Position numbers and translations under genes: made by a program
Shown: positions 1 through 64,000 of the stretch, piece after piece
Position numbering within the stretch: position 1 is the stretch's first letter
How the letters are laid out: each line of letters starts with the position of its first letter
Notes under the pieces: model-generated
Database searches by the model: none
Told to the model about the DNA's origin: nothing
The model's input: only the letters and a program-made list of their open reading frames with translations
Assembly (NCBI RefSeq): GCF_037126465.1
Contig: NC_088202.1
Coordinates: 120,542,123-120,606,122, forward strand
Reading direction: 5' to 3'
DNA: 64,000 bases
Origin: Ornithodoros turicata
Taxonomy: Eukaryota > Arthropoda > Arachnida > Ixodida > Argasidae

Positions 1-985
1 GTTTAAAGGTTCCTGCGAATTGTGGGTCAACAGCCCGGAGGGAAGAAAGGGTCCGTACGGGCTTCTACGGCCGGAGTGAATGGCTGCTTTGTTAGAGTGT
101 GGAGGGGATTATGTGAACGTAGTGATCTAGGCTACAGACCGGTTACAGAAAAATGGAAGGTTCGTATTCGCTCCTGGGTCGTTTTGACAGATTCCAGATC
201 TGCACTGCAATGTGTGGTAACTATGGGACTTCGCGGCTTCCTGAGTACTGTGGTCATTGAAATTGTACAAGTATACAAGAAAGCAAGCACACAGGGCCCC
301 TCTATCGTCTTCCAGTGGATCCCGGGTCATGTGGACATCAGCGGAAACGAGGACTCAGATCGAACAGCCGCAGCCGCGCACCAGTACACCCGGCGTGTCC
401 CCATCATCTTGTCTCGGGGGGATCGCCGTTACCTCGTCTCAAGCCTCACTGGCCCCATGGTGCAGTTTCACGTGATGCAGCAAGGTGACATCACCACCCA
501 CTCTCTGCTTTACTCCGTTGACCTCAGCTTGTCCCTTACTCTCCCCCGTCGAATGCCGCGTTCCTTTGCCACACTCTTCCACCGCATGAGACTCAATGTG
601 GCGTTTACATGGGCCTTCAAGCACCTCCTCGATGTCGGCGCGCCCAACCTCTGTTCCACATGTGGTGTGCGTGGTAACCTCCATCACGTCCTCCTGGTCC
701 ATCACGTCCTCATGGAAACTGCTCTCCAACGCGTCGATCAACGCCAGTTCGACTTAGCCAAAATTCTCGGGCCATGGTCGGACCCCTCACATCTGATGCA
801 AGGCCTACGAGCTGTTGCTGGGTTCCTCTCCAGCACAGGACTAATGGACGAACTCCAACCGGACACCTTTCCATCATCATCACTTTCTCATCCCTTCCAC
901 AAGCGCAATGGGGCAGTGTACCGCCATAACGGCGGAGAATGACCCAGCACATCATCATCCCGTTTATGTGCGTGTGTGTGTGTGT
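1..985 (+). mobile_element. LINE 3' end with RNase H domain (5'-truncated by window edge)
   Basis: An open frame at 22-942 encodes the C-terminal part of a non-LTR retrotransposon ORF2. It reads VLTDSRSALQCV (RNase H acidic motif) and then WIPGHVDISGNEDSDRTA (the GH...GNE..D motif). A His/Cys-containing tail follows (CSTCGVRGNLHHVLL) and ends near LGPWSDPSHLMQGLRAVAGFLSSTG. RNase H at the end of ORF2 is known from the I, R1, LOA and related LINE clades. The 3' UTR is short and runs into a GT-rich tract at about 969-984. The reverse transcriptase and endonuclease would lie left of the window. A related 3' tail recurs at 26561-26650, and the end of the minus-strand LINE at 4331-4430 encodes a similar C-terminus. 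The frame is open, but without the rest of the element activity cannot be judged. Confidence 0.82.
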
Positions 986-1261
986 TCATCGCACCTTCAG
1001 CTAGCTGAACTTGATAAAGAAGAAGTTGGACAATAAAGTGAAGCCGGACATGGTCGAAGGCATTCTAGCAATCTGCTCAGGCTTGAGGCGGCACGGGAAG
1101 AGCTGCTTCGAGTATGACCTCGAAATATTTCAATTAAACTGTTGCAGCATCATTGCTTCTCATTTTCCTTTTTGCTTTTCCTGTCGCTGTTATCTATTGT
1201 ACGCTTCTCCAAAAATATAAAAGATACGAACAAGGCTACACTACAACATACAAGCTCGCTA

Positions 1262-1550
1262 ACTTAGTGATGAGGACGATCGCTTTCCACGCTTACACGG
1301 GTTCGAATCCCGACACCGGCTGTGCTGTCTGGGTGTTTTCGTTGGGTTTTCCCCAGACGGGCTGTAAGACAAATGGCGGCAGAGTTGCCTGTGAAGTCGG
1401 CACAGCTAGAGGCGCTGTCTCCCGTGCAACATGTCGCCACACCGGCTGACAGAGCGCTCGGTGATAGAGGAGCAGGAATCCACAAATTCCCTCCCACGGA
1501 AACAAAACAAACTGGCTGGAGGGACTAACAGAGCCTTGCCTAAGAGGCCC
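1262..1550 (+). repeat. tRNA-derived SINE-like fragment
   Basis: A pol III B-box-like motif GGTTCGAATCC lies at 1300-1310, followed by CGACACCGGC. Downstream is a T/C-rich segment (ctgtctgggtgttttcgttgggttttcccc) of the kind that follows the tRNA-like head in many arthropod SINEs. An A box is not clear, so the head may be truncated. The 3' boundary is uncertain. No functional tRNA cloverleaf can be drawn. Confidence 0.5.
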
Positions 1551-2890
1551 AAGTTGTGAATCTCTGCGCAGTTCGTTTTGCGCGTGGATGGCTTGCGCCG
1601 CTGCTGTGGCTGTGTAGTCAATAACAGTTCGTGATAGGGGTGGAACGAGATGGATAGGGGTGGATAGTGGTAGTGGGTGGGTCAGCTGAATGCTAGCGCA
1701 TTTCCGCCGCGTTAATTACATCGTCCTTCAGTTTTTTTTATATATATAGTTTGTGTGCTTCCAAATAACCTATGATGTTCTCTGTATTAGGTGTCTACCA
1801 AAAATTCATGTGCCATACCTTCAGTCCGCCAATGTAATGTCCCATGACCTTTGAGGCATGTTGAATAGATAAATAAAATAAACGTGACAGAGCACTCCTA
1901 GTATTTCTAATTTGCTGTAAAATTGCTCGGGGCGATATAGGGTGGCGATAGAAGCGTTTGGTGCTTGTGATGGCTACGTAGCCGTCATGCAGCTGGCTTT
2001 TTTCGTTTTATTTAGGTCCAGTGTTATGTGCATGTAATGTAGATTTGCCGCCGTACATGACTATATAGCAATGCGAAGTTTGTTGCAACTTAGTGGTGCC
2101 CCTAGGCTTCAATTTGAATTTTTATTAAAAAATCCATACATGTAAAGGCGACAAACGTTGTGTCGTAAGACTAGTAATGGCTCACGCTATCGAATAGATA
2201 AATTTTCTCAGATTTGCTCTACTACTTTATGAGCAACACGTTACCGCGTCGGGAAATACATAGCTCGGTAATTAAAGCGGCACAGTCGATAACACCCTGC
2301 ACAGACAGCATGCGGACACCGAGCATTGCCTCGCTGTATACAGGATAGAATTTGATAACAATGTGCATCGCGTGCCTTCTGTCTCTTCTACCTGGGACCC
2401 CTTCCCAGGTTCCGAATAACTTTTTAGCCGACAGAGATGCTCGGAAGCGTCTGCGAGTTTTGCTGGCCACTAAAAGCACACAATGACACTTAAAGCTGAG
2501 TGCTCAGCGGCCGCTTGGGATTGTAGGAGAAATGAAGAAAAATTAAATTGTGAACAACTAAGATACCGAAAAGAAGGGACACGCCGACACGGAAAGAGTG
2601 AAATTACCGTCGTTGTGAAATATGGTTCGAGATGAACGTATGATCGAGCGAGCTGTTTAGAATTCCCTTCAAAAGCGAACTGGAAATAGATTTATATCAC
2701 CATTAATATTTATATAGAGCTGTGTTGTTGAGGAACATGTCAGAGGCTGCAGTTAAAATGTAGTTCAATCTACCTAGAGAGTTCAAACCCGATACATAAG
2801 GCTATATACTAAGCGAAAGCTTTTCGCGTCATCAGTAACTCCTAGCGTGGTCGTATTGTGGCGGATGGAAGGTCTTTCCATGAGAATTGT
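1551..2890. other. Non-coding interval with a diverged repeat
   Basis: No convincing gene is visible. The part from about 1925 to 2230 resembles 36730-37100: both contain 'gatggctacgtag', then 'gtaatgtag.tt.cgcc.ccgtac', then 'ggctcacgctatcga'. A weaker match occurs near 59000. It is probably an old interspersed repeat. One copy lies upstream of Kunitz gene 1 and another upstream of Kunitz gene 3, so a shared duplicated 5' flank is also possible. Confidence 0.45.
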
Positions 2891-3042
2891 CCCAAGCAGC
2901 ACAATGTACTGAAAGTCGAGTGCAACAGGGGTGGACGGTATGTGTCTTATCAACGTTTGTTGTTTCACGAGTCTGTTCAAGGCCTTCCACCTACCCGTCC
3001 ACCCCTATTGCACTTGACTTTCAGTACATTGTGCTGCTTGGG
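2891..3042. repeat. 152-bp fold-back repeat (copy 1)
   Basis: Two ~48-bp arms, beginning CCCAAGCAGCACAATGTACT and ending in its reverse complement, enclose a ~55-bp loop. A second copy with the same arms and nearly the same loop is at 29195-29347. It lies 130 bp upstream of the Kunitz gene 1 start codon. The two-copy fold-back structure suggests a MITE; I could not fix a target-site duplication. Confidence 0.75.
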
Positions 3043-3174
3043 GTATTGTGCTCATAGATTTGAAGCAGGAAAGGGAAGCCCTGTTATCAGGCCACCGTAG
3101 GAAACTTTCCGTGACACTTTTCGAGTTACAGCCTACGACCGAAGACGCAAAAACGCCATTAGAACCCAAGACCA

Positions 3175-3619
3175 ATGGCTCGAGAAAGCCTTCTTTGCTT
3201 CATTCTTGTGGCAGCCGCATTCGTTTGGGGTAAGTCAGGATTATGGTTTATTGAAAGCGCAAACGGCTCCGAAAGTTATTGGCAAATTACCAAATTGGCA
3301 TCAAACCGGGGTTTCGGAGGACATACGTGAACTCTTATGAGCACGAAAAGCTTAATTTGATGTTGGTACGCGCTGTTATAATTGCACATACTTTTCTCTC
3401 CCCTTTTACGCAGGACGTGCAGGAAGCACTCTCCATAAAGGTGATAAGCCCAGCTACTGCTACTTGCCTTCAGAGTCCGGCCCGTGTTACGCATACTTCC
3501 TGAAATATCATTATTCAGCGGATGTCCGCGATTGCGTCGAGTTTGTCTACGGCGGGTGCCAAGGCAACGACAACCGGTTCGACTCCTATGAACAATGCGC
3601 ACGCCGTTGTCGCGGCTGA
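3175..3619 (+). CDS. Secreted single-Kunitz-domain protein 1 (two exons)
   Basis: Exon 1 is 3175-3229, intron 3230-3413 (GTAAGT...TTTTACGCAG, phase 1), exon 2 3414-3619 ending TGA, giving 86 residues. Residues 1-19 form a signal peptide (MARESLLCFILVAAAF...). Exon 2 encodes one complete BPTI/Kunitz domain with exact spacing C-x8-C-x15-C-x7-C-x12-C-x3-C, including the FVYGGC core. Six cysteines imply three disulfides. The residue after Cys2 (P1) is Tyr, followed by Ala, which in this family would favour chymotrypsin-like proteases or indicate a non-protease role. It is probably secreted, from salivary gland or haemolymph. The first in-frame ATG gives the signal peptide, which fixes the start. 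Kunitz genes 2 and 3 have the same plan. The specific target is unknown. Confidence 0.93.
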
Positions 3620-3807
3620 AGTCATACAGTTCACATTTCACAAAACCGCGGCTGCAGGCACTGAACAGCGTGACTGGCCGTCGGTGTTACGGCCGCGTAG
3701 ACCATCCCAAAACTTGTACTTATTGCATTAGTTATTTCTTTCGTATGCTCGTGTTACACGTAAAGAACTTGTAGCAACCACAGTGGTTCGCCAGTTTGCG
3801 TTGACCT

Positions 3808-3813
3808 AATAAA
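3808..3813 (+). terminator. Polyadenylation signal of Kunitz gene 1
   Basis: AATAAA lies 189 bp after the stop codon and is followed about 25 bp later by a GT-rich stretch (gagtgtgttgtgttg), the usual arrangement for an animal cleavage and polyadenylation site. Confidence 0.75.
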
Positions 3814-3839
3814 CTTACACCTACTCACTCAGCTGAGTG

Positions 3840-4130
3840 TGTTGTGTTGCTTTCCTCACCTTTAGTGCGTCCGACAAGCTTGGCGTTTGAAATGTACGAT
3901 TACTCAGGTCTTCATGTAGTCAAAAAACTAAAGCCGCTCGATCATTTTTCTTACAAAAGTTGCTGCTTTTTAAAGATGAACCCAATGAAGATTATGGGTT
4001 CATGGGGAAGGTTTGGGTTATTATGAAGATTGTGGGTTTAAATGAGATATCATGATAGGAAATCAATGTGATCCTTGAACGAACTTCTCCCGTGCAAGTT
4101 AGTAAGTAAATTAGTAGAATAAAGTAAACC
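3840..4130. other. Intergenic with a short shared repeat
   Basis: No gene is visible. The stretch around 4065-4100 (gtgatccttgaacgaacttctcccg) is repeated at about 29983-30007, directly before the interspersed repeat there, so this is a fragment of a dispersed repeat. Confidence 0.4.
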
Positions 4131-4330
4131 TTGGAGCTTTCAGCAACCCACCATGGGTGCTACCTGCTCCATTGCAAGAGCTGCATACAGCAATCAAAAC
4201 AAATCACAGCGGTATCCCTCACATACTCACAGGCACACAATCAATGGAACGGGAAAACAATATCGCACACTTCAGATCTACAAAATACGGTGTCAGCAGT
4301 TCACACTAAAACGGAGTTCGCACTTAATCT

Positions 4331-6398
4331 TCACAATACGGTAGTGAGACCAGTCTCACTCAAAAAGGCTACCAGCAGGCGGATTGCCTTCCGTTGATTT
4401 CGCGGCGTATCCCAAGGACCCAAGTGTATCTCACTACAGTGTCCAGAGCTTTCTGCAGGCGCTGCTGTATTTGAGGCCGCGCTTTGCCCGACGTCCAAAT
4501 GCAAACGTCGTCTGCATACAGAGAGATATAAACTATCTCCTGCCGGACAGAAGGTCACCTAACCAGGCTACCATTCGTCCCACGACGCCTCTCCACCGCG
4601 ATGCAGAAATAACGTGCGGGTGGCTTACGGTGTAAAATGCACTCTTGATGTCAATAAACACACCAACTGTAATGCGGCGGAGTGTCCGCTCGTGGTCGAT
4701 GTAGGTTGTAAGGTCTATAAGGCAGTCCATCGTACAGCGGGAGCGCCGGAATCCTGCCACGGATCCTGGCAGACTGCAGTGTGACTCGAGCCACCACGTC
4801 AGACGACGAAGAATCATGCGTTCTATGACTTTGCATATGCAACTGCTTAGGCTGACTGGTCTGAAGGATGTCATATCCTTGGGAGATTTCCCTGGTTTCA
4901 GCAGCGGAATGACAATCGCCTCCTTCCACAATTCGGGAACCTTCCCTGAGCACCATGAGTTATTGAGGAGTGACAACAAGTAACGCATACCTTCCTGGCT
5001 CAGGTTCCTTAGCATGGTGTAGGAAATGGAGTCGGGTCCCGCCGAAGTGCGATTTTTCGAGCGGCGAAGGGCGGATCGTAACTCCATCATGCTGAATTCC
5101 CGATCGAGCACGGAGCTAGTAGAATATATCGTGGCTTCATGAGCTCGTTGTAGTTCAGCAAGGATGGTTGCATGATGCGGCTGAAGAGACGCTTCAGAAG
5201 GCCGCATTATGTACTGGCAGAACTCGTCAGCCAGCTCGATTTCCGATGCACCGCTGTTCATGGCCAATATCTTGAACGGAGCTCTATGTGTTGGCTGGGA
5301 TTGGAGCCCTCGACCGACTTTCCATATACGAGTGGTAGGTGTGAACGGTGTGAGGGTGTCACAGAATTTCCGCCACCGCCTGCGATCTAATTGGATCAGG
5401 CTTCGTCTTGCGACTGCATGTGTTCTGCGAGCATCCAGTATATCCTCGAGTAGGCTTGAGCGTCGCGCCTTTCTCTCGGCTCGTCTTCTGAGCTCGCGAA
5501 GTCGTTGAAACTCTGGATCCACTGTACGATGGCCCTGCGGAACGGCAGCTGTCGTTGTGGATCGGTCATAACAGCTGCGGACAGACTGAGCAAAGGTCTC
5601 AGCATTCGACGCTGATGTAGGTATATCCTTAATTAGCGAACTCCTTCCAGTTTGTAAGAGAAAGATACTTTCTCGGCCTCTGAGCGCTAGTCCTTAGTCC
5701 AGAGTGTGATATTAGTGTGGGAAGGTGGTCGCTCCCTCTCGTCTCCACGTCCACTGACCATGTAAGATCATTCAGAATGTCTGGAGAGCAAATCGTTAGA
5801 TCCAGGCAGGAGCTTGAGGAATTACAAATGAAAGTTGGTGACCCGTCGTTGAGTATGCACAGCTCTAGATCTTCGATGACGTTAGACAGCATTCTGCCCC
5901 TGCTGTCAGTTCTGGCGCTACCCCATATGATGTTATGCGCATTGAACTCGCCGCATACTATGAAAGGTGCAGAAAGTCCGGAGAATATCTCTAGCAGCAT
6001 GCGTTCAGGAATTGTGGTGGCCGGAGGTAAGTAAACGCTGACAATAGTCACTGTCATAGTGCTGCTGAACCGCACCTTGCACTGCACAAACTCACAAGTG
6101 TCCGTTTGTGAATTCCGGATGAGTGTCGCAGGAAGACCTTGCCTCACACAGAGCATGGCGCGGGTCAGGCCTGCAGGCCGATGGGAATTGTATGTAACGT
6201 AGCGTGAAACACGAAAAGCTGCCGGTACTTTTTCATTATCACTTCTTCATTTATTGTTGTTGCCGGTACTTTTGCTTCACTGATTACTAGAACTGGAAAC
6301 AGGTACCTGTACAGGAGGTCACGTAGGTCACTCATCTTGCAGCACAGGCCCCTAGCGTTCCATTGCACAATCGTAGTCGATGTGTACAGCTTATCCAT
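4331..6398 (-). pseudogene. LINE ORF2 (endonuclease-reverse transcriptase), broken
   Basis: Frame 6398-6165 holds the endonuclease start (IVQWNARGL...VISEAKVP). Frame 6156-5629 holds its middle and end (VSVYLPP, FNAHNIIWGS, NDGSPTF, SSSCLDLTI, SDHLP). Frame 5522-4533 is the RT N-terminal half (FRPVSLSSCICKVIERMI, VAGFRRSRCTMDCLIDL, FIDIKSAFYTVSH). The RT stops before the YXDD box. Frame 4558-4331 then gives LGPWDTPRNQRKAIRLLVAF, matching the LINE C-terminal tail, so an internal deletion joins RT to the tail. At least three frameshifts make it a dead copy. Confidence 0.85.
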
Positions 6399-6714
6399 GA
6401 TGATACGCTGAGTTCCCGAAGGAAGTAGAGTTCTTCAATACAGACTCCATGGCCAGAAACGCATGTACCTCAGGAAGTCCCCGGGAAGCTGGAGACGCTG
6501 CGATGATAGCACGGAGAGCAATGAAGAACATGTTGCACAAGAGGTGCAGGAAGTTTCCTTGCGAGTCATAGCTTTGCGGGAGTGCCACAGGAGTTGAAGA
6601 CTCTGAGTAAGGCCTACGGGACTGGTAGAGCTTAGCCGTGTTCCTTGGGATACGTATAGGACGCGATGGCGTAGCAGTTGTCGTGGGAGGTTCAGCTGAG
6701 GCCGAGGGCCCGGT

Positions 6715-7748
6715 CTATTCTGAGGATCTAGGTTCATTTCGCGTTTCTCTGCCGGTTTTTCCGACATGAGCATACATTGGCCGGGAACGATTCCTTGTGT
6801 TCTGACGCGTTTGTTGTTCCCCTGTGACAATCGCGGCGGAAGCAGTGGATGGTGTAGACTGAGCAGCCAGGGCTGGTGGCGGACGCACCATGTCCTCGTT
6901 AAATGGAGGAGCGTCACGACTCGGTGGTTTGCCCTCCAGTACTTGGTACGTTCGGTTGCTTGCAGCGGTCCGCTTCACCTCACAATGTGCAAACGATGCC
7001 GCGTGGGACCCACCGCAGTTTGCGCACTTTGGCTCCCTCCTAGCTGTGCAGTCCTTACAGGAATGAGGCCCCGAGCATATACTGCAGTGCAAGTTACCTC
7101 TGCAATTCTTCGTTATATGTCCAAAGCGTTGGCACTTGTAGCACCGCGGTGGACCCTCGATATACTCTTGTACGGCAAAACATGCGAATCCTAGGTTTAC
7201 AGGCGAGGGGAGAGGGACGTCTGCACGGAATGTTAGCAGTAACTCATGGCTGACCGTTCCGTCCTCGGATGGACAAAAGGCCTTCTGTCGCTTGACAGAG
7301 ATCACATCGTAGTCTTGTAAGTACTCCTGAAGCGCTGACTCTTCGTAGAACAGCGGCACTCTTTTTATTTTCCCTTGATTCTTAGCGTATGACTGTGGAA
7401 TGACCGGCTGCACTGGAATCCCGGCCAGGGAACGCCACGATAACAGGTTAGTGGCAGCTGCGAGGGATGGCAAAGTCATCGCTACACTACCATCTTTGTA
7501 AAACGGTGAGATAGGACCTTTTCTTGAGCCTTTGAAACTATCTCCTGGGCTTCTTTGGTGGGGTTCGCCGACCAAAGTGGCTTATCAGCGGACTCCGGAC
7601 GGAACAGCACCGGTATGCCGCACGTTCTATTTTCCTTGTAACATACCATGGTGAATGGGGTCTCGTCCCCATCGTGCTCCTCCATGGAATCATCTTGAAC
7701 ATGCTCGTACTCCACTGTTTCCGATGTGTCAAGGAATTGTTGCTCCAA
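6715..7748 (-). pseudogene. LINE ORF1 (gag-like, zinc knuckle), frameshifted
   Basis: Two overlapping frames are needed: 7748-7482 for the acidic N-terminus (MEQQFLDTSETVEYEHVQDD), then 7575-6715. The second part has three Cys/His knuckles typical of LINE ORF1: CYKCQRFGHITKNC (CX2CX4HX4C), CSICSGPHSCKDC and CANCGGSHAASFAHC (CX2CX4HX6C). The product would be a nucleic-acid-binding RNP protein. The frame change around 7500-7575 shows it is no longer intact. Identity as LINE ORF1 rests on the knuckles and on the EN-RT genes just downstream. Confidence 0.85.
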
Positions 7749-7880
7749 GTCTTCAATTGATGTGTTGTATTTTAGGACCGCATGCTAGGCATGTGTCGTC
7801 GAGTTCCCCGTTGCAGTTTTGTTTCTTGCACTTCAGCTCACTTGTAGGGGAGTAGTATAGAGATAGACTGTATAATTTTG

Positions 7881-7955
7881 GAGCGGCATAAGAACCGAGC
7901 GGCATAAGAACCGAGCGGCATAAGAAGCGAGCGGCACAAGAACCGAGCGCTATAA
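7881..7955 (+). repeat. Subterminal 16-bp tandem repeats (mirrored at about 19356-19430)
   Basis: About four and a half copies of a 16-bp unit, GAGCGGCATAAGAACC with small variants, lie 30 bp inside the terminus. The same array is present in inverse orientation inside the right terminus. Subterminal repeats often serve as transposase or integrase binding sites; that role is inferred. Confidence 0.8.
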
Positions 7956-7979
7956 CGGCATCCTTTTTCTAATCCAAGA

Positions 7980-9800
7980 TGGCCGATTCTAAGCCAACAC
8001 AATCCAGTTCTAAGCCAACACAAGCCAAATCCAGAGCCATCTGATTGGCCGCCATTAGCTCCGCCTACTTCACACGTTGATTGGCCCATGCTAAGCCTAC
8101 TGATCTTTGATTGGTTGACCGTAGCTCCTTCATGCTAATTAATTGGCTCCGCCCCCACTTCACACGCTGATTGGCTCATGCTAAGCCTTGACTGAGCATT
8201 GATTGGTTTACCGTAGCTCCACCCCTTCATGCTAATTACTTGGCTCCGCGCCCCCCCCCCGTTGATTGGCCACCGCTACTGATCGCGCGCGCGTTGATTG
8301 GTTCACCATGGCTTCGCCCCGCCCGTTTATGTTAATTACTTGACTCCGCCCCGCCCCCGGCTTCACGCTGATAGGTGCACGCCCCGGCGCGACCGCTGAT
8401 TGGTCCAGGCGCGGCGGCAGCGACCCCGCTGCGGCTTTATCTCAGATGTCCAAACTTACCCATCTCTTCATGCTGATTGGTCCATTCTAAGCCTGTCAGC
8501 GCTAATGAGCACTCTCCCAGCCCCCCCCCCCTCTGATTGGCCGCCGCCGCCGCCGCCCGCCGCTGAAACACACCGCCGGACGCCCCGCTGCGGCTCTATC
8601 TCAGATGTTCAAACTTACCCGGGCTAGGCTGTGCTCAGCGATACCGACGGCTGGCCCTGATTGGTCCACGCTAAGTCTACTGAACGGTGATTGGCTTACC
8701 TGTCGCTCCTAAGCAGCTTCAGACAAGACACACACGACAATTGTTGATTTCAACCTTTATTTGGTACAACAGCCTCCTGGTCCAGCCGTGGCTATAGGTT
8801 CAGTTGCATCAGAGAGATCATTGGTCCATAATTCTATGTGGACATCTCTCATTGCTCACTCAGCTGCCTCGGTAGATTCCAACTGTTATTGGTTCATCTG
8901 ACTGCACGTGGCCGCTCAGCCAGCTCCTTATTGGTTCTAGTTGGTCACAGCTCCCTCATAGGCTCCAACTCCGATGGGTCCATCTAACAGCAAGTGGTCA
9001 CTGCTATTGATCCATTGAACTGCAAGCCACTCATTGGTCACTCACACTCATCTCTAGACGAGATAAATTTAACTGTGGGACTTTTACCATAAGATAACTT
9101 TAGCGGGGGCTGGTATGCTCCAACTGCTATTGGCCCGTGCTAGCTGCATGCCTCCACCCTGATGCTCATCATGGTTCACAACGCGCATGCTCTGACGGCG
9201 CCGAAGAAGGTTCCCTACACATTTAATAGAAATTATGCTATTGGCCCAGCTGCGTCATAGGGCACAGCTGTGGCTGGCTCTGAATGGTCCATGCTACTTA
9301 CTTCGTGGCGCAACTCTTTAATGACTCCACCCACTTCGCATTGATTGGTCCATTTTAAGCCTACTGACTTCTAAGCCAGTCCACGCTAAGCCTACTGATC
9401 ACTCTACCAGCGCTCTGATTGCCAATTGGCCCTCGTTCTAAGTCCACTGACACCAGATGGCGCAACTCTTCACCAGCTCTGCCTACTTCATGCTGATTGG
9501 TCCATCCTAAGCCTACTGACTTCTAAGCCGAACCACTCTAAGCCTACTGAACAGTGATTGGCTAGCCCGTCGCTCCTAAACCACAATGCAGCAGCTTCAG
9601 ACAAGACACACGACAATTGTTGATTTCAACCTTTATTTGGTACAACAGCCTGTGGGTAGGTTCAGCTGCATCAGAGAGATCCCGGTCATCTCTTGCGCTC
9701 ATTGGTCACTCAGCTCCCTCGATAGACACCATATGGCTCATCTAACTGCAAGTGCTCATTGGCCCATCTGACTACAAGCCTCCCATTGGTCACTTAGGTC
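7980..9800 (+). promoter_or_regulatory. CCAAT-box array, left arm
   Basis: At least 25 copies of ATTGG (inverted CCAAT), most as TGATTGGTCC or ATTGGCC, are spaced 30-100 bp apart, often alternating with 'ctaagcctactga' or 'gctccgcc'. A ~35-bp segment (tatctcagatgt.caaacttaccc) is also directly repeated at about 8435 and 8598. CCAAT is the NF-Y binding core; density this high suggests enhancer-, origin- or matrix-like function, but that is inference. No convincing open frame spans it. Confidence 0.7.
9632..9637 (-). terminator. Outward poly(A) signal, left arm (second copy 8756-8761)
   Basis: On the minus strand 'gtaccAATAAA-type' context reads CCAAATAAAGGTTG, followed by a GT-rich stretch (gtcgtgtgtcttgtctg), a well-formed poly(A) site. 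The ~50-bp segment is duplicated, with the second copy at 8756-8761. Confidence 0.5.
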
Positions 9801-9844
9801 TAGAGCTCCCTAACAGGCTCCAACTGCTATCGGCCCATGCCTCC

Positions 9845-10450
9845 ATCCGCGGCTGCTCACTGGTTCACAATGAAACTTTTTCACAGGCTCTGCCCTACAC
9901 AGACAAGAGATGGCGCCGCTTGTCTTTGCAAAGATGGACAGCTGCCATTGCATTGGTGACTCATTTCTATCCAACTGGCTCATAGTTCTAGAGAGCCAGC
10001 GTTCTGAACAGCTTACATGCCGCCGCCTGTTCACATAGACGCAGTTGGAAATGAAAAAAAAAAAAAAACATTTTCAGGGTACACATCTCAAAACACGCTC
10101 CACACAAGTAAAGTTGGCTTCCCCCGGTTGCATGCCTGCGTTAGGTGAAGCCCGTCCCATCCGCGGCTGCTCACTGGTTCACAATGATACTTTTTCACAT
10201 GCTCTGCCCCACACATACAAGAGATGGCGTCGCTTGTCTGTGCAAAGATGGACAGCTGCCATTGCATTGGTGACTCATTTCTATCCAACTGGTTCAAGAG
10301 AGCCAGCGTTCTGAACAGCTTACATGCCGCTATTCACATAGCCACAGTTGGAAATGGGAAAAAAATTGTTTTCGGGGTACACATCTCAAAACACACTCTA
10401 CACGAGTAAGGTTGGCTTCCCCCGGTTGCATGCGTGCGTTAGGTCAAGCC
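9845..10450 (+). repeat. Tandem duplication of ~314 bp, left arm (mirror about 16860-17470)
   Basis: A block beginning 'catccgcggctgctcactgg' and running past 'gagccagcgttctgaacagc' occurs twice (about 9845 and 10158), with a partial third start near 10411 (ttggcttcccccggttgcatg). The copies differ by scattered substitutions and a poly(A) tract at 10051-10066. The open frames in it look fortuitous. Confidence 0.7.
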
Positions 10451-10879
10451 CACCCCATGAGAACAAGCTTAGGATCGTTTAGGATGTGTGTGCTTTGCAG
10501 TTCAACCTAAAAATTGTTTCAATCAAGCAGAATGGCAAATGATGCAATGGAGCGCGTTCATTCTTGAGAACGAATTTTGTGACAGAACATAAACAAAACA
10601 AAACATTTCAATGCGCAAAAAGCTCATCGTGATGGTAATCAGGGAAGCCAGCACACGTTCGAAATAAGCAAGAAGAAGCACATGATCGAGAAAACAACGA
10701 TAGTTGATGCTGTGCAGAGAAGCTGGTTTGAGGGAAAAACAGCTTGTATGATCAATAAACCCCATAGAGCTTGGGCCTGTTTTTATTTTAGACAGTGCGC
10801 ATTCAACACGCGAAATTAAATAAATCGAGCAGAATGACAATAGCATAGTGGCGCTATGTGGTGAAGCTCAAGACGCACT

Positions 10880-11680
10880 GACACTCCAACGCTTATTAAA
10901 CAATGCTATGCACGCACGTACTGAAGCTAAAAAAAACAAAAAAAACGGCAGACTCAACCCAAGCTGAGTATGAAGAAACACAATTTCACACTGCTCCCCA
11001 CAGAATACTTTGTTCAAACATAGCCGGCGTACATGACACAGCTCGCACTCCTGGAAGCACTCTTAGAAATATAAGTCCAAGGCACAACGTCGCACTATGA
11101 ACGAGTTCATCTCGAAAAAAAATGCGCGCTCACCTTCCCAGACGGGTCACGAGCACCATGCCGCAATATCTGAAACATGCGGCGCGTGGACAGCTCACGC
11201 GACTTTAGCCAGCCCGTGCAGTTTTAGACTTCAACATAACAAATTAACTAAATCAAGCACAGTGATGCTATGTCGTGACTGACGCTTATTAAACAATGCT
11301 ATGCAGTGAAGCTTCGCACGTACTCAATGTTAAAAACGGACACTCAACCCAAAACTGAGTATGAAGAAACACAATTTCAGATTGCTCTCTCCCCGAACAT
11401 CCTGTGCACCTCCGCGTTCCTTCTCTATACTGGAAGCAGCAATATTAAGATCGTCGCACTATGAACAAGTCCGGCTCATCAAAAAAAGAAAGGGCTTACC
11501 TCATCACACCGGTATTACGCACGTAGACTCTTATCGCATGGCGCGGTACAGCAGGGTAGGGAAACACGGCCGCGTGGACAGCTCACATGATTTCAGCCTG
11601 CCCGCGCACACCTCACAACATGCGCCGACACACCCAACATGTCGACCACTTACCGTGCCAGCCGCACGGAAAACTTGATA
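10880..11680 (-). repeat. Diverged ~400-bp tandem duplication, left arm (mirror about 15640-16440)
   Basis: The segment starting 'acgcttattaaacaatgctatgca' recurs at about 11283, and 'gagtatgaagaaacacaatttca' recurs at about 10968 and 11359. Read outward (minus strand here), each copy contains a consensus-like splice donor (ATGAG|GTAAGC and GGGAAG|GTGAGC), so the duplication may be of a non-coding exon and its donor. Confidence 0.55.
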
Positions 11681-11726
11681 GCCGAAACACAGGCGCGTAA
11701 CACACCCCTCTGGTTGGGACCATCTC

Positions 11727-11733
11727 TTTTATA
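11727..11733 (-). promoter_or_regulatory. Outward TATA box, left arm
   Basis: On the minus strand the sequence reads TGATATAAAAGAGATGG, a strong TATA box, followed about 75 bp later by a donor GGCACG|GTAAGTGG. A second copy, TTGATATAAAACAGATGG, lies near 11800-11815. This predicts a transcript running toward the outer end of the arm. Confidence 0.55.
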
Positions 11734-12250
11734 TCAGTGCTCGCTCGTTTCCGCAAGGTTGCAAGCCCGAGAAATTGGGTCACCTTGAAGATGAGCCATC
11801 TGTTTTATATCAAAACGCACTTCATGGCCAAACTCTGCGGCGGACCCTAGCGGAAAAAAATGTTGCGTCAAGGTGATGTAACGAGAAACTGGGTCACCTC
11901 GTAAATCATGTTTTCCGAGGCCGCACGTATTAAAACCAGTGATCACACCACGCTATGCGAAGGAAAAAAAATATCCCTATGAGTCCACCTGCTCATTGCC
12001 GAAACAAGCTCCGAGAACAAAGGGTTCGCTTATGCAGTTTCCAAGAGGTTCCAAATGTCCCTCGCAGCTAACGGGCGCGCATCACGGGCGCGATTGTGTA
12101 AACACCACCCTCCAAGGGCGCATTTGAGTTCCGTCCATCGGTCGACTCTGGGTTAAGCGCACAACGAGGAAGATAAGGAAAGTTTTCAGTTCATTCGGCA
12201 GTATTTCCTGTTTTTAGGAGGGAAAATTCTGTGTTGTGTGATGGAGACGC

Positions 12251-12285
12251 TATATAGATAGGTGATAAGGAGAAGGATTATATAG
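12251..12285 (+). promoter_or_regulatory. Inward TATA-like elements, left arm
   Basis: TATATAG occurs at 12251-12257 and again at about 12280-12285, some 370-400 bp before the start codon of the spliced gene at 12656. With the outward TATA box ~520 bp away this makes a divergent promoter region. The distance to the ATG would require a long leader, so this promoter assignment is tentative. Confidence 0.35.
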
Positions 12286-12359
12286 CGCGTACTCATCGAC
12301 TAAGCGAGTATAGTTTGTGGAGAGCGCCACGCTATTTTAAAGTCATTTTATATCATATC

Positions 12360-12600
12360 CCAAACGTTCTGCGCGATCAAACGGAAAGAAGAAAACCGTT
12401 TCACGCATCACGGTGCGTGCGCGTGCTCAAACAAGTTCTGGCTATTAGTAAAAGAAGTAGTTTTGGGTTCCCAGGCGGGTGTTTCCAGCGCATCAGGCAA
12501 CAACGTAAACTGTTCTGCGCGATCAAACAAGTCCCGCTCCCACGCGCGTACCATATCATAACTTGTTTCAGCGTGCTCAAACAAGTTCTGGCTTTTGTGG
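12360..12600 (-). repeat. Iteron-like motif repeated four times (mirror 14719-14960)
   Basis: On the minus strand a motif close to TTGTTTGAGCACGCTGAAAC or TTTGATCGCGCAGAAC occurs four times between the divergent promoters and the spliced gene. One minus-strand frame (to 12408) translates the repeats as QNLFEHAE and RDLFDRAE, giving an 80-residue open frame that lacks an ATG at its 5' end. It could be a protein repeat, a protein-binding iteron or both. Confidence 0.45.
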
Positions 12601-12655
12601 TCGTATGATGGTGCAGATTTGTAAGAAACACTGAAGAGAGTCAAGGGCACACACT

Positions 12656-13080
12656 ATGGAAATTGACGGCCGAATTAGAAAAGGTATTGCGATTTTATCC
12701 TCGCTGTCTAATCAAAAGCACTATTTTCAGCAGGGCGAACGGTCCTCGATGTTTTGACGGCGTTTTTCGGTTGGATTCCGGAAGATGCAGTACCGCGGGG
12801 TCTCTATGAAGCTTTCATCGGGAATCGATTCACCACCATGGATAGGGTAGACGATGCTGTGGACGAGATCCTACGAGTATACCACGAAATTGAGCTAGAA
12901 AAAGGAGATGCGAACCTATTCATGATATCACGCGAAGTCCTAAAGAGATACGGCTACAGAGACATCGCGGGCATAGATATTCTTCAAGCTCTTCATCTGC
13001 TGCACGTCTTAGTTTACCTCTGGAATGAATGCTGTCGTATCATGTACGAACCGTATGGCTGTCCCCTAAAGATCGAGTGA
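12656..13080 (+). CDS. Spliced unknown gene in the left arm
   Basis: Exon 1 is 12656-12683 (ATG start), intron 12684-12730 (47 bp, GTATTG...TATTTTCAG, phase 1), exon 2 12731-13080, giving 125 residues. Without splicing, the long frame has no ATG at its start (first plausible codon TTG at 12754), so the intron supplies the start. Overlapping AATAAA signals follow at 13133-13142. I do not recognise the family. The product is predicted to be mostly alpha-helical, with an acidic amphipathic middle (VDDAVDEILRVYHEIELEKG) and a hydrophobic helix near the C-terminus (DILQALHLLHVLVYLWNECC). It has no signal peptide or zinc motif. An identical copy lies in the right arm. It may be a small accessory or regulatory protein of the element; function unknown. 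Confidence 0.7.
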
Positions 13081-13448
13081 AACAGAAGAAGAAAAGGCGT
13101 CTTTGACGAGCAACCGATTGGAGTGCGGAACAAATAAATAAATATTTTGTCAACACAGTTGTCCGTTTGTATGACTGGATAGGAAAAGCACGATATTTCT
13201 TGCATTTTTCTAAAGATATAGATTAAAAAGTTGTGCATATACTCACACATACTATACAAGATATATGATTGTGGATTAATTGCTAAAATTTATCGATCCA
13301 CATTCAGGAGAAGTGGTGACTACCACACATCAGTAAGAGTTTAATCACAATTTGAACAAGTGTTGCGATTTATGATCAGTGTTGTAGAATGTGTAATTTC
13401 ACAATACGCAAGCTTTAATTCGCTCACTTTGACGAGCACTCTTTCACG

Positions 13449-13611
13449 ATGACAGAGAATTTAATCGAATGGATCGATATTTTCTATATACACTATAACA
13501 TAATGCGAATTCTTTATGTCGTGGATATTAAAAGTTACGAATATTTTCCGAATGAAATTTACTTACAACTCGAAGAAAGGGTCACCCGCGTCGACGAACC
13601 CGTTTCGGCAA
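13449..13611 (+). pseudogene. Open-frame N-terminus cut off by the palindrome centre
   Basis: An ATG at 13449 begins MTENLIEWIDIFYIHYNIMR and continues in frame to the end of the arm (~54 residues), then runs into the asymmetric spacer. The mirrored copy starts at 13870 on the minus strand. Both read through the spacer into antisense of the other arm before stopping (103 residues). This looks like the 5' end of a longer gene lost when the palindrome formed. No family recognised. Confidence 0.4.
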
Positions 13612-13619
13612 CACGCCGG

Positions 13620-13697
13620 GCCGCGTTTCCCCAATGCCGTACCCGAAACCGAACGCGATTCTGCGCCCGACGTGTTAACGCGGTACCGCACGCGAGC
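13620..13697. other. Asymmetric ~80-bp centre of the palindrome
   Basis: Inward of GGGTCACCCGCGTCGACGAA and its inverse the arms differ by a small indel and then stop matching. The remaining ~80 bp are GC-rich, contain ACCCGAAACCGAACGCG and GTTAACGCGGTACC, and have no mirror partner. It would be the loop of a cruciform or the junction of a head-to-head fusion. Confidence 0.7.
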
Positions 13698-14238
13698 GTG
13701 TTGCTTTTTGCGGAAACGGGTTCGTCGACGCGGGTGACCCTTTCTTCGAGTTTTAAGTAAATTTCATTCGGAAAATATTCGTAACTTTTAATATCCACGA
13801 CATAAAGAATTCGCATTATGTTATAGTGTATATAGAAAATATCAATCCATTCGATTAAATTCTCTGTCATCGTGAAAGAGTGCTCGTCAAAGTGAGCGAA
13901 TTAAAGCTTGCGTATTGTGAAATTACACATTCTACAACACTGATCATAAATCGCAACACTTGTTCAAATTGTGATTAAACTCTTACTGATGTGTGGTAGT
14001 CACCACTTCTCCTGAATGTGGATCGATAAATTTTAGCAATTAATCCACAATCATATATCTTGTATAGTATGTGTGAGTATATGCACAACTTTTTAATCTA
14101 TATCTTTAGAAAAATGCAAGAAATATCGTGCTTTTCCTATCCAGTCATACAAACGGACAACTGTGTTGACAAAATATTTATTTATTTGTTCCGCACTCCA
14201 ATCGGTTGCTCGTCAAAGACGCCTTTTCTTCTTCTGTT

Positions 14239-14663
14239 TCACTCGATCTTTAGGGGACAGCCATACGGTTCGTACATGATACGACAGCATTCATTCCAGA
14301 GGTAAACTAAGACGTGCAGCAGATGAAGAGCTTGAAGAATATCTATGCCCGCGATGTCTCTGTAGCCGTATCTCTTTAGGACTTCGCGTGATATCATGAA
14401 TAGGTTCGCATCTCCTTTTTCTAGCTCAATTTCGTGGTATACTCGTAGGATCTCGTCCACAGCATCGTCTACCCTATCCATGGTGGTGAATCGATTCCCG
14501 ATGAAAGCTTCATAGAGACCCCGCGGTACTGCATCTTCCGGAATCCAACCGAAAAACGCCGTCAAAACATCGAGGACCGTTCGCCCTGCTGAAAATAGTG
14601 CTTTTGATTAGACAGCGAGGATAAAATCGCAATACCTTTTCTAATTCGGCCGTCAATTTCCAT
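14239..14663 (-). CDS. Spliced unknown gene in the right arm (identical copy)
   Basis: Exon 1 is 14663-14636, intron 14635-14589, exon 2 14588-14239, the exact mirror of the left-arm gene; the exon 2 open frame translates identically. Both copies point toward the centre of the palindrome. Identity at this length implies recent origin of the palindrome or ongoing gene conversion between arms. Product unknown. Confidence 0.7.
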
Positions 14664-15585
14664 AGTGTGTGCCCTTGACTCTCTTCAGTGTTTCTTACAA
14701 ATCTGCACCATCATACGACCACAAAAGCCAGAACTTGTTTGAGCACGCTGAAACAAGTTATGATATGGTACGCGCGTGGGAGCGGGACTTGTTTGATCGC
14801 GCAGAACAGTTTACGTTGTTGCCTGATGCGCTGGAAACACCCGCCTGGGAACCCAAAACTACTTCTTTTACTAATAGCCAGAACTTGTTTGAGCACGCGC
14901 ACGCACCGTGATGCGTGAAACGGTTTTCTTCTTTCCGTTTGATCGCGCAGAACGTTTGGGATATGATATAAAATGACTTTAAAATAGCGTGGCGCTCTCC
15001 ACAAACTATACTCGCTTAGTCGATGAGTACGCGCTATATAATCCTTCTCCTTATCACCTATCTATATAGCGTCTCCATCACACAACACAGAATTTTCCCT
15101 CCTAAAAACAGGAAATACTGCCGAATGAACTGAAAACTTTCCTTATCTTCCTCGTTGTGCGCTTAACCCAGAGTCGACCGATGGACGGAACTCAAATGCG
15201 CCCTTGGAGGGTGGTGTTTACACAATCGCGCCCGTGATGCGCGCCCGTTAGCTGCGAGGGACATTTGGAACCTCTTGGAAACTGCATAAGCGAACCCTTT
15301 GTTCTCGGAGCTTGTTTCGGCAAAGAGCAGGTGGACTCATAGGGATATTTTTTTTCCTTCGCATAGCGTGGTGTGATCACTGGTTTTAATACGTGCGGCC
15401 TCGGAAAACATGATTTACGAGGTGACCCAGTTTCTCGTTACATCACCTTGACGCAACATTTTTTTCCGCTAGGGTCCGCCGCAGAGTTTGGCCATGAAGT
15501 GCGTTTTGATATAAAACAGATGGCTCATCTTCAAGGTGACCCAATTTCTCGGGCTTGCAACCTTGCGGAAACGAGCGAGCACTGA

Positions 15586-15592
15586 TATAAAA
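15586..15592 (+). promoter_or_regulatory. Outward TATA box, right arm
   Basis: Exact mirror of the left-arm signal. TATAAAA is followed downstream by a first-exon-like segment and the donor GTAAGTGG at about 15665. Transcription would run rightward to the poly(A) signals at 17684 and 18560. Confidence 0.55.
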
Positions 15593-17519
15593 GAGATGGT
15601 CCCAACCAGAGGGGTGTGTTACGCGCCTGTGTTTCGGCTATCAAGTTTTCCGTGCGGCTGGCACGGTAAGTGGTCGACATGTTGGGTGTGTCGGCGCATG
15701 TTGTGAGGTGTGCGCGGGCAGGCTGAAATCATGTGAGCTGTCCACGCGGCCGTGTTTCCCTACCCTGCTGTACCGCGCCATGCGATAAGAGTCTACGTGC
15801 GTAATACCGGTGTGATGAGGTAAGCCCTTTCTTTTTTTGATGAGCCGGACTTGTTCATAGTGCGACGATCTTAATATTGCTGCTTCCAGTATAGAGAAGG
15901 AACGCGGAGGTGCACAGGATGTTCGGGGAGAGAGCAATCTGAAATTGTGTTTCTTCATACTCAGTTTTGGGTTGAGTGTCCGTTTTTAACATTGAGTACG
16001 TGCGAAGCTTCACTGCATAGCATTGTTTAATAAGCGTCAGTCACGACATAGCATCACTGTGCTTGATTTAGTTAATTTGTTATGTTGAAGTCTAAAACTG
16101 CACGGGCTGGCTAAAGTCGCGTGAGCTGTCCACGCGCCGCATGTTTCAGATATTGCGGCATGGTGCTCGTGACCCGTCTGGGAAGGTGAGCGCGCATTTT
16201 TTTTCGAGATGAACTCGTTCATAGTGCGACGTTGTGCCTTGGACTTATATTTCTAAGAGTGCTTCCAGGAGTGCGAGCTGTGTCATGTACGCCGGCTATG
16301 TTTGAACAAAGTATTCTGTGGGGAGCAGTGTGAAATTGTGTTTCTTCATACTCAGCTTGGGTTGAGTCTGCCGTTTTTTTTGTTTTTTTTAGCTTCAGTA
16401 CGTGCGTGCATAGCATTGTTTAATAAGCGTTGGAGTGTCAGTGCGTCTTGAGCTTCACCACATAGCGCCACTATGCTATTGTCATTCTGCTCGATTTATT
16501 TAATTTCGCGTGTTGAATGCGCACTGTCTAAAATAAAAACAGGCCCAAGCTCTATGGGGTTTATTGATCATACAAGCTGTTTTTCCCTCAAACCAGCTTC
16601 TCTGCACAGCATCAACTATCGTTGTTTTCTCGATCATGTGCTTCTTCTTGCTTATTTCGAACGTGTGCTGGCTTCCCTGATTACCATCACGATGAGCTTT
16701 TTGCGCATTGAAATGTTTTGTTTTGTTTATGTTCTGTCACAAAATTCGTTCTCAAGAATGAACGCGCTCCATTGCATCATTTGCCATTCTGCTTGATTGA
16801 AACAATTTTTAGGTTGAACTGCAAAGCACACACATCCTAAACGATCCTAAGCTTGTTCTCATGGGGTGGGCTTGACCTAACGTACGCATGCAACCGGGGG
16901 AAGCCAACTTTACTCGTGTAGAGTGTGTTTTGAGATGTGTACCCCGAAAACAATTTTTTTTCCCATTTCCAACTGTGGCTATGTGAATAGCGGCATGTAA
17001 GCTGTTCAGAACGCTGGCTCTCTTGAACCAGTTGGATAGAAATGAGTCACCAATGCAATGGCAGCTGTCCATCTTTGCAAAGACAAGCGACGCCATCTCT
17101 TGTATGTGTGGGGCAGAGCATGTGAAAAAGTTTCATTGTGAACCAGTGAGCAGCCGCGGATGGGACGGGCTTCACCTAACGCAGGCATGCAACCGGGGGA
17201 AGCCAACTTTACTTGTGTGGAGCGTGTTTTGAGATGTGTACCCTGAAAATGTTTTTTTTTTTTTTTTCATTTCCAACTGCGTCTATGTTAACAGGCGGCG
17301 GCATGTAAGCTGTTCAGAACGCTGGCTCTCTAGAACTATGAGCCAGTTGGATAGAAATGAGTCACCAATGCAATGGCAGCTGTCCATCTTTGCAAAGACA
17401 AGCGGCGCCATCTCTTGTCTGTGTAGGGCAGAGCCTGTGAAAAAGTTTCATTGTGAACCAGTGAGCAGCCGCGGATGGAGGCATGGGCCGATAGCAGTTG
17501 GAGCCTGTTAGGGAGCTCT

Positions 17520-19330
17520 AGACCTAAGTGACCAATGGGAGGCTTGTAGTCAGATGGGCCAATGAGCACTTGCAGTTAGATGAGCCATATGGTGTCTATC
17601 GAGGGAGCTGAGTGACCAATGAGCGCAAGAGATGACCGGGATCTCTCTGATGCAGCTGAACCTACCCACAGGCTGTTGTACCAAATAAAGGTTGAAATCA
17701 ACAATTGTCGTGTGTCTTGTCTGAAGCTGCTGCATTGTGGTTTAGGAGCGACGGGCTAGCCAATCACTGTTCAGTAGGCTTAGCGTGGTTCGGCTTAGAA
17801 GTCAGTAGGCTTAGAATGGACCAATCAGCATGAAGTAGGCAGAGCTGGTGAAGAGTTGCGCCATCTGGTGTCAGTGGACTTAGAACGAGGGCCAATTGGC
17901 AATCAGAGCGCTGGTAGAGTGATCAGTAGGCTTAGCGTGGACTGGCTTAGAAGTCAGTAGGCTTAAAATGGACCAATCAATGCGAAGTGGGTGGAGTCAT
18001 TAAAGAGTTGCGCCACGAAGTAAGTAGCATGGACCATTCAGAGCCAGCCACAGCTGTGCCCTATGACGCAGCTGGGCCAATAGCATAATTTCTATTAAAT
18101 GTGTAGGGAACCTTCTTCGGCGCCGTCAGAGCATGCGCGTTGTGAACCATGATGAGCATCAGGGTGGAGGCATGCAGCTAGCACGGGCCAATAGCAGTTG
18201 GAGCATACCAGCCCCCGCTAAAGTTATCTTATGGTAAAAGTCCCACAGTTAAATTTATCTCGTCTAGAGATGAGTGTGAGTGACCAATGAGTGGCTTGCA
18301 GTTCAATGGATCAATAGCAGTGACCACTTGCTGTTAGATGGACCCATCGGAGTTGGAGCCTATGAGGGAGCTGTGACCAACTAGAACCAATAAGGAGCTG
18401 GCTGAGCGGCCACGTGCAGTCAGATGAACCAATAACAGTTGGAATCTACCGAGGCAGCTGAGTGAGCAATGAGAGATGTCCACATAGAATTATGGACCAA
18501 TGATCTCTCTGATGCAACTGAACCTATAGCCATGGCTGGACCAGGAGGCTGTTGTACCAAATAAAGGTTGAAATCAACAATTGTCGTGTGTGTCTTGTCT
18601 GAAGCTGCTTAGGAGCGACAGGTAAGCCAATCACCGTTCAGTAGACTTAGCGTGGACCAATCAGGGCCAGCCGTCGGTATCGCTGAGCACAGCCTAGCCC
18701 GGGTAAGTTTGAACATCTGAGATAGAGCCGCAGCGGGGCGCCCGGCGGTGTGTTTCAGCGGCGGGCGGCGGCGGCGGCGGCCAATCAGAGGGGGGGGGGC
18801 TGGGAGAGTGCTCATTAGCGCTGACAGGCTTAGAATGGACCAATCAGCATTAAGAGATGGGTAAGTTTGGACATCTGAGATAAAGCCGCAGCGGGGTCGC
18901 TGCCGCCGCGCCTGGACCAATCAGCGGTCGCGCCGGGGCGTGCACCTATCAGCGTGAAGCCGGGGGCGGGGCGGAGTCAAGTAATTAACATAAACGGGCG
19001 GGGCGAAGCCATGGTGAACCAATCAACGCGCGCGCGATCAGTAGCGGTGGCCAATCAACGGGGGGGGGGGGGGGCGCGCGGAGCCAAGTAATTAGCATGA
19101 AGGGGTGGAGCTACGGTAAACCAATCAATGCTCAGTCAAGGCTTAGCATGAGCCAATCAGCGTGTGAAGTGGGGGCGGAGCCAATTAATTAGCATGAAGG
19201 AGCTACGGTCAACCAATCAAAGATCAGTAGGCTTAGCATGGGCCAATCAACGTGTGAAGTGGGCGGTGCTAATGGCGGCCAATCAGATGGCTTTGGATTT
19301 GGCTTGTGTTGGCTTAGAACTGGATTGTGT
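17520..19330 (-). promoter_or_regulatory. CCAAT-box array, right arm
   Basis: This mirrors the left-arm array, with the motif now reading CCAAT on the plus strand (gaccaatca, gggccaata and similar). The pattern is conserved between arms, apart from homopolymer changes near 18789 and 19059. Confidence 0.7.
17684..17689 (+). terminator. Outward poly(A) signal, right arm (second copy 18560-18565)
   Basis: AATAAA followed by 'gtcgtgtgtcttgtctg', the mirror of the left-arm site; the duplicate is at 18560-18565. Together with the TATA box at 15586 it delimits a predicted 2.1-3.0-kb primary transcript with no good open frame. Confidence 0.5.
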
Positions 19331-19466
19331 TGGCTTAGAATCGGCCATCTTGGATTAGAAAAAGGATGCTGTTATAGCGCTCGGTTCTTGTGCCGCTCGC
19401 TTCTTATGCCGCTCGGTTCTTATGCCGCTCCAAAATTATACAGTCTATCTCTATACTACTTAGGGG

Positions 19467-20000
19467 ATGTAGCTACGCATATGCACGTACAGTTCGGTGA
19501 TTGGGAGGGGTGATGTGTTTCTATTTTTAGCTTTTCACCTTTCCTTTTCTTTTCTTTCTCCTTTTCTCCTTTTCTTTCTCCTAGTGGGAGTAGCAGAATT
19601 CGTCAGTGACGAATTCAATATCTTCCGGGTTTTTTTCTATAATCAAACTCAAACTCTCAACTCTTCAATTGATACGTCGTCGTCGTCTCTAGTAGCTTAT
19701 GCGGAAGCGTTGCTGGGCCCGCGTCGGTTGGAATATTTCCGGGGACATTTTCGATGGAGGCCATCATGAAACGGTGTTACGGTGGTGGTGGTGGTGATAG
19801 GGCTTGCCGTTGTCGGCCTCACGTAACGGTGTTACGGCGTTCATGCGCCACAGGCACAAGAACAGCCAACGTGCGATAAGCACAGCGAGATACTTCGGGC
19901 AACGCACCTTTCGTATGCCGCTGAAAGGCAGGGAACACTGCAGATCCAATGAAAGGTGTTCAAGAGTCTAGAATGAGCAAAAAAAAAAAAAAAATCAACC
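19467..20000 (-). other. Resumed LINE 5' flank and simple repeats
   Basis: Sequence right of the palindromic element should continue the interrupted minus-strand LINE 5' region. On the minus strand, 19768-19661 has a short frame from ATGGCCTCCATCGAAAATG whose end (tatcaattgaagagttga) resembles the sequence just upstream of LINE ORF1 at about 7757-7775, so a related LINE 5' end is likely. GGT trinucleotide repeats (19780-19797) and a C/T-rich tract (19535-19582) are also present. Confidence 0.35.
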
Positions 20001-20007
20001 CCTGCAT

Positions 20008-20551
20008 CATATTGAAGCTGAGAGATGGTGCAACGGAAGCGTCTGGTGGTGGTGGTGGTAGGTAAAATAACAAGGGGAGGTTGAATTCGCTTGCGCGAAT
20101 TCTGCTACCCCCCAAAAAAGAAAGACGGTACACCCCAAAGCAGAAGAAAAGAAAGGAAACGGTACGATTGCACCACAGAATGTGCGAGCGCACCGCGAAA
20201 GGGGACTATAGGGAGCCAATAGACGTTTCCGTAAAAGTTCACCCCGGTGAACTTTTACGGAAGCGTCTATTGGCTCCCTATAGTCTATATTCCATAGTAA
20301 CGATGCGCGACAGCCGTTTACATAGTTGTCTGGAAAGGTTCAGCAAGGTCACTGGCATTTCGCAAGAGACGCATTTCGTAAGACGTACACGTGAGGACTT
20401 CTCACATTCTTTCCATCGTCCTCTTCTTGTGCTTCAGACCCACATGACGCGCTTACCTCGATATAAGGACAGCATGTGCTCCGTGGCACAATCAGACATA
20501 TATGTCGAAGGTCTTGCTTAAGAGTCAAGGCTTCTAGTTGCTAAGTGAAAA
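20008..20551 (+). repeat. Dispersed repeat, copy A, with internal insertion
   Basis: It matches 29955-30870 from 'cccctgcatcatatt' through 'atagtaacgatgcgcgacagc', 'cttgtgcttcagac' and 'ggacagca.gtgc.ccgtggcacaatcag'. Copy A has an extra segment (about 20046-20260) flanked by ACGGAAGCGTCT on both sides, indicating an insertion. Copy A lacks the hAT MITE present in copy B, so it shows the empty site. No coding potential. Confidence 0.65.
20204..20285. repeat. 82-bp near-perfect palindrome
   Basis: GACTATAGGGAGCCAATAGA is followed by arms meeting at TTCACC|CCGGTGAA and ending TCTATTGGCTCCCTATAGTC, with only a 1-3-base imperfection near TTTCC/GGAAG. It is part of copy A of the dispersed repeat and seems to have arisen by inverted duplication of its GCGTCTATTGGCTCC segment. 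Confidence 0.8.
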
Positions 20552-21973
20552 CGAGAGCGTGAAACCTCACTGTATTGCGGTTTAGCTACGTGTCCTATAC
20601 ACAGAGCGTACTTGCTCGACGCTACGTTTTACTGCTACATGTACTGCTAAGGTGCGACCACAGCCGCAACGTTCCTATACTATGATGCTTCAGGCCGTTT
20701 CATCACACTAACAATAGTTCGTCGCCGTAACTACTTATGTACAGCAACTGTTTCAACCGGCGACGAAAAAAAAAGACAGACGGAGCAATAAGACCATGAG
20801 AGCAACGTCTGCTCCTTATCATTCGATGACGTTAATAACAAAATAGCCAAAAAGCAGACGACTGGATGTCCAAGTGACTTGATGTTGTTGGGATAGCTTC
20901 ACTGCTTTTACTTTATTCTGCCTTCCTTACATGGCTTTACGAGTTCTCAAAAGTACGCACGAGCGTGCGTTGACATACGGGGTGAAGCAAGTGAAGCTGC
21001 TCTGTTCGTGCTTGAAATATGAGGAACGGCGTAATTAAGAATGTTATGAGGCTGGAGACCTCATGGAATCTGGAAGGGGAATCTTTTGGAATGGAATCTT
21101 TTTCCATTAAACTTTCTAGCCAACAGGTAAGCCATTAGGGTGTCATTAACATTACGGGGTCGGATGAAAGTTGTATGTATGTGCTCTCAATGGCTAGTGG
21201 AAACTTCCAGTCGCCAAACGCAGGCGAACAACTTAAGGGAACACAGAAAAGGCTTCAGTCACTACCTCTTTTAAAAAACGAAGCCGTTAACTTGACGGCT
21301 AAAAGGCACCATGCGAAGTGGTTCATTCTACAGGTGCATAACCATCGCAGAATTGGATTTTAAAAATCGTGACCCTGCGGAACGGTGGCAACGCACGCAA
21401 CTAGCCACACGAGTTGCTGTGACGTCATTATGGTAAAACCCGCTAATTGGTTTGAAGAGACGTCGTCTGCTACACAGGGAACTAACTGGGAGCGAAACGA
21501 AAAAAAAAAAAAAGGAAGTGTGGAAAGCGCCGGCATCGATTGGAGCGCGGCCTCTCTTGTAACCGTAATGACATCACCGATGACGTTTTTCGTCCTCGTT
21601 TCACGCTGAAGAGCGGGTTGACCGGGAACGCGCTTGTCGACGTTCGTGTCGTGTGCGTGTTTTTCTTGTAAGAAATATATTGCATACAGAGATTTGTGTG
21701 TGTGTGTGTGTGTGTATGTGTGTGTGCGTGTGTTGGTTGTCAAGTCAAGTCCACGTCCTTTCATAATACATCCGAAACAGAAACACTTTTGAATGGGTTT
21801 CGGAAAGGATTGGATTGAGAACAAAAGAAAGGACAGGAAAAGACTAGGACGTTAGCCAAGTGGCAACGAGCGGACTTACAACCCTTCTACATGGTTGTTG
21901 TTCGCGAGAGCTGATGGTCCTTCGATGTCTTTCGTGTGATGACCTTCGAGTCTATGGTTCAGTAGATAGAGTG
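20552..21973. other. Non-coding interval
   Basis: I see no gene. The only notable element is a TG microsatellite at about 21694-21732 (tgtgtg... with tatg and cgtg interruptions). The longest open frames here have no domain signature. Confidence 0.4.
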
Positions 21974-22134
21974 AACCCTCGATTTATGAACGGGTAACCT
22001 TTTCTAAAATAATCTTTCATAAATCGAGGGATGCATAAATCGAGCAAATGTACAAAGGGGAAGTGTCTTGTCCCAGAGGGCACCGTTCATAAAGCGAGGG
22101 AATTCGTAAATGGAAGGTTCATAAATCGAGGGTT
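21974..22134. repeat. 161-bp inverted-repeat MITE
   Basis: The ends AACCCTCGATTTATGAACG and GTTCATAAATCGAGGGTT are inverse, and the motif recurs internally (tttcataaatcgaggg, gttcataaagcgaggg). The TIR resembles pogo/Tigger-type ends by eye. No clear TA duplication was found. Confidence 0.55.
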
Positions 22135-22428
22135 AATTGTGTACACCAGTAACCAGTCTGCGGAAAAACACAGTGATTGTGATAGAATCACTAGCAGATC
22201 ACAGTGCTTCCTATTCTACAACAATGCTCAGCTACAACAATGCTTTGTTCTCGTTCTCCTCCTTGTGAACTTCGACATCATCCTCAACAAATGTGGGATT
22301 AGTGCGAATTGCAACCTAGACAGATGACTTTCTATGTAGGAGAAAGAATGAAATGAAAACGATACAAGAACGCTTTAGTGCCGGGGAAACCCGGAATTTG
22401 TTCCTTATTCGAAGGGCCTACGAAGAGG

Positions 22429-23979
22429 CAGGGGTGGGAAGTAATAGTAATACTTTGTATTATAATACTATTACTGTAATACTTTTGTGCATTTGTATTA
22501 TGTACTATAATACTCATTTTCGAAATGTATTTGTATCCGTATTACAATACACAAAATCGAGGTATTACATGCATTATAATACTTTTAAAGGTGTAATACT
22601 TTTCCAGAGGTCGTAGGTCCGACCTGCTGAGTGCCATTGTCACGGTCCTTGAACGGCACTTAGTTCGCGTACCAGGGACCGTATTCCCTATTTGGGAGGT
22701 AAAGTGAAAACACACGTATGATGTATCCCGTCCATACCTTCCCCGACACCTTTGCAGCCTTACGGCTATGCAACATGTGTTTTCCCTTAAAGGACACCCA
22801 GGTTGTAAGGTCACGGCATTCGTCGGCATGGATCCCTCAAAGGGGCATATGTGCACCCCGACGTCACCTCCACGAACGGTCAGCTTTGAGCCGCGTATCA
22901 AGCGCAGCGGCAAAGTTGACATCAGCATTGAGTTGATGTGAGCAAGTATATCTCGTTCGTCTGCATAATTTGTGCATCAGACTCTTCTGTGAGTTTTTGT
23001 GCCGTGCCTGCAAGCCTCCTTCCGTCGCGGCAACTCCCTCGGTTACATCTCAACAAGCATCTGAACATCGACAGCCCCCATCAGGAACCACCGGACCTAC
23101 CGTAATATAAGTTTATTTCATCCTTCCCGAACTATACAGTCATCATTGTCTGTGTTGGCTGCCAACGTTACTTGTTTGTTTGTATAAATGTTTTGTTTGA
23201 AATTGTATACGAGTGGAGTTGTGTGATTGTTCACTGATCGGCGATAAGCAGCGAGATCTCTATCCCAACATTGTCAGGGTGTGGGATTCTCCTACTCATC
23301 CGTCCCTCTGTTCACACTCGGGTGTGACAGCCATTTATCTGTAATTTTTCCTGTCCTTCAAACATTTGGACATGAGCAAGGCTCCTATTTTTCCCTGTCC
23401 CAAATTATCCCAATCGGAGTAACCTCGCGGTCAGAAGTTACCGGAGGCTTGCCATCCAATTACAAGTCCTTTGTCGTATATGAAAGAGTGCGTAAAGTTC
23501 AGTCACCCCTGTCTGCGGTTGCACTATGGACAGTCGCACACTTTTGAACGGCCCACATTTTATCGTCCAGATTGGACGAAATCAAGACTCTGCCACACTG
23601 AGGGCAAGCTGTTCACCGTGATCGAATTGATCAGCGTTATCTCATCATACTCGAAGAGGTCATGCACTATAGAGGACTTCCCTTTGAGACCATGCTACAA
23701 ATGTAAGCACCTGAAATAAAACGTGATTGAGAATGACTGTCTCGATAAGTACTGCTCTTGAATTGAATGAATTGAATATATTTCTGCTTTTCTTTTCTTT
23801 GTCTTAAAGTCACGTATCAATGTATTACTAGTATTATTTGTGTAGTACACTCAAGTATTAGTATTATGTACTACAATACCTCAGAATCAAAGTATTACGT
23901 AGCATTATAATACCGATTTCTAGGAAGTATCATGCATTAGTATTATAATACAAAATATGGGTATTACTGCCCTCCCCTG
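22429..23979. mobile_element. 1.55-kb non-autonomous hAT-like element
   Basis: Termini are CAGGGGTGGGAAGTAAT at 22429 and the inverse of CAGGGGAGGGCAGTAAT at 23979. They are flanked by 8-bp duplications CGAAGAGG (22421-22428) and CAAAGAGG (23980-23987), 7 of 8 matching. The YARNG-type start and 8-bp duplication fit hAT elements. Both subterminal regions (22440-22610 and 23815-23970) are dense in GTATTA/TAATAC motifs, likely transposase-binding. The interior has no recognisable transposase. Confidence 0.75.
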
Positions 23980-24029
23980 CAAAGAGGCAATTCTTCTTGA
24001 TACTAATACTACTTCAGAGCTTTACGTCG

Positions 24030-24192
24030 CCAGATAACAGTGGTCATGAGCCACGCCACAGTGGTCGGGTCTGCGGATTGATTTTGCCCACCTGAGGGTT
24101 TTTTAACGTGTTTGAGCAGCTTGTACCCTTTCACCAGGTTGCCGCCGTCCTCGGCCGGGTTTGAACCCACGATCTTGGGATCAGCAGGCGGA
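24030..24192 (-). repeat. tRNA-derived SINE (minus strand)
   Basis: On the minus strand the sequence reads GATCCCAAGATCGTGGGTTC followed by AAACCCGGCCGAGG, a pol III B box (GGGTTCAAACC) in a tRNA-like head. The tail ends 'gtggctcatgaccactgttatctggcgacgtaaagc'. It lies about 310 bp upstream of Kunitz gene 2. Confidence 0.65.
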
Positions 24193-24505
24193 GCCACCGG
24201 GGCAGGCGGAATTCTGTTTGATACGCGCTAATATATGCGATTACGGTTGCCGAGACGGCTACACGTGGGATATAACGCACACACGCCTCCGTATATGCGG
24301 AATAACCTACATGACCACGAATCGCCCGCATGTTCTTTCTATCAGAAACAGAAGGTCGGCCTATTGCGGGATCTGATTTGCTGCAGGGTTCGAAACAGGA
24401 AATCGAAGTTCCTTCCGTCTCCATGCCACATATCAAGCGTTCCGCGACACTTTCACTATTGAAACCTGCTACTGAGAACGCACGAACCGTTGGGAAGGAC
24501 CTGCA

Positions 24506-24981
24506 ATGACACGAGGAACAGCACTTCTCTGTTTGGCCCTTCTGGCTGCTGCCCTCGCTTTGGGTAAGTGAGAGGTATTATTATGATAAAATAATAAGAC
24601 TGTTTCCAGCCAAAAAGCTGTCTCTGAGGTTATTTGCACTAAAGTATCCCTTCTTGCGTAACATCATAATATGTAACGGCAACCCTGTGAGCAGCATAAC
24701 AGTGCACAGCAAAACGTACAGGACGTTCTCGTCAGTTGTAACTGTAGATCACTTTTTTCTTCCTTTGTAATGCAGGAACTGCCAGAAGTCCCCCATATAC
24801 AGGTGATAAGCCGAGGTACTGCTCCTTGCCCGCCGAAAGCGGCCTCTGTTACGCATATATGCCCCGCTACTACTACGCAACTGACGTCAAAGACTGCGTC
24901 GAGTTCGTCTACGGCGGCTGCGGAGGCAACGACAACCGTTTCGATACCTATGAAGAATGCACCGCTCGCTGCCGCAACTGA
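24506..24981 (+). CDS. Secreted single-Kunitz-domain protein 2 (two exons)
   Basis: Exon 1 is 24506-24563, intron 24564-24775 (GTAAGTG...TTTGTAATGCAG, phase 1), exon 2 24776-24981 ending TGA, giving 87 residues. Exon 1 encodes a classic signal peptide (MTRGTALLCLALLAAALALG). Exon 2 has one complete Kunitz domain with C-x8-C-x15-C-x7-C-x12-C-x3-C spacing and the CVEFVYGGC core. P1 is Tyr with Ala at P1', as in gene 1, to which it is most similar (GDKP.YC.LP.ESG.CYAY). The tract just before Cys1 is short and basic, and nothing follows the domain except two residues. It is likely a secreted protease inhibitor or a Kunitz-fold effector; the target cannot be predicted. Confidence 0.94.
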
Positions 24982-25180
24982 CATGATTGCCTCTATAAAA
25001 CTGACTGCATGTACTACCTCTAGTGTGTTCCACTTTTCGCTCGTACAGCCATGTATAGGCCTTTGGACGCCTTACAGTTGTGTCTCGCTTGTACACGTAT
25101 AATCGACCCGTTGATATCACAAACTAGTCCTGCTTGCGCAAGGAGCAAACAATATGACTCGTCGCTTTGTATGACGGTAT

Positions 25181-25186
25181 AATAAA
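25181..25186 (+). terminator. Polyadenylation signal of Kunitz gene 2
   Basis: AATAAA lies 200 bp after the stop codon and is followed by 'cttacatacgttgtgtgcaatgcattgtgtc', a GT-rich downstream element. The TATAATAAACTTACA context closely matches that of gene 1 (CTAATAAACTTACA). Confidence 0.8.
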
Positions 25187-25199
25187 CTTACATACGTTG

Positions 25200-26394
25200 T
25201 GTGCAATGCATTGTGTCTCCTTTCTGCCTTTCGGCTTTTAGAACGGCAGGCCAACTTAATTACTCATGAAGTCCGGTACCTCCTAAGCAGTTTCCTTCTT
25301 CAGTGAAACGTTTCCGTTCCGTTCACTCAGCTGGAGAGCAAGACGTATCAGCTAAGACGTAGCACTTGTGCTGACCTTCGTGCGAACCTTCGACGTCAGC
25401 AGAGCCAGTACGGAATCCTACAGAGCTCTCCCCAGTGGCTGTCTCCCACACGTCTTTCTCGCAATGTCCAAGGTGAGTGCATGGGACATCATGTTCTAGA
25501 CACCGTGCTATAGGTCTGTACTAGACTCTGAAGCGACACTCTGGGTGTGAAGGATTGTTCGCATGGTCTGGCGGATGCGCACAGATAGCAATATCCCTTG
25601 GGGTGAAGCTGTTCTCCAGTACCAGACTAAAGTTGGAATGCGTGTAAATGGACCTACTTCCATAGGTACGCTTCTCCACTGGGTGACAGTGCACATAAGC
25701 TAAATTATAAACCTTCAAAGAATAGAGGCACACTTAGTTTTCCGTTATGCCTGTTGCCAAGCGAAATACATTAAAAATGCTTTACGTTAAAATGACCACA
25801 GGGGCAAAATGTACGAGCTACGGGCAGATGTGTCTCAAACAGCGATATTGTCTAGAGCCGACCACAAGTTAGGTTCCTGTAATAATGCTCCAATAAGGCT
25901 ATCTTTTTTTTGTGTGTGTATTGTTGACTCTATGAGATGAGCCTACATTACCGCTATCTTACCGCTCTACTAACATACTTCAGTGTCGTAACGGGAGGAC
26001 CTCAATATTCCCGGTTGCGAAATCCCCGAACTCGAAATTCACGTTCTCGACTGTGTATTCGCATCAAAGCGGAACCAGAGATACCAGGAGAATGCTCGAT
26101 TGCTTCGTAAGATGATATGCCGTGTTTAAAAACACAATATCCCTAGTTAACCACTCAAATTCACGGGTTTTTGATGATCTGTCCAAGTGATTCTAGTGAA
26201 GGAAAGCCACATTTTAGTGACCGTTAGGCTTAGCAGGGCGGACACGACGCTACAGCACGTTGGCTAGTTTATTATATTAGGTTAGTCCAAGTTCACTGTT
26301 TGCATACCCATGTCCAGGTTAATCTAAGTTCGCTGTCGGCAGTATCCCGCGCGCGACTGTGCGTTTTATAGTCAGATACATTTCTTTACATTAG
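25200..26394. other. Intergenic with a repeat shared with 27.4 kb
   Basis: About 25550-25660 (ggattgttcgcatggtctggcgg... to ...agactaaagttggaatg) matches 27437-27525 at roughly 75-80 percent by eye, in direct orientation. No gene is visible in either copy. Confidence 0.45.
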
Positions 26395-26545
26395 TTTTTT
26401 TTTTTTTTTTTTTTTTTTTGCAACAGGGATTTCGACCACTTTATTTCGAGGCACACCAGTCTTATCCACTTTATCTTAGAAACAAAACATAATACCAAAC
26501 ATCCTGGTGATGCCGGAAGGCAAAAGGAAAACATTTTGAAAACAA
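26395..26545 (-). pseudogene. Retrocopied mRNA 3' end with poly(A) tail
   Basis: A run of 25 T at 26395-26419 is the poly(A) tail of a minus-strand insertion. Before it, on the minus strand, 'cctcgAAATAAAGTGG' supplies a poly(A) signal ~18 bases before the tail, the spacing of a genuine mRNA end. Upstream sequence to ~26545 would be 3' UTR. The parental gene cannot be identified, and no flanking duplication was found. Confidence 0.5.
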
Positions 26546-26560
26546 AATTGATTTTCCATA

Positions 26561-26720
26561 ATCATCCCTTTCTCATCCCTTCCGCAAGAGCAATAATGGG
26601 GCAGTGTACCGCAATAGCGGCGGTGAATGGCCCGCCACATCATCATACCGTCTGTCCGTCTGTCTGTCTGTCTGTCTGTTCGTTTGTCTGCGTGCGCGCG
26701 TGTGTGTGTGTGTGTGGCTG
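26561..26720 (+). mobile_element. 5'-truncated LINE 3' tail and microsatellite
   Basis: The segment from 'atcatccctttctcatcccttccgcaagag' to 'gcggtgaatgg.cc..cacatcatcat' is ~85 percent like 868-960 at the end of the RNase H LINE. It then runs into CTGT and GT repeats, the place where such LINEs usually end. It is a dead 3' fragment of the same family. Confidence 0.75.
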
Positions 26721-28855
26721 GCTTCCTGTAATATGCCTCAGGTGCGATATTTATAGTGGACGCTTGCTCAACTGCACCTACGCATACATTACCGTATCAG
26801 TACAGCAGGTATCAAGCAAAAACAGGGGTCCCGTCCCCACAAGTTACATGCGTACGTAATGCCATTACAATTGCATTAAGCTGCAATATAATGGCGATGA
26901 GTTTTTTTAGGAGAAAATACTCAGTCACAAAAGGGTCGTGCTTTCTCTTGCATGGTCATGTATTGACATCAAAGTGGATGGCAGGTCATTGACGCCGCTA
27001 TTTCAGATTAGTGTCAGTAGCCAACGTTGATGTACTGGCATGTGCTGGGTAGCAGGCTCAGTGTATTGTTCCACTCCCTGGTGAACACAAGAATGCGGAT
27101 CTGAAGGAGACCTTGTGACCACAAAGGTTTACATCTCAGACTGATGTCAGCATCCGACACAAGAGCCGCCGCTATTGAAGTCTAGAGCCCTCTTTTGTAC
27201 TCTTGACCGATTAGATGAGTCATGAAAATACTGAGCCTGTAACACCCCTTACTGACACCCTCAACTGCCATAGAACCCTTGCACTGCCACTTTCGTGATT
27301 TTTTTTTTTTTTTTGTTCTTACCCTTACCCTTTCTCTCCCAAGTCATGTTCTTACGTTGTATAGCTGAATGATTTCAGTGTATTGCCATCTAGTAAGGAA
27401 TCCACCTATGAAAGTAGGCCCCTTTACACGGATTGTTCGCACGGTCTTGCAGGTTCGCACAGCAATCCTTGCTGGGATGGAGTTGTTCTCGAGTATGTGG
27501 GCTAGAGTTGGAATAATGTAAATGATTTCAGATTGTATTGTAAAAGTAAGGGCACCTTCCTCCTACCTGGAAAATGGTGTGTATTCACATCAAGTAGGAG
27601 AACTACCTATGGCGCTAGTCCCCTTTACACCGACGGGAACTCTACCTTGCATTGCTATACTTGGAGGATGGAAACTACACATATGGGGATCTTACGTGTC
27701 AGATAAGAACGCTCCCAATTATATTGCTTTTCATACGTGCCATACTCCGAACAACAAAAAAAGTTAATATGATAGATTAATGTGAGTAGCCAGCAGTAAT
27801 GAGCTGGGCCTTGGGCCTTGTGGCCACAAAAGCCAGTACACCATCATCATGTGAACCAGCCCGAGGCGAACAGTCCGGAGGAGTGCCATGCAAAATATCC
27901 ATACGGAAAGGGGTTGATAAATAGCAGTTTTCTGTCTTGGTATCAGAGTCAGACACACAAAAAGTTCAGGTGTTTTCACATATCATTCAAAAAGCGGTGA
28001 CTACGAGTTACAATGAACATCAATCAACTGCACAATTTCTCGTGCGCTCGTTAGAAGTGCACAAAATGGTTAGTTCGGATATGTCCCGGATGTCCTGGAG
28101 CGATTACAACGTAACAGCGACGGGGGCAATACACTTCCTCGTCACCAAACAGTCTGCTGTGCACGTGCTCTCTAGCAGAAACCCCATCAGGTAACACAAG
28201 CTTCACATAACATTCTCAATTCAAATCTAATTGGCAGTCCCCGGAGGTACGTTCACTCGTGCAGCTTTCTGCGTGAATGTTATTCCCCTTGCATCAGACC
28301 AATAACAATTTCACGTAAACGTAGCAATAACGCTTGGAAACCAGCCTGTCACGCCTTATGCTAATCCTTAACACGGTTATCTGTGTCTGCTGCACACTCG
28401 AATACAAATTACGAGTTAACTAGTTTCGTGTGCGGTCTAGCCGAAGGCCGGCTTCCGGGGAAATGAAAGTGCCAGTCAGCTTCAAAACAACATTTGCTCG
28501 TTATCACAGTACCTTATATTAGAAGCAATGTCAGTTTCTGCACTGCAATATGCAGACAGACATAAGACGGAACGGAAAATCACATGTGGCCGAAGGCACC
28601 CCTCACCTTGATAATCTTAGCTTGGTTAGTGCACTTTACTGGCATGCGGTCTGGAAAACCGAAATTGCTCAGCATCCTTCCATTGAGTTGCCATTCGGGT
28701 AGGGGCCAGAAAAATCTTCGCTGCGCGAAAAGTGCACTTCTATCAGAAAGCTATTGATTTTTCGTGTAAAAACAGATGTGAGATGTTAGGAATGATGACT
28801 CACTCTGTGGACGTACTTCCTCACAGCACACAAAGAAGGCTAGTACCGCGTGCAA
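26721..28855. other. Non-coding interval
   Basis: No gene is supported. It contains the second copy of the 25.5-kb repeat (27437-27525), a T-run (27300-27314), and 'atgaaagtaggcccctttacac' repeated in altered form at 27600-27635. Open frames are short and without domain signatures. Confidence 0.4.
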
Positions 28856-29475
28856 CCCAAGCAGCACAATCTACTTAACATGCAAGTGCATAAGGTGGAC
28901 GGGTGGTTTCAACTTTCAAGGTTGTTTTCTTCATCTTGAACTGACGACGCTGCAGCACACACCACATACTGGACAGACATACAGGAAACAACCATCCCCG
29001 TGAATTGCCAACTGGTTTATTGAAAATAAATTTTCCTGCTGACCTACCCTGCGACAAAAAAAAAAGGAAGAAATCAAATCAAGCCCTACGAGCTCAAGAT
29101 AAGCTATCTCTTCAGGCGTGATAGCCAGAGAGGGAACGCTTGTATGCACTTATCGGAAACAGTATATTGTGATGTGGTATGCCTCCAAAAGTTCCCCATG
29201 CAGCACAATGTACTGAAAGTCGAATGCAATAGGGGTGGACGCTATTTGTCTTATCAATGTTCTTTTGTTTCACGGGTCTGTTCAAGGCCTTCCACCTACC
29301 CGTCCACGCCTATTGCACTCGACTTTCAGTACATTGTGCTGCCTGGGTCCTTTCGCCTGCGTTCCCAAAAACATCCGAAAACGGTTATTTGCTCAAATAG
29401 GCGGTCATGGTTTGTTTTCCGTATGTCTCTCAGGTATGTGGTGTTTGTTCCAGCATCGCAAGTTAATATGTATCA
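28856..29475. repeat. Composite inverted repeat around fold-back copy 2
   Basis: The inner unit 29195-29347 is copy 2 of the CCC.AGCAGCACAATGTAC fold-back. A partial arm lies at 28858-28905 (cccaagcagcacaat...aaggtggacgggtgg). Segment 28940-29010 is inversely similar to 29400-29460 (ggttgtttcctgtatgtct.tc..gtatgtggtgt.tg). The whole is probably a larger element or two nested fold-backs. Confidence 0.55.
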
Positions 29476-29954
29476 ACTATCCCAAGCATCGACATTAGTT
29501 GTTTTCTTCGTGGGCAGCTCCGCGAATGGAAGTACTTCACTGACAATATACCTGCTAACCAGCCCCAGGGGTATCCCGAAATTCCGGAGTTAGGAATCCA
29601 GAGGTTCACTATTCCAGATGTTCAACCCGCAAATCGCCACACCCTGCTGCCAGCACCACCTGGAACACACGCTGGGGTGCCGGAGGGCGGACGACGCGAA
29701 AACGACCTTCGCAGCTCCATTATCATGCTCATATCATTGAGAGATACTCGATAAAAGCGATTCCTGTTTTACCAGTACGAAAAACAGAAATAGCTTTCAA
29801 AATTGTTCGGTTTATGCAACTTCTTTACCCAAGTACCAACGTCCGCGGAGACGATAGCACTCGCCAATAAACGCAAAGTTACTGTTGCTTATTTTCCTGT
29901 ACTCATTTGATATACTCGTGCGAAGTCAAATAAAAAATTTCACTTCCAATTCTA

Positions 29955-30870
29955 GTTCGAGAAATCAACAGGGGAATCACTGTGATCCTTGAACGAACTT
30001 CTCCCGCGCAAATCAGCCCCTGCATCATATTGCACCTGACAGATGGCGCAACGCATGCGTCTATTGGCTCCCTAGTCTATATTCAATAGTAACGATGCGC
30101 GACAGCAGTTTAGATAGTTGTCGTCTGGAAAGGTTCAGCAAGGTCACTGGTATGTCGCAAGCGCCGCATTTCGTAATATGTATACGTGAGGACTTCTCAT
30201 ACTCTTTCCATCGTTCTTTTCTTGTGCTTCAGACTAGAGATGCGAAGCCCCCCCCCCCCCCCAAAAAAAAGAAAAAAACAACAACAAATTTTGGGGAAAA
30301 ACTCAGTTTCTTTTCGTTTTTTTTTTCCTCGTCTACGGAAAAATAGCCCAAAATTTCCAGGTGACAAAATTCAAAAATGTTAATTTTCGTGCCTTTGATG
30401 CGTCCCATCCCGCCAACAGTGCCTTAGGTGCCTCTAATCCGCCACCAACCACCAACTTAGAGCTCCGTCTGGCCGCTCCAAGCGATCGCCATCGCGTTCA
30501 TATAATGTCGGAGTTCTGGTCGGAGTGGACGGGTTGTTCTAAATACCTATCGCTGAGTAGACACCAGTCTCATGGGATGCTCTGCTCTGCATTTATGCCT
30601 AGAGGATGAACATTACTAAAGCTTCTACCTCATTGTATGCTGTGGTTTGGCCGGCAATGCTTCGACTCAGCAGTAACCACGTTTGTTTCCATTTTTTCCA
30701 ATTTTTCGGAACCCCCCCCGAAAAAACCCGTTTTTTTTCGAGCGATTCAAAATTTCCGGAAATTTTCCATCTCTACGTCCGACCCACATGACGTGCTTGC
30801 TTCGAAATAAGGACAGCAAGTGCCCCGTGGCACAATCAGTCCAGAGGAAGTGTTTAAAAACACAAGAATG
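29955..30870 (+). repeat. Dispersed repeat, copy B, interrupted by a hAT MITE
   Basis: It is homologous to copy A at 20008-20551. Sequence before 30235 and after 30783 joins to match copy A without a gap, which gives the MITE insertion point exactly. It extends further upstream than copy A, sharing 'gtgatccttgaacgaacttctcccg' with about 4067. Confidence 0.7.
30235..30775 (+). mobile_element. 541-bp hAT-type MITE, copy 1
   Basis: Ends are TAGAGATGCG and its partner CATCTCTA, with target duplications CTTCAGAC (30227-30234) and CGTCCGAC (30776-30783), 6 of 8 matching. The uninterrupted site occurs in copy A near 20427-20445 (cttcagac|ccacatgac). A second copy in inverse orientation at 47610-48115 has a perfect 8-bp duplication. 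The interior encodes nothing recognisable; poly(C) and poly(T) tracts lie near the ends. Confidence 0.85.
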
Positions 30871-31204
30871 AATACAATAACTATCTTGCGCCTCCGAATT
30901 TCTTCTCAGCCTTCCCTTTTATACGTTTTATTTTTCGTGCTTTTCTCACCACCCAACAGCTAGTTTCTTTGGCGTGTATACCGCGTTCATTGGCGCATTG
31001 TACAATCGCAGAACACAAACACTAGATACATTTGACACTCCTTTCAAGATAGATGTGTAACGTGGCACACCAGCCACTGTAGATACACAATTCGATGCAC
31101 TAAAAGCGCCAGCATACATGCTAGTTGAACTGACCACAAAGTGTAGCAGGCTGCAAAAGTGGGTTGAAATGGAAAACATCAACACGCTCAACGATTGCGA
31201 TAGG

Positions 31205-32600
31205 CTTACCTACAAAACAAATCACCAAGTTGCAGAATTCCTCTTGTAGTTGTAAAAGTTGTAGACACAAGATACCGTAGGACTCCTACCTTGCACCCCA
31301 AAGTACCTGTCCTCAGACCTCGACACGCCTTACATAGTGCCGCCAGCCTTTTCCCTCGCCGCCGCGATGGTTATTGCCGAATCCACCCACGTGACCGTGA
31401 TCCACTATATTCCCTCCATTTATTTATTCCTTTGGTTATCTCTTGTACATGTAATATGCCATAGATCACTGGCCCAGTTGACTAAAATACTACAGCCTGA
31501 CGTCTGTGTTTTCAAATCAAATTATTGTATACCTGAGAATTTATTGTCCCTACATAGGAAAACTTTGTAGAGGAGGTGGCATCCCTCTACATTTGGTGAC
31601 TCGAACGAAGAACACCATGTTCGGCGCAATTCGGCCCAATACCATCCCAAATTTCCGCAAGACCGCATTCGAAGCATCCACCGCGGCTCACTCATCGCAA
31701 CCCCCGGCCGCTCAACACCATGGTTCGCTCATCCACACCGCTCAGTTCGCCATGGTCGCACACTCCTCGTCACGTCGCTACACGCTTCGTGATGGCACTC
31801 TTCGGGCTTCCCCCAGCGGCACCTTCACGAGCATCACGCTCCCGTACCGGTCACGATACGCCGCTGCCGACTGCACTACCCCATCCGCATCGTCATGACA
31901 GTCCCAAGAACCCTGCCCGCCTCGCCTTCCCATCAGGCTTCGATACAGGATGCTGGCAGCCCCTCCAATTCCTGTCAAGAGGCACCGGGACCAACGTTTT
32001 ACTGAGTTCTACTCCCGGTCTCCTGCCTGTTCTCCGTTTCGGCCCGCCCGCCCCTGGAACCCTTCAGGCCAGCTCTTGTCCGCACCATTCATCCCGCCAC
32101 TTCTGCCCACTCAGCACAAGACGCAAGTCCAGCTGTCCCTGTTCCACGTGTCGCCCTTCTTCCTCCTCTTCACATATCGACGCGGACGTCAACCGCTAGC
32201 TCTACACCCTTCCGCGTCTGAGGAAGGGAGTGATGTGGCGGCCCGTCGAAGACAATGAAGACGTGCCTCTGTTGACGCGCGCCACTCCGCTTACCAGCCA
32301 GTTCTACCGGCACCGTCCTAGCGTGAGGCCACGTCTATCTGCCCGCTGGGACATTCCATCATCGCCGATCAGGACTCATGTAGAGGAACACCACCTCCTC
32401 TACAACTTTTTTCGCTTTATTCGCTTTATAATTGTCTATGTACGCATATCTGTACACACAGTAGTTTCTGTACCATCCAGGATCGTCTGCACAGGTAATC
32501 TCACGCGAGTTTACATAAATCTGCATTTTTCGCACAGCGTTAACACAGCGGGCCCAATTGGCGTTGAAGGAAAATAGCGGCGTTGCCTGGTTACGTGAGG
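31205..32600 (+). mobile_element. Gypsy-like LTR retrotransposon remnant
   Basis: At 31587-31605 the sequence ...CTCTACA|TTTGGTGACTCGAACG resembles an LTR end followed by the TTTGGTGAC primer-binding region of Gypsy/Mag-type elements. An ATG nearby (31618) opens a Pro/Ser/Thr-rich gag-like frame of 93 residues. At about 32218-32240 'gaggaagggagtgatgtggcggcc' looks like a polypurine tract plus the start of a 3' LTR. The pol region is absent, so a large internal deletion is implied. LTR boundaries are not secure; TGTAGAGGAGGTGG occurs at 31567 and inverted at 32405. Confidence 0.4.
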
Positions 32601-33110
32601 CAAAGCCAAGCCAAGCGTTTGGCGGTACTCTGCGCTCCGCATCGGGCACAAGGCGTTAACTAAGCTGAAGCTTTCACAAAACGTGCAACTGCTAGCATGA
32701 CGGTCTCAAACGATGGCCGCGTGAGCCACTAAAAATTAGTTTGTGGTTCTTGAGTTTGAGTATGAAGGTTAAAAAACAAAAGGTTACTCTTCTCTCTCTC
32801 CCCAATGCTTACCGAATCCACTGAATGCTCGCGGTTGTCTACGCAGTACGAAGGCGAAAATTGATAAAATCATCGGTACTCAACGACAGGTTTATTTACA
32901 CACGAAGTAACACAGTAGGTACACAACGATCAATAGGATAAAAATTGGTAATTGGAGTAGATTTGCACGTAAGGTGTGGCAACATGCTGCACGTGCCGCA
33001 AGGTAGGACTGCGGATAATTTCGACCACCTGGGGTTCTTTCGACGTGCGCTGAGAATCTGCGACACACGGAGCTGGAAGCAATGTTTACCTCCCCCATAT
33101 TACTACCATA
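32601..33110. other. Non-coding interval
   Basis: No gene or clear repeat is visible. Confidence 0.4.
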
Positions 33111-33111
33111 C

Positions 33112-33182
33112 TCGTGCGGAATCGAACACGCGATCTTGAGCTCAGTACGCCAACCCGTTACCGACTAAGCTACCGAGGCCGG
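33112..33182 (-). repeat. tRNA-like SINE head (minus strand)
   Basis: On the minus strand there is an A box TAGCTTAGTCGG and, 40 bases on, a B box TGTTCGATTCC, with tRNA-like spacing. Acceptor-stem pairing is poor and no CCA-side fit is seen, so a SINE head or tRNA pseudogene is likelier than a working tRNA. Confidence 0.6.
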
Positions 33183-34325
33183 ACCATCAATCGGAATACT
33201 CTTAGCCACGCCTCCTTTACGAAACTCCTGCGTCCTTGGTGAAGCAAACAGCGCAACAAAAAAGGCGGGGACGAAAGGACGAAACACGGACAGGCGCTCA
33301 CTTCCAACTAACTTTGTTTTTCGATATGTAGAGTATATGTTCCTAGTGTCACTTCATGTTCACTTATGTTCACTTCATAGGCACTGCACGGTGCTGTGCT
33401 GTAACAAACTTTGTTCGAGGTTAGCGCCTTGTCATTGTCCCGTCCTTTCGTGCGTGTCGTTTTGGGTGACAGATAAAATTGCGTAGAGTGAGTGAGTGAG
33501 TTAAAAAGAAAATTGAGAAAATTGGCACCACCAACGTCTAAGCCGGCTACTCCATACCACGTAGACAATTCTCAGAAAACATACCAATAGTCACACAAAG
33601 TCAGAACAGTGAAGAAAAAAAAACAGTAATGCGTTGGGTAGACACAGGCAAAAGCCGGTGGATAAACTCCATAACGGTAAACATGAGCGGGGCAAAAACG
33701 CATAGACAACACAACACGGCAACTCAAACTAGCAAAATGTTTAATTTTTCTATTTGGAAATTGGAAAATAAATAAATAAATAATCAAAATAAAATTATTT
33801 TTAAAAAAAAGAGTCGCTTTGGTTACTTTGCTCGCTTCAGTACGATGTAGCGACCAGCCCAATTTCCCATCCCCCCCTCTCTTGGCGTTTCTGTTTAGTT
33901 ACCAACGATACCCTCCTGCTTGTGTATGTCAGTGCGTGTACACGGTCTTACACGTATGGCCGTATATGACTGTACGAGCAACGGGCAGCAACGAAGGCAA
34001 CGACCAGCCGGAGCGAAGAAGACCAAGAGTGGGTGAAGCAACATTGGAGCAGCGGCATCAACAGGATCGATAGAAAAGGTCAACGGTGTGTATCAGTGTA
34101 CGTTACGGTGTGGACACTGCCTCGACTTTGAACTACCACTTTCATCTCGCGACTGGGCGAAGGTGTTGTGAGCAGCGTCGATGAGGCCATGCACTATCTT
34201 ATCTAGAGCGGAGGAGTACCGTATAGAGAGTCCTTGGATAACGGACTCCGCAGTGGATGAACTGCTCAAGATAAGGGTCTTGGCCATACAATGTAAGAGT
34301 GTTCCTATAGACCTCTAGACCATAG
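33183..34325. other. Non-coding interval
   Basis: No gene is visible. It contains a short (AAAT)n tract at about 33766-33782 and GTGA repeats at 33486-33500. Confidence 0.4.
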
Positions 34326-34925
34326 GTGGGCATTCTCCTGCGGCCTCACTCATCCTCACCTCACAAAGCACAGACTTCATTGGCCTCACTCACCCTCACC
34401 ACATTTTCCTCACCAGTAACTAAACCTCAGTCGCCCTCACCCTCACATTCCATTTTAAATTTTGCCCTCACAAACCTCACCTCAGGGCATCGGGATCCCG
34501 AGAGGCATCACCATCCTCATCCTCACATGCCTTCACCTCATGAGGCTATTCACAACCCTTATGGCCTCACGTGTCCTCACCTCATGAGGGCCCTCATGGC
34601 CTCACGTACCTTCTTCTCATGAGGTCCTACATGGCCTTACGACCCCTCATCCTCACGAGCCCTCGCCTCGTGAATACCCTCATGGCCTGACGTGTCTTCA
34701 AGTCACTAGGAGGCACATGAGCCTCAAAAGAACTTTCCGTCATGTTCACATGACACGTCGGCGTAGAACTACTGTGTCGGTAGTTGCTACTAATGATACT
34801 GCCTGGCATTAAACTGTTTATAGGGTTTCGTGCTGTGCTTGGTTAAATTTGGTAACAGTTGTTACTGTCACAGTGAGGTTTAACATTAGTGTTTGGCATC
34901 AGCAAAGAGGAGCCCGAACCCATCA
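34326..34925. repeat. CCTCA-rich degenerate satellite, left part
   Basis: From 34326 to about 34720 the sequence is dominated by CCTCAC, CCTCATG and TGAGG words without a strict period. It is compositionally continuous with the 36-bp array that follows. A related CCTCA patch lies at 52505-52620. Confidence 0.6.
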
Positions 34926-35170
34926 CCTCATCCGTGAGGCCCCTCACGAAAGACCTCATGGCCTCATTCGTGAGGTCTTTCACGAAAGGCCTCATGGCCT
35001 CATCCGTGAGATCCCTCACTAAAGGCCTCACGGCCTCATCTTTGAGGTCCCTCACGAAAGGCCTCACGGCCTCATCCATGAGGTTCCTCACGAAAGGCCT
35101 CACAGCCTCATCCGTGAGATTCCTCACAAAGGGCCTCACTGCCTCATCCGTGAGGCTTCTCACGGAATAG
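34926..35170 (+). repeat. 36-bp tandem repeat, about 6.8 units
   Basis: Units such as CCTCATCCGTGAGGTCCCTC followed by ACGAAAGGCCTCACGG repeat every 36 bp with point differences. Each unit contains CCTCA and TGAGG in self-complementary arrangement, so it can form serial hairpins. Because 36 is a multiple of 3, both strands stay open (34889-35170 plus; 34843-35247 minus); I read these frames as a by-product of the satellite. Confidence 0.9.
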
Positions 35171-35360
35171 GTTGTACCGTCATGTATTGATGGCCTCACG
35201 ACGACTGGCCTCATGAGGGCCCTCACGGTGGGCCTCATGGGGGACAATGCCTCACGACTGTCCTCGTGAGGAACGTTCAGCGTGCTCTCGCCTCACTCAC
35301 CCTCACCTCATCGTCGTGAGGTGAGGGTGAGGCGTCTTCATGAGGGTCCTCATGAGTGAG
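35171..35360. repeat. CCTCA-rich degenerate satellite, right part
   Basis: CCTCA/TGAGG words continue to 'gtcctcatgagtgagg' near 35358, without the 36-bp period. A G-run of 10 bases follows at 35405-35414. Confidence 0.6.
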
Positions 35361-35757
35361 GACGCAGAGCTATGCTCTAGACTGAAACCGAAACAAATCG
35401 TAAGGGGGGGGGGGTCTCGGTTTCACGAATGGGCACTTGATTGCTGCCTCCTATTGAAATAAAAGTAGGACCGAAGGTCGCGTCCCTTTCAGGGACCATC
35501 GTAATCCCCTCAAGACCATGGCTTTCAGACGCGACCTTGTTCGCCTCTAGCTTCGAGCGTAGTTCAACTCCACCAAATTGGTGGCGCTGTCGAACACTAT
35601 GACGCCATTTGTTTACAAACAGGGAGGTCTATTGATCGTTGAATTGTGCTGCATTACGCTGTGCATAAATAAACCTGTCGTTGAGAACCGAAGAATTTAT
35701 CTACGTTCGCCTTCGAGTACCACGGAGTCAACCGCCAGCATCCACTGGCATCGGCAA

Positions 35758-36180
35758 GTAGTGGGAAGAGAGCAAAACAGAACAAACCTTTATCTGCCAT
35801 GGCGAGAAAGCGCGAACAGGGTCGGAGACAAGAGGAAAGAGGAAGTTCAGAAAATCCCAGAGTGCTTAGCGCCGCTTTGAACTGTGGGAGTTTACTAATA
35901 CGAAAGAAACGGGTGGCCTCCAAACTGTTTCGATTTCTCTCCTACCGGTCCACGAAGTGTCAAGGTCAGTGAAAGCGAAATGCGAAAGATTATTCATCAT
36001 TCCTACGCTCAGCAAGCGCCCAGAATGCAATGCGTGCGCAAGGAGCACTGGGATTTTCTGAAGTCGTCAATTACACAGGACAGCGCGCATCCGGGATCGC
36101 TGTGCCGTGTCTTTCCTCTTGTCTCCGTTCCTGTTCGCGATTCCTCGTCATGACTTCTACCACGGTCTTTCTATACTCCG
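35758..36180. repeat. Inverted repeat of ~120-bp arms
   Basis: The left arm (35800-35875: gaaagcgcgaacagggtcggagacaagaggaaagag ... cttcagaaaatcccagag-like) pairs with the right arm (36040-36150) in reverse complement. Both arms, read from a start codon, give M-[AT]-R-[KN]-REQ-x-RRQEER and then diverge, so the duplication may involve part of a gene or repeat; no family recognised. Confidence 0.5.
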
Positions 36181-37726
36181 ACTATGTACGGATTATCGAA
36201 GGACCGTGCTTCTACTCAGCTAGCCCAGCTCCTCGTTTGCTACGCTTTACTTTGCCCAAGGTTGGAGTAGCGTGCACATCACTGATAAAGTCTCAAATAA
36301 AGGGAAATTGGCAAAAACCTTAGCTGTTGAGGAGGATGGCTCTTCGATTAAAGCTACCCTGTTCAACCTGCCTTAGATTATTTCGTTTCATTTACTTAGA
36401 TAAGTTAGTATTATACGGACAGAAGCATCTACCCGTTCCGTGGAAATTACGAAATCACTTTTTTTGTCACATCATATTTTATCGTTGTCCTTCCTTAAAG
36501 GTTCCACAAAGCAGAAGACAGGCAGTTTATGTTGACAGCGTAGTGTAACTGTTTGTTCGATAGAAAGGAGAGAACACAGACTATTGCACATGATGACAGG
36601 AAGAAAAAACAAAGTCATGAAAAAATAAAAGCGTTGTGTTCGTTCTTTTTTGTCTCCGTGTCTCTGGTTTTTCTCCCTGCTAACAGTTTATTGCTTATAA
36701 ACCCGCCGCAGCAGCAGCCCGATATTTTTAATTTGTTAGCGAAATAGCGATAAAAGGTCTCCGGGCGAATGTCTGGGAGGAAATAATCCTCTATCCGTCA
36801 AGTAACAGTGATCTATGTGGCCGAAATTGATTCGCCGCTCACGATGGCTACGTAGTCGACGTGCAGCAGAATTGTACCGTTTTAGACCGAGTGATACGCG
36901 CACGTAATGTAGTTTCGCCACCGTACTGGACGACTAACGCGCCCGACGAGTAATGACAGTGTTGCCCGTAGTTTTCGATTTAATTATTAATAATAACAAA
37001 AAAAAAAAGACTGTGACGTGAAGTGACGTAAAAAAAAAGCCTGCCACGTAAGAGTAGTAGGGCTCACGCTATCGAGACGATACGTTTTCTGGGATTCCAC
37101 GTCTACAGCAGCTTTACGGCACCTTTAATATTTTCCGTAGCCACTAGCGAAGTCAAACTCCTTTAGGTTTTGCAAGAAAACGGTTGGTATGTGCTGCAGC
37201 AATTATTATTTCTTCGGCCAACGGCATACTTTTCATGCCAAGAACAACTTTCCATGTTTTCATGGTCGAGCGTTCCGCTGTGCCTCATGCGTGACGCTTT
37301 TATTGAACTGCAGCCTTGCATATGTACATATGAAGCGGAAACACCGTAATCAATTTCCCCCATATTTCCGCCCAAAGCGTCCTGACTATTTTTCTCTCAC
37401 CAACCAGACCGAAACCAAGGCTACGCGTCATGTCGGGCAGGATGCGGAAGAGATGGCGCTCGCATGCGTTCAGCGTATCAGCTCAAACGCCAAAGAGCAC
37501 ACCACACTTATCGTAATAATAGAAACAAAACTCTGTAGCCACGTGCTTGCCGAGTACAGAGGTTGCTCGTATCTGTCATCCGCATTCCAAGGTCGTGGCC
37601 CAGCCCTCGCATCCCAGCTGCTGGTTTCACGAAGGAGTTTGTGTTTGAATTCACGATATAGACGGCTGCCTTCCACCGGTTTCACCCGTCACTAGTATTT
37701 GCAACCTGTCTCAACAAAAATACACC
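36181..37726. other. Non-coding 5' region of Kunitz gene 3
   Basis: No gene is visible. About 36730-37100 is the diverged repeat shared with 1925-2230. No TATA box is obvious within 100 bp of the Kunitz start codon. Confidence 0.4.
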
Positions 37727-39151
37727 ATGTCTCGCACGGTGGTCTTTTGCCTGCTGTTTGTCACTGTTGGCTTCGCTACTGGTGAGTGGACTTTGACGTT
37801 TCAACAGTGCGGCGCCGTCCAATTTAGCGCATATAACACCATGATGCTATCCCGGTTTGCGGCCCTGTTGTCATCCATCAATGAAGCAGTGTTCAAAATG
37901 ACTTTTTCTCGTTGTTCGGACTTTCTTGATTCAGAGAACGACACCCCTCCCCTTATCTTTGTGAATGGGGAGCGCTGAGAGCCACTGCTAATTTGGCAAA
38001 TGGCTAACGCTACAACGGCATCTGCGTGCGCCTCGCGTTACATAAGTAAATTCGGGTTAGAACGACAAGTTAGAACTGACATTAGGTCTCCCACTCTTTC
38101 ACGCAAACGAGTAACCCCTTTTGTGTATATTGCAGAGGCACACTTTCAGAGTCACAACCTGTATTATGTGTATATTAGTGAGCTGCTTTCTTCTTTTTTT
38201 TTTTTTTAATAACGGTTATTCAGAAGCCAGAGGTTCGGGCTGGTTGAGTACACGACAGTCGTGAGCGGGGCGTCGCCATACGTTACCGCAACTACCCGAC
38301 ACGCTGAGCTGCGAATAACTTTGTCTCGGCATCCGGCGTGTTACAAGCTACACGGGATGGCGTTATCACCTGGGTTGAGTTGTTTCATAGGGGTGAAAAC
38401 AAGACGTGCAACAGCCGTTACAGCTACGAACTCCAATGGGTGACATTTTACATTTACAAATATTAAAATTTGAAAACGTGATGCTTCAATCAATCCAAGA
38501 TGTAAGAAAAAAGGTGGACTAGAGGTGGACAGAGAAAAACATCCCTTAGCCTAGTCCACTATAGCAACGTAAATTAAATAATACGGAGTAGACATACAAC
38601 TGTTCTAGTAAAAAAAATTAAAGCAAACATTATCAGCATATTTTGGATAAACGTACTTGGGCCATGGAGCTCTCCTGCGCATCAGTGCCGGGCTCTTCCC
38701 TCCCTTTTTGCTTTTATGTAAGCCACTGGACTCCTCGAAGAGCTCTAAACAGAACTCCGACCTGTCGTCGCTTCGCGTTCGTCATAATTCATCCTCTCAT
38801 ATTAACCTGTGTGAAGTGGGGTAGAGTTCTTTGGCTACCACGGGGAAACATCCCATGTCATCATCACTTCTCCTTCATTTATTGTTGTTGATGTTGGATA
38901 AACGTTCTTGTGAATTTTGTTTCCGTTAATTTTACTGTGGCCTTCTTCAAGCAGCGGCGTCACTCAGAGGAAACAACAGACCAAGGTTCTGCTACCTGCC
39001 TCCAGATAGTGGTCTGTGTTATGGCCACTTTCCGTCATACCACTACTCGCATCAAAGAGGTGACTGCGTGCAGTTCGTCTATGGGGGATGTCAAGGAAAC
39101 AGAAACCGGTTCAATTCCTACCAGGAGTGCATTCGCATCTGTCGAACCTAA
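37727..39151 (+). CDS. Secreted single-Kunitz-domain protein 3 (two exons)
   Basis: Exon 1 is 37727-37781, intron 37782-38954 (GTGAGTGG...CTTCTTCAAGCAG, phase 1), exon 2 38955-39151 ending TAA, giving 83 residues. An alternative acceptor three bases upstream (CAAG|CAG) would add one residue. Exon 1 encodes a signal peptide (MSRTVVFCLLFVTVGFATG). The Kunitz domain has perfect C-x8-C-x15-C-x7-C-x12-C-x3-C spacing and CVQFVYGGC. P1 is Tyr and P1' is Gly. The intron is 5-6 times longer than in genes 1 and 2 and contains a 15-base T-run at about 38194-38208, which suggests a retroelement insertion. It is more diverged from genes 1 and 2 than they are from each other. Target unknown. Confidence 0.92.
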
Positions 39152-39422
39152 GCGTATTACTTTCAGGAGGATAGAATCTTGCTCACCAAAGGTATGCGCA
39201 GTCTACGGTTGCTTTCTGCTGAGTTAATTTCACGTCCAGTGCGTATACGATTCATATGTTTACACGACCACTGCACTTTTACAGATATCGTTCCGCACTA
39301 TCGGTTCTTCGAGACAGTGCCCATTTACTGGATCCTGAGCATTGTGTGCGTTGAGCTGTAATCACATCGTACCGTGGATATCCTCACCGTTACAGCGCGA
39401 GCTCTCTGGATATTTACTTTCT

Positions 39423-39428
39423 AATAAA
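39423..39428 (+). terminator. Polyadenylation signal of Kunitz gene 3
   Basis: AATAAA in the context CTAATAAAGCCTG lies 271 bp after the stop codon; a moderately T/G-containing tract follows. Confidence 0.65.
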
Positions 39429-39429
39429 G

Positions 39430-41062
39430 CCTGTAGAGATATGCTACAAAAAGCCTAGATCGTATGTGACCGAACTGTACCATAGACAAGGCACACAGCG
39501 TAATGACCACATTTGCCAGACAGTCTGAGTACCACTTGTGTAAGTCTGAGTACTACCCTGAGGTTTGATGGCGTGTATCCATGCATGCGTTGGGATTTGC
39601 GATCGCGTTCACAAACGCTAACTTGACATGACGCGTGAGAAATAAAAGAAATCACATCATATTGAAACCGTCCAGTCTGGGGAGCACCCAAGCAAACTAC
39701 GTATATAGCAATACAAATATGAAATGTAATACAAAATGCAATGTAAAGGTATAGAATTTATTCACATCACGTCATCCGCAAGAGAGCGTCACTGTCGCTG
39801 GTAGATTTGCCGCCATAATGTAGGTCCCTCCGGTTTGGACTGTCCAGCTTCACGCACATCGGGTTCACCGTACATTTAGTGTTTCGAGGTTATTGTACTG
39901 TGTGAATATTATCCGTACCGTATACAAGTAACTTCCATGTTTTCAACGTTGACAAACCTCTAAGTAGCATGTGTCAGCGAAAGAAAACAGGAACCAAACT
40001 TCGAGGGACCTACAACATGGCGGCGATTTCGCTTTTTTGAAGCTATAGTGTCCTCTGCGGGGATGATGTTAGTGAATAAACTCTATATGCAAAATATATG
40101 CTAAGATAACGTTCACTGTGCCATTCATTACATGATCTCTTCGCCGTGTCCTGTAGCTCCCCATGTTAAGGTAAGACGAACAACGTGCTAGAGCATTTCG
40201 TTTATTCACGTCACAATCCCGCACTGTGCTACGCATTCTAGAACATACAGTCTGCACAGCGATAAGTCAGTGCGTAACTGTAAAACAACGGTAACTAGGA
40301 ATTATCGAACAGTATGATATGTGTGCAACAGGATCAATCTAAAAAAAAATCAAGATAAAAGCAGGCGCGACGGGCTGAATGAGAGAAGGCCCTTGTCATA
40401 GGTACCCCACATCACAAAATCTGTTAGTAGCAAAGGGCATCCCGTATGCCACCTGGTGCTTGCACGTACGCCACAGACCGGAAAGTACACGGAACACATG
40501 ACGTCATCGTCCACGCAACGCGAAGTAGCCGCAGCTGTTCTTCTGCTGCCATAGTACACAACAGTGAGAGAGGCCCTATAGGTAGTGTGTTCCTCTAGTT
40601 CCTTTCCAGTTGCAATCAAAAATATGGCCGGAACTTGTCCTCGAAATAGGCATGACTAGGTGAGGTGAGTCTGGTGATAGAAACAATGGACGCCATACAG
40701 CTTACACGACAGGGGCGCCCTAGTTAACCTCACCAAATCTGCAAGGGACCAGGGCCCGTAGCACTTCCTGCCGACTCTTGCTTTCTACTGCCGGTTGTGT
40801 AGCAAGAAAACCGGGCCACCTGTGAAGGTTAGGAGGTTGTAGGGGAATGTGCCCAACGTATATTGTCCATTTCTGTATCGCAGCTGCTTCGTGCCATCAC
40901 ATGGCCACGTCTAACCTGGTAAGAAAGTGTCCATAGCGTTCGTATCATGTGCACTGCCACTTCCTAACCATACAGTTCGCTGTTATTCTCGTTGTTAAGA
41001 AATGTGAAATGAACATTCGTCGAAGCGAGACCGACTCGAGCGATTCGACCTCTCTCTTCCAG
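39430..41062. other. Non-coding interval
   Basis: No gene is clearly supported. A possible short exon lies at 40884-40918, between a pyrimidine-rich acceptor (ttctgtatcgcag) and a donor (CCTG|GTAAGA); it could belong to the cysteine-rich candidate just downstream, but the coding evidence is too slight. Confidence 0.3.
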
Positions 41063-41164
41063 GACTGTCATCCGCACGGAAGAAAACGAGAATGGATAAA
41101 GGGACCAAAGGGAGATTTGTGCCATTGTGCACCAAGGAACGGAGAATGTATTGATTCATACTGA
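41063..41164 (+). CDS. Candidate terminal exon of a small cysteine-rich protein
   Basis: A strong acceptor (cgacctctctcttccag) is followed by 33 codons and a TGA. The product begins DCHPHGRKREWIKGPKGDLC and ends in HCAPRNGECIDSY, with four Cys packed as C...CHC......C. This resembles the last exon of small secreted tick proteins, but I cannot assign a family. Upstream exons with a signal peptide were not found with confidence. Its 3' end is about 400 bp from the stop of the EF-hand gene on the opposite strand. It could be an orphan or pseudo-exon. Confidence 0.35.
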   Translation, partial: DCHPHGRKREWIKGPKGDLCHCAPRNGECIDSY

Positions 41165-41567
41165 ACTTAGCTTGATGCCGAGGTGGTAAAAAGCCGAGCG
41201 CTCCAATGGTTAGTCCAGGCACCGGTACTTCGGTGCGTTATGATCCTGAGGACGCGTTGCCCTTTTCCAGGATACTGATACTGGAAGGTGCGCAGAGTTA
41301 TCAATGCTTAGAGTTCAGAGGCCCCCTACTTCACTTGAACATAGTTGTACAAAGTAGTGGCGATGTACATAGTTGTGACATAAAGCGTTCAGCCAAACGC
41401 TGGAACATGAGACAGCACCTCTTCGTCTGACCTCGTAAAATGAATATGTAACCGTGCAGTTCCTGTTTGTTGTTGTTGATTTCAATGACACGGATTCTAG
41501 GTAGCCTTCTGAGAAACGTTCGAAATTGAGCCACTGAACTACCCAGAACTGAGCTGCATAAGAGTTG

Positions 41568-44500
41568 TCATGATCGAAAATCCAGCCTGCCTGTAATGAA
41601 ATTCCCCAGGGCAGATTCGTCGTCAGAATTGAAGTATTCTTCAGCCAGTTGACAGAAATAATCATAATTCAGTTCTTTTTCTCCATTCTGAAAAACAGAA
41701 AGAGCAATGCAGATCATTTACACGTGACGAAATAAAAGTGTAACAAATAGACATTGTTTCACCAAAGTCTTATGTGACACAGAATTACGGCATGTAGTTA
41801 AAGCGGGAAGCACTTCCTAGAACTGTAGTACAAAAAGTCCTACTCGTCAATGTCCCTACGCAATGCAGCACTCACACGGGACGAAGGGCGGTTAAAACAA
41901 GGAGACAAACTTATCTGCAGACTCTCAACTGACAGGAATTTATTTGCGCAGGCATATTTTAAAAAAAATCCTGTCAGTTGAGAGTCCGCAGATGCGTTTG
42001 TCTCCTTGTTATAAAACCACCCTTCGTCCCGTCTAAGTGCTTTATTGTAGTGACATGAACTATCACAGACTCCCCCTCTTGCTTCCTTTGATCTACTCGT
42101 GAATCTCAGGGTTCATGAGTAAGGCCAAACTGTGTGGATAATGCGCTTCATCGAACCACCTTTACTGCTGTAGTTATAGCACGCTAGTTATAGCAGTTAT
42201 AGCAACGCATGTCCTCATACGTGACTCAGAACTTGGGATCCATTCACACGATGCACCTTTCGCTGCAACTACTTTCTGCCAACGGTTGCACGCGGTTGAA
42301 GTTGCAGAGAGTAGGCTCCTTCAACATGGTGAGCAACTCGCCGCATCGTAGTGTTGAACGAACTCGTGAGATGGCGAGAGAAAATTTTATCATCATCATC
42401 ATCATCACCTTCGTCCAGTCGCACGAGAGCAACTGTAAGGTTGACGGTAAGGACGTATTCAAGAACACGTTCAATTGAAATATTTTACATGAACCGCCGG
42501 GGAAGATTTCATGCTGCTAGCGTCGCCTTCGTAACCCGCGCCGGGGCTGCGGAATATACGTCTCGGAAGTGGCGTTACGACAGCCAGTCATTGCGACTGC
42601 GTGTCTTCGGAGGAGGAGCCAAGTGATGGGCACGTTGCGCCTGCACGTTGTGAGAAGCAAAGCGATTCGTGCTGCAACTCTAGGAACCGTATTGCGCAAC
42701 CTGTTCACACAGCGGAACCTACTGGCGCAACACTAAAGCTGCATCCTGAGAACAAATCCTTAACGTAACTATGCCTCGTGCTCTAAAGAGGCTATCGCAT
42801 CCGGAAAGGTGTGTACGATACCGATACAGTAATATTTGGCATGGTTTCGCCAATCTACTTCGCCAAGTTTCTCTTCCGAAAACAGCGTACTTACTAAATA
42901 AACGAGTTTTAAAGATTCGCACTCCGTCTGCAGCTAAGCAAGGATGACGTAAGCCGGGCACACGAATGGGAGCGGAGCGCCAGTCGATTTTTTCCGAGGA
43001 CGTCTGTGTTGCGTTCGCACGGCAACATACTAAGTGAAAAGACCTCGGTAAATACGCCGACTTTGGCGTTCCAGTTTGAGTGCTGACGTGACCATGTTCC
43101 GTGGAACACGGTGTTACGCTCCTGGCTGTAAAAACACGTACGGCGCTAACCAGAAACAACATTGCACGAGCCGATCTCAGACCTCTCCGCCACCTGCGGG
43201 CGCCATCATTCCTGCAACGCGGTCGTACGCCAAGGTCTCTCTGCCGCTCCCTGATCGGCCTTGTCCGCGTCAAAGAGCGCTCACTGATTGGCCTTGTCAA
43301 AGTGACGCTTACAGAGAGGGAATTCCGGAATTCTCTCAACATTTGTCGTCTGCTCTTGCCACACATTTTATCAAATTGCACAGAAACAACTCTGCTAATT
43401 CGCGTCGGATTTTCGGCGTCACTGTCGGTGACGAACGAGGAGTAAGATGGCACTGTGGTTTCGGAAAAGACCGCGACGGGTGCGACAGTGCCCCCCTCCC
43501 TTTAAGTCTCAAGTTTCTTGTAAATACAGTGAAGCACAATGGTGAAAGTTTACGTTCAACGACTCCAAGCTGCTTAGTGGGGTATAAGGGCAACAGGTTT
43601 CATCCAACTCGTGTGAGGTACGTGACGCTGCTTAGCTGGAAAGTACGTGATAAAAAAAAATTGTAATTAATACATTCTTACGAAAAAATCGGCGACCTTC
43701 AAACTTTCGTCGCTTGGAGGTGAAAAAAAAAAAGTCAGATACGTTTATTGGCGCCAGAAGGAACTGTTATTGGAAGAGCGCGCTCTATTTACAATTATGT
43801 CGCATTGAGAGATTGCAGCGACTCGCAGTGTGAGAAGCGTTTGTTTCGCAATGGGCTATGTTCCTTGAGACTGGGGACGGGACGAGGGACAGCGGACAAG
43901 AAGTTGTCACGGAGACGCTGTCTCCCGTCCCGTTCTGAGACTCAAGGAAATGTTGTTCACTTCACCTAGACACCAGCTCGCTCGCTTTTTTCTATTTTGT
44001 TCTTCACGCTATGTTCGTACGTCCATCCTTCGGATCGATAACGTTGGGTAGCATGTTTTTAAACTTGCTCTGTTTACTCCTTTGCTTGTTTAAACTTGCT
44101 GTGATACACAAGACGGGACGGGAGTACAGAAGAAGACACACCTCAGTCATGATAAGGTAGCACTGTTTGGATTGCTTCGGAGGAATGTTGAAGTCCTCTA
44201 ATACGAAACAAAACTCTTCTTCGTCGACGACGCCATCACCTGAAATATGAAGAGGAAGCACTGCTGCATTCTATTTAATGACGAAGGGGCAATATGGACA
44301 ACTGGGTATAAGCCAGCACGAAACCAGGACAGAAGAAAAGCGCGATGATAGGACATGTATAGGGACATGTAAATATTATGTATAGGGTGCGACAAGTTAT
44401 ACCCACAGAACCCGGTCACATGTAGGAATCAGCGTAAAGTTTCACGCATAATATGTACAACGTCAGTGTAAAAGGAGACATATTTCGCGCAACGACAAAT

Positions 44501-47500
44501 TAGATAGGACAAGTCCGGTAACATATGGATCCGTTGGGTGAAATGCGTGAAAAAGAGGAGAGTTACCGAATTTCGTCATAGCCCGCGAACCGAAAACACG
44601 GTCAAGGTGAAACGGCATCTTCATTGTCACCATCATTATCATAGTACGGGACGGTTTCAATAGCAAAGTTCAACCGCGATATTCTAACAGAAGTCACTCG
44701 ATCCTCCTCTGCACCACGCAACCTCAACCCAACTACGGGCTATGAAACGACTCTATTTGTTGGACATTGTCGTTGTTATTTTTGTTGGACAGAAGGGACG
44801 GTTCTGAACACACAATAGTGAGTTTTAGTGGATCGTACGCTATCGCCTCTGCGTACGTAAGGAATAGCGTTGGTGGTTATGCGCACGCGCAAAACATAAA
44901 GAGAGCTTCGCGCACTGCGCAGAACCACTACGCTATCCCCTACGTACGCAAAGGCGATAGCGTACGATACAATAAAGCTCTCTAATGGGACTTTTACATT
45001 CGGCAAGCGAACGGTTCTTGTTTGTTTGTTACGAGATAATTCAAACGAGATATCGAAGTTACGCAAAACGGATACACCTGACAACGTGCCTTATGAGGGC
45101 GACTGGAGACCCTGCCACCATGGTGCCAGATTACGTTACCAACGCCGTCACCGCTCATCGCATATTATGCCCACGATTGGCCGAAACTCCTTTCTTTCAC
45201 GTGAGCCGTGCGCAACTTAAAGGGACACTAAAATGCAAAAACAAGTTCAAATTACGTTACACGCTATGTTAATTTCGGCCTTGTTACATAATTCAAAACT
45301 TTGATTCCACTACGGAGCTACAATCGAAATTATACCGGACTCTTTCTTGCTTCGGCGCTAAGCAGTGAACGTCGTTTCAGCTCTTGCATCGGTGTTTTTA
45401 GTCCATGCTGCGCGTGCACGCGCGTGCCACGTCATGGAGCAGTCCCGGTGAAAAACAGTGCGCGTTTCGAAGCGCGCTGGCGTAGCTGTCCGAAGGAAGT
45501 GAAGATAAATGTTGTCAGTGGAACATTCGCGAGAACTGTTGTGGGCTAAAATTCAGTGTATCGGCATTGAAAAATGCTGCAGTGCGCATCATGCAGCGCA
45601 TACGGAACACTACGATCGGACCCGTTCCAAATCCACACTGCCACGATAGGTATGGCGCTCTTCTCCTGCTGTCTGATTGGATGCCGCCAATCTTTGCCTC
45701 CTGGGGATTCCATTCGTTGCCGCCAAAGACGACTCTGTTTTCATTGCGTTTTTCTTCTAAACGGTAGCGCTATGTTAACTAATTTTACTTGGCAGAAAAA
45801 TAGGCGATGTCAAGTTGCCGGTGGTGAGTAAATCAAAGAGTGATATTAAACGGTAAGGAGCAGCTTATTTATTTGTTTACACATGGTACGAGACTTAAGT
45901 GCACGGGACTGCACTTCTTCAGGTTACAAAAATATGAACATGGTACAGGAACATATATACAGTTGACGGGAGAGTTTTGGCATGAGAGGGTAACAGGGTG
46001 ATGGAAAGAATGCAAATACAGGTAACAATGAAAAGAACATAAATACAAACGCAGGGACAAACTGGTAACCCTGCGTTTGTATTTATGTTCTTTTCATTTT
46101 TACCTGTATTTGCATCCTTTCCATCACCCTGTTACCCGCTCATGCCAAAACTCCGCCGTCAACTGTATATATGTTCCTGTACCATGTTCATATTTTTGTA
46201 ACCTGAAAAAGTGCAGTCTCGTGCACGAAAGCCTCGTTACCATGTGTAAATAAATAAGTTGCTCCTACCGTTTAATATCACTCTTTAATTTTACTTGCAC
46301 TATTCTAATTGAAACACGAACTTTCATTTCAGAGCAAGTTGTTTTTGCATTTTAGTGCCCCTTTAAACAGGGGTACACGGTACACCACGCGCGTGGCAGC
46401 CAAGAAGCGAGTGGAGGAACACAAGAGGAAGTAGAAACTCGGAGCAGAGGTCAGTTTCCCGACGGGAAGAACGGTTTCCAGCAAAAATTTGGCCGGGTTC
46501 GAGAAACTTCATGGTCTGTGTGCTAGAGTGCTCGCTCTGATCCTCTATAATGCACGTTTTACTCGGAGCAACGCATGGGGGCCATAGGCATCTGCTATGA
46601 ACCGACCCCGGCTTTGTTGATCAGCGAACACTTCGTATTTTACTAGATAGCGGTACATCCTTACCTGTGCGGTCATACATGTTGAATCGAAACCACATGT
46701 ACGTTGACAGCCATTTTGGTGCATCTTCGCCGTCGTCTTTTTTATCGGCCTCAGCACGCTTTTCCCACAGTCGTAACTACAAGATAATCGTATTGCGTCA
46801 CCAATAATCTATTTTGGAAAGTGTTTCGATTGGGTCAGTCATTCTTGATTTATTTAACTGGGGGAGATTTTCGGAAAACACCGAACAGAAAACATAACGG
46901 GAGCGCATATTGATGTCTTTTATAGAACGTAACTGGGAAACGCAGTCAAACCATAGTCGCTGAGAATGTCTCATTAAAGAGAATAAGCCGCGAGTGAAAA
47001 GAAGGAGTGTCAAAAAATGAAAAGATGACACCATGTCATTACTCTGACTGCCGTTGATTTGTGCACATGAGTACTTCAATTTGTAACACCGAATTCAGCC
47101 GACAACATTTTGTCACCATGTGATGACGTACCCATTCTTCCGCAGTAACTCTATCGTCCGCGTCCTCGTCCGCGTCTTGGCGTAGTGTGATCCAGATGTC
47201 ATCAAAGAGCTCTTTCGCTTTGCGGTATTTGACGCTGCCATCCTTCCAGCCATTCAACCGGCAAATGTGCTGAAAGTATTTGCAAAAAATTCTGAATAAG
47301 ATATGTAGATATAAACGCATGCAGACTACACCCTTTGCTGTCCGCATAATTTATTGCGCCGACCAACAGGTAATGGACTCAACCAACAAAATATTAACTG
47401 ATTAACTATGCAGGCAACAAACATGTGATGCAACAAAAAGCGCAAACTTTGGTTTCTCTGAGCTAGGATGCTGGCCTTCGGCCATGCCGTTGCCTTCACC

Positions 47501-50500
47501 CCATCGAAAAACAAATAAAGGGTATGCGACACTTCATCCAAGGTTATGCCAAATATTTGCCTCGATGAGAACCTGCATTCCAACTTTCATATCAAAGAGA
47601 GGAAGAGACTAGAGATGCAAATTTCCTGAAATTTTGAATCGCTCGAAAAAACCCGGTTTCTTTCGGGTGTTTTCCGAACAATTTGAGAAAATGGAAACAA
47701 ACGCGGTTACTGGTGAGTCGAAGCATTGCCGGCCAAGCCACAGCATACAATGAGCTAGAAACTTTAGTAGTGTTCACCCGCTAGGCATAAATGCAGAGCA
47801 GAGCATCCCATGAGACCGCTGTCTACTCAGCGATAGGTAATTCGAACAACCCGTCCACTCCAACCAGAACTCCGACATTATGTGAATGCGACGGCGATCG
47901 CTTGGAGCAGCCAGACGGAGCTCTAAGTTGGTGGTTGTTGGCGGATTAGAGGCACCCAAGGCACTGTTGGCGGGTTAGAACGCATCGAAGGCACGAATAT
48001 TTACAGTTTTGAATTTTGTCGCCTGGAAATTTTGGGCAATTTTTCCGGAGACGAGGAAAAAAACCATTTTTTTCCCAAAATTTCTGGGTTTTTTTTCCGA
48101 GGCTTCGCATCTCTAGAAGAGACACGTAGGAAACGGGCACCGCGAAACATCCGGCTCTGACATGACTGTAGGCATCTCCACCGGTGAAGCAGAGAGAGAC
48201 GTCACGTGCCTACGACAACCAATGGGAATGCACGTAGCTCCCACTCCTACACTCTTAAAAATGAACTTCCCCGCATAGCACGCTCCTAGCCAACCATCAT
48301 CTCGGATGATATCGCTATTTCCCTGATTTGTTGAAAACGGGAAGCGTAGGCCTTTTTTGAGACACTTATGCTGTTCATAATTGTCACGAAAAAGGCGTAC
48401 GCCTCCCGTTTTCAACAAATTAGGGCCGATAACGACATCATTCGACATGATGGTTAGCTAGGAGCGTGCTATGCGGTGAAGTTAATTTCTTAAAGTGTAT
48501 GATATCAGTGCTTGACGCGTCAATGTGTTGGAGGGTTTATATCTAGCCATGTACGGCACATGAAAAAATAGTTATTGTTTCCTCATGTGGCGCAGTAGTG
48601 CTGTACTTTGTGATGAACCACGTACGTCTATCAATGTGCCACAACCCCTTTAAATATGAACACTTACGAGGAAGATCGAAACTTTGGGAATATGTCACAG
48701 AACAACGGGTCTGCTGAGACAAAGTCGGTCGAAGATGGCATGTATGCCACGTACGCCTCATCGCGACAAGGTGCTAACGCAGGCTGTGTTGCTGGATATG
48801 ATGTACGTTGCGAATGCTGTGCAGGACACGCGAGGAAGCAGTTTATCAGTATCGTTTGACAACCACCTCAGGCTTTTCCAAGTCATCATCTCTTCTGCAT
48901 ATTCGGTTATGTGAGACTGTGTACACGGACTCTGCACTACGCGCTGAATGCTTATAGTTGCGCGAACATCGTGATAAATCTCAGGTGCAACCGCACGTGT
49001 TGCCTGTGACGATGCCAGTGTTGCCTGCGCTCTAATGACAGGACAAGGTGAAGTACAATGTACAAGCACTGTACAATGTGCAAGATGAAGTTCTTCAATC
49101 ATGATGCCTCATGGGGTCTCTATTACTTCTCTAGCTTACCTCTCTTGCCTCGTTGAAGTCCTCCATTGTGATGACTCCATCCTTGTTTATATCTAGAAAA
49201 AGGAAACAAAAAGGAGGAATGTGTATCCAACCGTAAAGGCAACTAATACATAATTAGCTAACTAAGCATAATTATATCATACATCGAGACACGACCTGCT
49301 GCATGGGATACTGCAGCAATGCACACTCACGGAGCCATTTATTGTGAATGCTGGTCGCGCTGTTCACATGGCATACAAATAGATGGAGCAAACGCAGCGT
49401 CCCAGTTGACATCTTCATCAATCTGTTGCACACTTCTCTTCGTGTTTTGCATGTTGGACGCTCACACAAGAATTACCGTGGCACCCTGATTCTCCAGCAA
49501 CATACTGCTCATGAGTGGCTTCGTGCCTTAGAAAATTTGCGTTGTGGAGCAAGAACAAGTTCTAAGTCTATTGGAGTCGTTGCCGATTTTTTTTCAAAAC
49601 AGGGGGTGATCAAATTGCTTCTAGAGGTGTGCACTCTTAAAAATGAACTTTACCGCGTAGCACGCTCCTAGCATACTTGCCAACTTGGGAACATCCAAAA
49701 TAGGGAGATTTCAAAAGCGCGGGGGGGGGGGTAGGAGAAAGCCGATGTTGGGTGGCTTTTATTTGCATACGTAACACGAGCACACTTCACCCCAGTAGGC
49801 TCGTCGGGCACAAGTTTTGCAGCAACAGACTATGCCCTCTCCAAGAAACTATCTGGGTGTCAAGCTGCGACAAGGCTATGACGCTTTGTCAAAAGAAGGT
49901 GAGGTCACAAAACTATGTTTCTGTTCTCTTTGCGAGGTACGCAAGGTCGAAACAGCTAGTGCAAAGTCACCTTTGTCGCCCGAAATCATGGAGGAAATGC
50001 ACGGAAACTAGAAGTACTAGAACCAGAACCATGACTAGAACACCTGAACTCCGTAACACAGAGGCTCCGGGAAGCGGCAGCGATGCCGATGGCAATTGGG
50101 CTGGTATTGGATTGACGTTTTCGTCTGTGTGCCCAGAGAAAAAGGCAGGCGTTTGAGATATAGAGAGGGAAACCCGCTTTTCCGGGAGATTTGCTTCTCG
50201 GCCGTACAATCGTACAAACCGGTCCGAATCCGGGAGAGTTGGCAGGTATGCTCCTAGCCAACCATCATCTCGAATGATATCGTTATCTGTCCTGATTTGT
50301 TGAAACCAGGCGGCGTACGCATTCTTTGTGACACTTATGCTGTTCATAATTGTCACAAAAAAGGCGTACGCCTCCCGTTTTCGACAAATCAGGGCAAGTA
50401 ACGATATCATTCGAGATATGGTTCCCTAGGAGCGTGCTATGCGGTGAAGTTCATTTTTAAGAGTGTGGGGGCAAAACGTGCAACAACCACTCCTCTTTTC

Positions 50501-53219
50501 CTGGAGACGGTCGCTGCGGACTGTGCGGGTATTCAGAGGTTCATATTATGCCATCTGAGAAAAATCCTGACGACCTATGAATAGTGTGACCAGAGTCCGA
50601 CTCAAAGTTTCGTCAGCCACCGCCGCGCCGCCCGCCAGAGTTCGCCACACCCACGCTTTGCCGTCGTCACTCGATCATAGTGCGACGTGATTGAGCGAAG
50701 CGATGGCACGATATCATTTGATGCGTCCGTGCCACTTTATTCGTCAACGCGTCCCTCACCCTCAAGTCTTTGACTAACCTGTCGCGAACAGCTTTCCAAT
50801 ACACTGTAAACTGAAAAACACCCTTATGGGTGTAAATGGCTTGTCCTATAACTGACACCTCTTTTTACACCATATGGTCTTAGAACACCCTTTTCATAGG
50901 GTGTATTTTGTGTAAGACACCCTTTGAAAGGGTGCTTTTCCTTGAAAATGCCTTCTTTTGCACCCTTTAACCACCCTTTTAGGAGGCTGTTTAACAACTT
51001 TACACCCTCCTAGAAGGGTGTTTAAAGGGTGCAAAAGAAAGCATTTTCAAGGAAAAGCACCCTTTCAAAGGGTGTCTTACACAAAATACACCCTCTGAAA
51101 AGGGTGTTCTAAGACCATATGGTGTAAAAAGAGGTGTCAGTTATAGTACAAGCCATTTACACCCATAAGGGTGTTTTTCAGTTTACAGTGTACTTATTGC
51201 ATTCGTCCATTGATGAGACGAAACATCGTTTGCTTAAACAGCGACAGAGGATAATGACAGTATAGTCACAACGCAATTGAAGGTAGTGTCACAGGACGCA
51301 CGGCTCTGAAGTTCGTATTTTTCCTGCACTTGTTCCATCTCTTCTTTTTCTTTCTTTTTTTTTTTAACCTCTGTCATCTACTCGACGTGTTTCGTGCAGA
51401 CTCTGATGATCATTTGCGGCTTCGAAGGACAAGCGAAGTGCATTCTTGTCGAAGTTACCGCCGGTCGTAGTAAAGACATGCTCTACTCGTTGGACGACGT
51501 CTGGCGCAGTCGCGCGCCGCCGTCCCACCGCGTTTCCTTGCATACCGTCGAACGACGGCCGCTGGCGTCGCACAGGGGTCCGCCGCGCCTTGTTCCACCC
51601 CGTTCCGTCGGACCATGTCTTTAGGCGGGACACGGCCCGATTTTAAAGCTGTGGTCCCGCTGTCCCACTGGCCTGCTTGCGAGGCTGTCTCGCTTTCTTC
51701 TGGAACGACCCCTGAATGGAAAAAGATGCGGCAAACGAAGTGTTTTCTACTCCCACGTTGCCCCGTTCCAGCTTTTATCTTTCCGCGATCTAGACAATAG
51801 AACATTATGATGTGTTGACTTACGTTCTGACTTGCTAACTTTATCACTTATATTTCAACTTATTGCTTAATTTTAAAATTACTTTACCAAGGCACAAACA
51901 TCTTATGCCTTTCAGCTAACTTCATTGCGGCTATCTGGTTAAAAGCCCAATATGGGTCAGCTTGTGGTAATACGGAATATACGCCAGCATGTGCACTTGT
52001 TGCACAAAAAGCGCGTGTAGTTGCCTGTATTTCTTACATCGGTCTCCTGTAAGGTCATTGGTTGTCATGTACTGTCGTTCCAAATATTATGTGAAACACA
52101 TCTGGTCACAGACTGTCTAGTCTAGCTTTATTGAAATCTAAACACACAAAGCACACAAACTATATTGACTTATTCATGTATGGACATATCATGCATCTGA
52201 CTCAACTGACTCCACTGAAATCTAAATACACTAAATACATAAAGCACACATAAACTACATTCACTTGTACGTGTATCTGATCTGACACATCTGTCATCTA
52301 TTCGACTCAACTGAAAGTCTGAAACTAAAGGGATTACAGCGGCCTCATTTTCGTGTAGGGAACCTGCGCTCACGGTACAAAAGCATTTCTGCTACATTGG
52401 TAATCGACAAACTGGCTCCCCGTGCCTCGATCCCGCTATTGAAATCCTCCACGCTCCGCTCCACATCTCAAAACGTTGCAGGCAATGTAAGAAAGCATTT
52501 TGCCTAACCTCACATCACCTCAATCTCCATTTCGCATATTTTTCCTCACCTCACCTCACTTCAATGTGCGTGATGTGAGAGTCAGATAAGGGCGAGGGCG
52601 TCCTCACCCTCATCTGCCCTCCTGTAGGACGCCCACCTGTGCTTCTGCTCAACGTCTTTGATGTGCGCGTTCGGCAGTACGTAAAATTCAAACGATAAAA
52701 AATAAGAAGAATGCAAATTGTGAATAAATTAAAATTGCAGCATCGGGTAATGGCGAAGTACAACGTATATGTATTTGGTATGTGTCCTTGTCGACATCAA
52801 CCTTTCCCCCCTCCCCCTCCGCAAGTGTCCCGCATCGGGGTCGGAGAAATATGGTCAGATTACCTATGAATAAAGAGTGCACAATTTTCACGGATGACCT
52901 TGAAGCTCCACGGGGGAGGGGGGACAGCCCCCTTGCCCCTTTCACGGTACGCCGATGATTGCAGTAATATTTTTGAAACTGGATGTGGGCAAGCATTGCG
53001 CATGGTTTCCTATCCCAAGTTTCAACAAGAAGGAGCGTACCGCTCAGAGCTTCAAACTCTATTTTTTTCCCCCATGTAGAGACACGAACATATACCGAAA
53101 ACTCAAAATCTCTCTCACTTACCGTAAAACGTGTTGAACTCGCACAACAACTTCTTCCTCCTGAACGGTGAAAGGGCCGACTGTGGCTTGGAACCAAACT
53201 TCTTCAACGTTTGCCCCAT
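41568..53219 (-). CDS. Calexcitin / sarcoplasmic Ca-binding protein-like EF-hand protein (six exons)
   Basis: Exons on the minus strand: 53219-53123, 49192-49140, 47269-47132, 46776-46665, 44239-44142, 41687-41568. Every junction is GT-AG with matching phase, giving 205 residues. Exon 1 starts at ATG and reads ...SPFRRKKLLCEFNTFY, joining into EF-hand 1 DINKDGVITMEDF. Exon 3 has W-KDGSVKYRKAKELFDDIW then EF-hand 2 DEDADDRVTAEEW, where position 6 is Asp instead of Gly. Exons 4-5 give EF-hand 3 DRTGDGVVDEEEF (canonical). Exon 6 carries a degenerate fourth hand and the family-type ending GNFITGRLDF. Calexcitins/SCPs are cytosolic Ca2+ buffers or sensors of invertebrate nerve and muscle; three hands probably bind Ca2+. 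The Lys/Asp-rich linker in exon 4 (EADKKDDGED) may be a lineage insertion. Introns 1, 2, 4 and 5 hold MITEs. 5' UTR and promoter were not located. Confidence 0.9.
41868..42040. repeat. 173-bp fold-back element in intron 5 of the EF-hand gene
   Basis: The arms begin GCACTCACACGGGACGAAGG, include 'aaggagacaaac' and 'gactctcaactgacagga', and return in inverse to end CCGTCTAAGTGC at 42040. The ~25-bp loop is A/T-rich. It is a typical MITE fold-back; flanking duplication not seen. Confidence 0.75.
43094..43153 (+). pseudogene. THAP-domain-like N-terminal fragment
   Basis: From an ATG the frame reads MFRGTRCYAPGCKNTYGANQ, which resembles the start of a THAP zinc finger (C-x4-C-K-N). The expected downstream C-x2-H and AVPTIF-like motif are absent, and the frame then becomes Pro/Ser-rich. 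It may be an exon of a P-element-type or other THAP transposon lying in intron 5 of the EF-hand gene, or chance. Confidence 0.25.
43861..43949. repeat. 89-bp inverted repeat
   Basis: TTCCTTGAGACTGGGGACGG and its inverse CCGTTCTGAGACTCAAGGAA flank a ~25-bp loop, with GGGACAGCG/CGCTGTCTCCC continuing the stem. Short fold-back within intron 5 of the EF-hand gene. Confidence 0.7.
44832..44968. repeat. 137-bp fold-back repeat
   Basis: The arms ATCGTACGCTATCGCCTCTG ... and ... GGCGATAGCGTACGAT pair over about 50 bp, with GCGTACGTA.GG.ATAGCGT.GTGGTT extending the stem. The loop holds 'atgcgcacgcgcaaaacataaag'. It lies in intron 4 of the EF-hand gene. Confidence 0.75.
45221..46362. mobile_element. 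1.14-kb TTAA-target MITE with nested fold-back
   Basis: The termini AGGGACACTAAAATGCAAAA and its inverse (ends AGTGCCCCT) are flanked by TTAA on both sides (45217-45220, 46363-46366), the target of piggyBac and Kolobok elements. Interior sequence is non-coding. A second inverted repeat (45826-46294) sits inside it. The element lies in intron 4 of the EF-hand gene. Confidence 0.75.
45826..46294. repeat. ~470-bp fold-back with ~220-bp arms
   Basis: The arms read 'gagtgatattaaacggtaagg' ... 'aacgcaggg' and return as 'ccctgcgtttgtatttatgttc' ... 'ccgtttaatatcactc'. They meet around 'acaaactggtaa', leaving a ~15-bp loop. Arm identity is roughly 90 percent by eye. Confidence 0.85.
47610..48115 (-). 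mobile_element. 506-bp hAT-type MITE, copy 2
   Basis: It is inversely homologous to 30235-30775. The ends TAGAGATGC and GCATCTCTA are flanked by perfect 8-bp duplications GAAGAGAC (47602-47609, 48116-48123). The shared interior includes an equivalent of 'cttagagctccgtctggccgc'. It lies in intron 2 of the EF-hand gene. Confidence 0.9.
48250..48497. repeat. 248-bp TA-flanked fold-back MITE, copy 1
   Basis: CACTCTTAAAAATGAACTTC at the left end and its inverse (AAGTTAATTTCTTAAAGTG) at the right end are flanked by TA (48248-48249, 48498-48499), which fits Tc1/mariner-type insertion. Arms include GCATAGCACGCTCCTAGC and a central 'cataattgtcac' loop. Copy 2 is at 49632-50465. Confidence 0.75.
49632..50465. 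repeat. Same fold-back MITE, copy 2, split by an insertion
   Basis: The left end is CACTCTTAAAAATGAACTTT and the right end AAGTTCATTTTTAAGAGTG. The outer parts match copy 1; the segment 49673-50249 is absent from copy 1 and is a separate transposon. It lies in intron 1 of the EF-hand gene. Confidence 0.8.
49673..50249. mobile_element. 577-bp insertion with 9-bp target duplication (Mutator-like)
   Basis: The ends ATACTTGCCAACT and AGTTGGCAGGTAT are inverse. Both flanks are GCTCCTAGC (49664-49672, 50250-50258), a perfect 9-bp duplication, and the related MITE at 48250 has the single uninterrupted copy GCTCCTAGCCAACC. Nine-base duplications are typical of Mutator-like elements; an 8-bp hAT reading with one extra TIR base is possible. 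No transposase is seen. Confidence 0.85.
50802..51190. repeat. 389-bp near-perfect palindromic MITE
   Basis: CACTGTAAACTGAAAAACAC at the left and its inverse at the right are flanked by TA (50800-50801, 51191-51192). The two ~185-bp arms differ at only a few bases. Within the arms the word ACACCCTTT/AAAGGGTGT recurs about every 30-50 bp in both orientations. TA target and palindromic form suggest a Tc1/mariner-related MITE. Confidence 0.9.
52505..52620. repeat. CCTCA-rich patch
   Basis: Words CCTCAC and CCTCACCTCA recur as in 34.3-35.4 kb. Nearby, 52115-52330 has loosely repeated 'gaaatctaaa.acac..aaagcacaca' segments. No gene. Confidence 0.45.
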
Positions 53220-54062
53220 AGTGTACTTTGTAACTCCACGTTTGAACGAGCAGCACGTGTTTGAGAGTCTGTAGAAAGTGTGACAGACGTTTACAACCTG
53301 ACACTCCGTCTTCCGGCGTTCACGTCAACGGATGATACAAGACGACGTAAGGTGTCTTCAGAGACGAAAATCCGGGCGATTCCCGACGTCGTCGCTCTGG
53401 TATGATTCTTTTCCAGGCGAAAGGAGAGTACGTCACGCCGTTTCCGCTGTCGAGTGAAAGGAAGTCCCTTTTAAAATGGTGCGCAACGGAGGATAAGTGT
53501 CCCTCCACTATAGCCACAGCCATGAATGCCTGCCAGCTTTGATAACACGACTGCACGCTCGCTTCGGGAGGCTTTAAAGCTTTAAAACGAGCACCAGGCT
53601 TCAAGGTTTCGCGACCGAAAAGCATTCGATTTACAGGGGCGCAGTTACTGTTGAACGAATTGGAGACAAATGATAGTTTTTCGCTCGATGAATTATCACT
53701 CGTACGATAGTAGCTCATAAGCACCAAATGCTCATAACCTCCAAACGCCCATATGCACCGAAAAAAAGTTGGTGGTTTTGAGCGTTTGGTGGAAATGAGC
53801 AGGAGGGGAGAATCTGCTCCTAAGCACCAAACGTCCAGAACACCCGAATGCTCATATGCACCGAAATGCGGGAAACCACAAAGGCCAGTTCTTCCTTTCT
53901 CGCATTTAGAACAACGTCATAGGGTGAGAAAGGTGGAATGAATGGAGACTACCAAGGCCACTTAATGTGTCAGTTTGAAAGTTGGCTGAATGTGTGGGTT
54001 TGAATGGGATTATCGTGAGTCAATTGGTGTTTGAACGTGACAAACACGTCCGCCGTGGTGTC

Positions 54063-54170
54063 CGCCCATTTGGTCGAACGCCGTTTGATCGAACGCCGCT
54101 TGGTCGAAAGCCGTTTGATCGAAAGCCGGTTGATCGACGGCGTTTGTTCGAAATACGTTTGTTCGAAGGG
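54063..54170 (+). repeat. 15-bp minisatellite
   Basis: Seven or so units of CGCCGTTTGATCGAA with variants (cgcttggtcgaaag, ggcgtttgttcgaaat) lie inside the 3.2-kb hAT element. A different short repeat (gtcccggaaaaattt) occurs at 55494-55530. Confidence 0.8.
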
Positions 54171-54382
54171 AGTTCAAAACTGCATGCAGTGTCATCCGCA
54201 CCTCTTTTTCTGTAACTTTTGACTCGTGCATACGAGCGGGCAATCAGTGTCCTCTGCGTTTCCTTTTTTTTTTTTTTCTTTTTGCAGGGAGACCACTGGT
54301 TATTTGCAGACGTTTGTCATTTACGAACCAGTAGGACACATACTGAAGAAAGTTGCCCCAGGATGGGAGCAGTCAATAGCCT

Positions 54383-54727
54383 GTGCTTCGTCTGAGCACC
54401 CTTCTCATTGCTTTTGACATATTTAAAGGGAACGGTCTGAAACGGGATAGCCATATGTGCGCAAAAGCCACTCGAAGTCTGTGGATGCTAAGAAGGAAAT
54501 TTCGCCATAGCACAACGAAAGATATTAAATTAACAGCATATAAAACCTTAGTTCAACCTCGTTTAGCGTATGCATCTGCATTCAGGGGTCACTACACATA
54601 CACGCTATCCGAAAAAAACTATAGAAAGTACGAAGATCTGCTGCCCTGCTTACCTTGTCTAGGTTTCGAAGGACTTCTAAGGTTACATGTCTTTGCAAGA
54701 ACTAAATTTAGATTCACCTGCACATAG
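54383..54727 (+). pseudogene. LINE reverse-transcriptase C-terminal fragment
   Basis: The frame includes ATRSLWMLRRKFRHSTTKDI and LTAYKTLVQPRLAYASAF, the conserved region after the RT catalytic core in CR1/Jockey-type LINEs (AYKTLVRPxLEYAS). It then ends prematurely. It is nested inside the hAT element. Confidence 0.7.
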
Positions 54728-57047
54728 GCGAAAAGTAAATAAACTAAAACTGTTCTTTCCCCTATACAATGGTCAGTTGATTACAAACAATAATACGTTG
54801 TTAAAATTTGTCCACATTCAACGGGAATGAACCATTGCAAAATGTCATTTATTTATTTTTCTTTATTTGGAAAAAAAGTTTAATACTTGAAATCATGGCC
54901 GATGGACGGATATCAACATGGAACGGTGTCTACTCCATAGCGGCTAAAGCTACGTAAACGAGTAAACATAAGAGAAAACGAGTAGTAAACATAAACTGAA
55001 GAAATAAACTGAAATAAAATGAAACTGAATATATTTTAGAGAATCAACGATAACACACAGTGAGCTTGAACTAGCGGAGCAGGAAGGAGGCTTGGCGCTG
55101 AACAGCGTCGCAGCCAGTCACTGGCGTCATCGAATGGTTCCGTAGCATTCGCTACAGTTCCACAGTATAAAGTCTGCTTCGTGAAGCATACATTAGAAGT
55201 AGTTTTGGCATGTGTTACAACGCGTCTGTCTTTGCATGGTTTTGCCTGTTTAGGTGTTTTTGAAGGTCTAAATACCTGTCTATTTTCGTGGTTTTAGTAC
55301 GTAAATTTCCGAGTTCTACTTATAAGAGGAAGTAACGTTGTTCTTGAATGCCTAAAACTGTGGGCAAATAGAAATGAGTTGAAAACCAATCATCCAAAGA
55401 ACCAAGACCGAAACTATCTTCCAGACCAAAGATTGGATAACTATAGGAGCGAGAATGTGTAGACCATGTCCGATGGAGTTCTGGAAAAAAATAGTCCCGG
55501 AAAAGTTGGTCCCGGAAAAATTTGTCCCTGGTTCCGTGGCGGAAGAAATGGTCCGGCGCGGTTTCGTGCGCCCAAACATACAGGGGCGCCATTGTGGACC
55601 TCATGAACCGGATCACACCCAATCATGTGCTATCATACGCACTCCTCATTTGTTCGAAATTGGAAGACATATGCTATTTTTAACTAACATTAATCTTAAT
55701 GAACAATAACCTCTGAGGAACATAAAAGCGGTTCCATTTGCTGCGCCGCTAGTATTGTACAAATTGCGTCTGTTCTTTCTGTTTCTCTCTTTATTTTGCG
55801 GTTACAGACAACGCGACAAGATCAGGAAGCAATTCTGCAATGTCTGCTACCTTCTCCTAAAAGTGACAAAAAGAAAAAAAAAGTAAGAGTCGTCTTTCTG
55901 CAGAACGAAAATTCAAATCGCAGTTTTCTTATTCTCATTGATCAGGCCATATCTTCTGTTTTGTCGACCAAATCGTGGAGTGGTAAAAGTTGTTTGGATT
56001 TCTCTAAAACGCTAACAACTTGGATTAGTGTCAATGAGAACTTGAACTGGAGAATCGCAGCAAAAATTTTGAAGCAAAAATGGTAGACATCGAGGCCAAC
56101 GAACTTATAACGGAATATCGTTTTGTGTCATTGAGAAAAAGAGACGACACCAAACAAAGAGACTCCAAACTATTTTTAAAGTACACATACAAGAAAGCCT
56201 CCAGGCTATATATATGAATCCTTGTATTTGCGTTAGGATTCTATTTTCTGACCACACCAGTTTTTATCGCTGGTGCTGAAAGAAGCCTCAGCACAATGAA
56301 ACTGATCGATCAAGAATATCCTGCGATCAACCATAAGAGATGTCAGGCTTTCTGAGTTCGTAGTCAACCGAAAACATGATTATCATATCTCTAGACTATG
56401 ACGCATTGATTAACCAACTTGCGAAGAACAAGGCTCGAAAGAAGGGTTTTGCGTAAATGTTCGCTGTAGGCCTATATGTATGCATAATATAAACCCTATA
56501 TAAATATCGTATTCCATCTTCTATATTGTAAGTGAACTTTCGTCCTATAGGCTGCCCCCATGTCTATGAAAATAAAGATCAAATTGAAATCCATAAACGA
56601 GAATGCGCTATTCGTTGTGGCTACATACAAGCAGGACCAAGCTGTTATATAAACTTCAAACTGACACATTAAGCGGCCTTGGTAGTCGCCATTGATTCCC
56701 CCTTTCTCACCCTATGACCTTGTTCCAAATGCGGGAGAGGAAGACCCGTCCTTTGTGGTCGCCCGCCTTTCGGTGCATATGAGCATTCGGGTGTTCTGGA
56801 CGTTTGGTGCTTATGAGCAGCTTCTCCCCTCCTGCTCATTTCCACCAAACACTCAAAACCACCAACTTTTTTTGTTTGGTGCATATGGGCGTTTGGAGGT
56901 TATGAGCATTTGGTGCTCGTACTGCATCGTAATCTGAGGGGCTTACATTTGGTGGCGTAGCTTCATACGTTGTTCTGATGATGTCTCACTGACTCCACTG
57001 ACTACCGACCCCTATTTAGCATGGTTCATCACCTCATCATCAGGACA

Positions 57048-58057
57048 TAGAGCACTGCACGGGCCAAATTTTCAGGCCCGTGCCCGGTACAGGCCCGGCT
57101 GCTACGGCCCGTACCCGGCCCGAGCCCGACTCCACCGGCCCGGGCCTAGCCCGTACCCGACTGTTTCCAGGCTCAGACCCGGTCCAAGCCCGCCTCTGCT
57201 CTATTTGTTCTCGAGGCTCGGAGGCGTATTTAGATTTACTAAAGAGCACAACGCAGCAAGGAAAAGGACGCAGCTAATTGGTGGAGAGTCAGGAGGTACA
57301 CTCGAACGCAGCAGCGGCTGTGTTTCTCTGCCGGCAAGCCGCTCTGTGCTTTGTGTGGTTGCTTGCTTGGGAACGCAGCGCGCAGCGGCGAATGGGCGTA
57401 TGTACATTGCGGTTCAAGAGAGACTCATCGCCGCTCTATTGCACATGCTCCGGTGTTAGTTACCCTTTCTTGAGCTCTCACGCGAACGAAATATATGTCA
57501 GAACACTTAACCTAACCGACCCTCTTGCCGGACTCTCATAAAAACGAAATATGTCAGAACACTTAACCTCACTGACCCTCGTGCGGGACCCTCACGAGAA
57601 CGAAATATGTGAGAAACTGATGTTCTGAGGCTGGAACAACATAGAAGGAACAGATCAGAGATGATATGGGTTTGATCCCTACAGCTGGCTAACCTTTTCA
57701 GTGACTTTCATCTTTCAACGAAATATGTCCCAACACCTAACCTAACTGACGCTCGTGCAGGACCCCACACCAATCGTCCCCAAATGTGTGTGAATGCACG
57801 CGTGAAATCCAGACCCATTCACGAAATAAGCATGATCACATGTAAAACAGTGATAGTTCTCAGATGAGAATACCTGATATCACATACCGAATCGGGAAAA
57901 AAAGTAACGTGAAAATTCAGCTGTCCAGTCTCCTGAAGTGAAATATGTCCGCGTACAAGCTCGACCGGCCCGGCGGACAAGCCGGCCCGGCCCGCCAGGC
58001 CCACGGGCCGGGCCGGGCTCGGGCTTTCGGGTAAGCCCGGGCCCGTGCAGTGCTCTA
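57048..58057. mobile_element. 1.0-kb non-autonomous hAT element, copy 1
   Basis: The ends TAGAGCACTGCACGGGCC and GGCCCGTGCAGTGCTCTA are inverse. TCAGGACA flanks both sides (57040-57047; 58059-58066, with one extra A). Both ends are packed with GCCCGGGCC/GGCCCG words. Interior frames are short. Copy 2 is at 60774-61854. Confidence 0.85.
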
Positions 58058-58066
58058 ATCAGGACA

Positions 58067-60773
58067 CATCTCATCCTGCCCATTGTGCCTTGGGGTAGTG
58101 CGCCGCACCTTATGTGGCGAATTTCCCCATTTACTATCATTAATTTATCTGTTGTTGTTGTTGTTCCAATTGTGATTTGCTGCGAGGAAACGAAGAATAC
58201 GTCTTGCTTCTCAGGTGCAGCGCCTAGAGTCAACGTTTATGATGTTTTGGTGTGGGATGTCGATGAGCGAAGAATAAGTCGAATATCGGCTGAGCGGGGA
58301 CCCGTGCGCTTTGCGAGTCCTGTTGCAACCTTGAGGGGTTTAATTTTGGTATAATTTGAGGGGGAGTGATGCTGGTAAAGGGGCGGTCAGCCTGCTTTCA
58401 ACTGGTGCACCAAGACGTGGAAGACGAACCTCACTGGGATGCTCCCTGGAACCGCTAAGATGATTGGCGAAGTTTCCCCACGCATAATTTGAGTTCACAG
58501 AGAAAGTACAAACCGCGTCAGTATCGTTCAAATTATATCTAAAAGGGCAATGAACCAAACCACTGCTTTAGACAGCGAAAATACCCCTGGAGGGAGATTG
58601 ATCAACGAAACGCGGCGTTGGATCTTCTTCTACCTTACACATGCAGTGGCCGCGATCCACGAAGGGATATTTAATTTATTAATCTAATTTATTAACGTCA
58701 CGGGGCAGTCACGACGCGCTGTCAAAGTATTTTTTTCGTATCTCGTATGCTGATGGACGGTGAGCTACGCGGGGTAACTGGTAGGTCTAGCTTATGTCAC
58801 ATACACAGGGAGGGGGGGGGGGGGTATTTATTAAAGGTACTGTAAAGCAGCAGGCAAGCTGTTAGTATTGGCAGCGGCATTTGAAAGCTTATTCCGAAAG
58901 AAATCCACACTGCAAATTTTATGTGCAACAGAAAACTCTAAATATTTTTACTGAAATTGCGGTGAAAAGACGAGGGGCGACGCCTGGTGGGAAACAATCG
59001 CCTATTCGTCGAGCAACAGTGTTACATGTCTCCAACCTTGCATCGGCTAAGTCATGGGCTAAGTAGCCGGCTTCATGAACTTTCTTTGAAAAGTTTGTGC
59101 AAACGAGATAGTACCTGACATATATTATCTCAAAATGCAAGAACATTGGTATATTGTGGAAATGAGTAATAAACTGTCACCTGAAACATCATGAGAGTCA
59201 CCCACGCAAAAATGCACCACGTCAGGCAAGCCGACGTGGTGATGGCAGCGGTCCACAGATGCCGCTGTACATTCCCACTGTTATTGGCATGTTTATGTTT
59301 TCCGCCCTACAAGGGGAACTGCGGAATTCGTGTCGGGTCTTAGACACAGGGTTGCCTGTAATCTTAAATCTGAATTTTCTAGTAAACTACGAGGTAGATT
59401 TGAACGAAATTTGTGGCGTTTGTATACTGAACACCCAGGCTGTCAAATGAGCCAGAAGTATAAAATTGTATGCCTGCTGCTTTACAGTACCTTTCAGAAA
59501 AAACGAACGTAAATGTCAGGTCATACACAGCGCTTCTGAGTATGGGATTTGAATAGAAACCCATGCTCTAACTTTCATCATCCTGAATGGACGTAGCCAC
59601 GGTTCGGGCCACACGATACTTTGTAGAACGTAATATACGCTAAAGTTTCTTATAAAAGTTGTCAATTGGCGTATACGACCTGCTAAGCATCGTACATGTC
59701 TGACTGTGTCGTGTGGTCCATTCTGTTCTTCTCTTGCCCGAGCTCAGGCTTTTTCTACAATGGGTGTCCTGCACAGCTTCGTAGCAGCCGTAACACTGCT
59801 ATACGATATTCATTTTGTTGCGCTTTCGAAATATGGAAGAATAGCATGCACTTATACTGTTCCACTTCCGGTAAATATACCTTCTCGAATTTTTGACAGA
59901 GAGCTTTTTCTTTAATTATTCATAATTTACTGCGACAAATCTGGAAGCTGAAAAAATTTACATGATTTTTTTGCCACACCATGCATCACTGACAAATGTT
60001 GCGACGTCTGCCGTGCTAGCAGTATTTGATGCGAAGCCAAAGAAATACAGCACCTTATCTTTAGAAACACCGCACAACTAGATCGGCGAGGAACTTACAT
60101 CACCTAGCTTAACGCACGCCATCTGTACATTGGAACAACAACGGCATCGACGCATTATGTTACGCCTTCTTGGCGTCCAATCGCGCACAAAGGTGAGAAA
60201 GCAGCTGACTTTCAGATAAATAAAAAAAAAAGAAGGGCGTTGCAGACGTTCAGGATCAAAATGTCAAGGAAATGTACCATATGTTCCACAAAGAACCCTG
60301 AAGCGAAATAACGAGAACCGAATTCACAATTCAAAAGATTTCGACGACCCTTCTCATGTCGGTAGCGAACCTTAGGACGGTAAGAAAGATGGCAAGGACG
60401 ATGAAAGAAGAAAAACAAGAAGGAAGAAAAAAGATGGGCAGATATATCATGAGGTCGTGAACGCACAAAAAATAACTAAAATAAGGTACTTTAGGAAGAA
60501 GGGACAGCAGCAACAACTACATAAATGAGGATGGGATGAGATGATTCACCACCACAATAAGTGCAGGAAACTGGCCTTTCGTTGACTAACTTTGGCGCAT
60601 TTAGCGTTAATGCCGGGAAACGTAAAACAACAACAATAATAAAAAAGAAGAACATGTACAATTCATAATACGTTATAAATGTCAGTCAACGCAGAACGGT
60701 ATGAGACACTTAGACTTGCAGTTTTCATTTTGTCTACATAATAGTCAATGTTACATAAATACATAATCCGTGC
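58067..60773. other. Non-coding interval
   Basis: No gene is supported. It contains a G-run (58809-58823) and, near 58960-59050, a diverged match to the 36.8-kb repeat (caatcgcctattcgtcgagcaacagtg). Open frames of 60-75 codons have no recognisable features. Confidence 0.4.
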
Positions 60774-61854
60774 TAGAGCACTGCACGAGCCTAATTTTCA
60801 GGCCCGTGCGCGGCCCATGCCTCGCTGCTACGGCCCACACCAGGCCCGGGCCCGACGTCTTCTATAGATTTCCAGCCCCTGCCCGGCCCAGGCCCGACTC
60901 CGCCGGCCAGGGCCTAGCTTGTACCCGACTGTTTCCATGCTCTGGCCCGGTCACAGCACGCCTCTGCTCTATGTGCTCTCGTGGCCCGGAGGAGTATTTA
61001 GATTTACTAAAGAGGAAAACGACGCAGGTAATGAAGCTTGTGCAGTGACGTCACGTTTAGTCATGTGACTCGGGAAAACATATTGCCGCAACGGAGTTAC
61101 AGTAGGAGGGCATGTCGTGAGTTGTTGCGGTATACGGGATATTGGAAAAGCGCATGCTGTTACCTCATTCGGCACGCAGTAGGACGCATGTGACGCATCC
61201 ACATGTTTTCCCGAGTCACGTGGCTCAAAGGCGATCAAAGGCTGCGCGTGACGTCATGTGCACGAGCCTCATTGGTAGTGAGTGATGAGGTACACTCGAA
61301 CGGAGCGGCTGTGTTTCTCTACCTGCAAGCCGCTCTGTGCTTGGTGTTTGTTTGCTTGGGTGGTGACCGCCTTGATCAGCGTCTCCCTCTGCTTCACGAA
61401 GACAGCGGTGTCGTGTGCAGACATAGTACGCGGCTCGGCTCCTCCTCTCTGGCTTTGGTTAAGCGAAGGACGCTCCTTCTGTTGCCCAAATCGCCCAACT
61501 CCTTTCGTCTTGTCGCCAAACATCTCAGCGCGCCCGCCACCAGTCCACACCAATCGTCCCCAAATGTGTGTGAGTGCACGTGTGAGATCCAGACCCATTA
61601 CACAAAATAAGCATGATCACATATAAAAAAGTGATAGTTCTCAGATGAGAATGCCATGATATCCCATACCCAATGTAAAAAAAGTGACATGAAAATTCAG
61701 CTGTCCAGTCTTGTGTAATATGTTCGCGTACATGCCCGACCATGGCCGGCGTTCTCAAGCCCGTACCCGGCCCGGGCTCGGTGGCTGAAGCCCAAGCCCG
61801 GCCCGGCCCACGGGCTCGGGCTTTCGGGTAAGCCCGAGCCCGTGCAGTGCACTA
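60774..61854. mobile_element. 1.1-kb non-autonomous hAT element, copy 2
   Basis: The ends TAGAGCACTGCACGAGCC and CGTGCAGTGCACTA are inverse, with flanking ATCCGTGC (60766-60773) and GTCCGTGC (61855-61862), 7 of 8 matching. It shares the GCCCGG-rich ends and 'ggaggcgtatttagatttactaaag'-type interior with copy 1, but differs in the middle. Confidence 0.85.
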
Positions 61855-61862
61855 GTCCGTGC

Positions 61863-64000
61863 TACATTAATTTGTTTTTCACGTGTGCTGCGATGCAACT
61901 TGTCCCATACAATGAGCAATCTTCATTCCGAGCAAGTATTAACCTGCCTATTATAGCGTCACCTTCCCCCATACAGACACTCCGTCGTCTATGTCCCTAA
62001 TCCTCATGCAAGCTGTAAGTAAGACTACGAACACCTGTGGCTTGAGCGGCACATGCCGTTGAGCGCCGTTTGAAGTTCGCTTCGTAGCGCAAAGCACATA
62101 CGTCTACGAGATACATTATTGTTATGGAGGGCGTTACATTTACAATCATACAAACATACACTTCTGCGCCGCCATTGCAATGTCGCGTCACTGCACAGTC
62201 CGATCGAAGGAAATAAGACGCAGAAATAAAATAAATGTTGAGAACTTATTCTCATCTTCCAGGTCGAGTGTTCCTACGTTAGTGGCTGTAGCAATTTTGG
62301 TTTAATTGCACAAGTCATGCAAATTGTCTAGTAAGGCGGACTTCGCCGAAAATCAGTGAAAAGGAAGAAAACAGTAAACATTCGAAGCCAAGAGTTTTAT
62401 GTATGCACATGAGACGCGAAGTTTCAGGTCTTCTCATGCAATAAGAGAATTCGTACGTCAGCGTTTAAATGCGACGCACAACACCGAAAACGGAGGCGCC
62501 GAAATACAAGCAGGCAGTGCCGGCGTCTACAGGGGCAAGGAAGAAGCCACTATAGGACTACAGAAGAGAGAAAGAAATTCAGCAGTACAGCGCGGGAGGG
62601 GGGGCGGGGATTTTCCACTTGTCCGCCCGGAGGCGAAAAGTAAACGCCGGCACGCCAGCTTAGTGCTCAATCAAAATGCATAAGGGCACAGGACTTACCA
62701 TTTCTTGCTTACGAACTTAGTGCCTCCGTTCGACGAAATTCCATATCGCGCGCGCCGCTCTTCTACTTGGACACCGAAGAATGCGAGTAGCGAACAGGTG
62801 CATCGCAGGTGTTCGCCCTATTTCCGGCATGCTACTTGTTTGCGACTTCACGGAGAGCGCCCTCTCAGGAGGAGCTCGTCGTCGACGTGCTCGTGCACGC
62901 ATTGCAGCGGACGTGACATTGACGATTCGGCCAAGCTAAAGTTAAAGCTAAAAACTTAAAGAGGTCACAGTGAACAGGGCTGCAATCCGAGACTCTTTTC
63001 TCGGAGTGGACTGACCACATAGCGATGGTCGACCACCTGAGGAAAAACGCTCCAACGTTACTCACTTGTCGCGCGCACACCTGTTCTCTTCCATTCTGTT
63101 CCGATGTGGTGGTGGTGGTACGGTGTGGTCGTTTTTCTCGATGCGAACCCACGTAAGTTTTGCCACTTGGAGCAAAAGTTTTTTTTACCCTCCTTCTCAG
63201 ATGGAGCACTCCATGCACGCCTGAGCTGGTCGCATCAAATGCACAGCAATAACACAATATGTCGGACATATTCAGGGTCACGACATGTTCACTGGAGGGT
63301 GTTTCCATTCTTGTTTCTCGCAAATGTACAAACCCTACTTGCGTGCCATTTAATCAATCAGTCGTACCACACACACAAAAAAAAAAAAAAGAAAGAAAGA
63401 AAAAAGAAACACTGAATACGAGTAGTGTTAGAAATCAACTTCGGTGGTCCAACTTCAAATACAGGGTGTATAATACAAGGCACGACCCACGACCTACAGA
63501 GGGCTCGAGATCTTCGCTCGATCGCACCATCAGAATCATGTACACTACCCAAATTTTTTATTCGACAGCACATAAGCTCTCTTGACGCGACGTCTTAAAA
63601 TTACTCCCAAATCTGCTTTCGACCCCAAATGATAAATTGTTCAAATAACAGTCGTGCGACAGCACTTGTTTTTTTTTTTTTTTTTCGTGTGTTTTTTTTT
63701 TTTTAAGTCAACAGCAACACGCAATTCTCGTTGTTCAGTCTGTGGTGATGAAATCGACAATTCTTTTGTATTTGCCGTACGAGTAAATTATTGAAGTAAA
63801 ATAAAGGTATACAGATATTATACGTTGGGAAAGTACGTCTTTCGCGCAAGCATAACATGCAGGAAACCTACAACTATCACCAGTAGTTCTGTTTGCCTAG
63901 AAAGTTCTCACTCTGTCTCTCTCTCTCTGTTGCGTCTGCGCGTGTTGTATTGATAGGGGTGTGAAACGAAATACAAGACGTGCAATGTGTTCACTATTTG
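61863..64000. other. Non-coding interval to the window end
   Basis: No gene is supported. Features are low-complexity tracts: G-rich 62585-62610, A-rich 63376-63410, T-runs 63670-63705 and CT repeats 63915-63930. Confidence 0.4.

Follow-up and report, generated by a model that had tools for sequence, protein, structure and literature searches.

The window analysed here, a 64,000-nucleotide stretch of Ornithodoros turicata DNA, contains an 11.6 kb element that forms a near-perfect palindrome (7851-19460). Two inverted arms of about 5.75 kb flank an 86-nt centre. Aligned with each other, duplications and centre excluded, they show 5 indels (26 gap columns) along with 17 substitutions, of which 14 fall within the outer 2.6 kb. 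The termini, AGTAGTATAG...CTATACTACT (i.e., AGTAGT...ACTACT), are bordered on either side by TAGGGG. The near-identical inverted arms, the repeated TAGGGG and the AG...CT ends announced by an earlier sequence-only reading of this DNA are thus exact to the base. Both the (AGT)2//(ACT)2 ends and the 6-bp target-site duplication are of the Polinton type, this combination being the commonest vertebrate Maverick end according to PMC8097293.

Table 1. Features of the palindromic element (window coordinates)
Feature	Position	Strand	Remarks
Left target-site duplication TAGGGG	7845..7850	.	sequence
Left arm of palindrome	7851..13616	+	self-comparison and arm-versus-arm alignment
Terminal repeat common to asymmetric gene-bearing relatives (85-92%)	7851..8617	+	begins AGTAGT; includes part of CCAAT array
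CCAAT-box array	8050..9850	-	nearly all sites in one orientation; mirrored in right arm
Satellite-specific outward region	8666..11730	-	TATA-like near 11728/11804; AATAAA at 9632, 8756; consensus motifs only
Promoter region homologous (77-80%) to parent's protease-side-to-PolB segment	11768..12044	+	mirrored at ~15275-15551
Second piece of same parental promoter region (80%)	12239..12325	+	mirrored at ~14994-15080
Gene 2, possible first exon	12656..12683	+	predicted; GT-AG intron 12684-12730 keeps frame
Gene 2, main exon	12731..13080	+	within stop-free frame 12712-13077
Central inverted-repeat module	13188..14131	.	ORF 3 (MTENLIEW...) on each side; common to palindromes with other arms and ends
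Central spacer, 86 nt	13617..13702	.	homologous in the 3 other palindromic copies compared, either orientation
Right arm (mirror copy)	13703..19460	-	self-comparison and arm-versus-arm alignment
Gene 2, mirror copy	14239..14588	-	ORF list
Mirror copy of parental terminal repeat	18704..19460	-	ends ACTACT; inner border mapped from arm alignment
Right target-site duplication TAGGGG	19461..19466	.	sequence

The same reading had credited each arm with a CCAAT array, divergent promoters, internal duplications and a spliced small gene, and all four were recovered, the promoters and the splicing as predictions. Positions 7851-9850 hold 26 ATTGG and a single CCAAT (26 of 27 sites in the same orientation), with the mirror image at 17461-19460; outside the element, ATTGG occurs 0.9 times per kb. 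TATA-like and AATAAA motifs are present in both directions, as consensus matches only. Several internal duplications were found (87% over 318 nt, 71% over 341 nt and 76% over 219 nt, plus others); the satellite-specific region also contains such duplications, is mirrored in the right arm and shows no convincing coding frame in the window's ORF list. The small gene (gene 2) corresponds to a 122-codon frame, the in-frame intron being predicted from GT...AG borders read by eye. Seven arm ORFs gave no Pfam family up to an E-value of 5, hence no recognisable Polinton core gene lies among them. Genes for PolB, integrase, protease, ATPase and capsid were likewise not seen in the window element by ORF inspection or Pfam, as had been claimed, and neither Rfam nor tRNA scanning of the window gave a match.

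Database searches with the small genes yielded no convincing relative of gene 2 among 5.8 billion proteins, IMG/VR, PDB, Pfam, PHROGs and NCBIfam (best PHROGs match, E 0.097); its relatives were found nowhere except in these elements. Over nine distinct sequences of gene 2, pN is 0.017 and pS 0.029, values that suggest only weak constraint. A single-sequence fold model of low confidence (pLDDT 48), on which we do not rely, is helical. Gene 1 had no relative in the protein database, Pfam or PDB (best PDB match, E 0.77), ORF 3 none in IMG/VR or PDB, and the terminal 30-mer of the element was absent from IMG/VR.

In the 1.07 Gb genome searched, where all counts are lower bounds, the element terminus occurs at least 167 times (77 + 90; control, 0). 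Every element whose two flanks were compared (12 of 12: the window element, nine end pairs, C1:228.64M and C2:29.21M) carries an identical 6-bp pair of its own. Copies with different duplications, proposed earlier as a check of mobility, therefore exist, and the insertions at many sites are independent. Gene 2 and the centre, with mirrored inner arms, recur at no fewer than 28 loci, a count based on 63 of 93 places, with 30 short or incomplete ones set aside. Mirrored inner arms around the same centre at that many loci indicate a propagating family and not an artefact or a one-off; what is seen here is one member of a palindromic family with multiple copies, not an isolated fusion. In a comparison of the first 100 of the 167 termini with the first 100 of 405 centres, a centre was located in 9 of 43 facing end pairs, displaced from the midpoint by 8-226 bases; at least eight mirrored centres lie inside end pairs (at least nine with the 31-mer list). 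Eight of the nine pairs with a listed centre measure 11.6-13.4 kb, the median of the other 34 being 13.5 kb. Such lengths would allow packaging without proving it.

The longer relative with the same termini and core genes that had been suggested as a further check was also found. Asymmetric elements with these ends carry PolB, integrase, protease, ATPase-like and capsid-like ORFs, the gene set of a Polinton/adintovirus. Their PolB (1196 aa) shares 26% identity, across 668 columns, with a protein bearing Pfam PF03175, which we take to be DNA_pol_B_2; neither this PolB nor its closest database relative has a DNA polymerase match in Pfam. The integrase matches rve (E 1e-8) and a chromodomain is also present; the adenain-like protease match (E 1e-3) falls just under Pfam's cut-off, the ATPase match is weak (E 0.014), and the capsid-like ORFs, whose capsid names are our assumption, had no library match. 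Satellite and gene-bearing Polintons of this genome have 6-bp duplications and a terminal repeat of 767 bp (85-92%) in common, and the promoter retained by the satellite is arranged as at the parent's right end. Neither gene 1 nor gene 2 occurs in any asymmetric element compared with the arm, and arm positions 792-3900 have no match in them, so that the greater part of the arm cannot simply derive from the parent. Like the missing polymerase match and the weak ATPase match, this counts against a satellite origin. In one gene-bearing relative (C3:94.15M), 3.83 kb of the right end are repeated in inverted orientation at the left end with no mismatches, apparently a recent event of the same kind as palindrome formation.

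To the sequence-only reading we can add that the centre is an inverted repeat also present in palindromes with other ends. Its spacer is alike in four compared copies (87-94% of alignment columns, gaps counted), and a 31-mer from it occurs at least 405 times in the genome, allowing up to two mismatches (control, 0). Outside the window's family, two of these roughly 405 places were traced to their ends; both prove to be palindromes of kilobase size that have different AGTAGT...ACTACT ends and a gene-1 relative in both arms. The same central module is thus combined with at least three Polinton-type termini (AGTAGTATAG, AGTAGTAATTGG and AGTAGTATGTATAGG), the two non-window termini beginning AGTAGTAAYTGGCCC... 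and AGTAGTATGTATAGG.... A reading of the centre as a small MITE was dropped because of the larger stretches around the sampled centres, two being kilobase palindromes and a third, with the same arms, rearranged.

Polinton ends without core genes, where tested, give the element the look of a Polinton's hitch-hiker. We regard it as very probably a palindromic, non-autonomous satellite of a resident Polinton/adintovirus; it would be moved by Polinton proteins and would have arisen by fold-back at the central inverted repeat. The satellite reading was among those proposed earlier and gains from the ends held in common with gene-bearing asymmetric elements and from the copies with different duplications; the alternative offered with it, a head-to-head fusion of one end, fits the right-end layout of the promoter, though in a multi-copy family. 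The satellite would supply two parental terminal repeats, serving as replication origin and integrase substrate, and as cargo a promoter module with one or more small genes; the parent would supply PolB, terminal protein, integrase and perhaps capsid. Each arm being laid out like the parent's right end, a single-stranded or broken right end may have folded back at the inverted repeat that is now the centre, copied itself outward and then spread in palindromic form. The arms might be kept alike because, in hairpin form, one can template or repair the other. Arm identity within elements is 97.9-99.9% (four elements); between elements, middle arm sections are 95.5% (C60) and 83% (C1:137M) identical. 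Inner arms differ by 0.49% within (n = 5) versus 1.56% between elements (n = 86), but these ranges overlap (between-element minimum, 0.36%) and the arms of C1:101M are about 1.4% apart, both of which count against the proposal.

Missed adapters and fold-back reads do produce inverted repeats with small spacers, yet an assembly artefact is hardly credible here, given the unlike flanks with their target duplication, the differences between the arms, and the recurrence of mirrored inner arms elsewhere, with other duplications where checked. Only slightly less remote is a cut-and-paste transposon unrelated to Polintons, with very long terminal repeats and ends shared by chance or capture. Palindromic transposons are known and no transposase or integrase was recognised inside the window element, but the terminal repeat and PolB-side promoter common to gene-bearing Polintons, as well as the 6-bp duplications of both, speak against it. 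A defective parent genome, arising like an adenovirus end duplication or symmetric recombinant and integrated once or several times with no lineage of its own, is unlikely. Its mechanism is familiar from protein-primed viruses and the C3:94.15M duplication offers a case in a gene-bearing relative; however, arms as well as spacer are common to the four copies, the outer arms recur at 62-90% in a diverged copy (C1:137.46M), and the family possesses genes unseen in asymmetric relatives. The common centre, found with gene 2 at so many loci, largely refutes it.

More weight, though well short of an even chance, goes to the central module being the primary selfish driver, with Polinton ends captured later and repeatedly. 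The abundance of the centre and the two traced palindromes with other ends favour it; against it, these two of about 405 places still have Polinton-type ends on both sides. It may also be the satellite explanation viewed from the other side and not a true rival. Satellites could possibly swap ends and hence switch helper: fold-back copying at the centre would pass a captured end to the other arm, so that one recombination event re-arms the satellite. Tentatively, and with the balance tilted somewhat against it, the palindromes might form one class of hyperparasites changing helper by end-swapping. If so, a single functional end would suffice for a palindrome to regenerate both.

Polintons are considered to lie close to the origin of many lineages of eukaryotic DNA viruses. 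The window element resembles autonomous Polintons/Mavericks and adintoviruses in its ends and duplication, and has terminal repeat and promoter in common with a gene-bearing relative of the same genome, but is palindromic over its full length and has no recognised core gene. Symmetric recombinants of adenovirus type 12 and end-duplication defective genomes are also palindromes of one genome end of a protein-primed replicon; those are occasional infection products, whereas here we see a chromosomal multi-copy family with its own genes and a common centre. Palindromes of the Tetrahymena rDNA type form at short inverted repeats and are similarly large, with a small inverted repeat at the centre, but the present one is mobile and heritable in the germline. 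Foldback transposons and MITEs share long inverted repeats and non-autonomy; the satellites, mostly 11-13 kb, have small reading frames as well as Polinton ends, and the ends tend to argue against that class, which is non-coding and moved by a cut-and-paste transposase. Virophages and other DNA-virus satellites carry accessory genes and rely on helper machinery, as the element would, but no capsid, polymerase or integrase gene was recognised in it. We know of no satellite lineage of Polintons propagating as giant palindromes. Titles and abstract openings surveyed, part of the matching literature, mention no palindromic Polinton satellite; the earlier reading, too, knew of no described family with this layout.

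One assembled genome holds gene-bearing relatives, satellites, a freshly end-duplicated relative and a long-repeat form. With all of these side by side, direct tests become feasible of how palindromic genomes originate in protein-primed replicons, of arm homogenisation and of dependence on a helper. Hundreds of inverted repeats may also be scattered through the host genome by this family, and these could give rise to instability and hairpin RNA.

The window element is an inverted repeat with two arms of ~5.75 kb separated by an 86-nt centre. Aligned with each other, the arms show 17 substitutions, 14 of them in the outer 2.6 kb, as well as 5 indels. Its termini read AGTAGT...ACTACT. Alignment of the arms and direct comparison of the flanks confirmed what the sequence-only reading had described: nearly identical inverted arms and a TAGGGG duplication on the left and right. 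That reading had also proposed looking for copies with other 6-bp duplications, and such copies are found in the 1.07 Gb (379 contigs) searched, in which the window occupies C2:120542123-120606122. A 400-bp terminal query gave at least 43 matches (72-100% identity; 40 of 1366 candidates scored), and the exact terminus AGTAGTATAGANATAGACTG occurs 77 + 90 times genome-wide, against 0 for the control. Among the 100 of these 167 places that were listed, there are at least 43 facing end pairs, spaced by 7.6-17.7 kb. All 12 elements in which both flanks were compared (the window element, nine extracted relatives, C1:228.64M and C2:29.21M) have identical 6-bp flanks: TAGGGG, CTTATC, TGCATG, CACCAG, AACAGC, GACGTT, AATGTG, CCTGTC, CCTATC, TGCGTC, CACGTA and CAGGTC. 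At C1:15.50M, the left end is changed past the first eight bases and the duplication is still intact.

Five of the eleven relatives first extracted are palindromic or nearly so, the other six being asymmetric. The asymmetric relatives have in common with the window element the terminal repeat (85-92% identity) and the promoter stretch (77-80%, compared in pieces). Open reading frames were listed for four of them, which taken together define the parental gene set, several frames being broken in one copy or another. The set comprises a PolB of 1196 aa, whose relatives carry PF03175, a retroviral-type integrase (rve, E 1e-8) with a chromodomain (E 1e-6), an adenain-like protease (E 1e-3, slightly under Pfam's cut-off) and an ATPase-like ORF whose match to AAA_14 reaches no better than E 0.014. 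A related element's polymerase shares 91% identity, across 98% of its length, with an annotated Ornithodoros turicata protein, which makes a soft tick the probable host. Two capsid-like ORFs, without match in the library search, are taken from their position as the putative major and minor capsid genes. This is the Polinton/adintovirus gene set. The earlier suggestion of a Polinton/adintovirus satellite is supported, as the palindromic family shares its ends with these gene-bearing elements. According to PMC8097293, this end motif with 6-bp duplications is the commonest among vertebrate Mavericks, which the tick elements resemble in both respects; PMC10675110 reports adintovirus integrations in Ixodes. 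We regard a family of palindromic Polinton satellites as well supported; the way in which its members are moved is our inference.

Features and loci (C plus number, contig of the same genome; L plus number, extracted sequence; arm positions count inward from the left end of the window element)
Feature	Location	Remarks
Window element	window 7851-19460
Other palindromes, first extraction	C60; C6:73.99M; C1:101.04M; C1:15.50M; C1:137.46M
Asymmetric relatives with ORFs listed	C3:94.15M; C1:222.69M; C2:63.64M; C1:228.64M
Polinton with inverted copy of right end at left end	C3:94149422-94163673	L015/L016
Terminal repeat	arm 1-767
Promoter stretch	arm 3918-4194 + 4389-4475
Gene 2 frame	window 12712-13077
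ORF 3	window 13419-13760; L027:6143-6454
Extra gene-2 segments	C3:15.69M; C3:17.23M; C3:33.55M; C19:2.14M; C169:0.17M; C4:43.80M
Shortened palindrome	C2:29209791-29217959	L049
Non-LTR retrotransposon pieces	window 4533-7784, minus strand	RT, endonuclease, weak zinc knuckle; abut insertion site on left
Hairpin, just right of element	window 20204-20285	40 nt, 98% complementary, 2-nt loop
Tandem array	window 34926-35155	36-nt unit, 6.4 copies; CCTCA/TGAGG mirror motifs abundant
Non-LTR retrotransposon in a palindrome arm	L051:319-4047	open 1242-aa frame; named by eye
Paired central 31-mers	C4:43748019 + C4:43748374	within 0.4 kb
Paired central 31-mers	C1:179478552 + C1:179481049	within 2.5 kb

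An inner-arm query gave at least 93 matches (40 of 1575 candidates scored), 63 of which resolve into at least 28 mirrored centres, the window's included, a few with one side shortened. Among the matches listed (the first 100 each for termini and central 31-mers), the 31-mer lies inside nine of the 43 facing pairs, 8 to 226 bases off the midpoint. These nine pairs span 7.6-13.4 kb, with a median of 12.2; the remaining 34, which may include palindromes and among which is C1:137.46M, span 8.7-17.7 kb (median 13.5). Four copies were compared at the central spacer, which is homologous in all of them (87-94% of alignment columns, counting gaps) and lies in either orientation; their palindrome therefore most likely formed once and was then inherited as such. 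In a shortened family palindrome of 7.6 kb (L049), the stretch with genes 1 and 2 is missing from both sides and the central repeat from one, and the CAGGTC duplication is intact.

In the parent, the retained promoter adjoins PolB, and the satellite keeps it in the same orientation toward the terminus. Each arm is thus laid out like the parental right end, with ~3 kb devoid of a convincing coding frame where PolB stood and, on the other side, small genes in place of parental content. Right-end inverted duplication happens in this lineage: at its left end, the gene-bearing Polinton at C3:94.15M repeats its right end (the PolB side) in inverted orientation over 3.83 kb, with no mismatch and 2 gaps. 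At C1:137.46M, which lacks the central repeat, 4.9-kb arms enclose a unique centre that holds genes 1 and 2 together with a paralogue of gene 2, a state that could plausibly be the step preceding the full palindrome. Protein-primed replication produces long single strands. Rearrangement of long single strands that contain inverted repeats is reported in PMC10164571 to be possible.

Arms of the same element are 99.3% (C60), 97.9% (C6, 76 gap columns), 99.95% (C1:15.50M) and 99.2% (C1:137.46M) identical, and ~1.4% different at C1:101M. Between elements, the middle arm of the window element shares 95.5% identity with that of C60 and 83% with that of C1:137.46M. The contrast is weaker in the conserved inner 825 bp, with 0.49% difference within (five elements) versus 1.56% between (86 comparisons) and overlapping ranges. 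We infer that the arms were equalised before or at insertion; the simplest route would be the folding of a palindromic strand into a hairpin with a normal origin at its end.

The central 31-mer is found, with up to 2 mismatches, at 189 + 216 places genome-wide (control, 0). Ten of the listed places that lie outside the inner-arm list were chosen. In all ten, the match to the central module extends over the spacer, one side being shortened in several, and larger stretches were extracted for three. At C3:59.25M, 4.2 kb are mirrored at 96%, one arm holds a retrotransposon and different sequence lies past the element's ends; the termini are AGTAGTATGTATAGGG...ACTACT and the flanks AAGACT/AAGATT, one mismatch apart. 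The C1:95.92M arms are mirrored piecewise (larger pieces ~91-95%), with termini AGTAGTAATTGGCCC...ACTACT and GCTATG at either flank. Mirror arms at C1:65.64M measure 838 bp, the outer arms are rearranged and element ends were not found in the extracted stretch. The arms of the three loci are alike, at C3:59.25M and C1:95.92M until near the ends; the window arms gave no match to them outside the central module and ~100 bp beside it. A gene 1 relative (30% identity) is carried at C1:65.64M, and at C3:59.25M and C1:95.92M each arm has the same motif. With the ends of these two loci and those of the window element, palindromes that share one centre bear at least three Polinton-type termini. Judging from the two loci fully followed, ends may have been swapped around a common centre, or the palindromes may descend from an older family; satellites may switch helpers.

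In the three other palindromes aligned, gene 1 comes first and gene 2 lacks the window copy's start, which places the window element in one of two subtypes. Searches for outside relatives of gene 2 found none; its product, predicted to be helical, might, as a guess, be a regulator or host-interaction factor. For the 3' part, 27 matching rows yielded 16 full-length gap-free ones (some being the same place extracted twice), which represent 9 distinct sequences; pN is 0.017 and pS 0.029, hinting weakly at constraint. A single-base insertion is present in the C6 copy. The gene-2 segment is repeated at several loci. Extra segments (~query 1-434) sit next to the full match, in places as runs of several, resembling gene-accordion amplification. 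ORF 3 begins in one arm and crosses the centre into the other, its tail being set by the orientation of the spacer.
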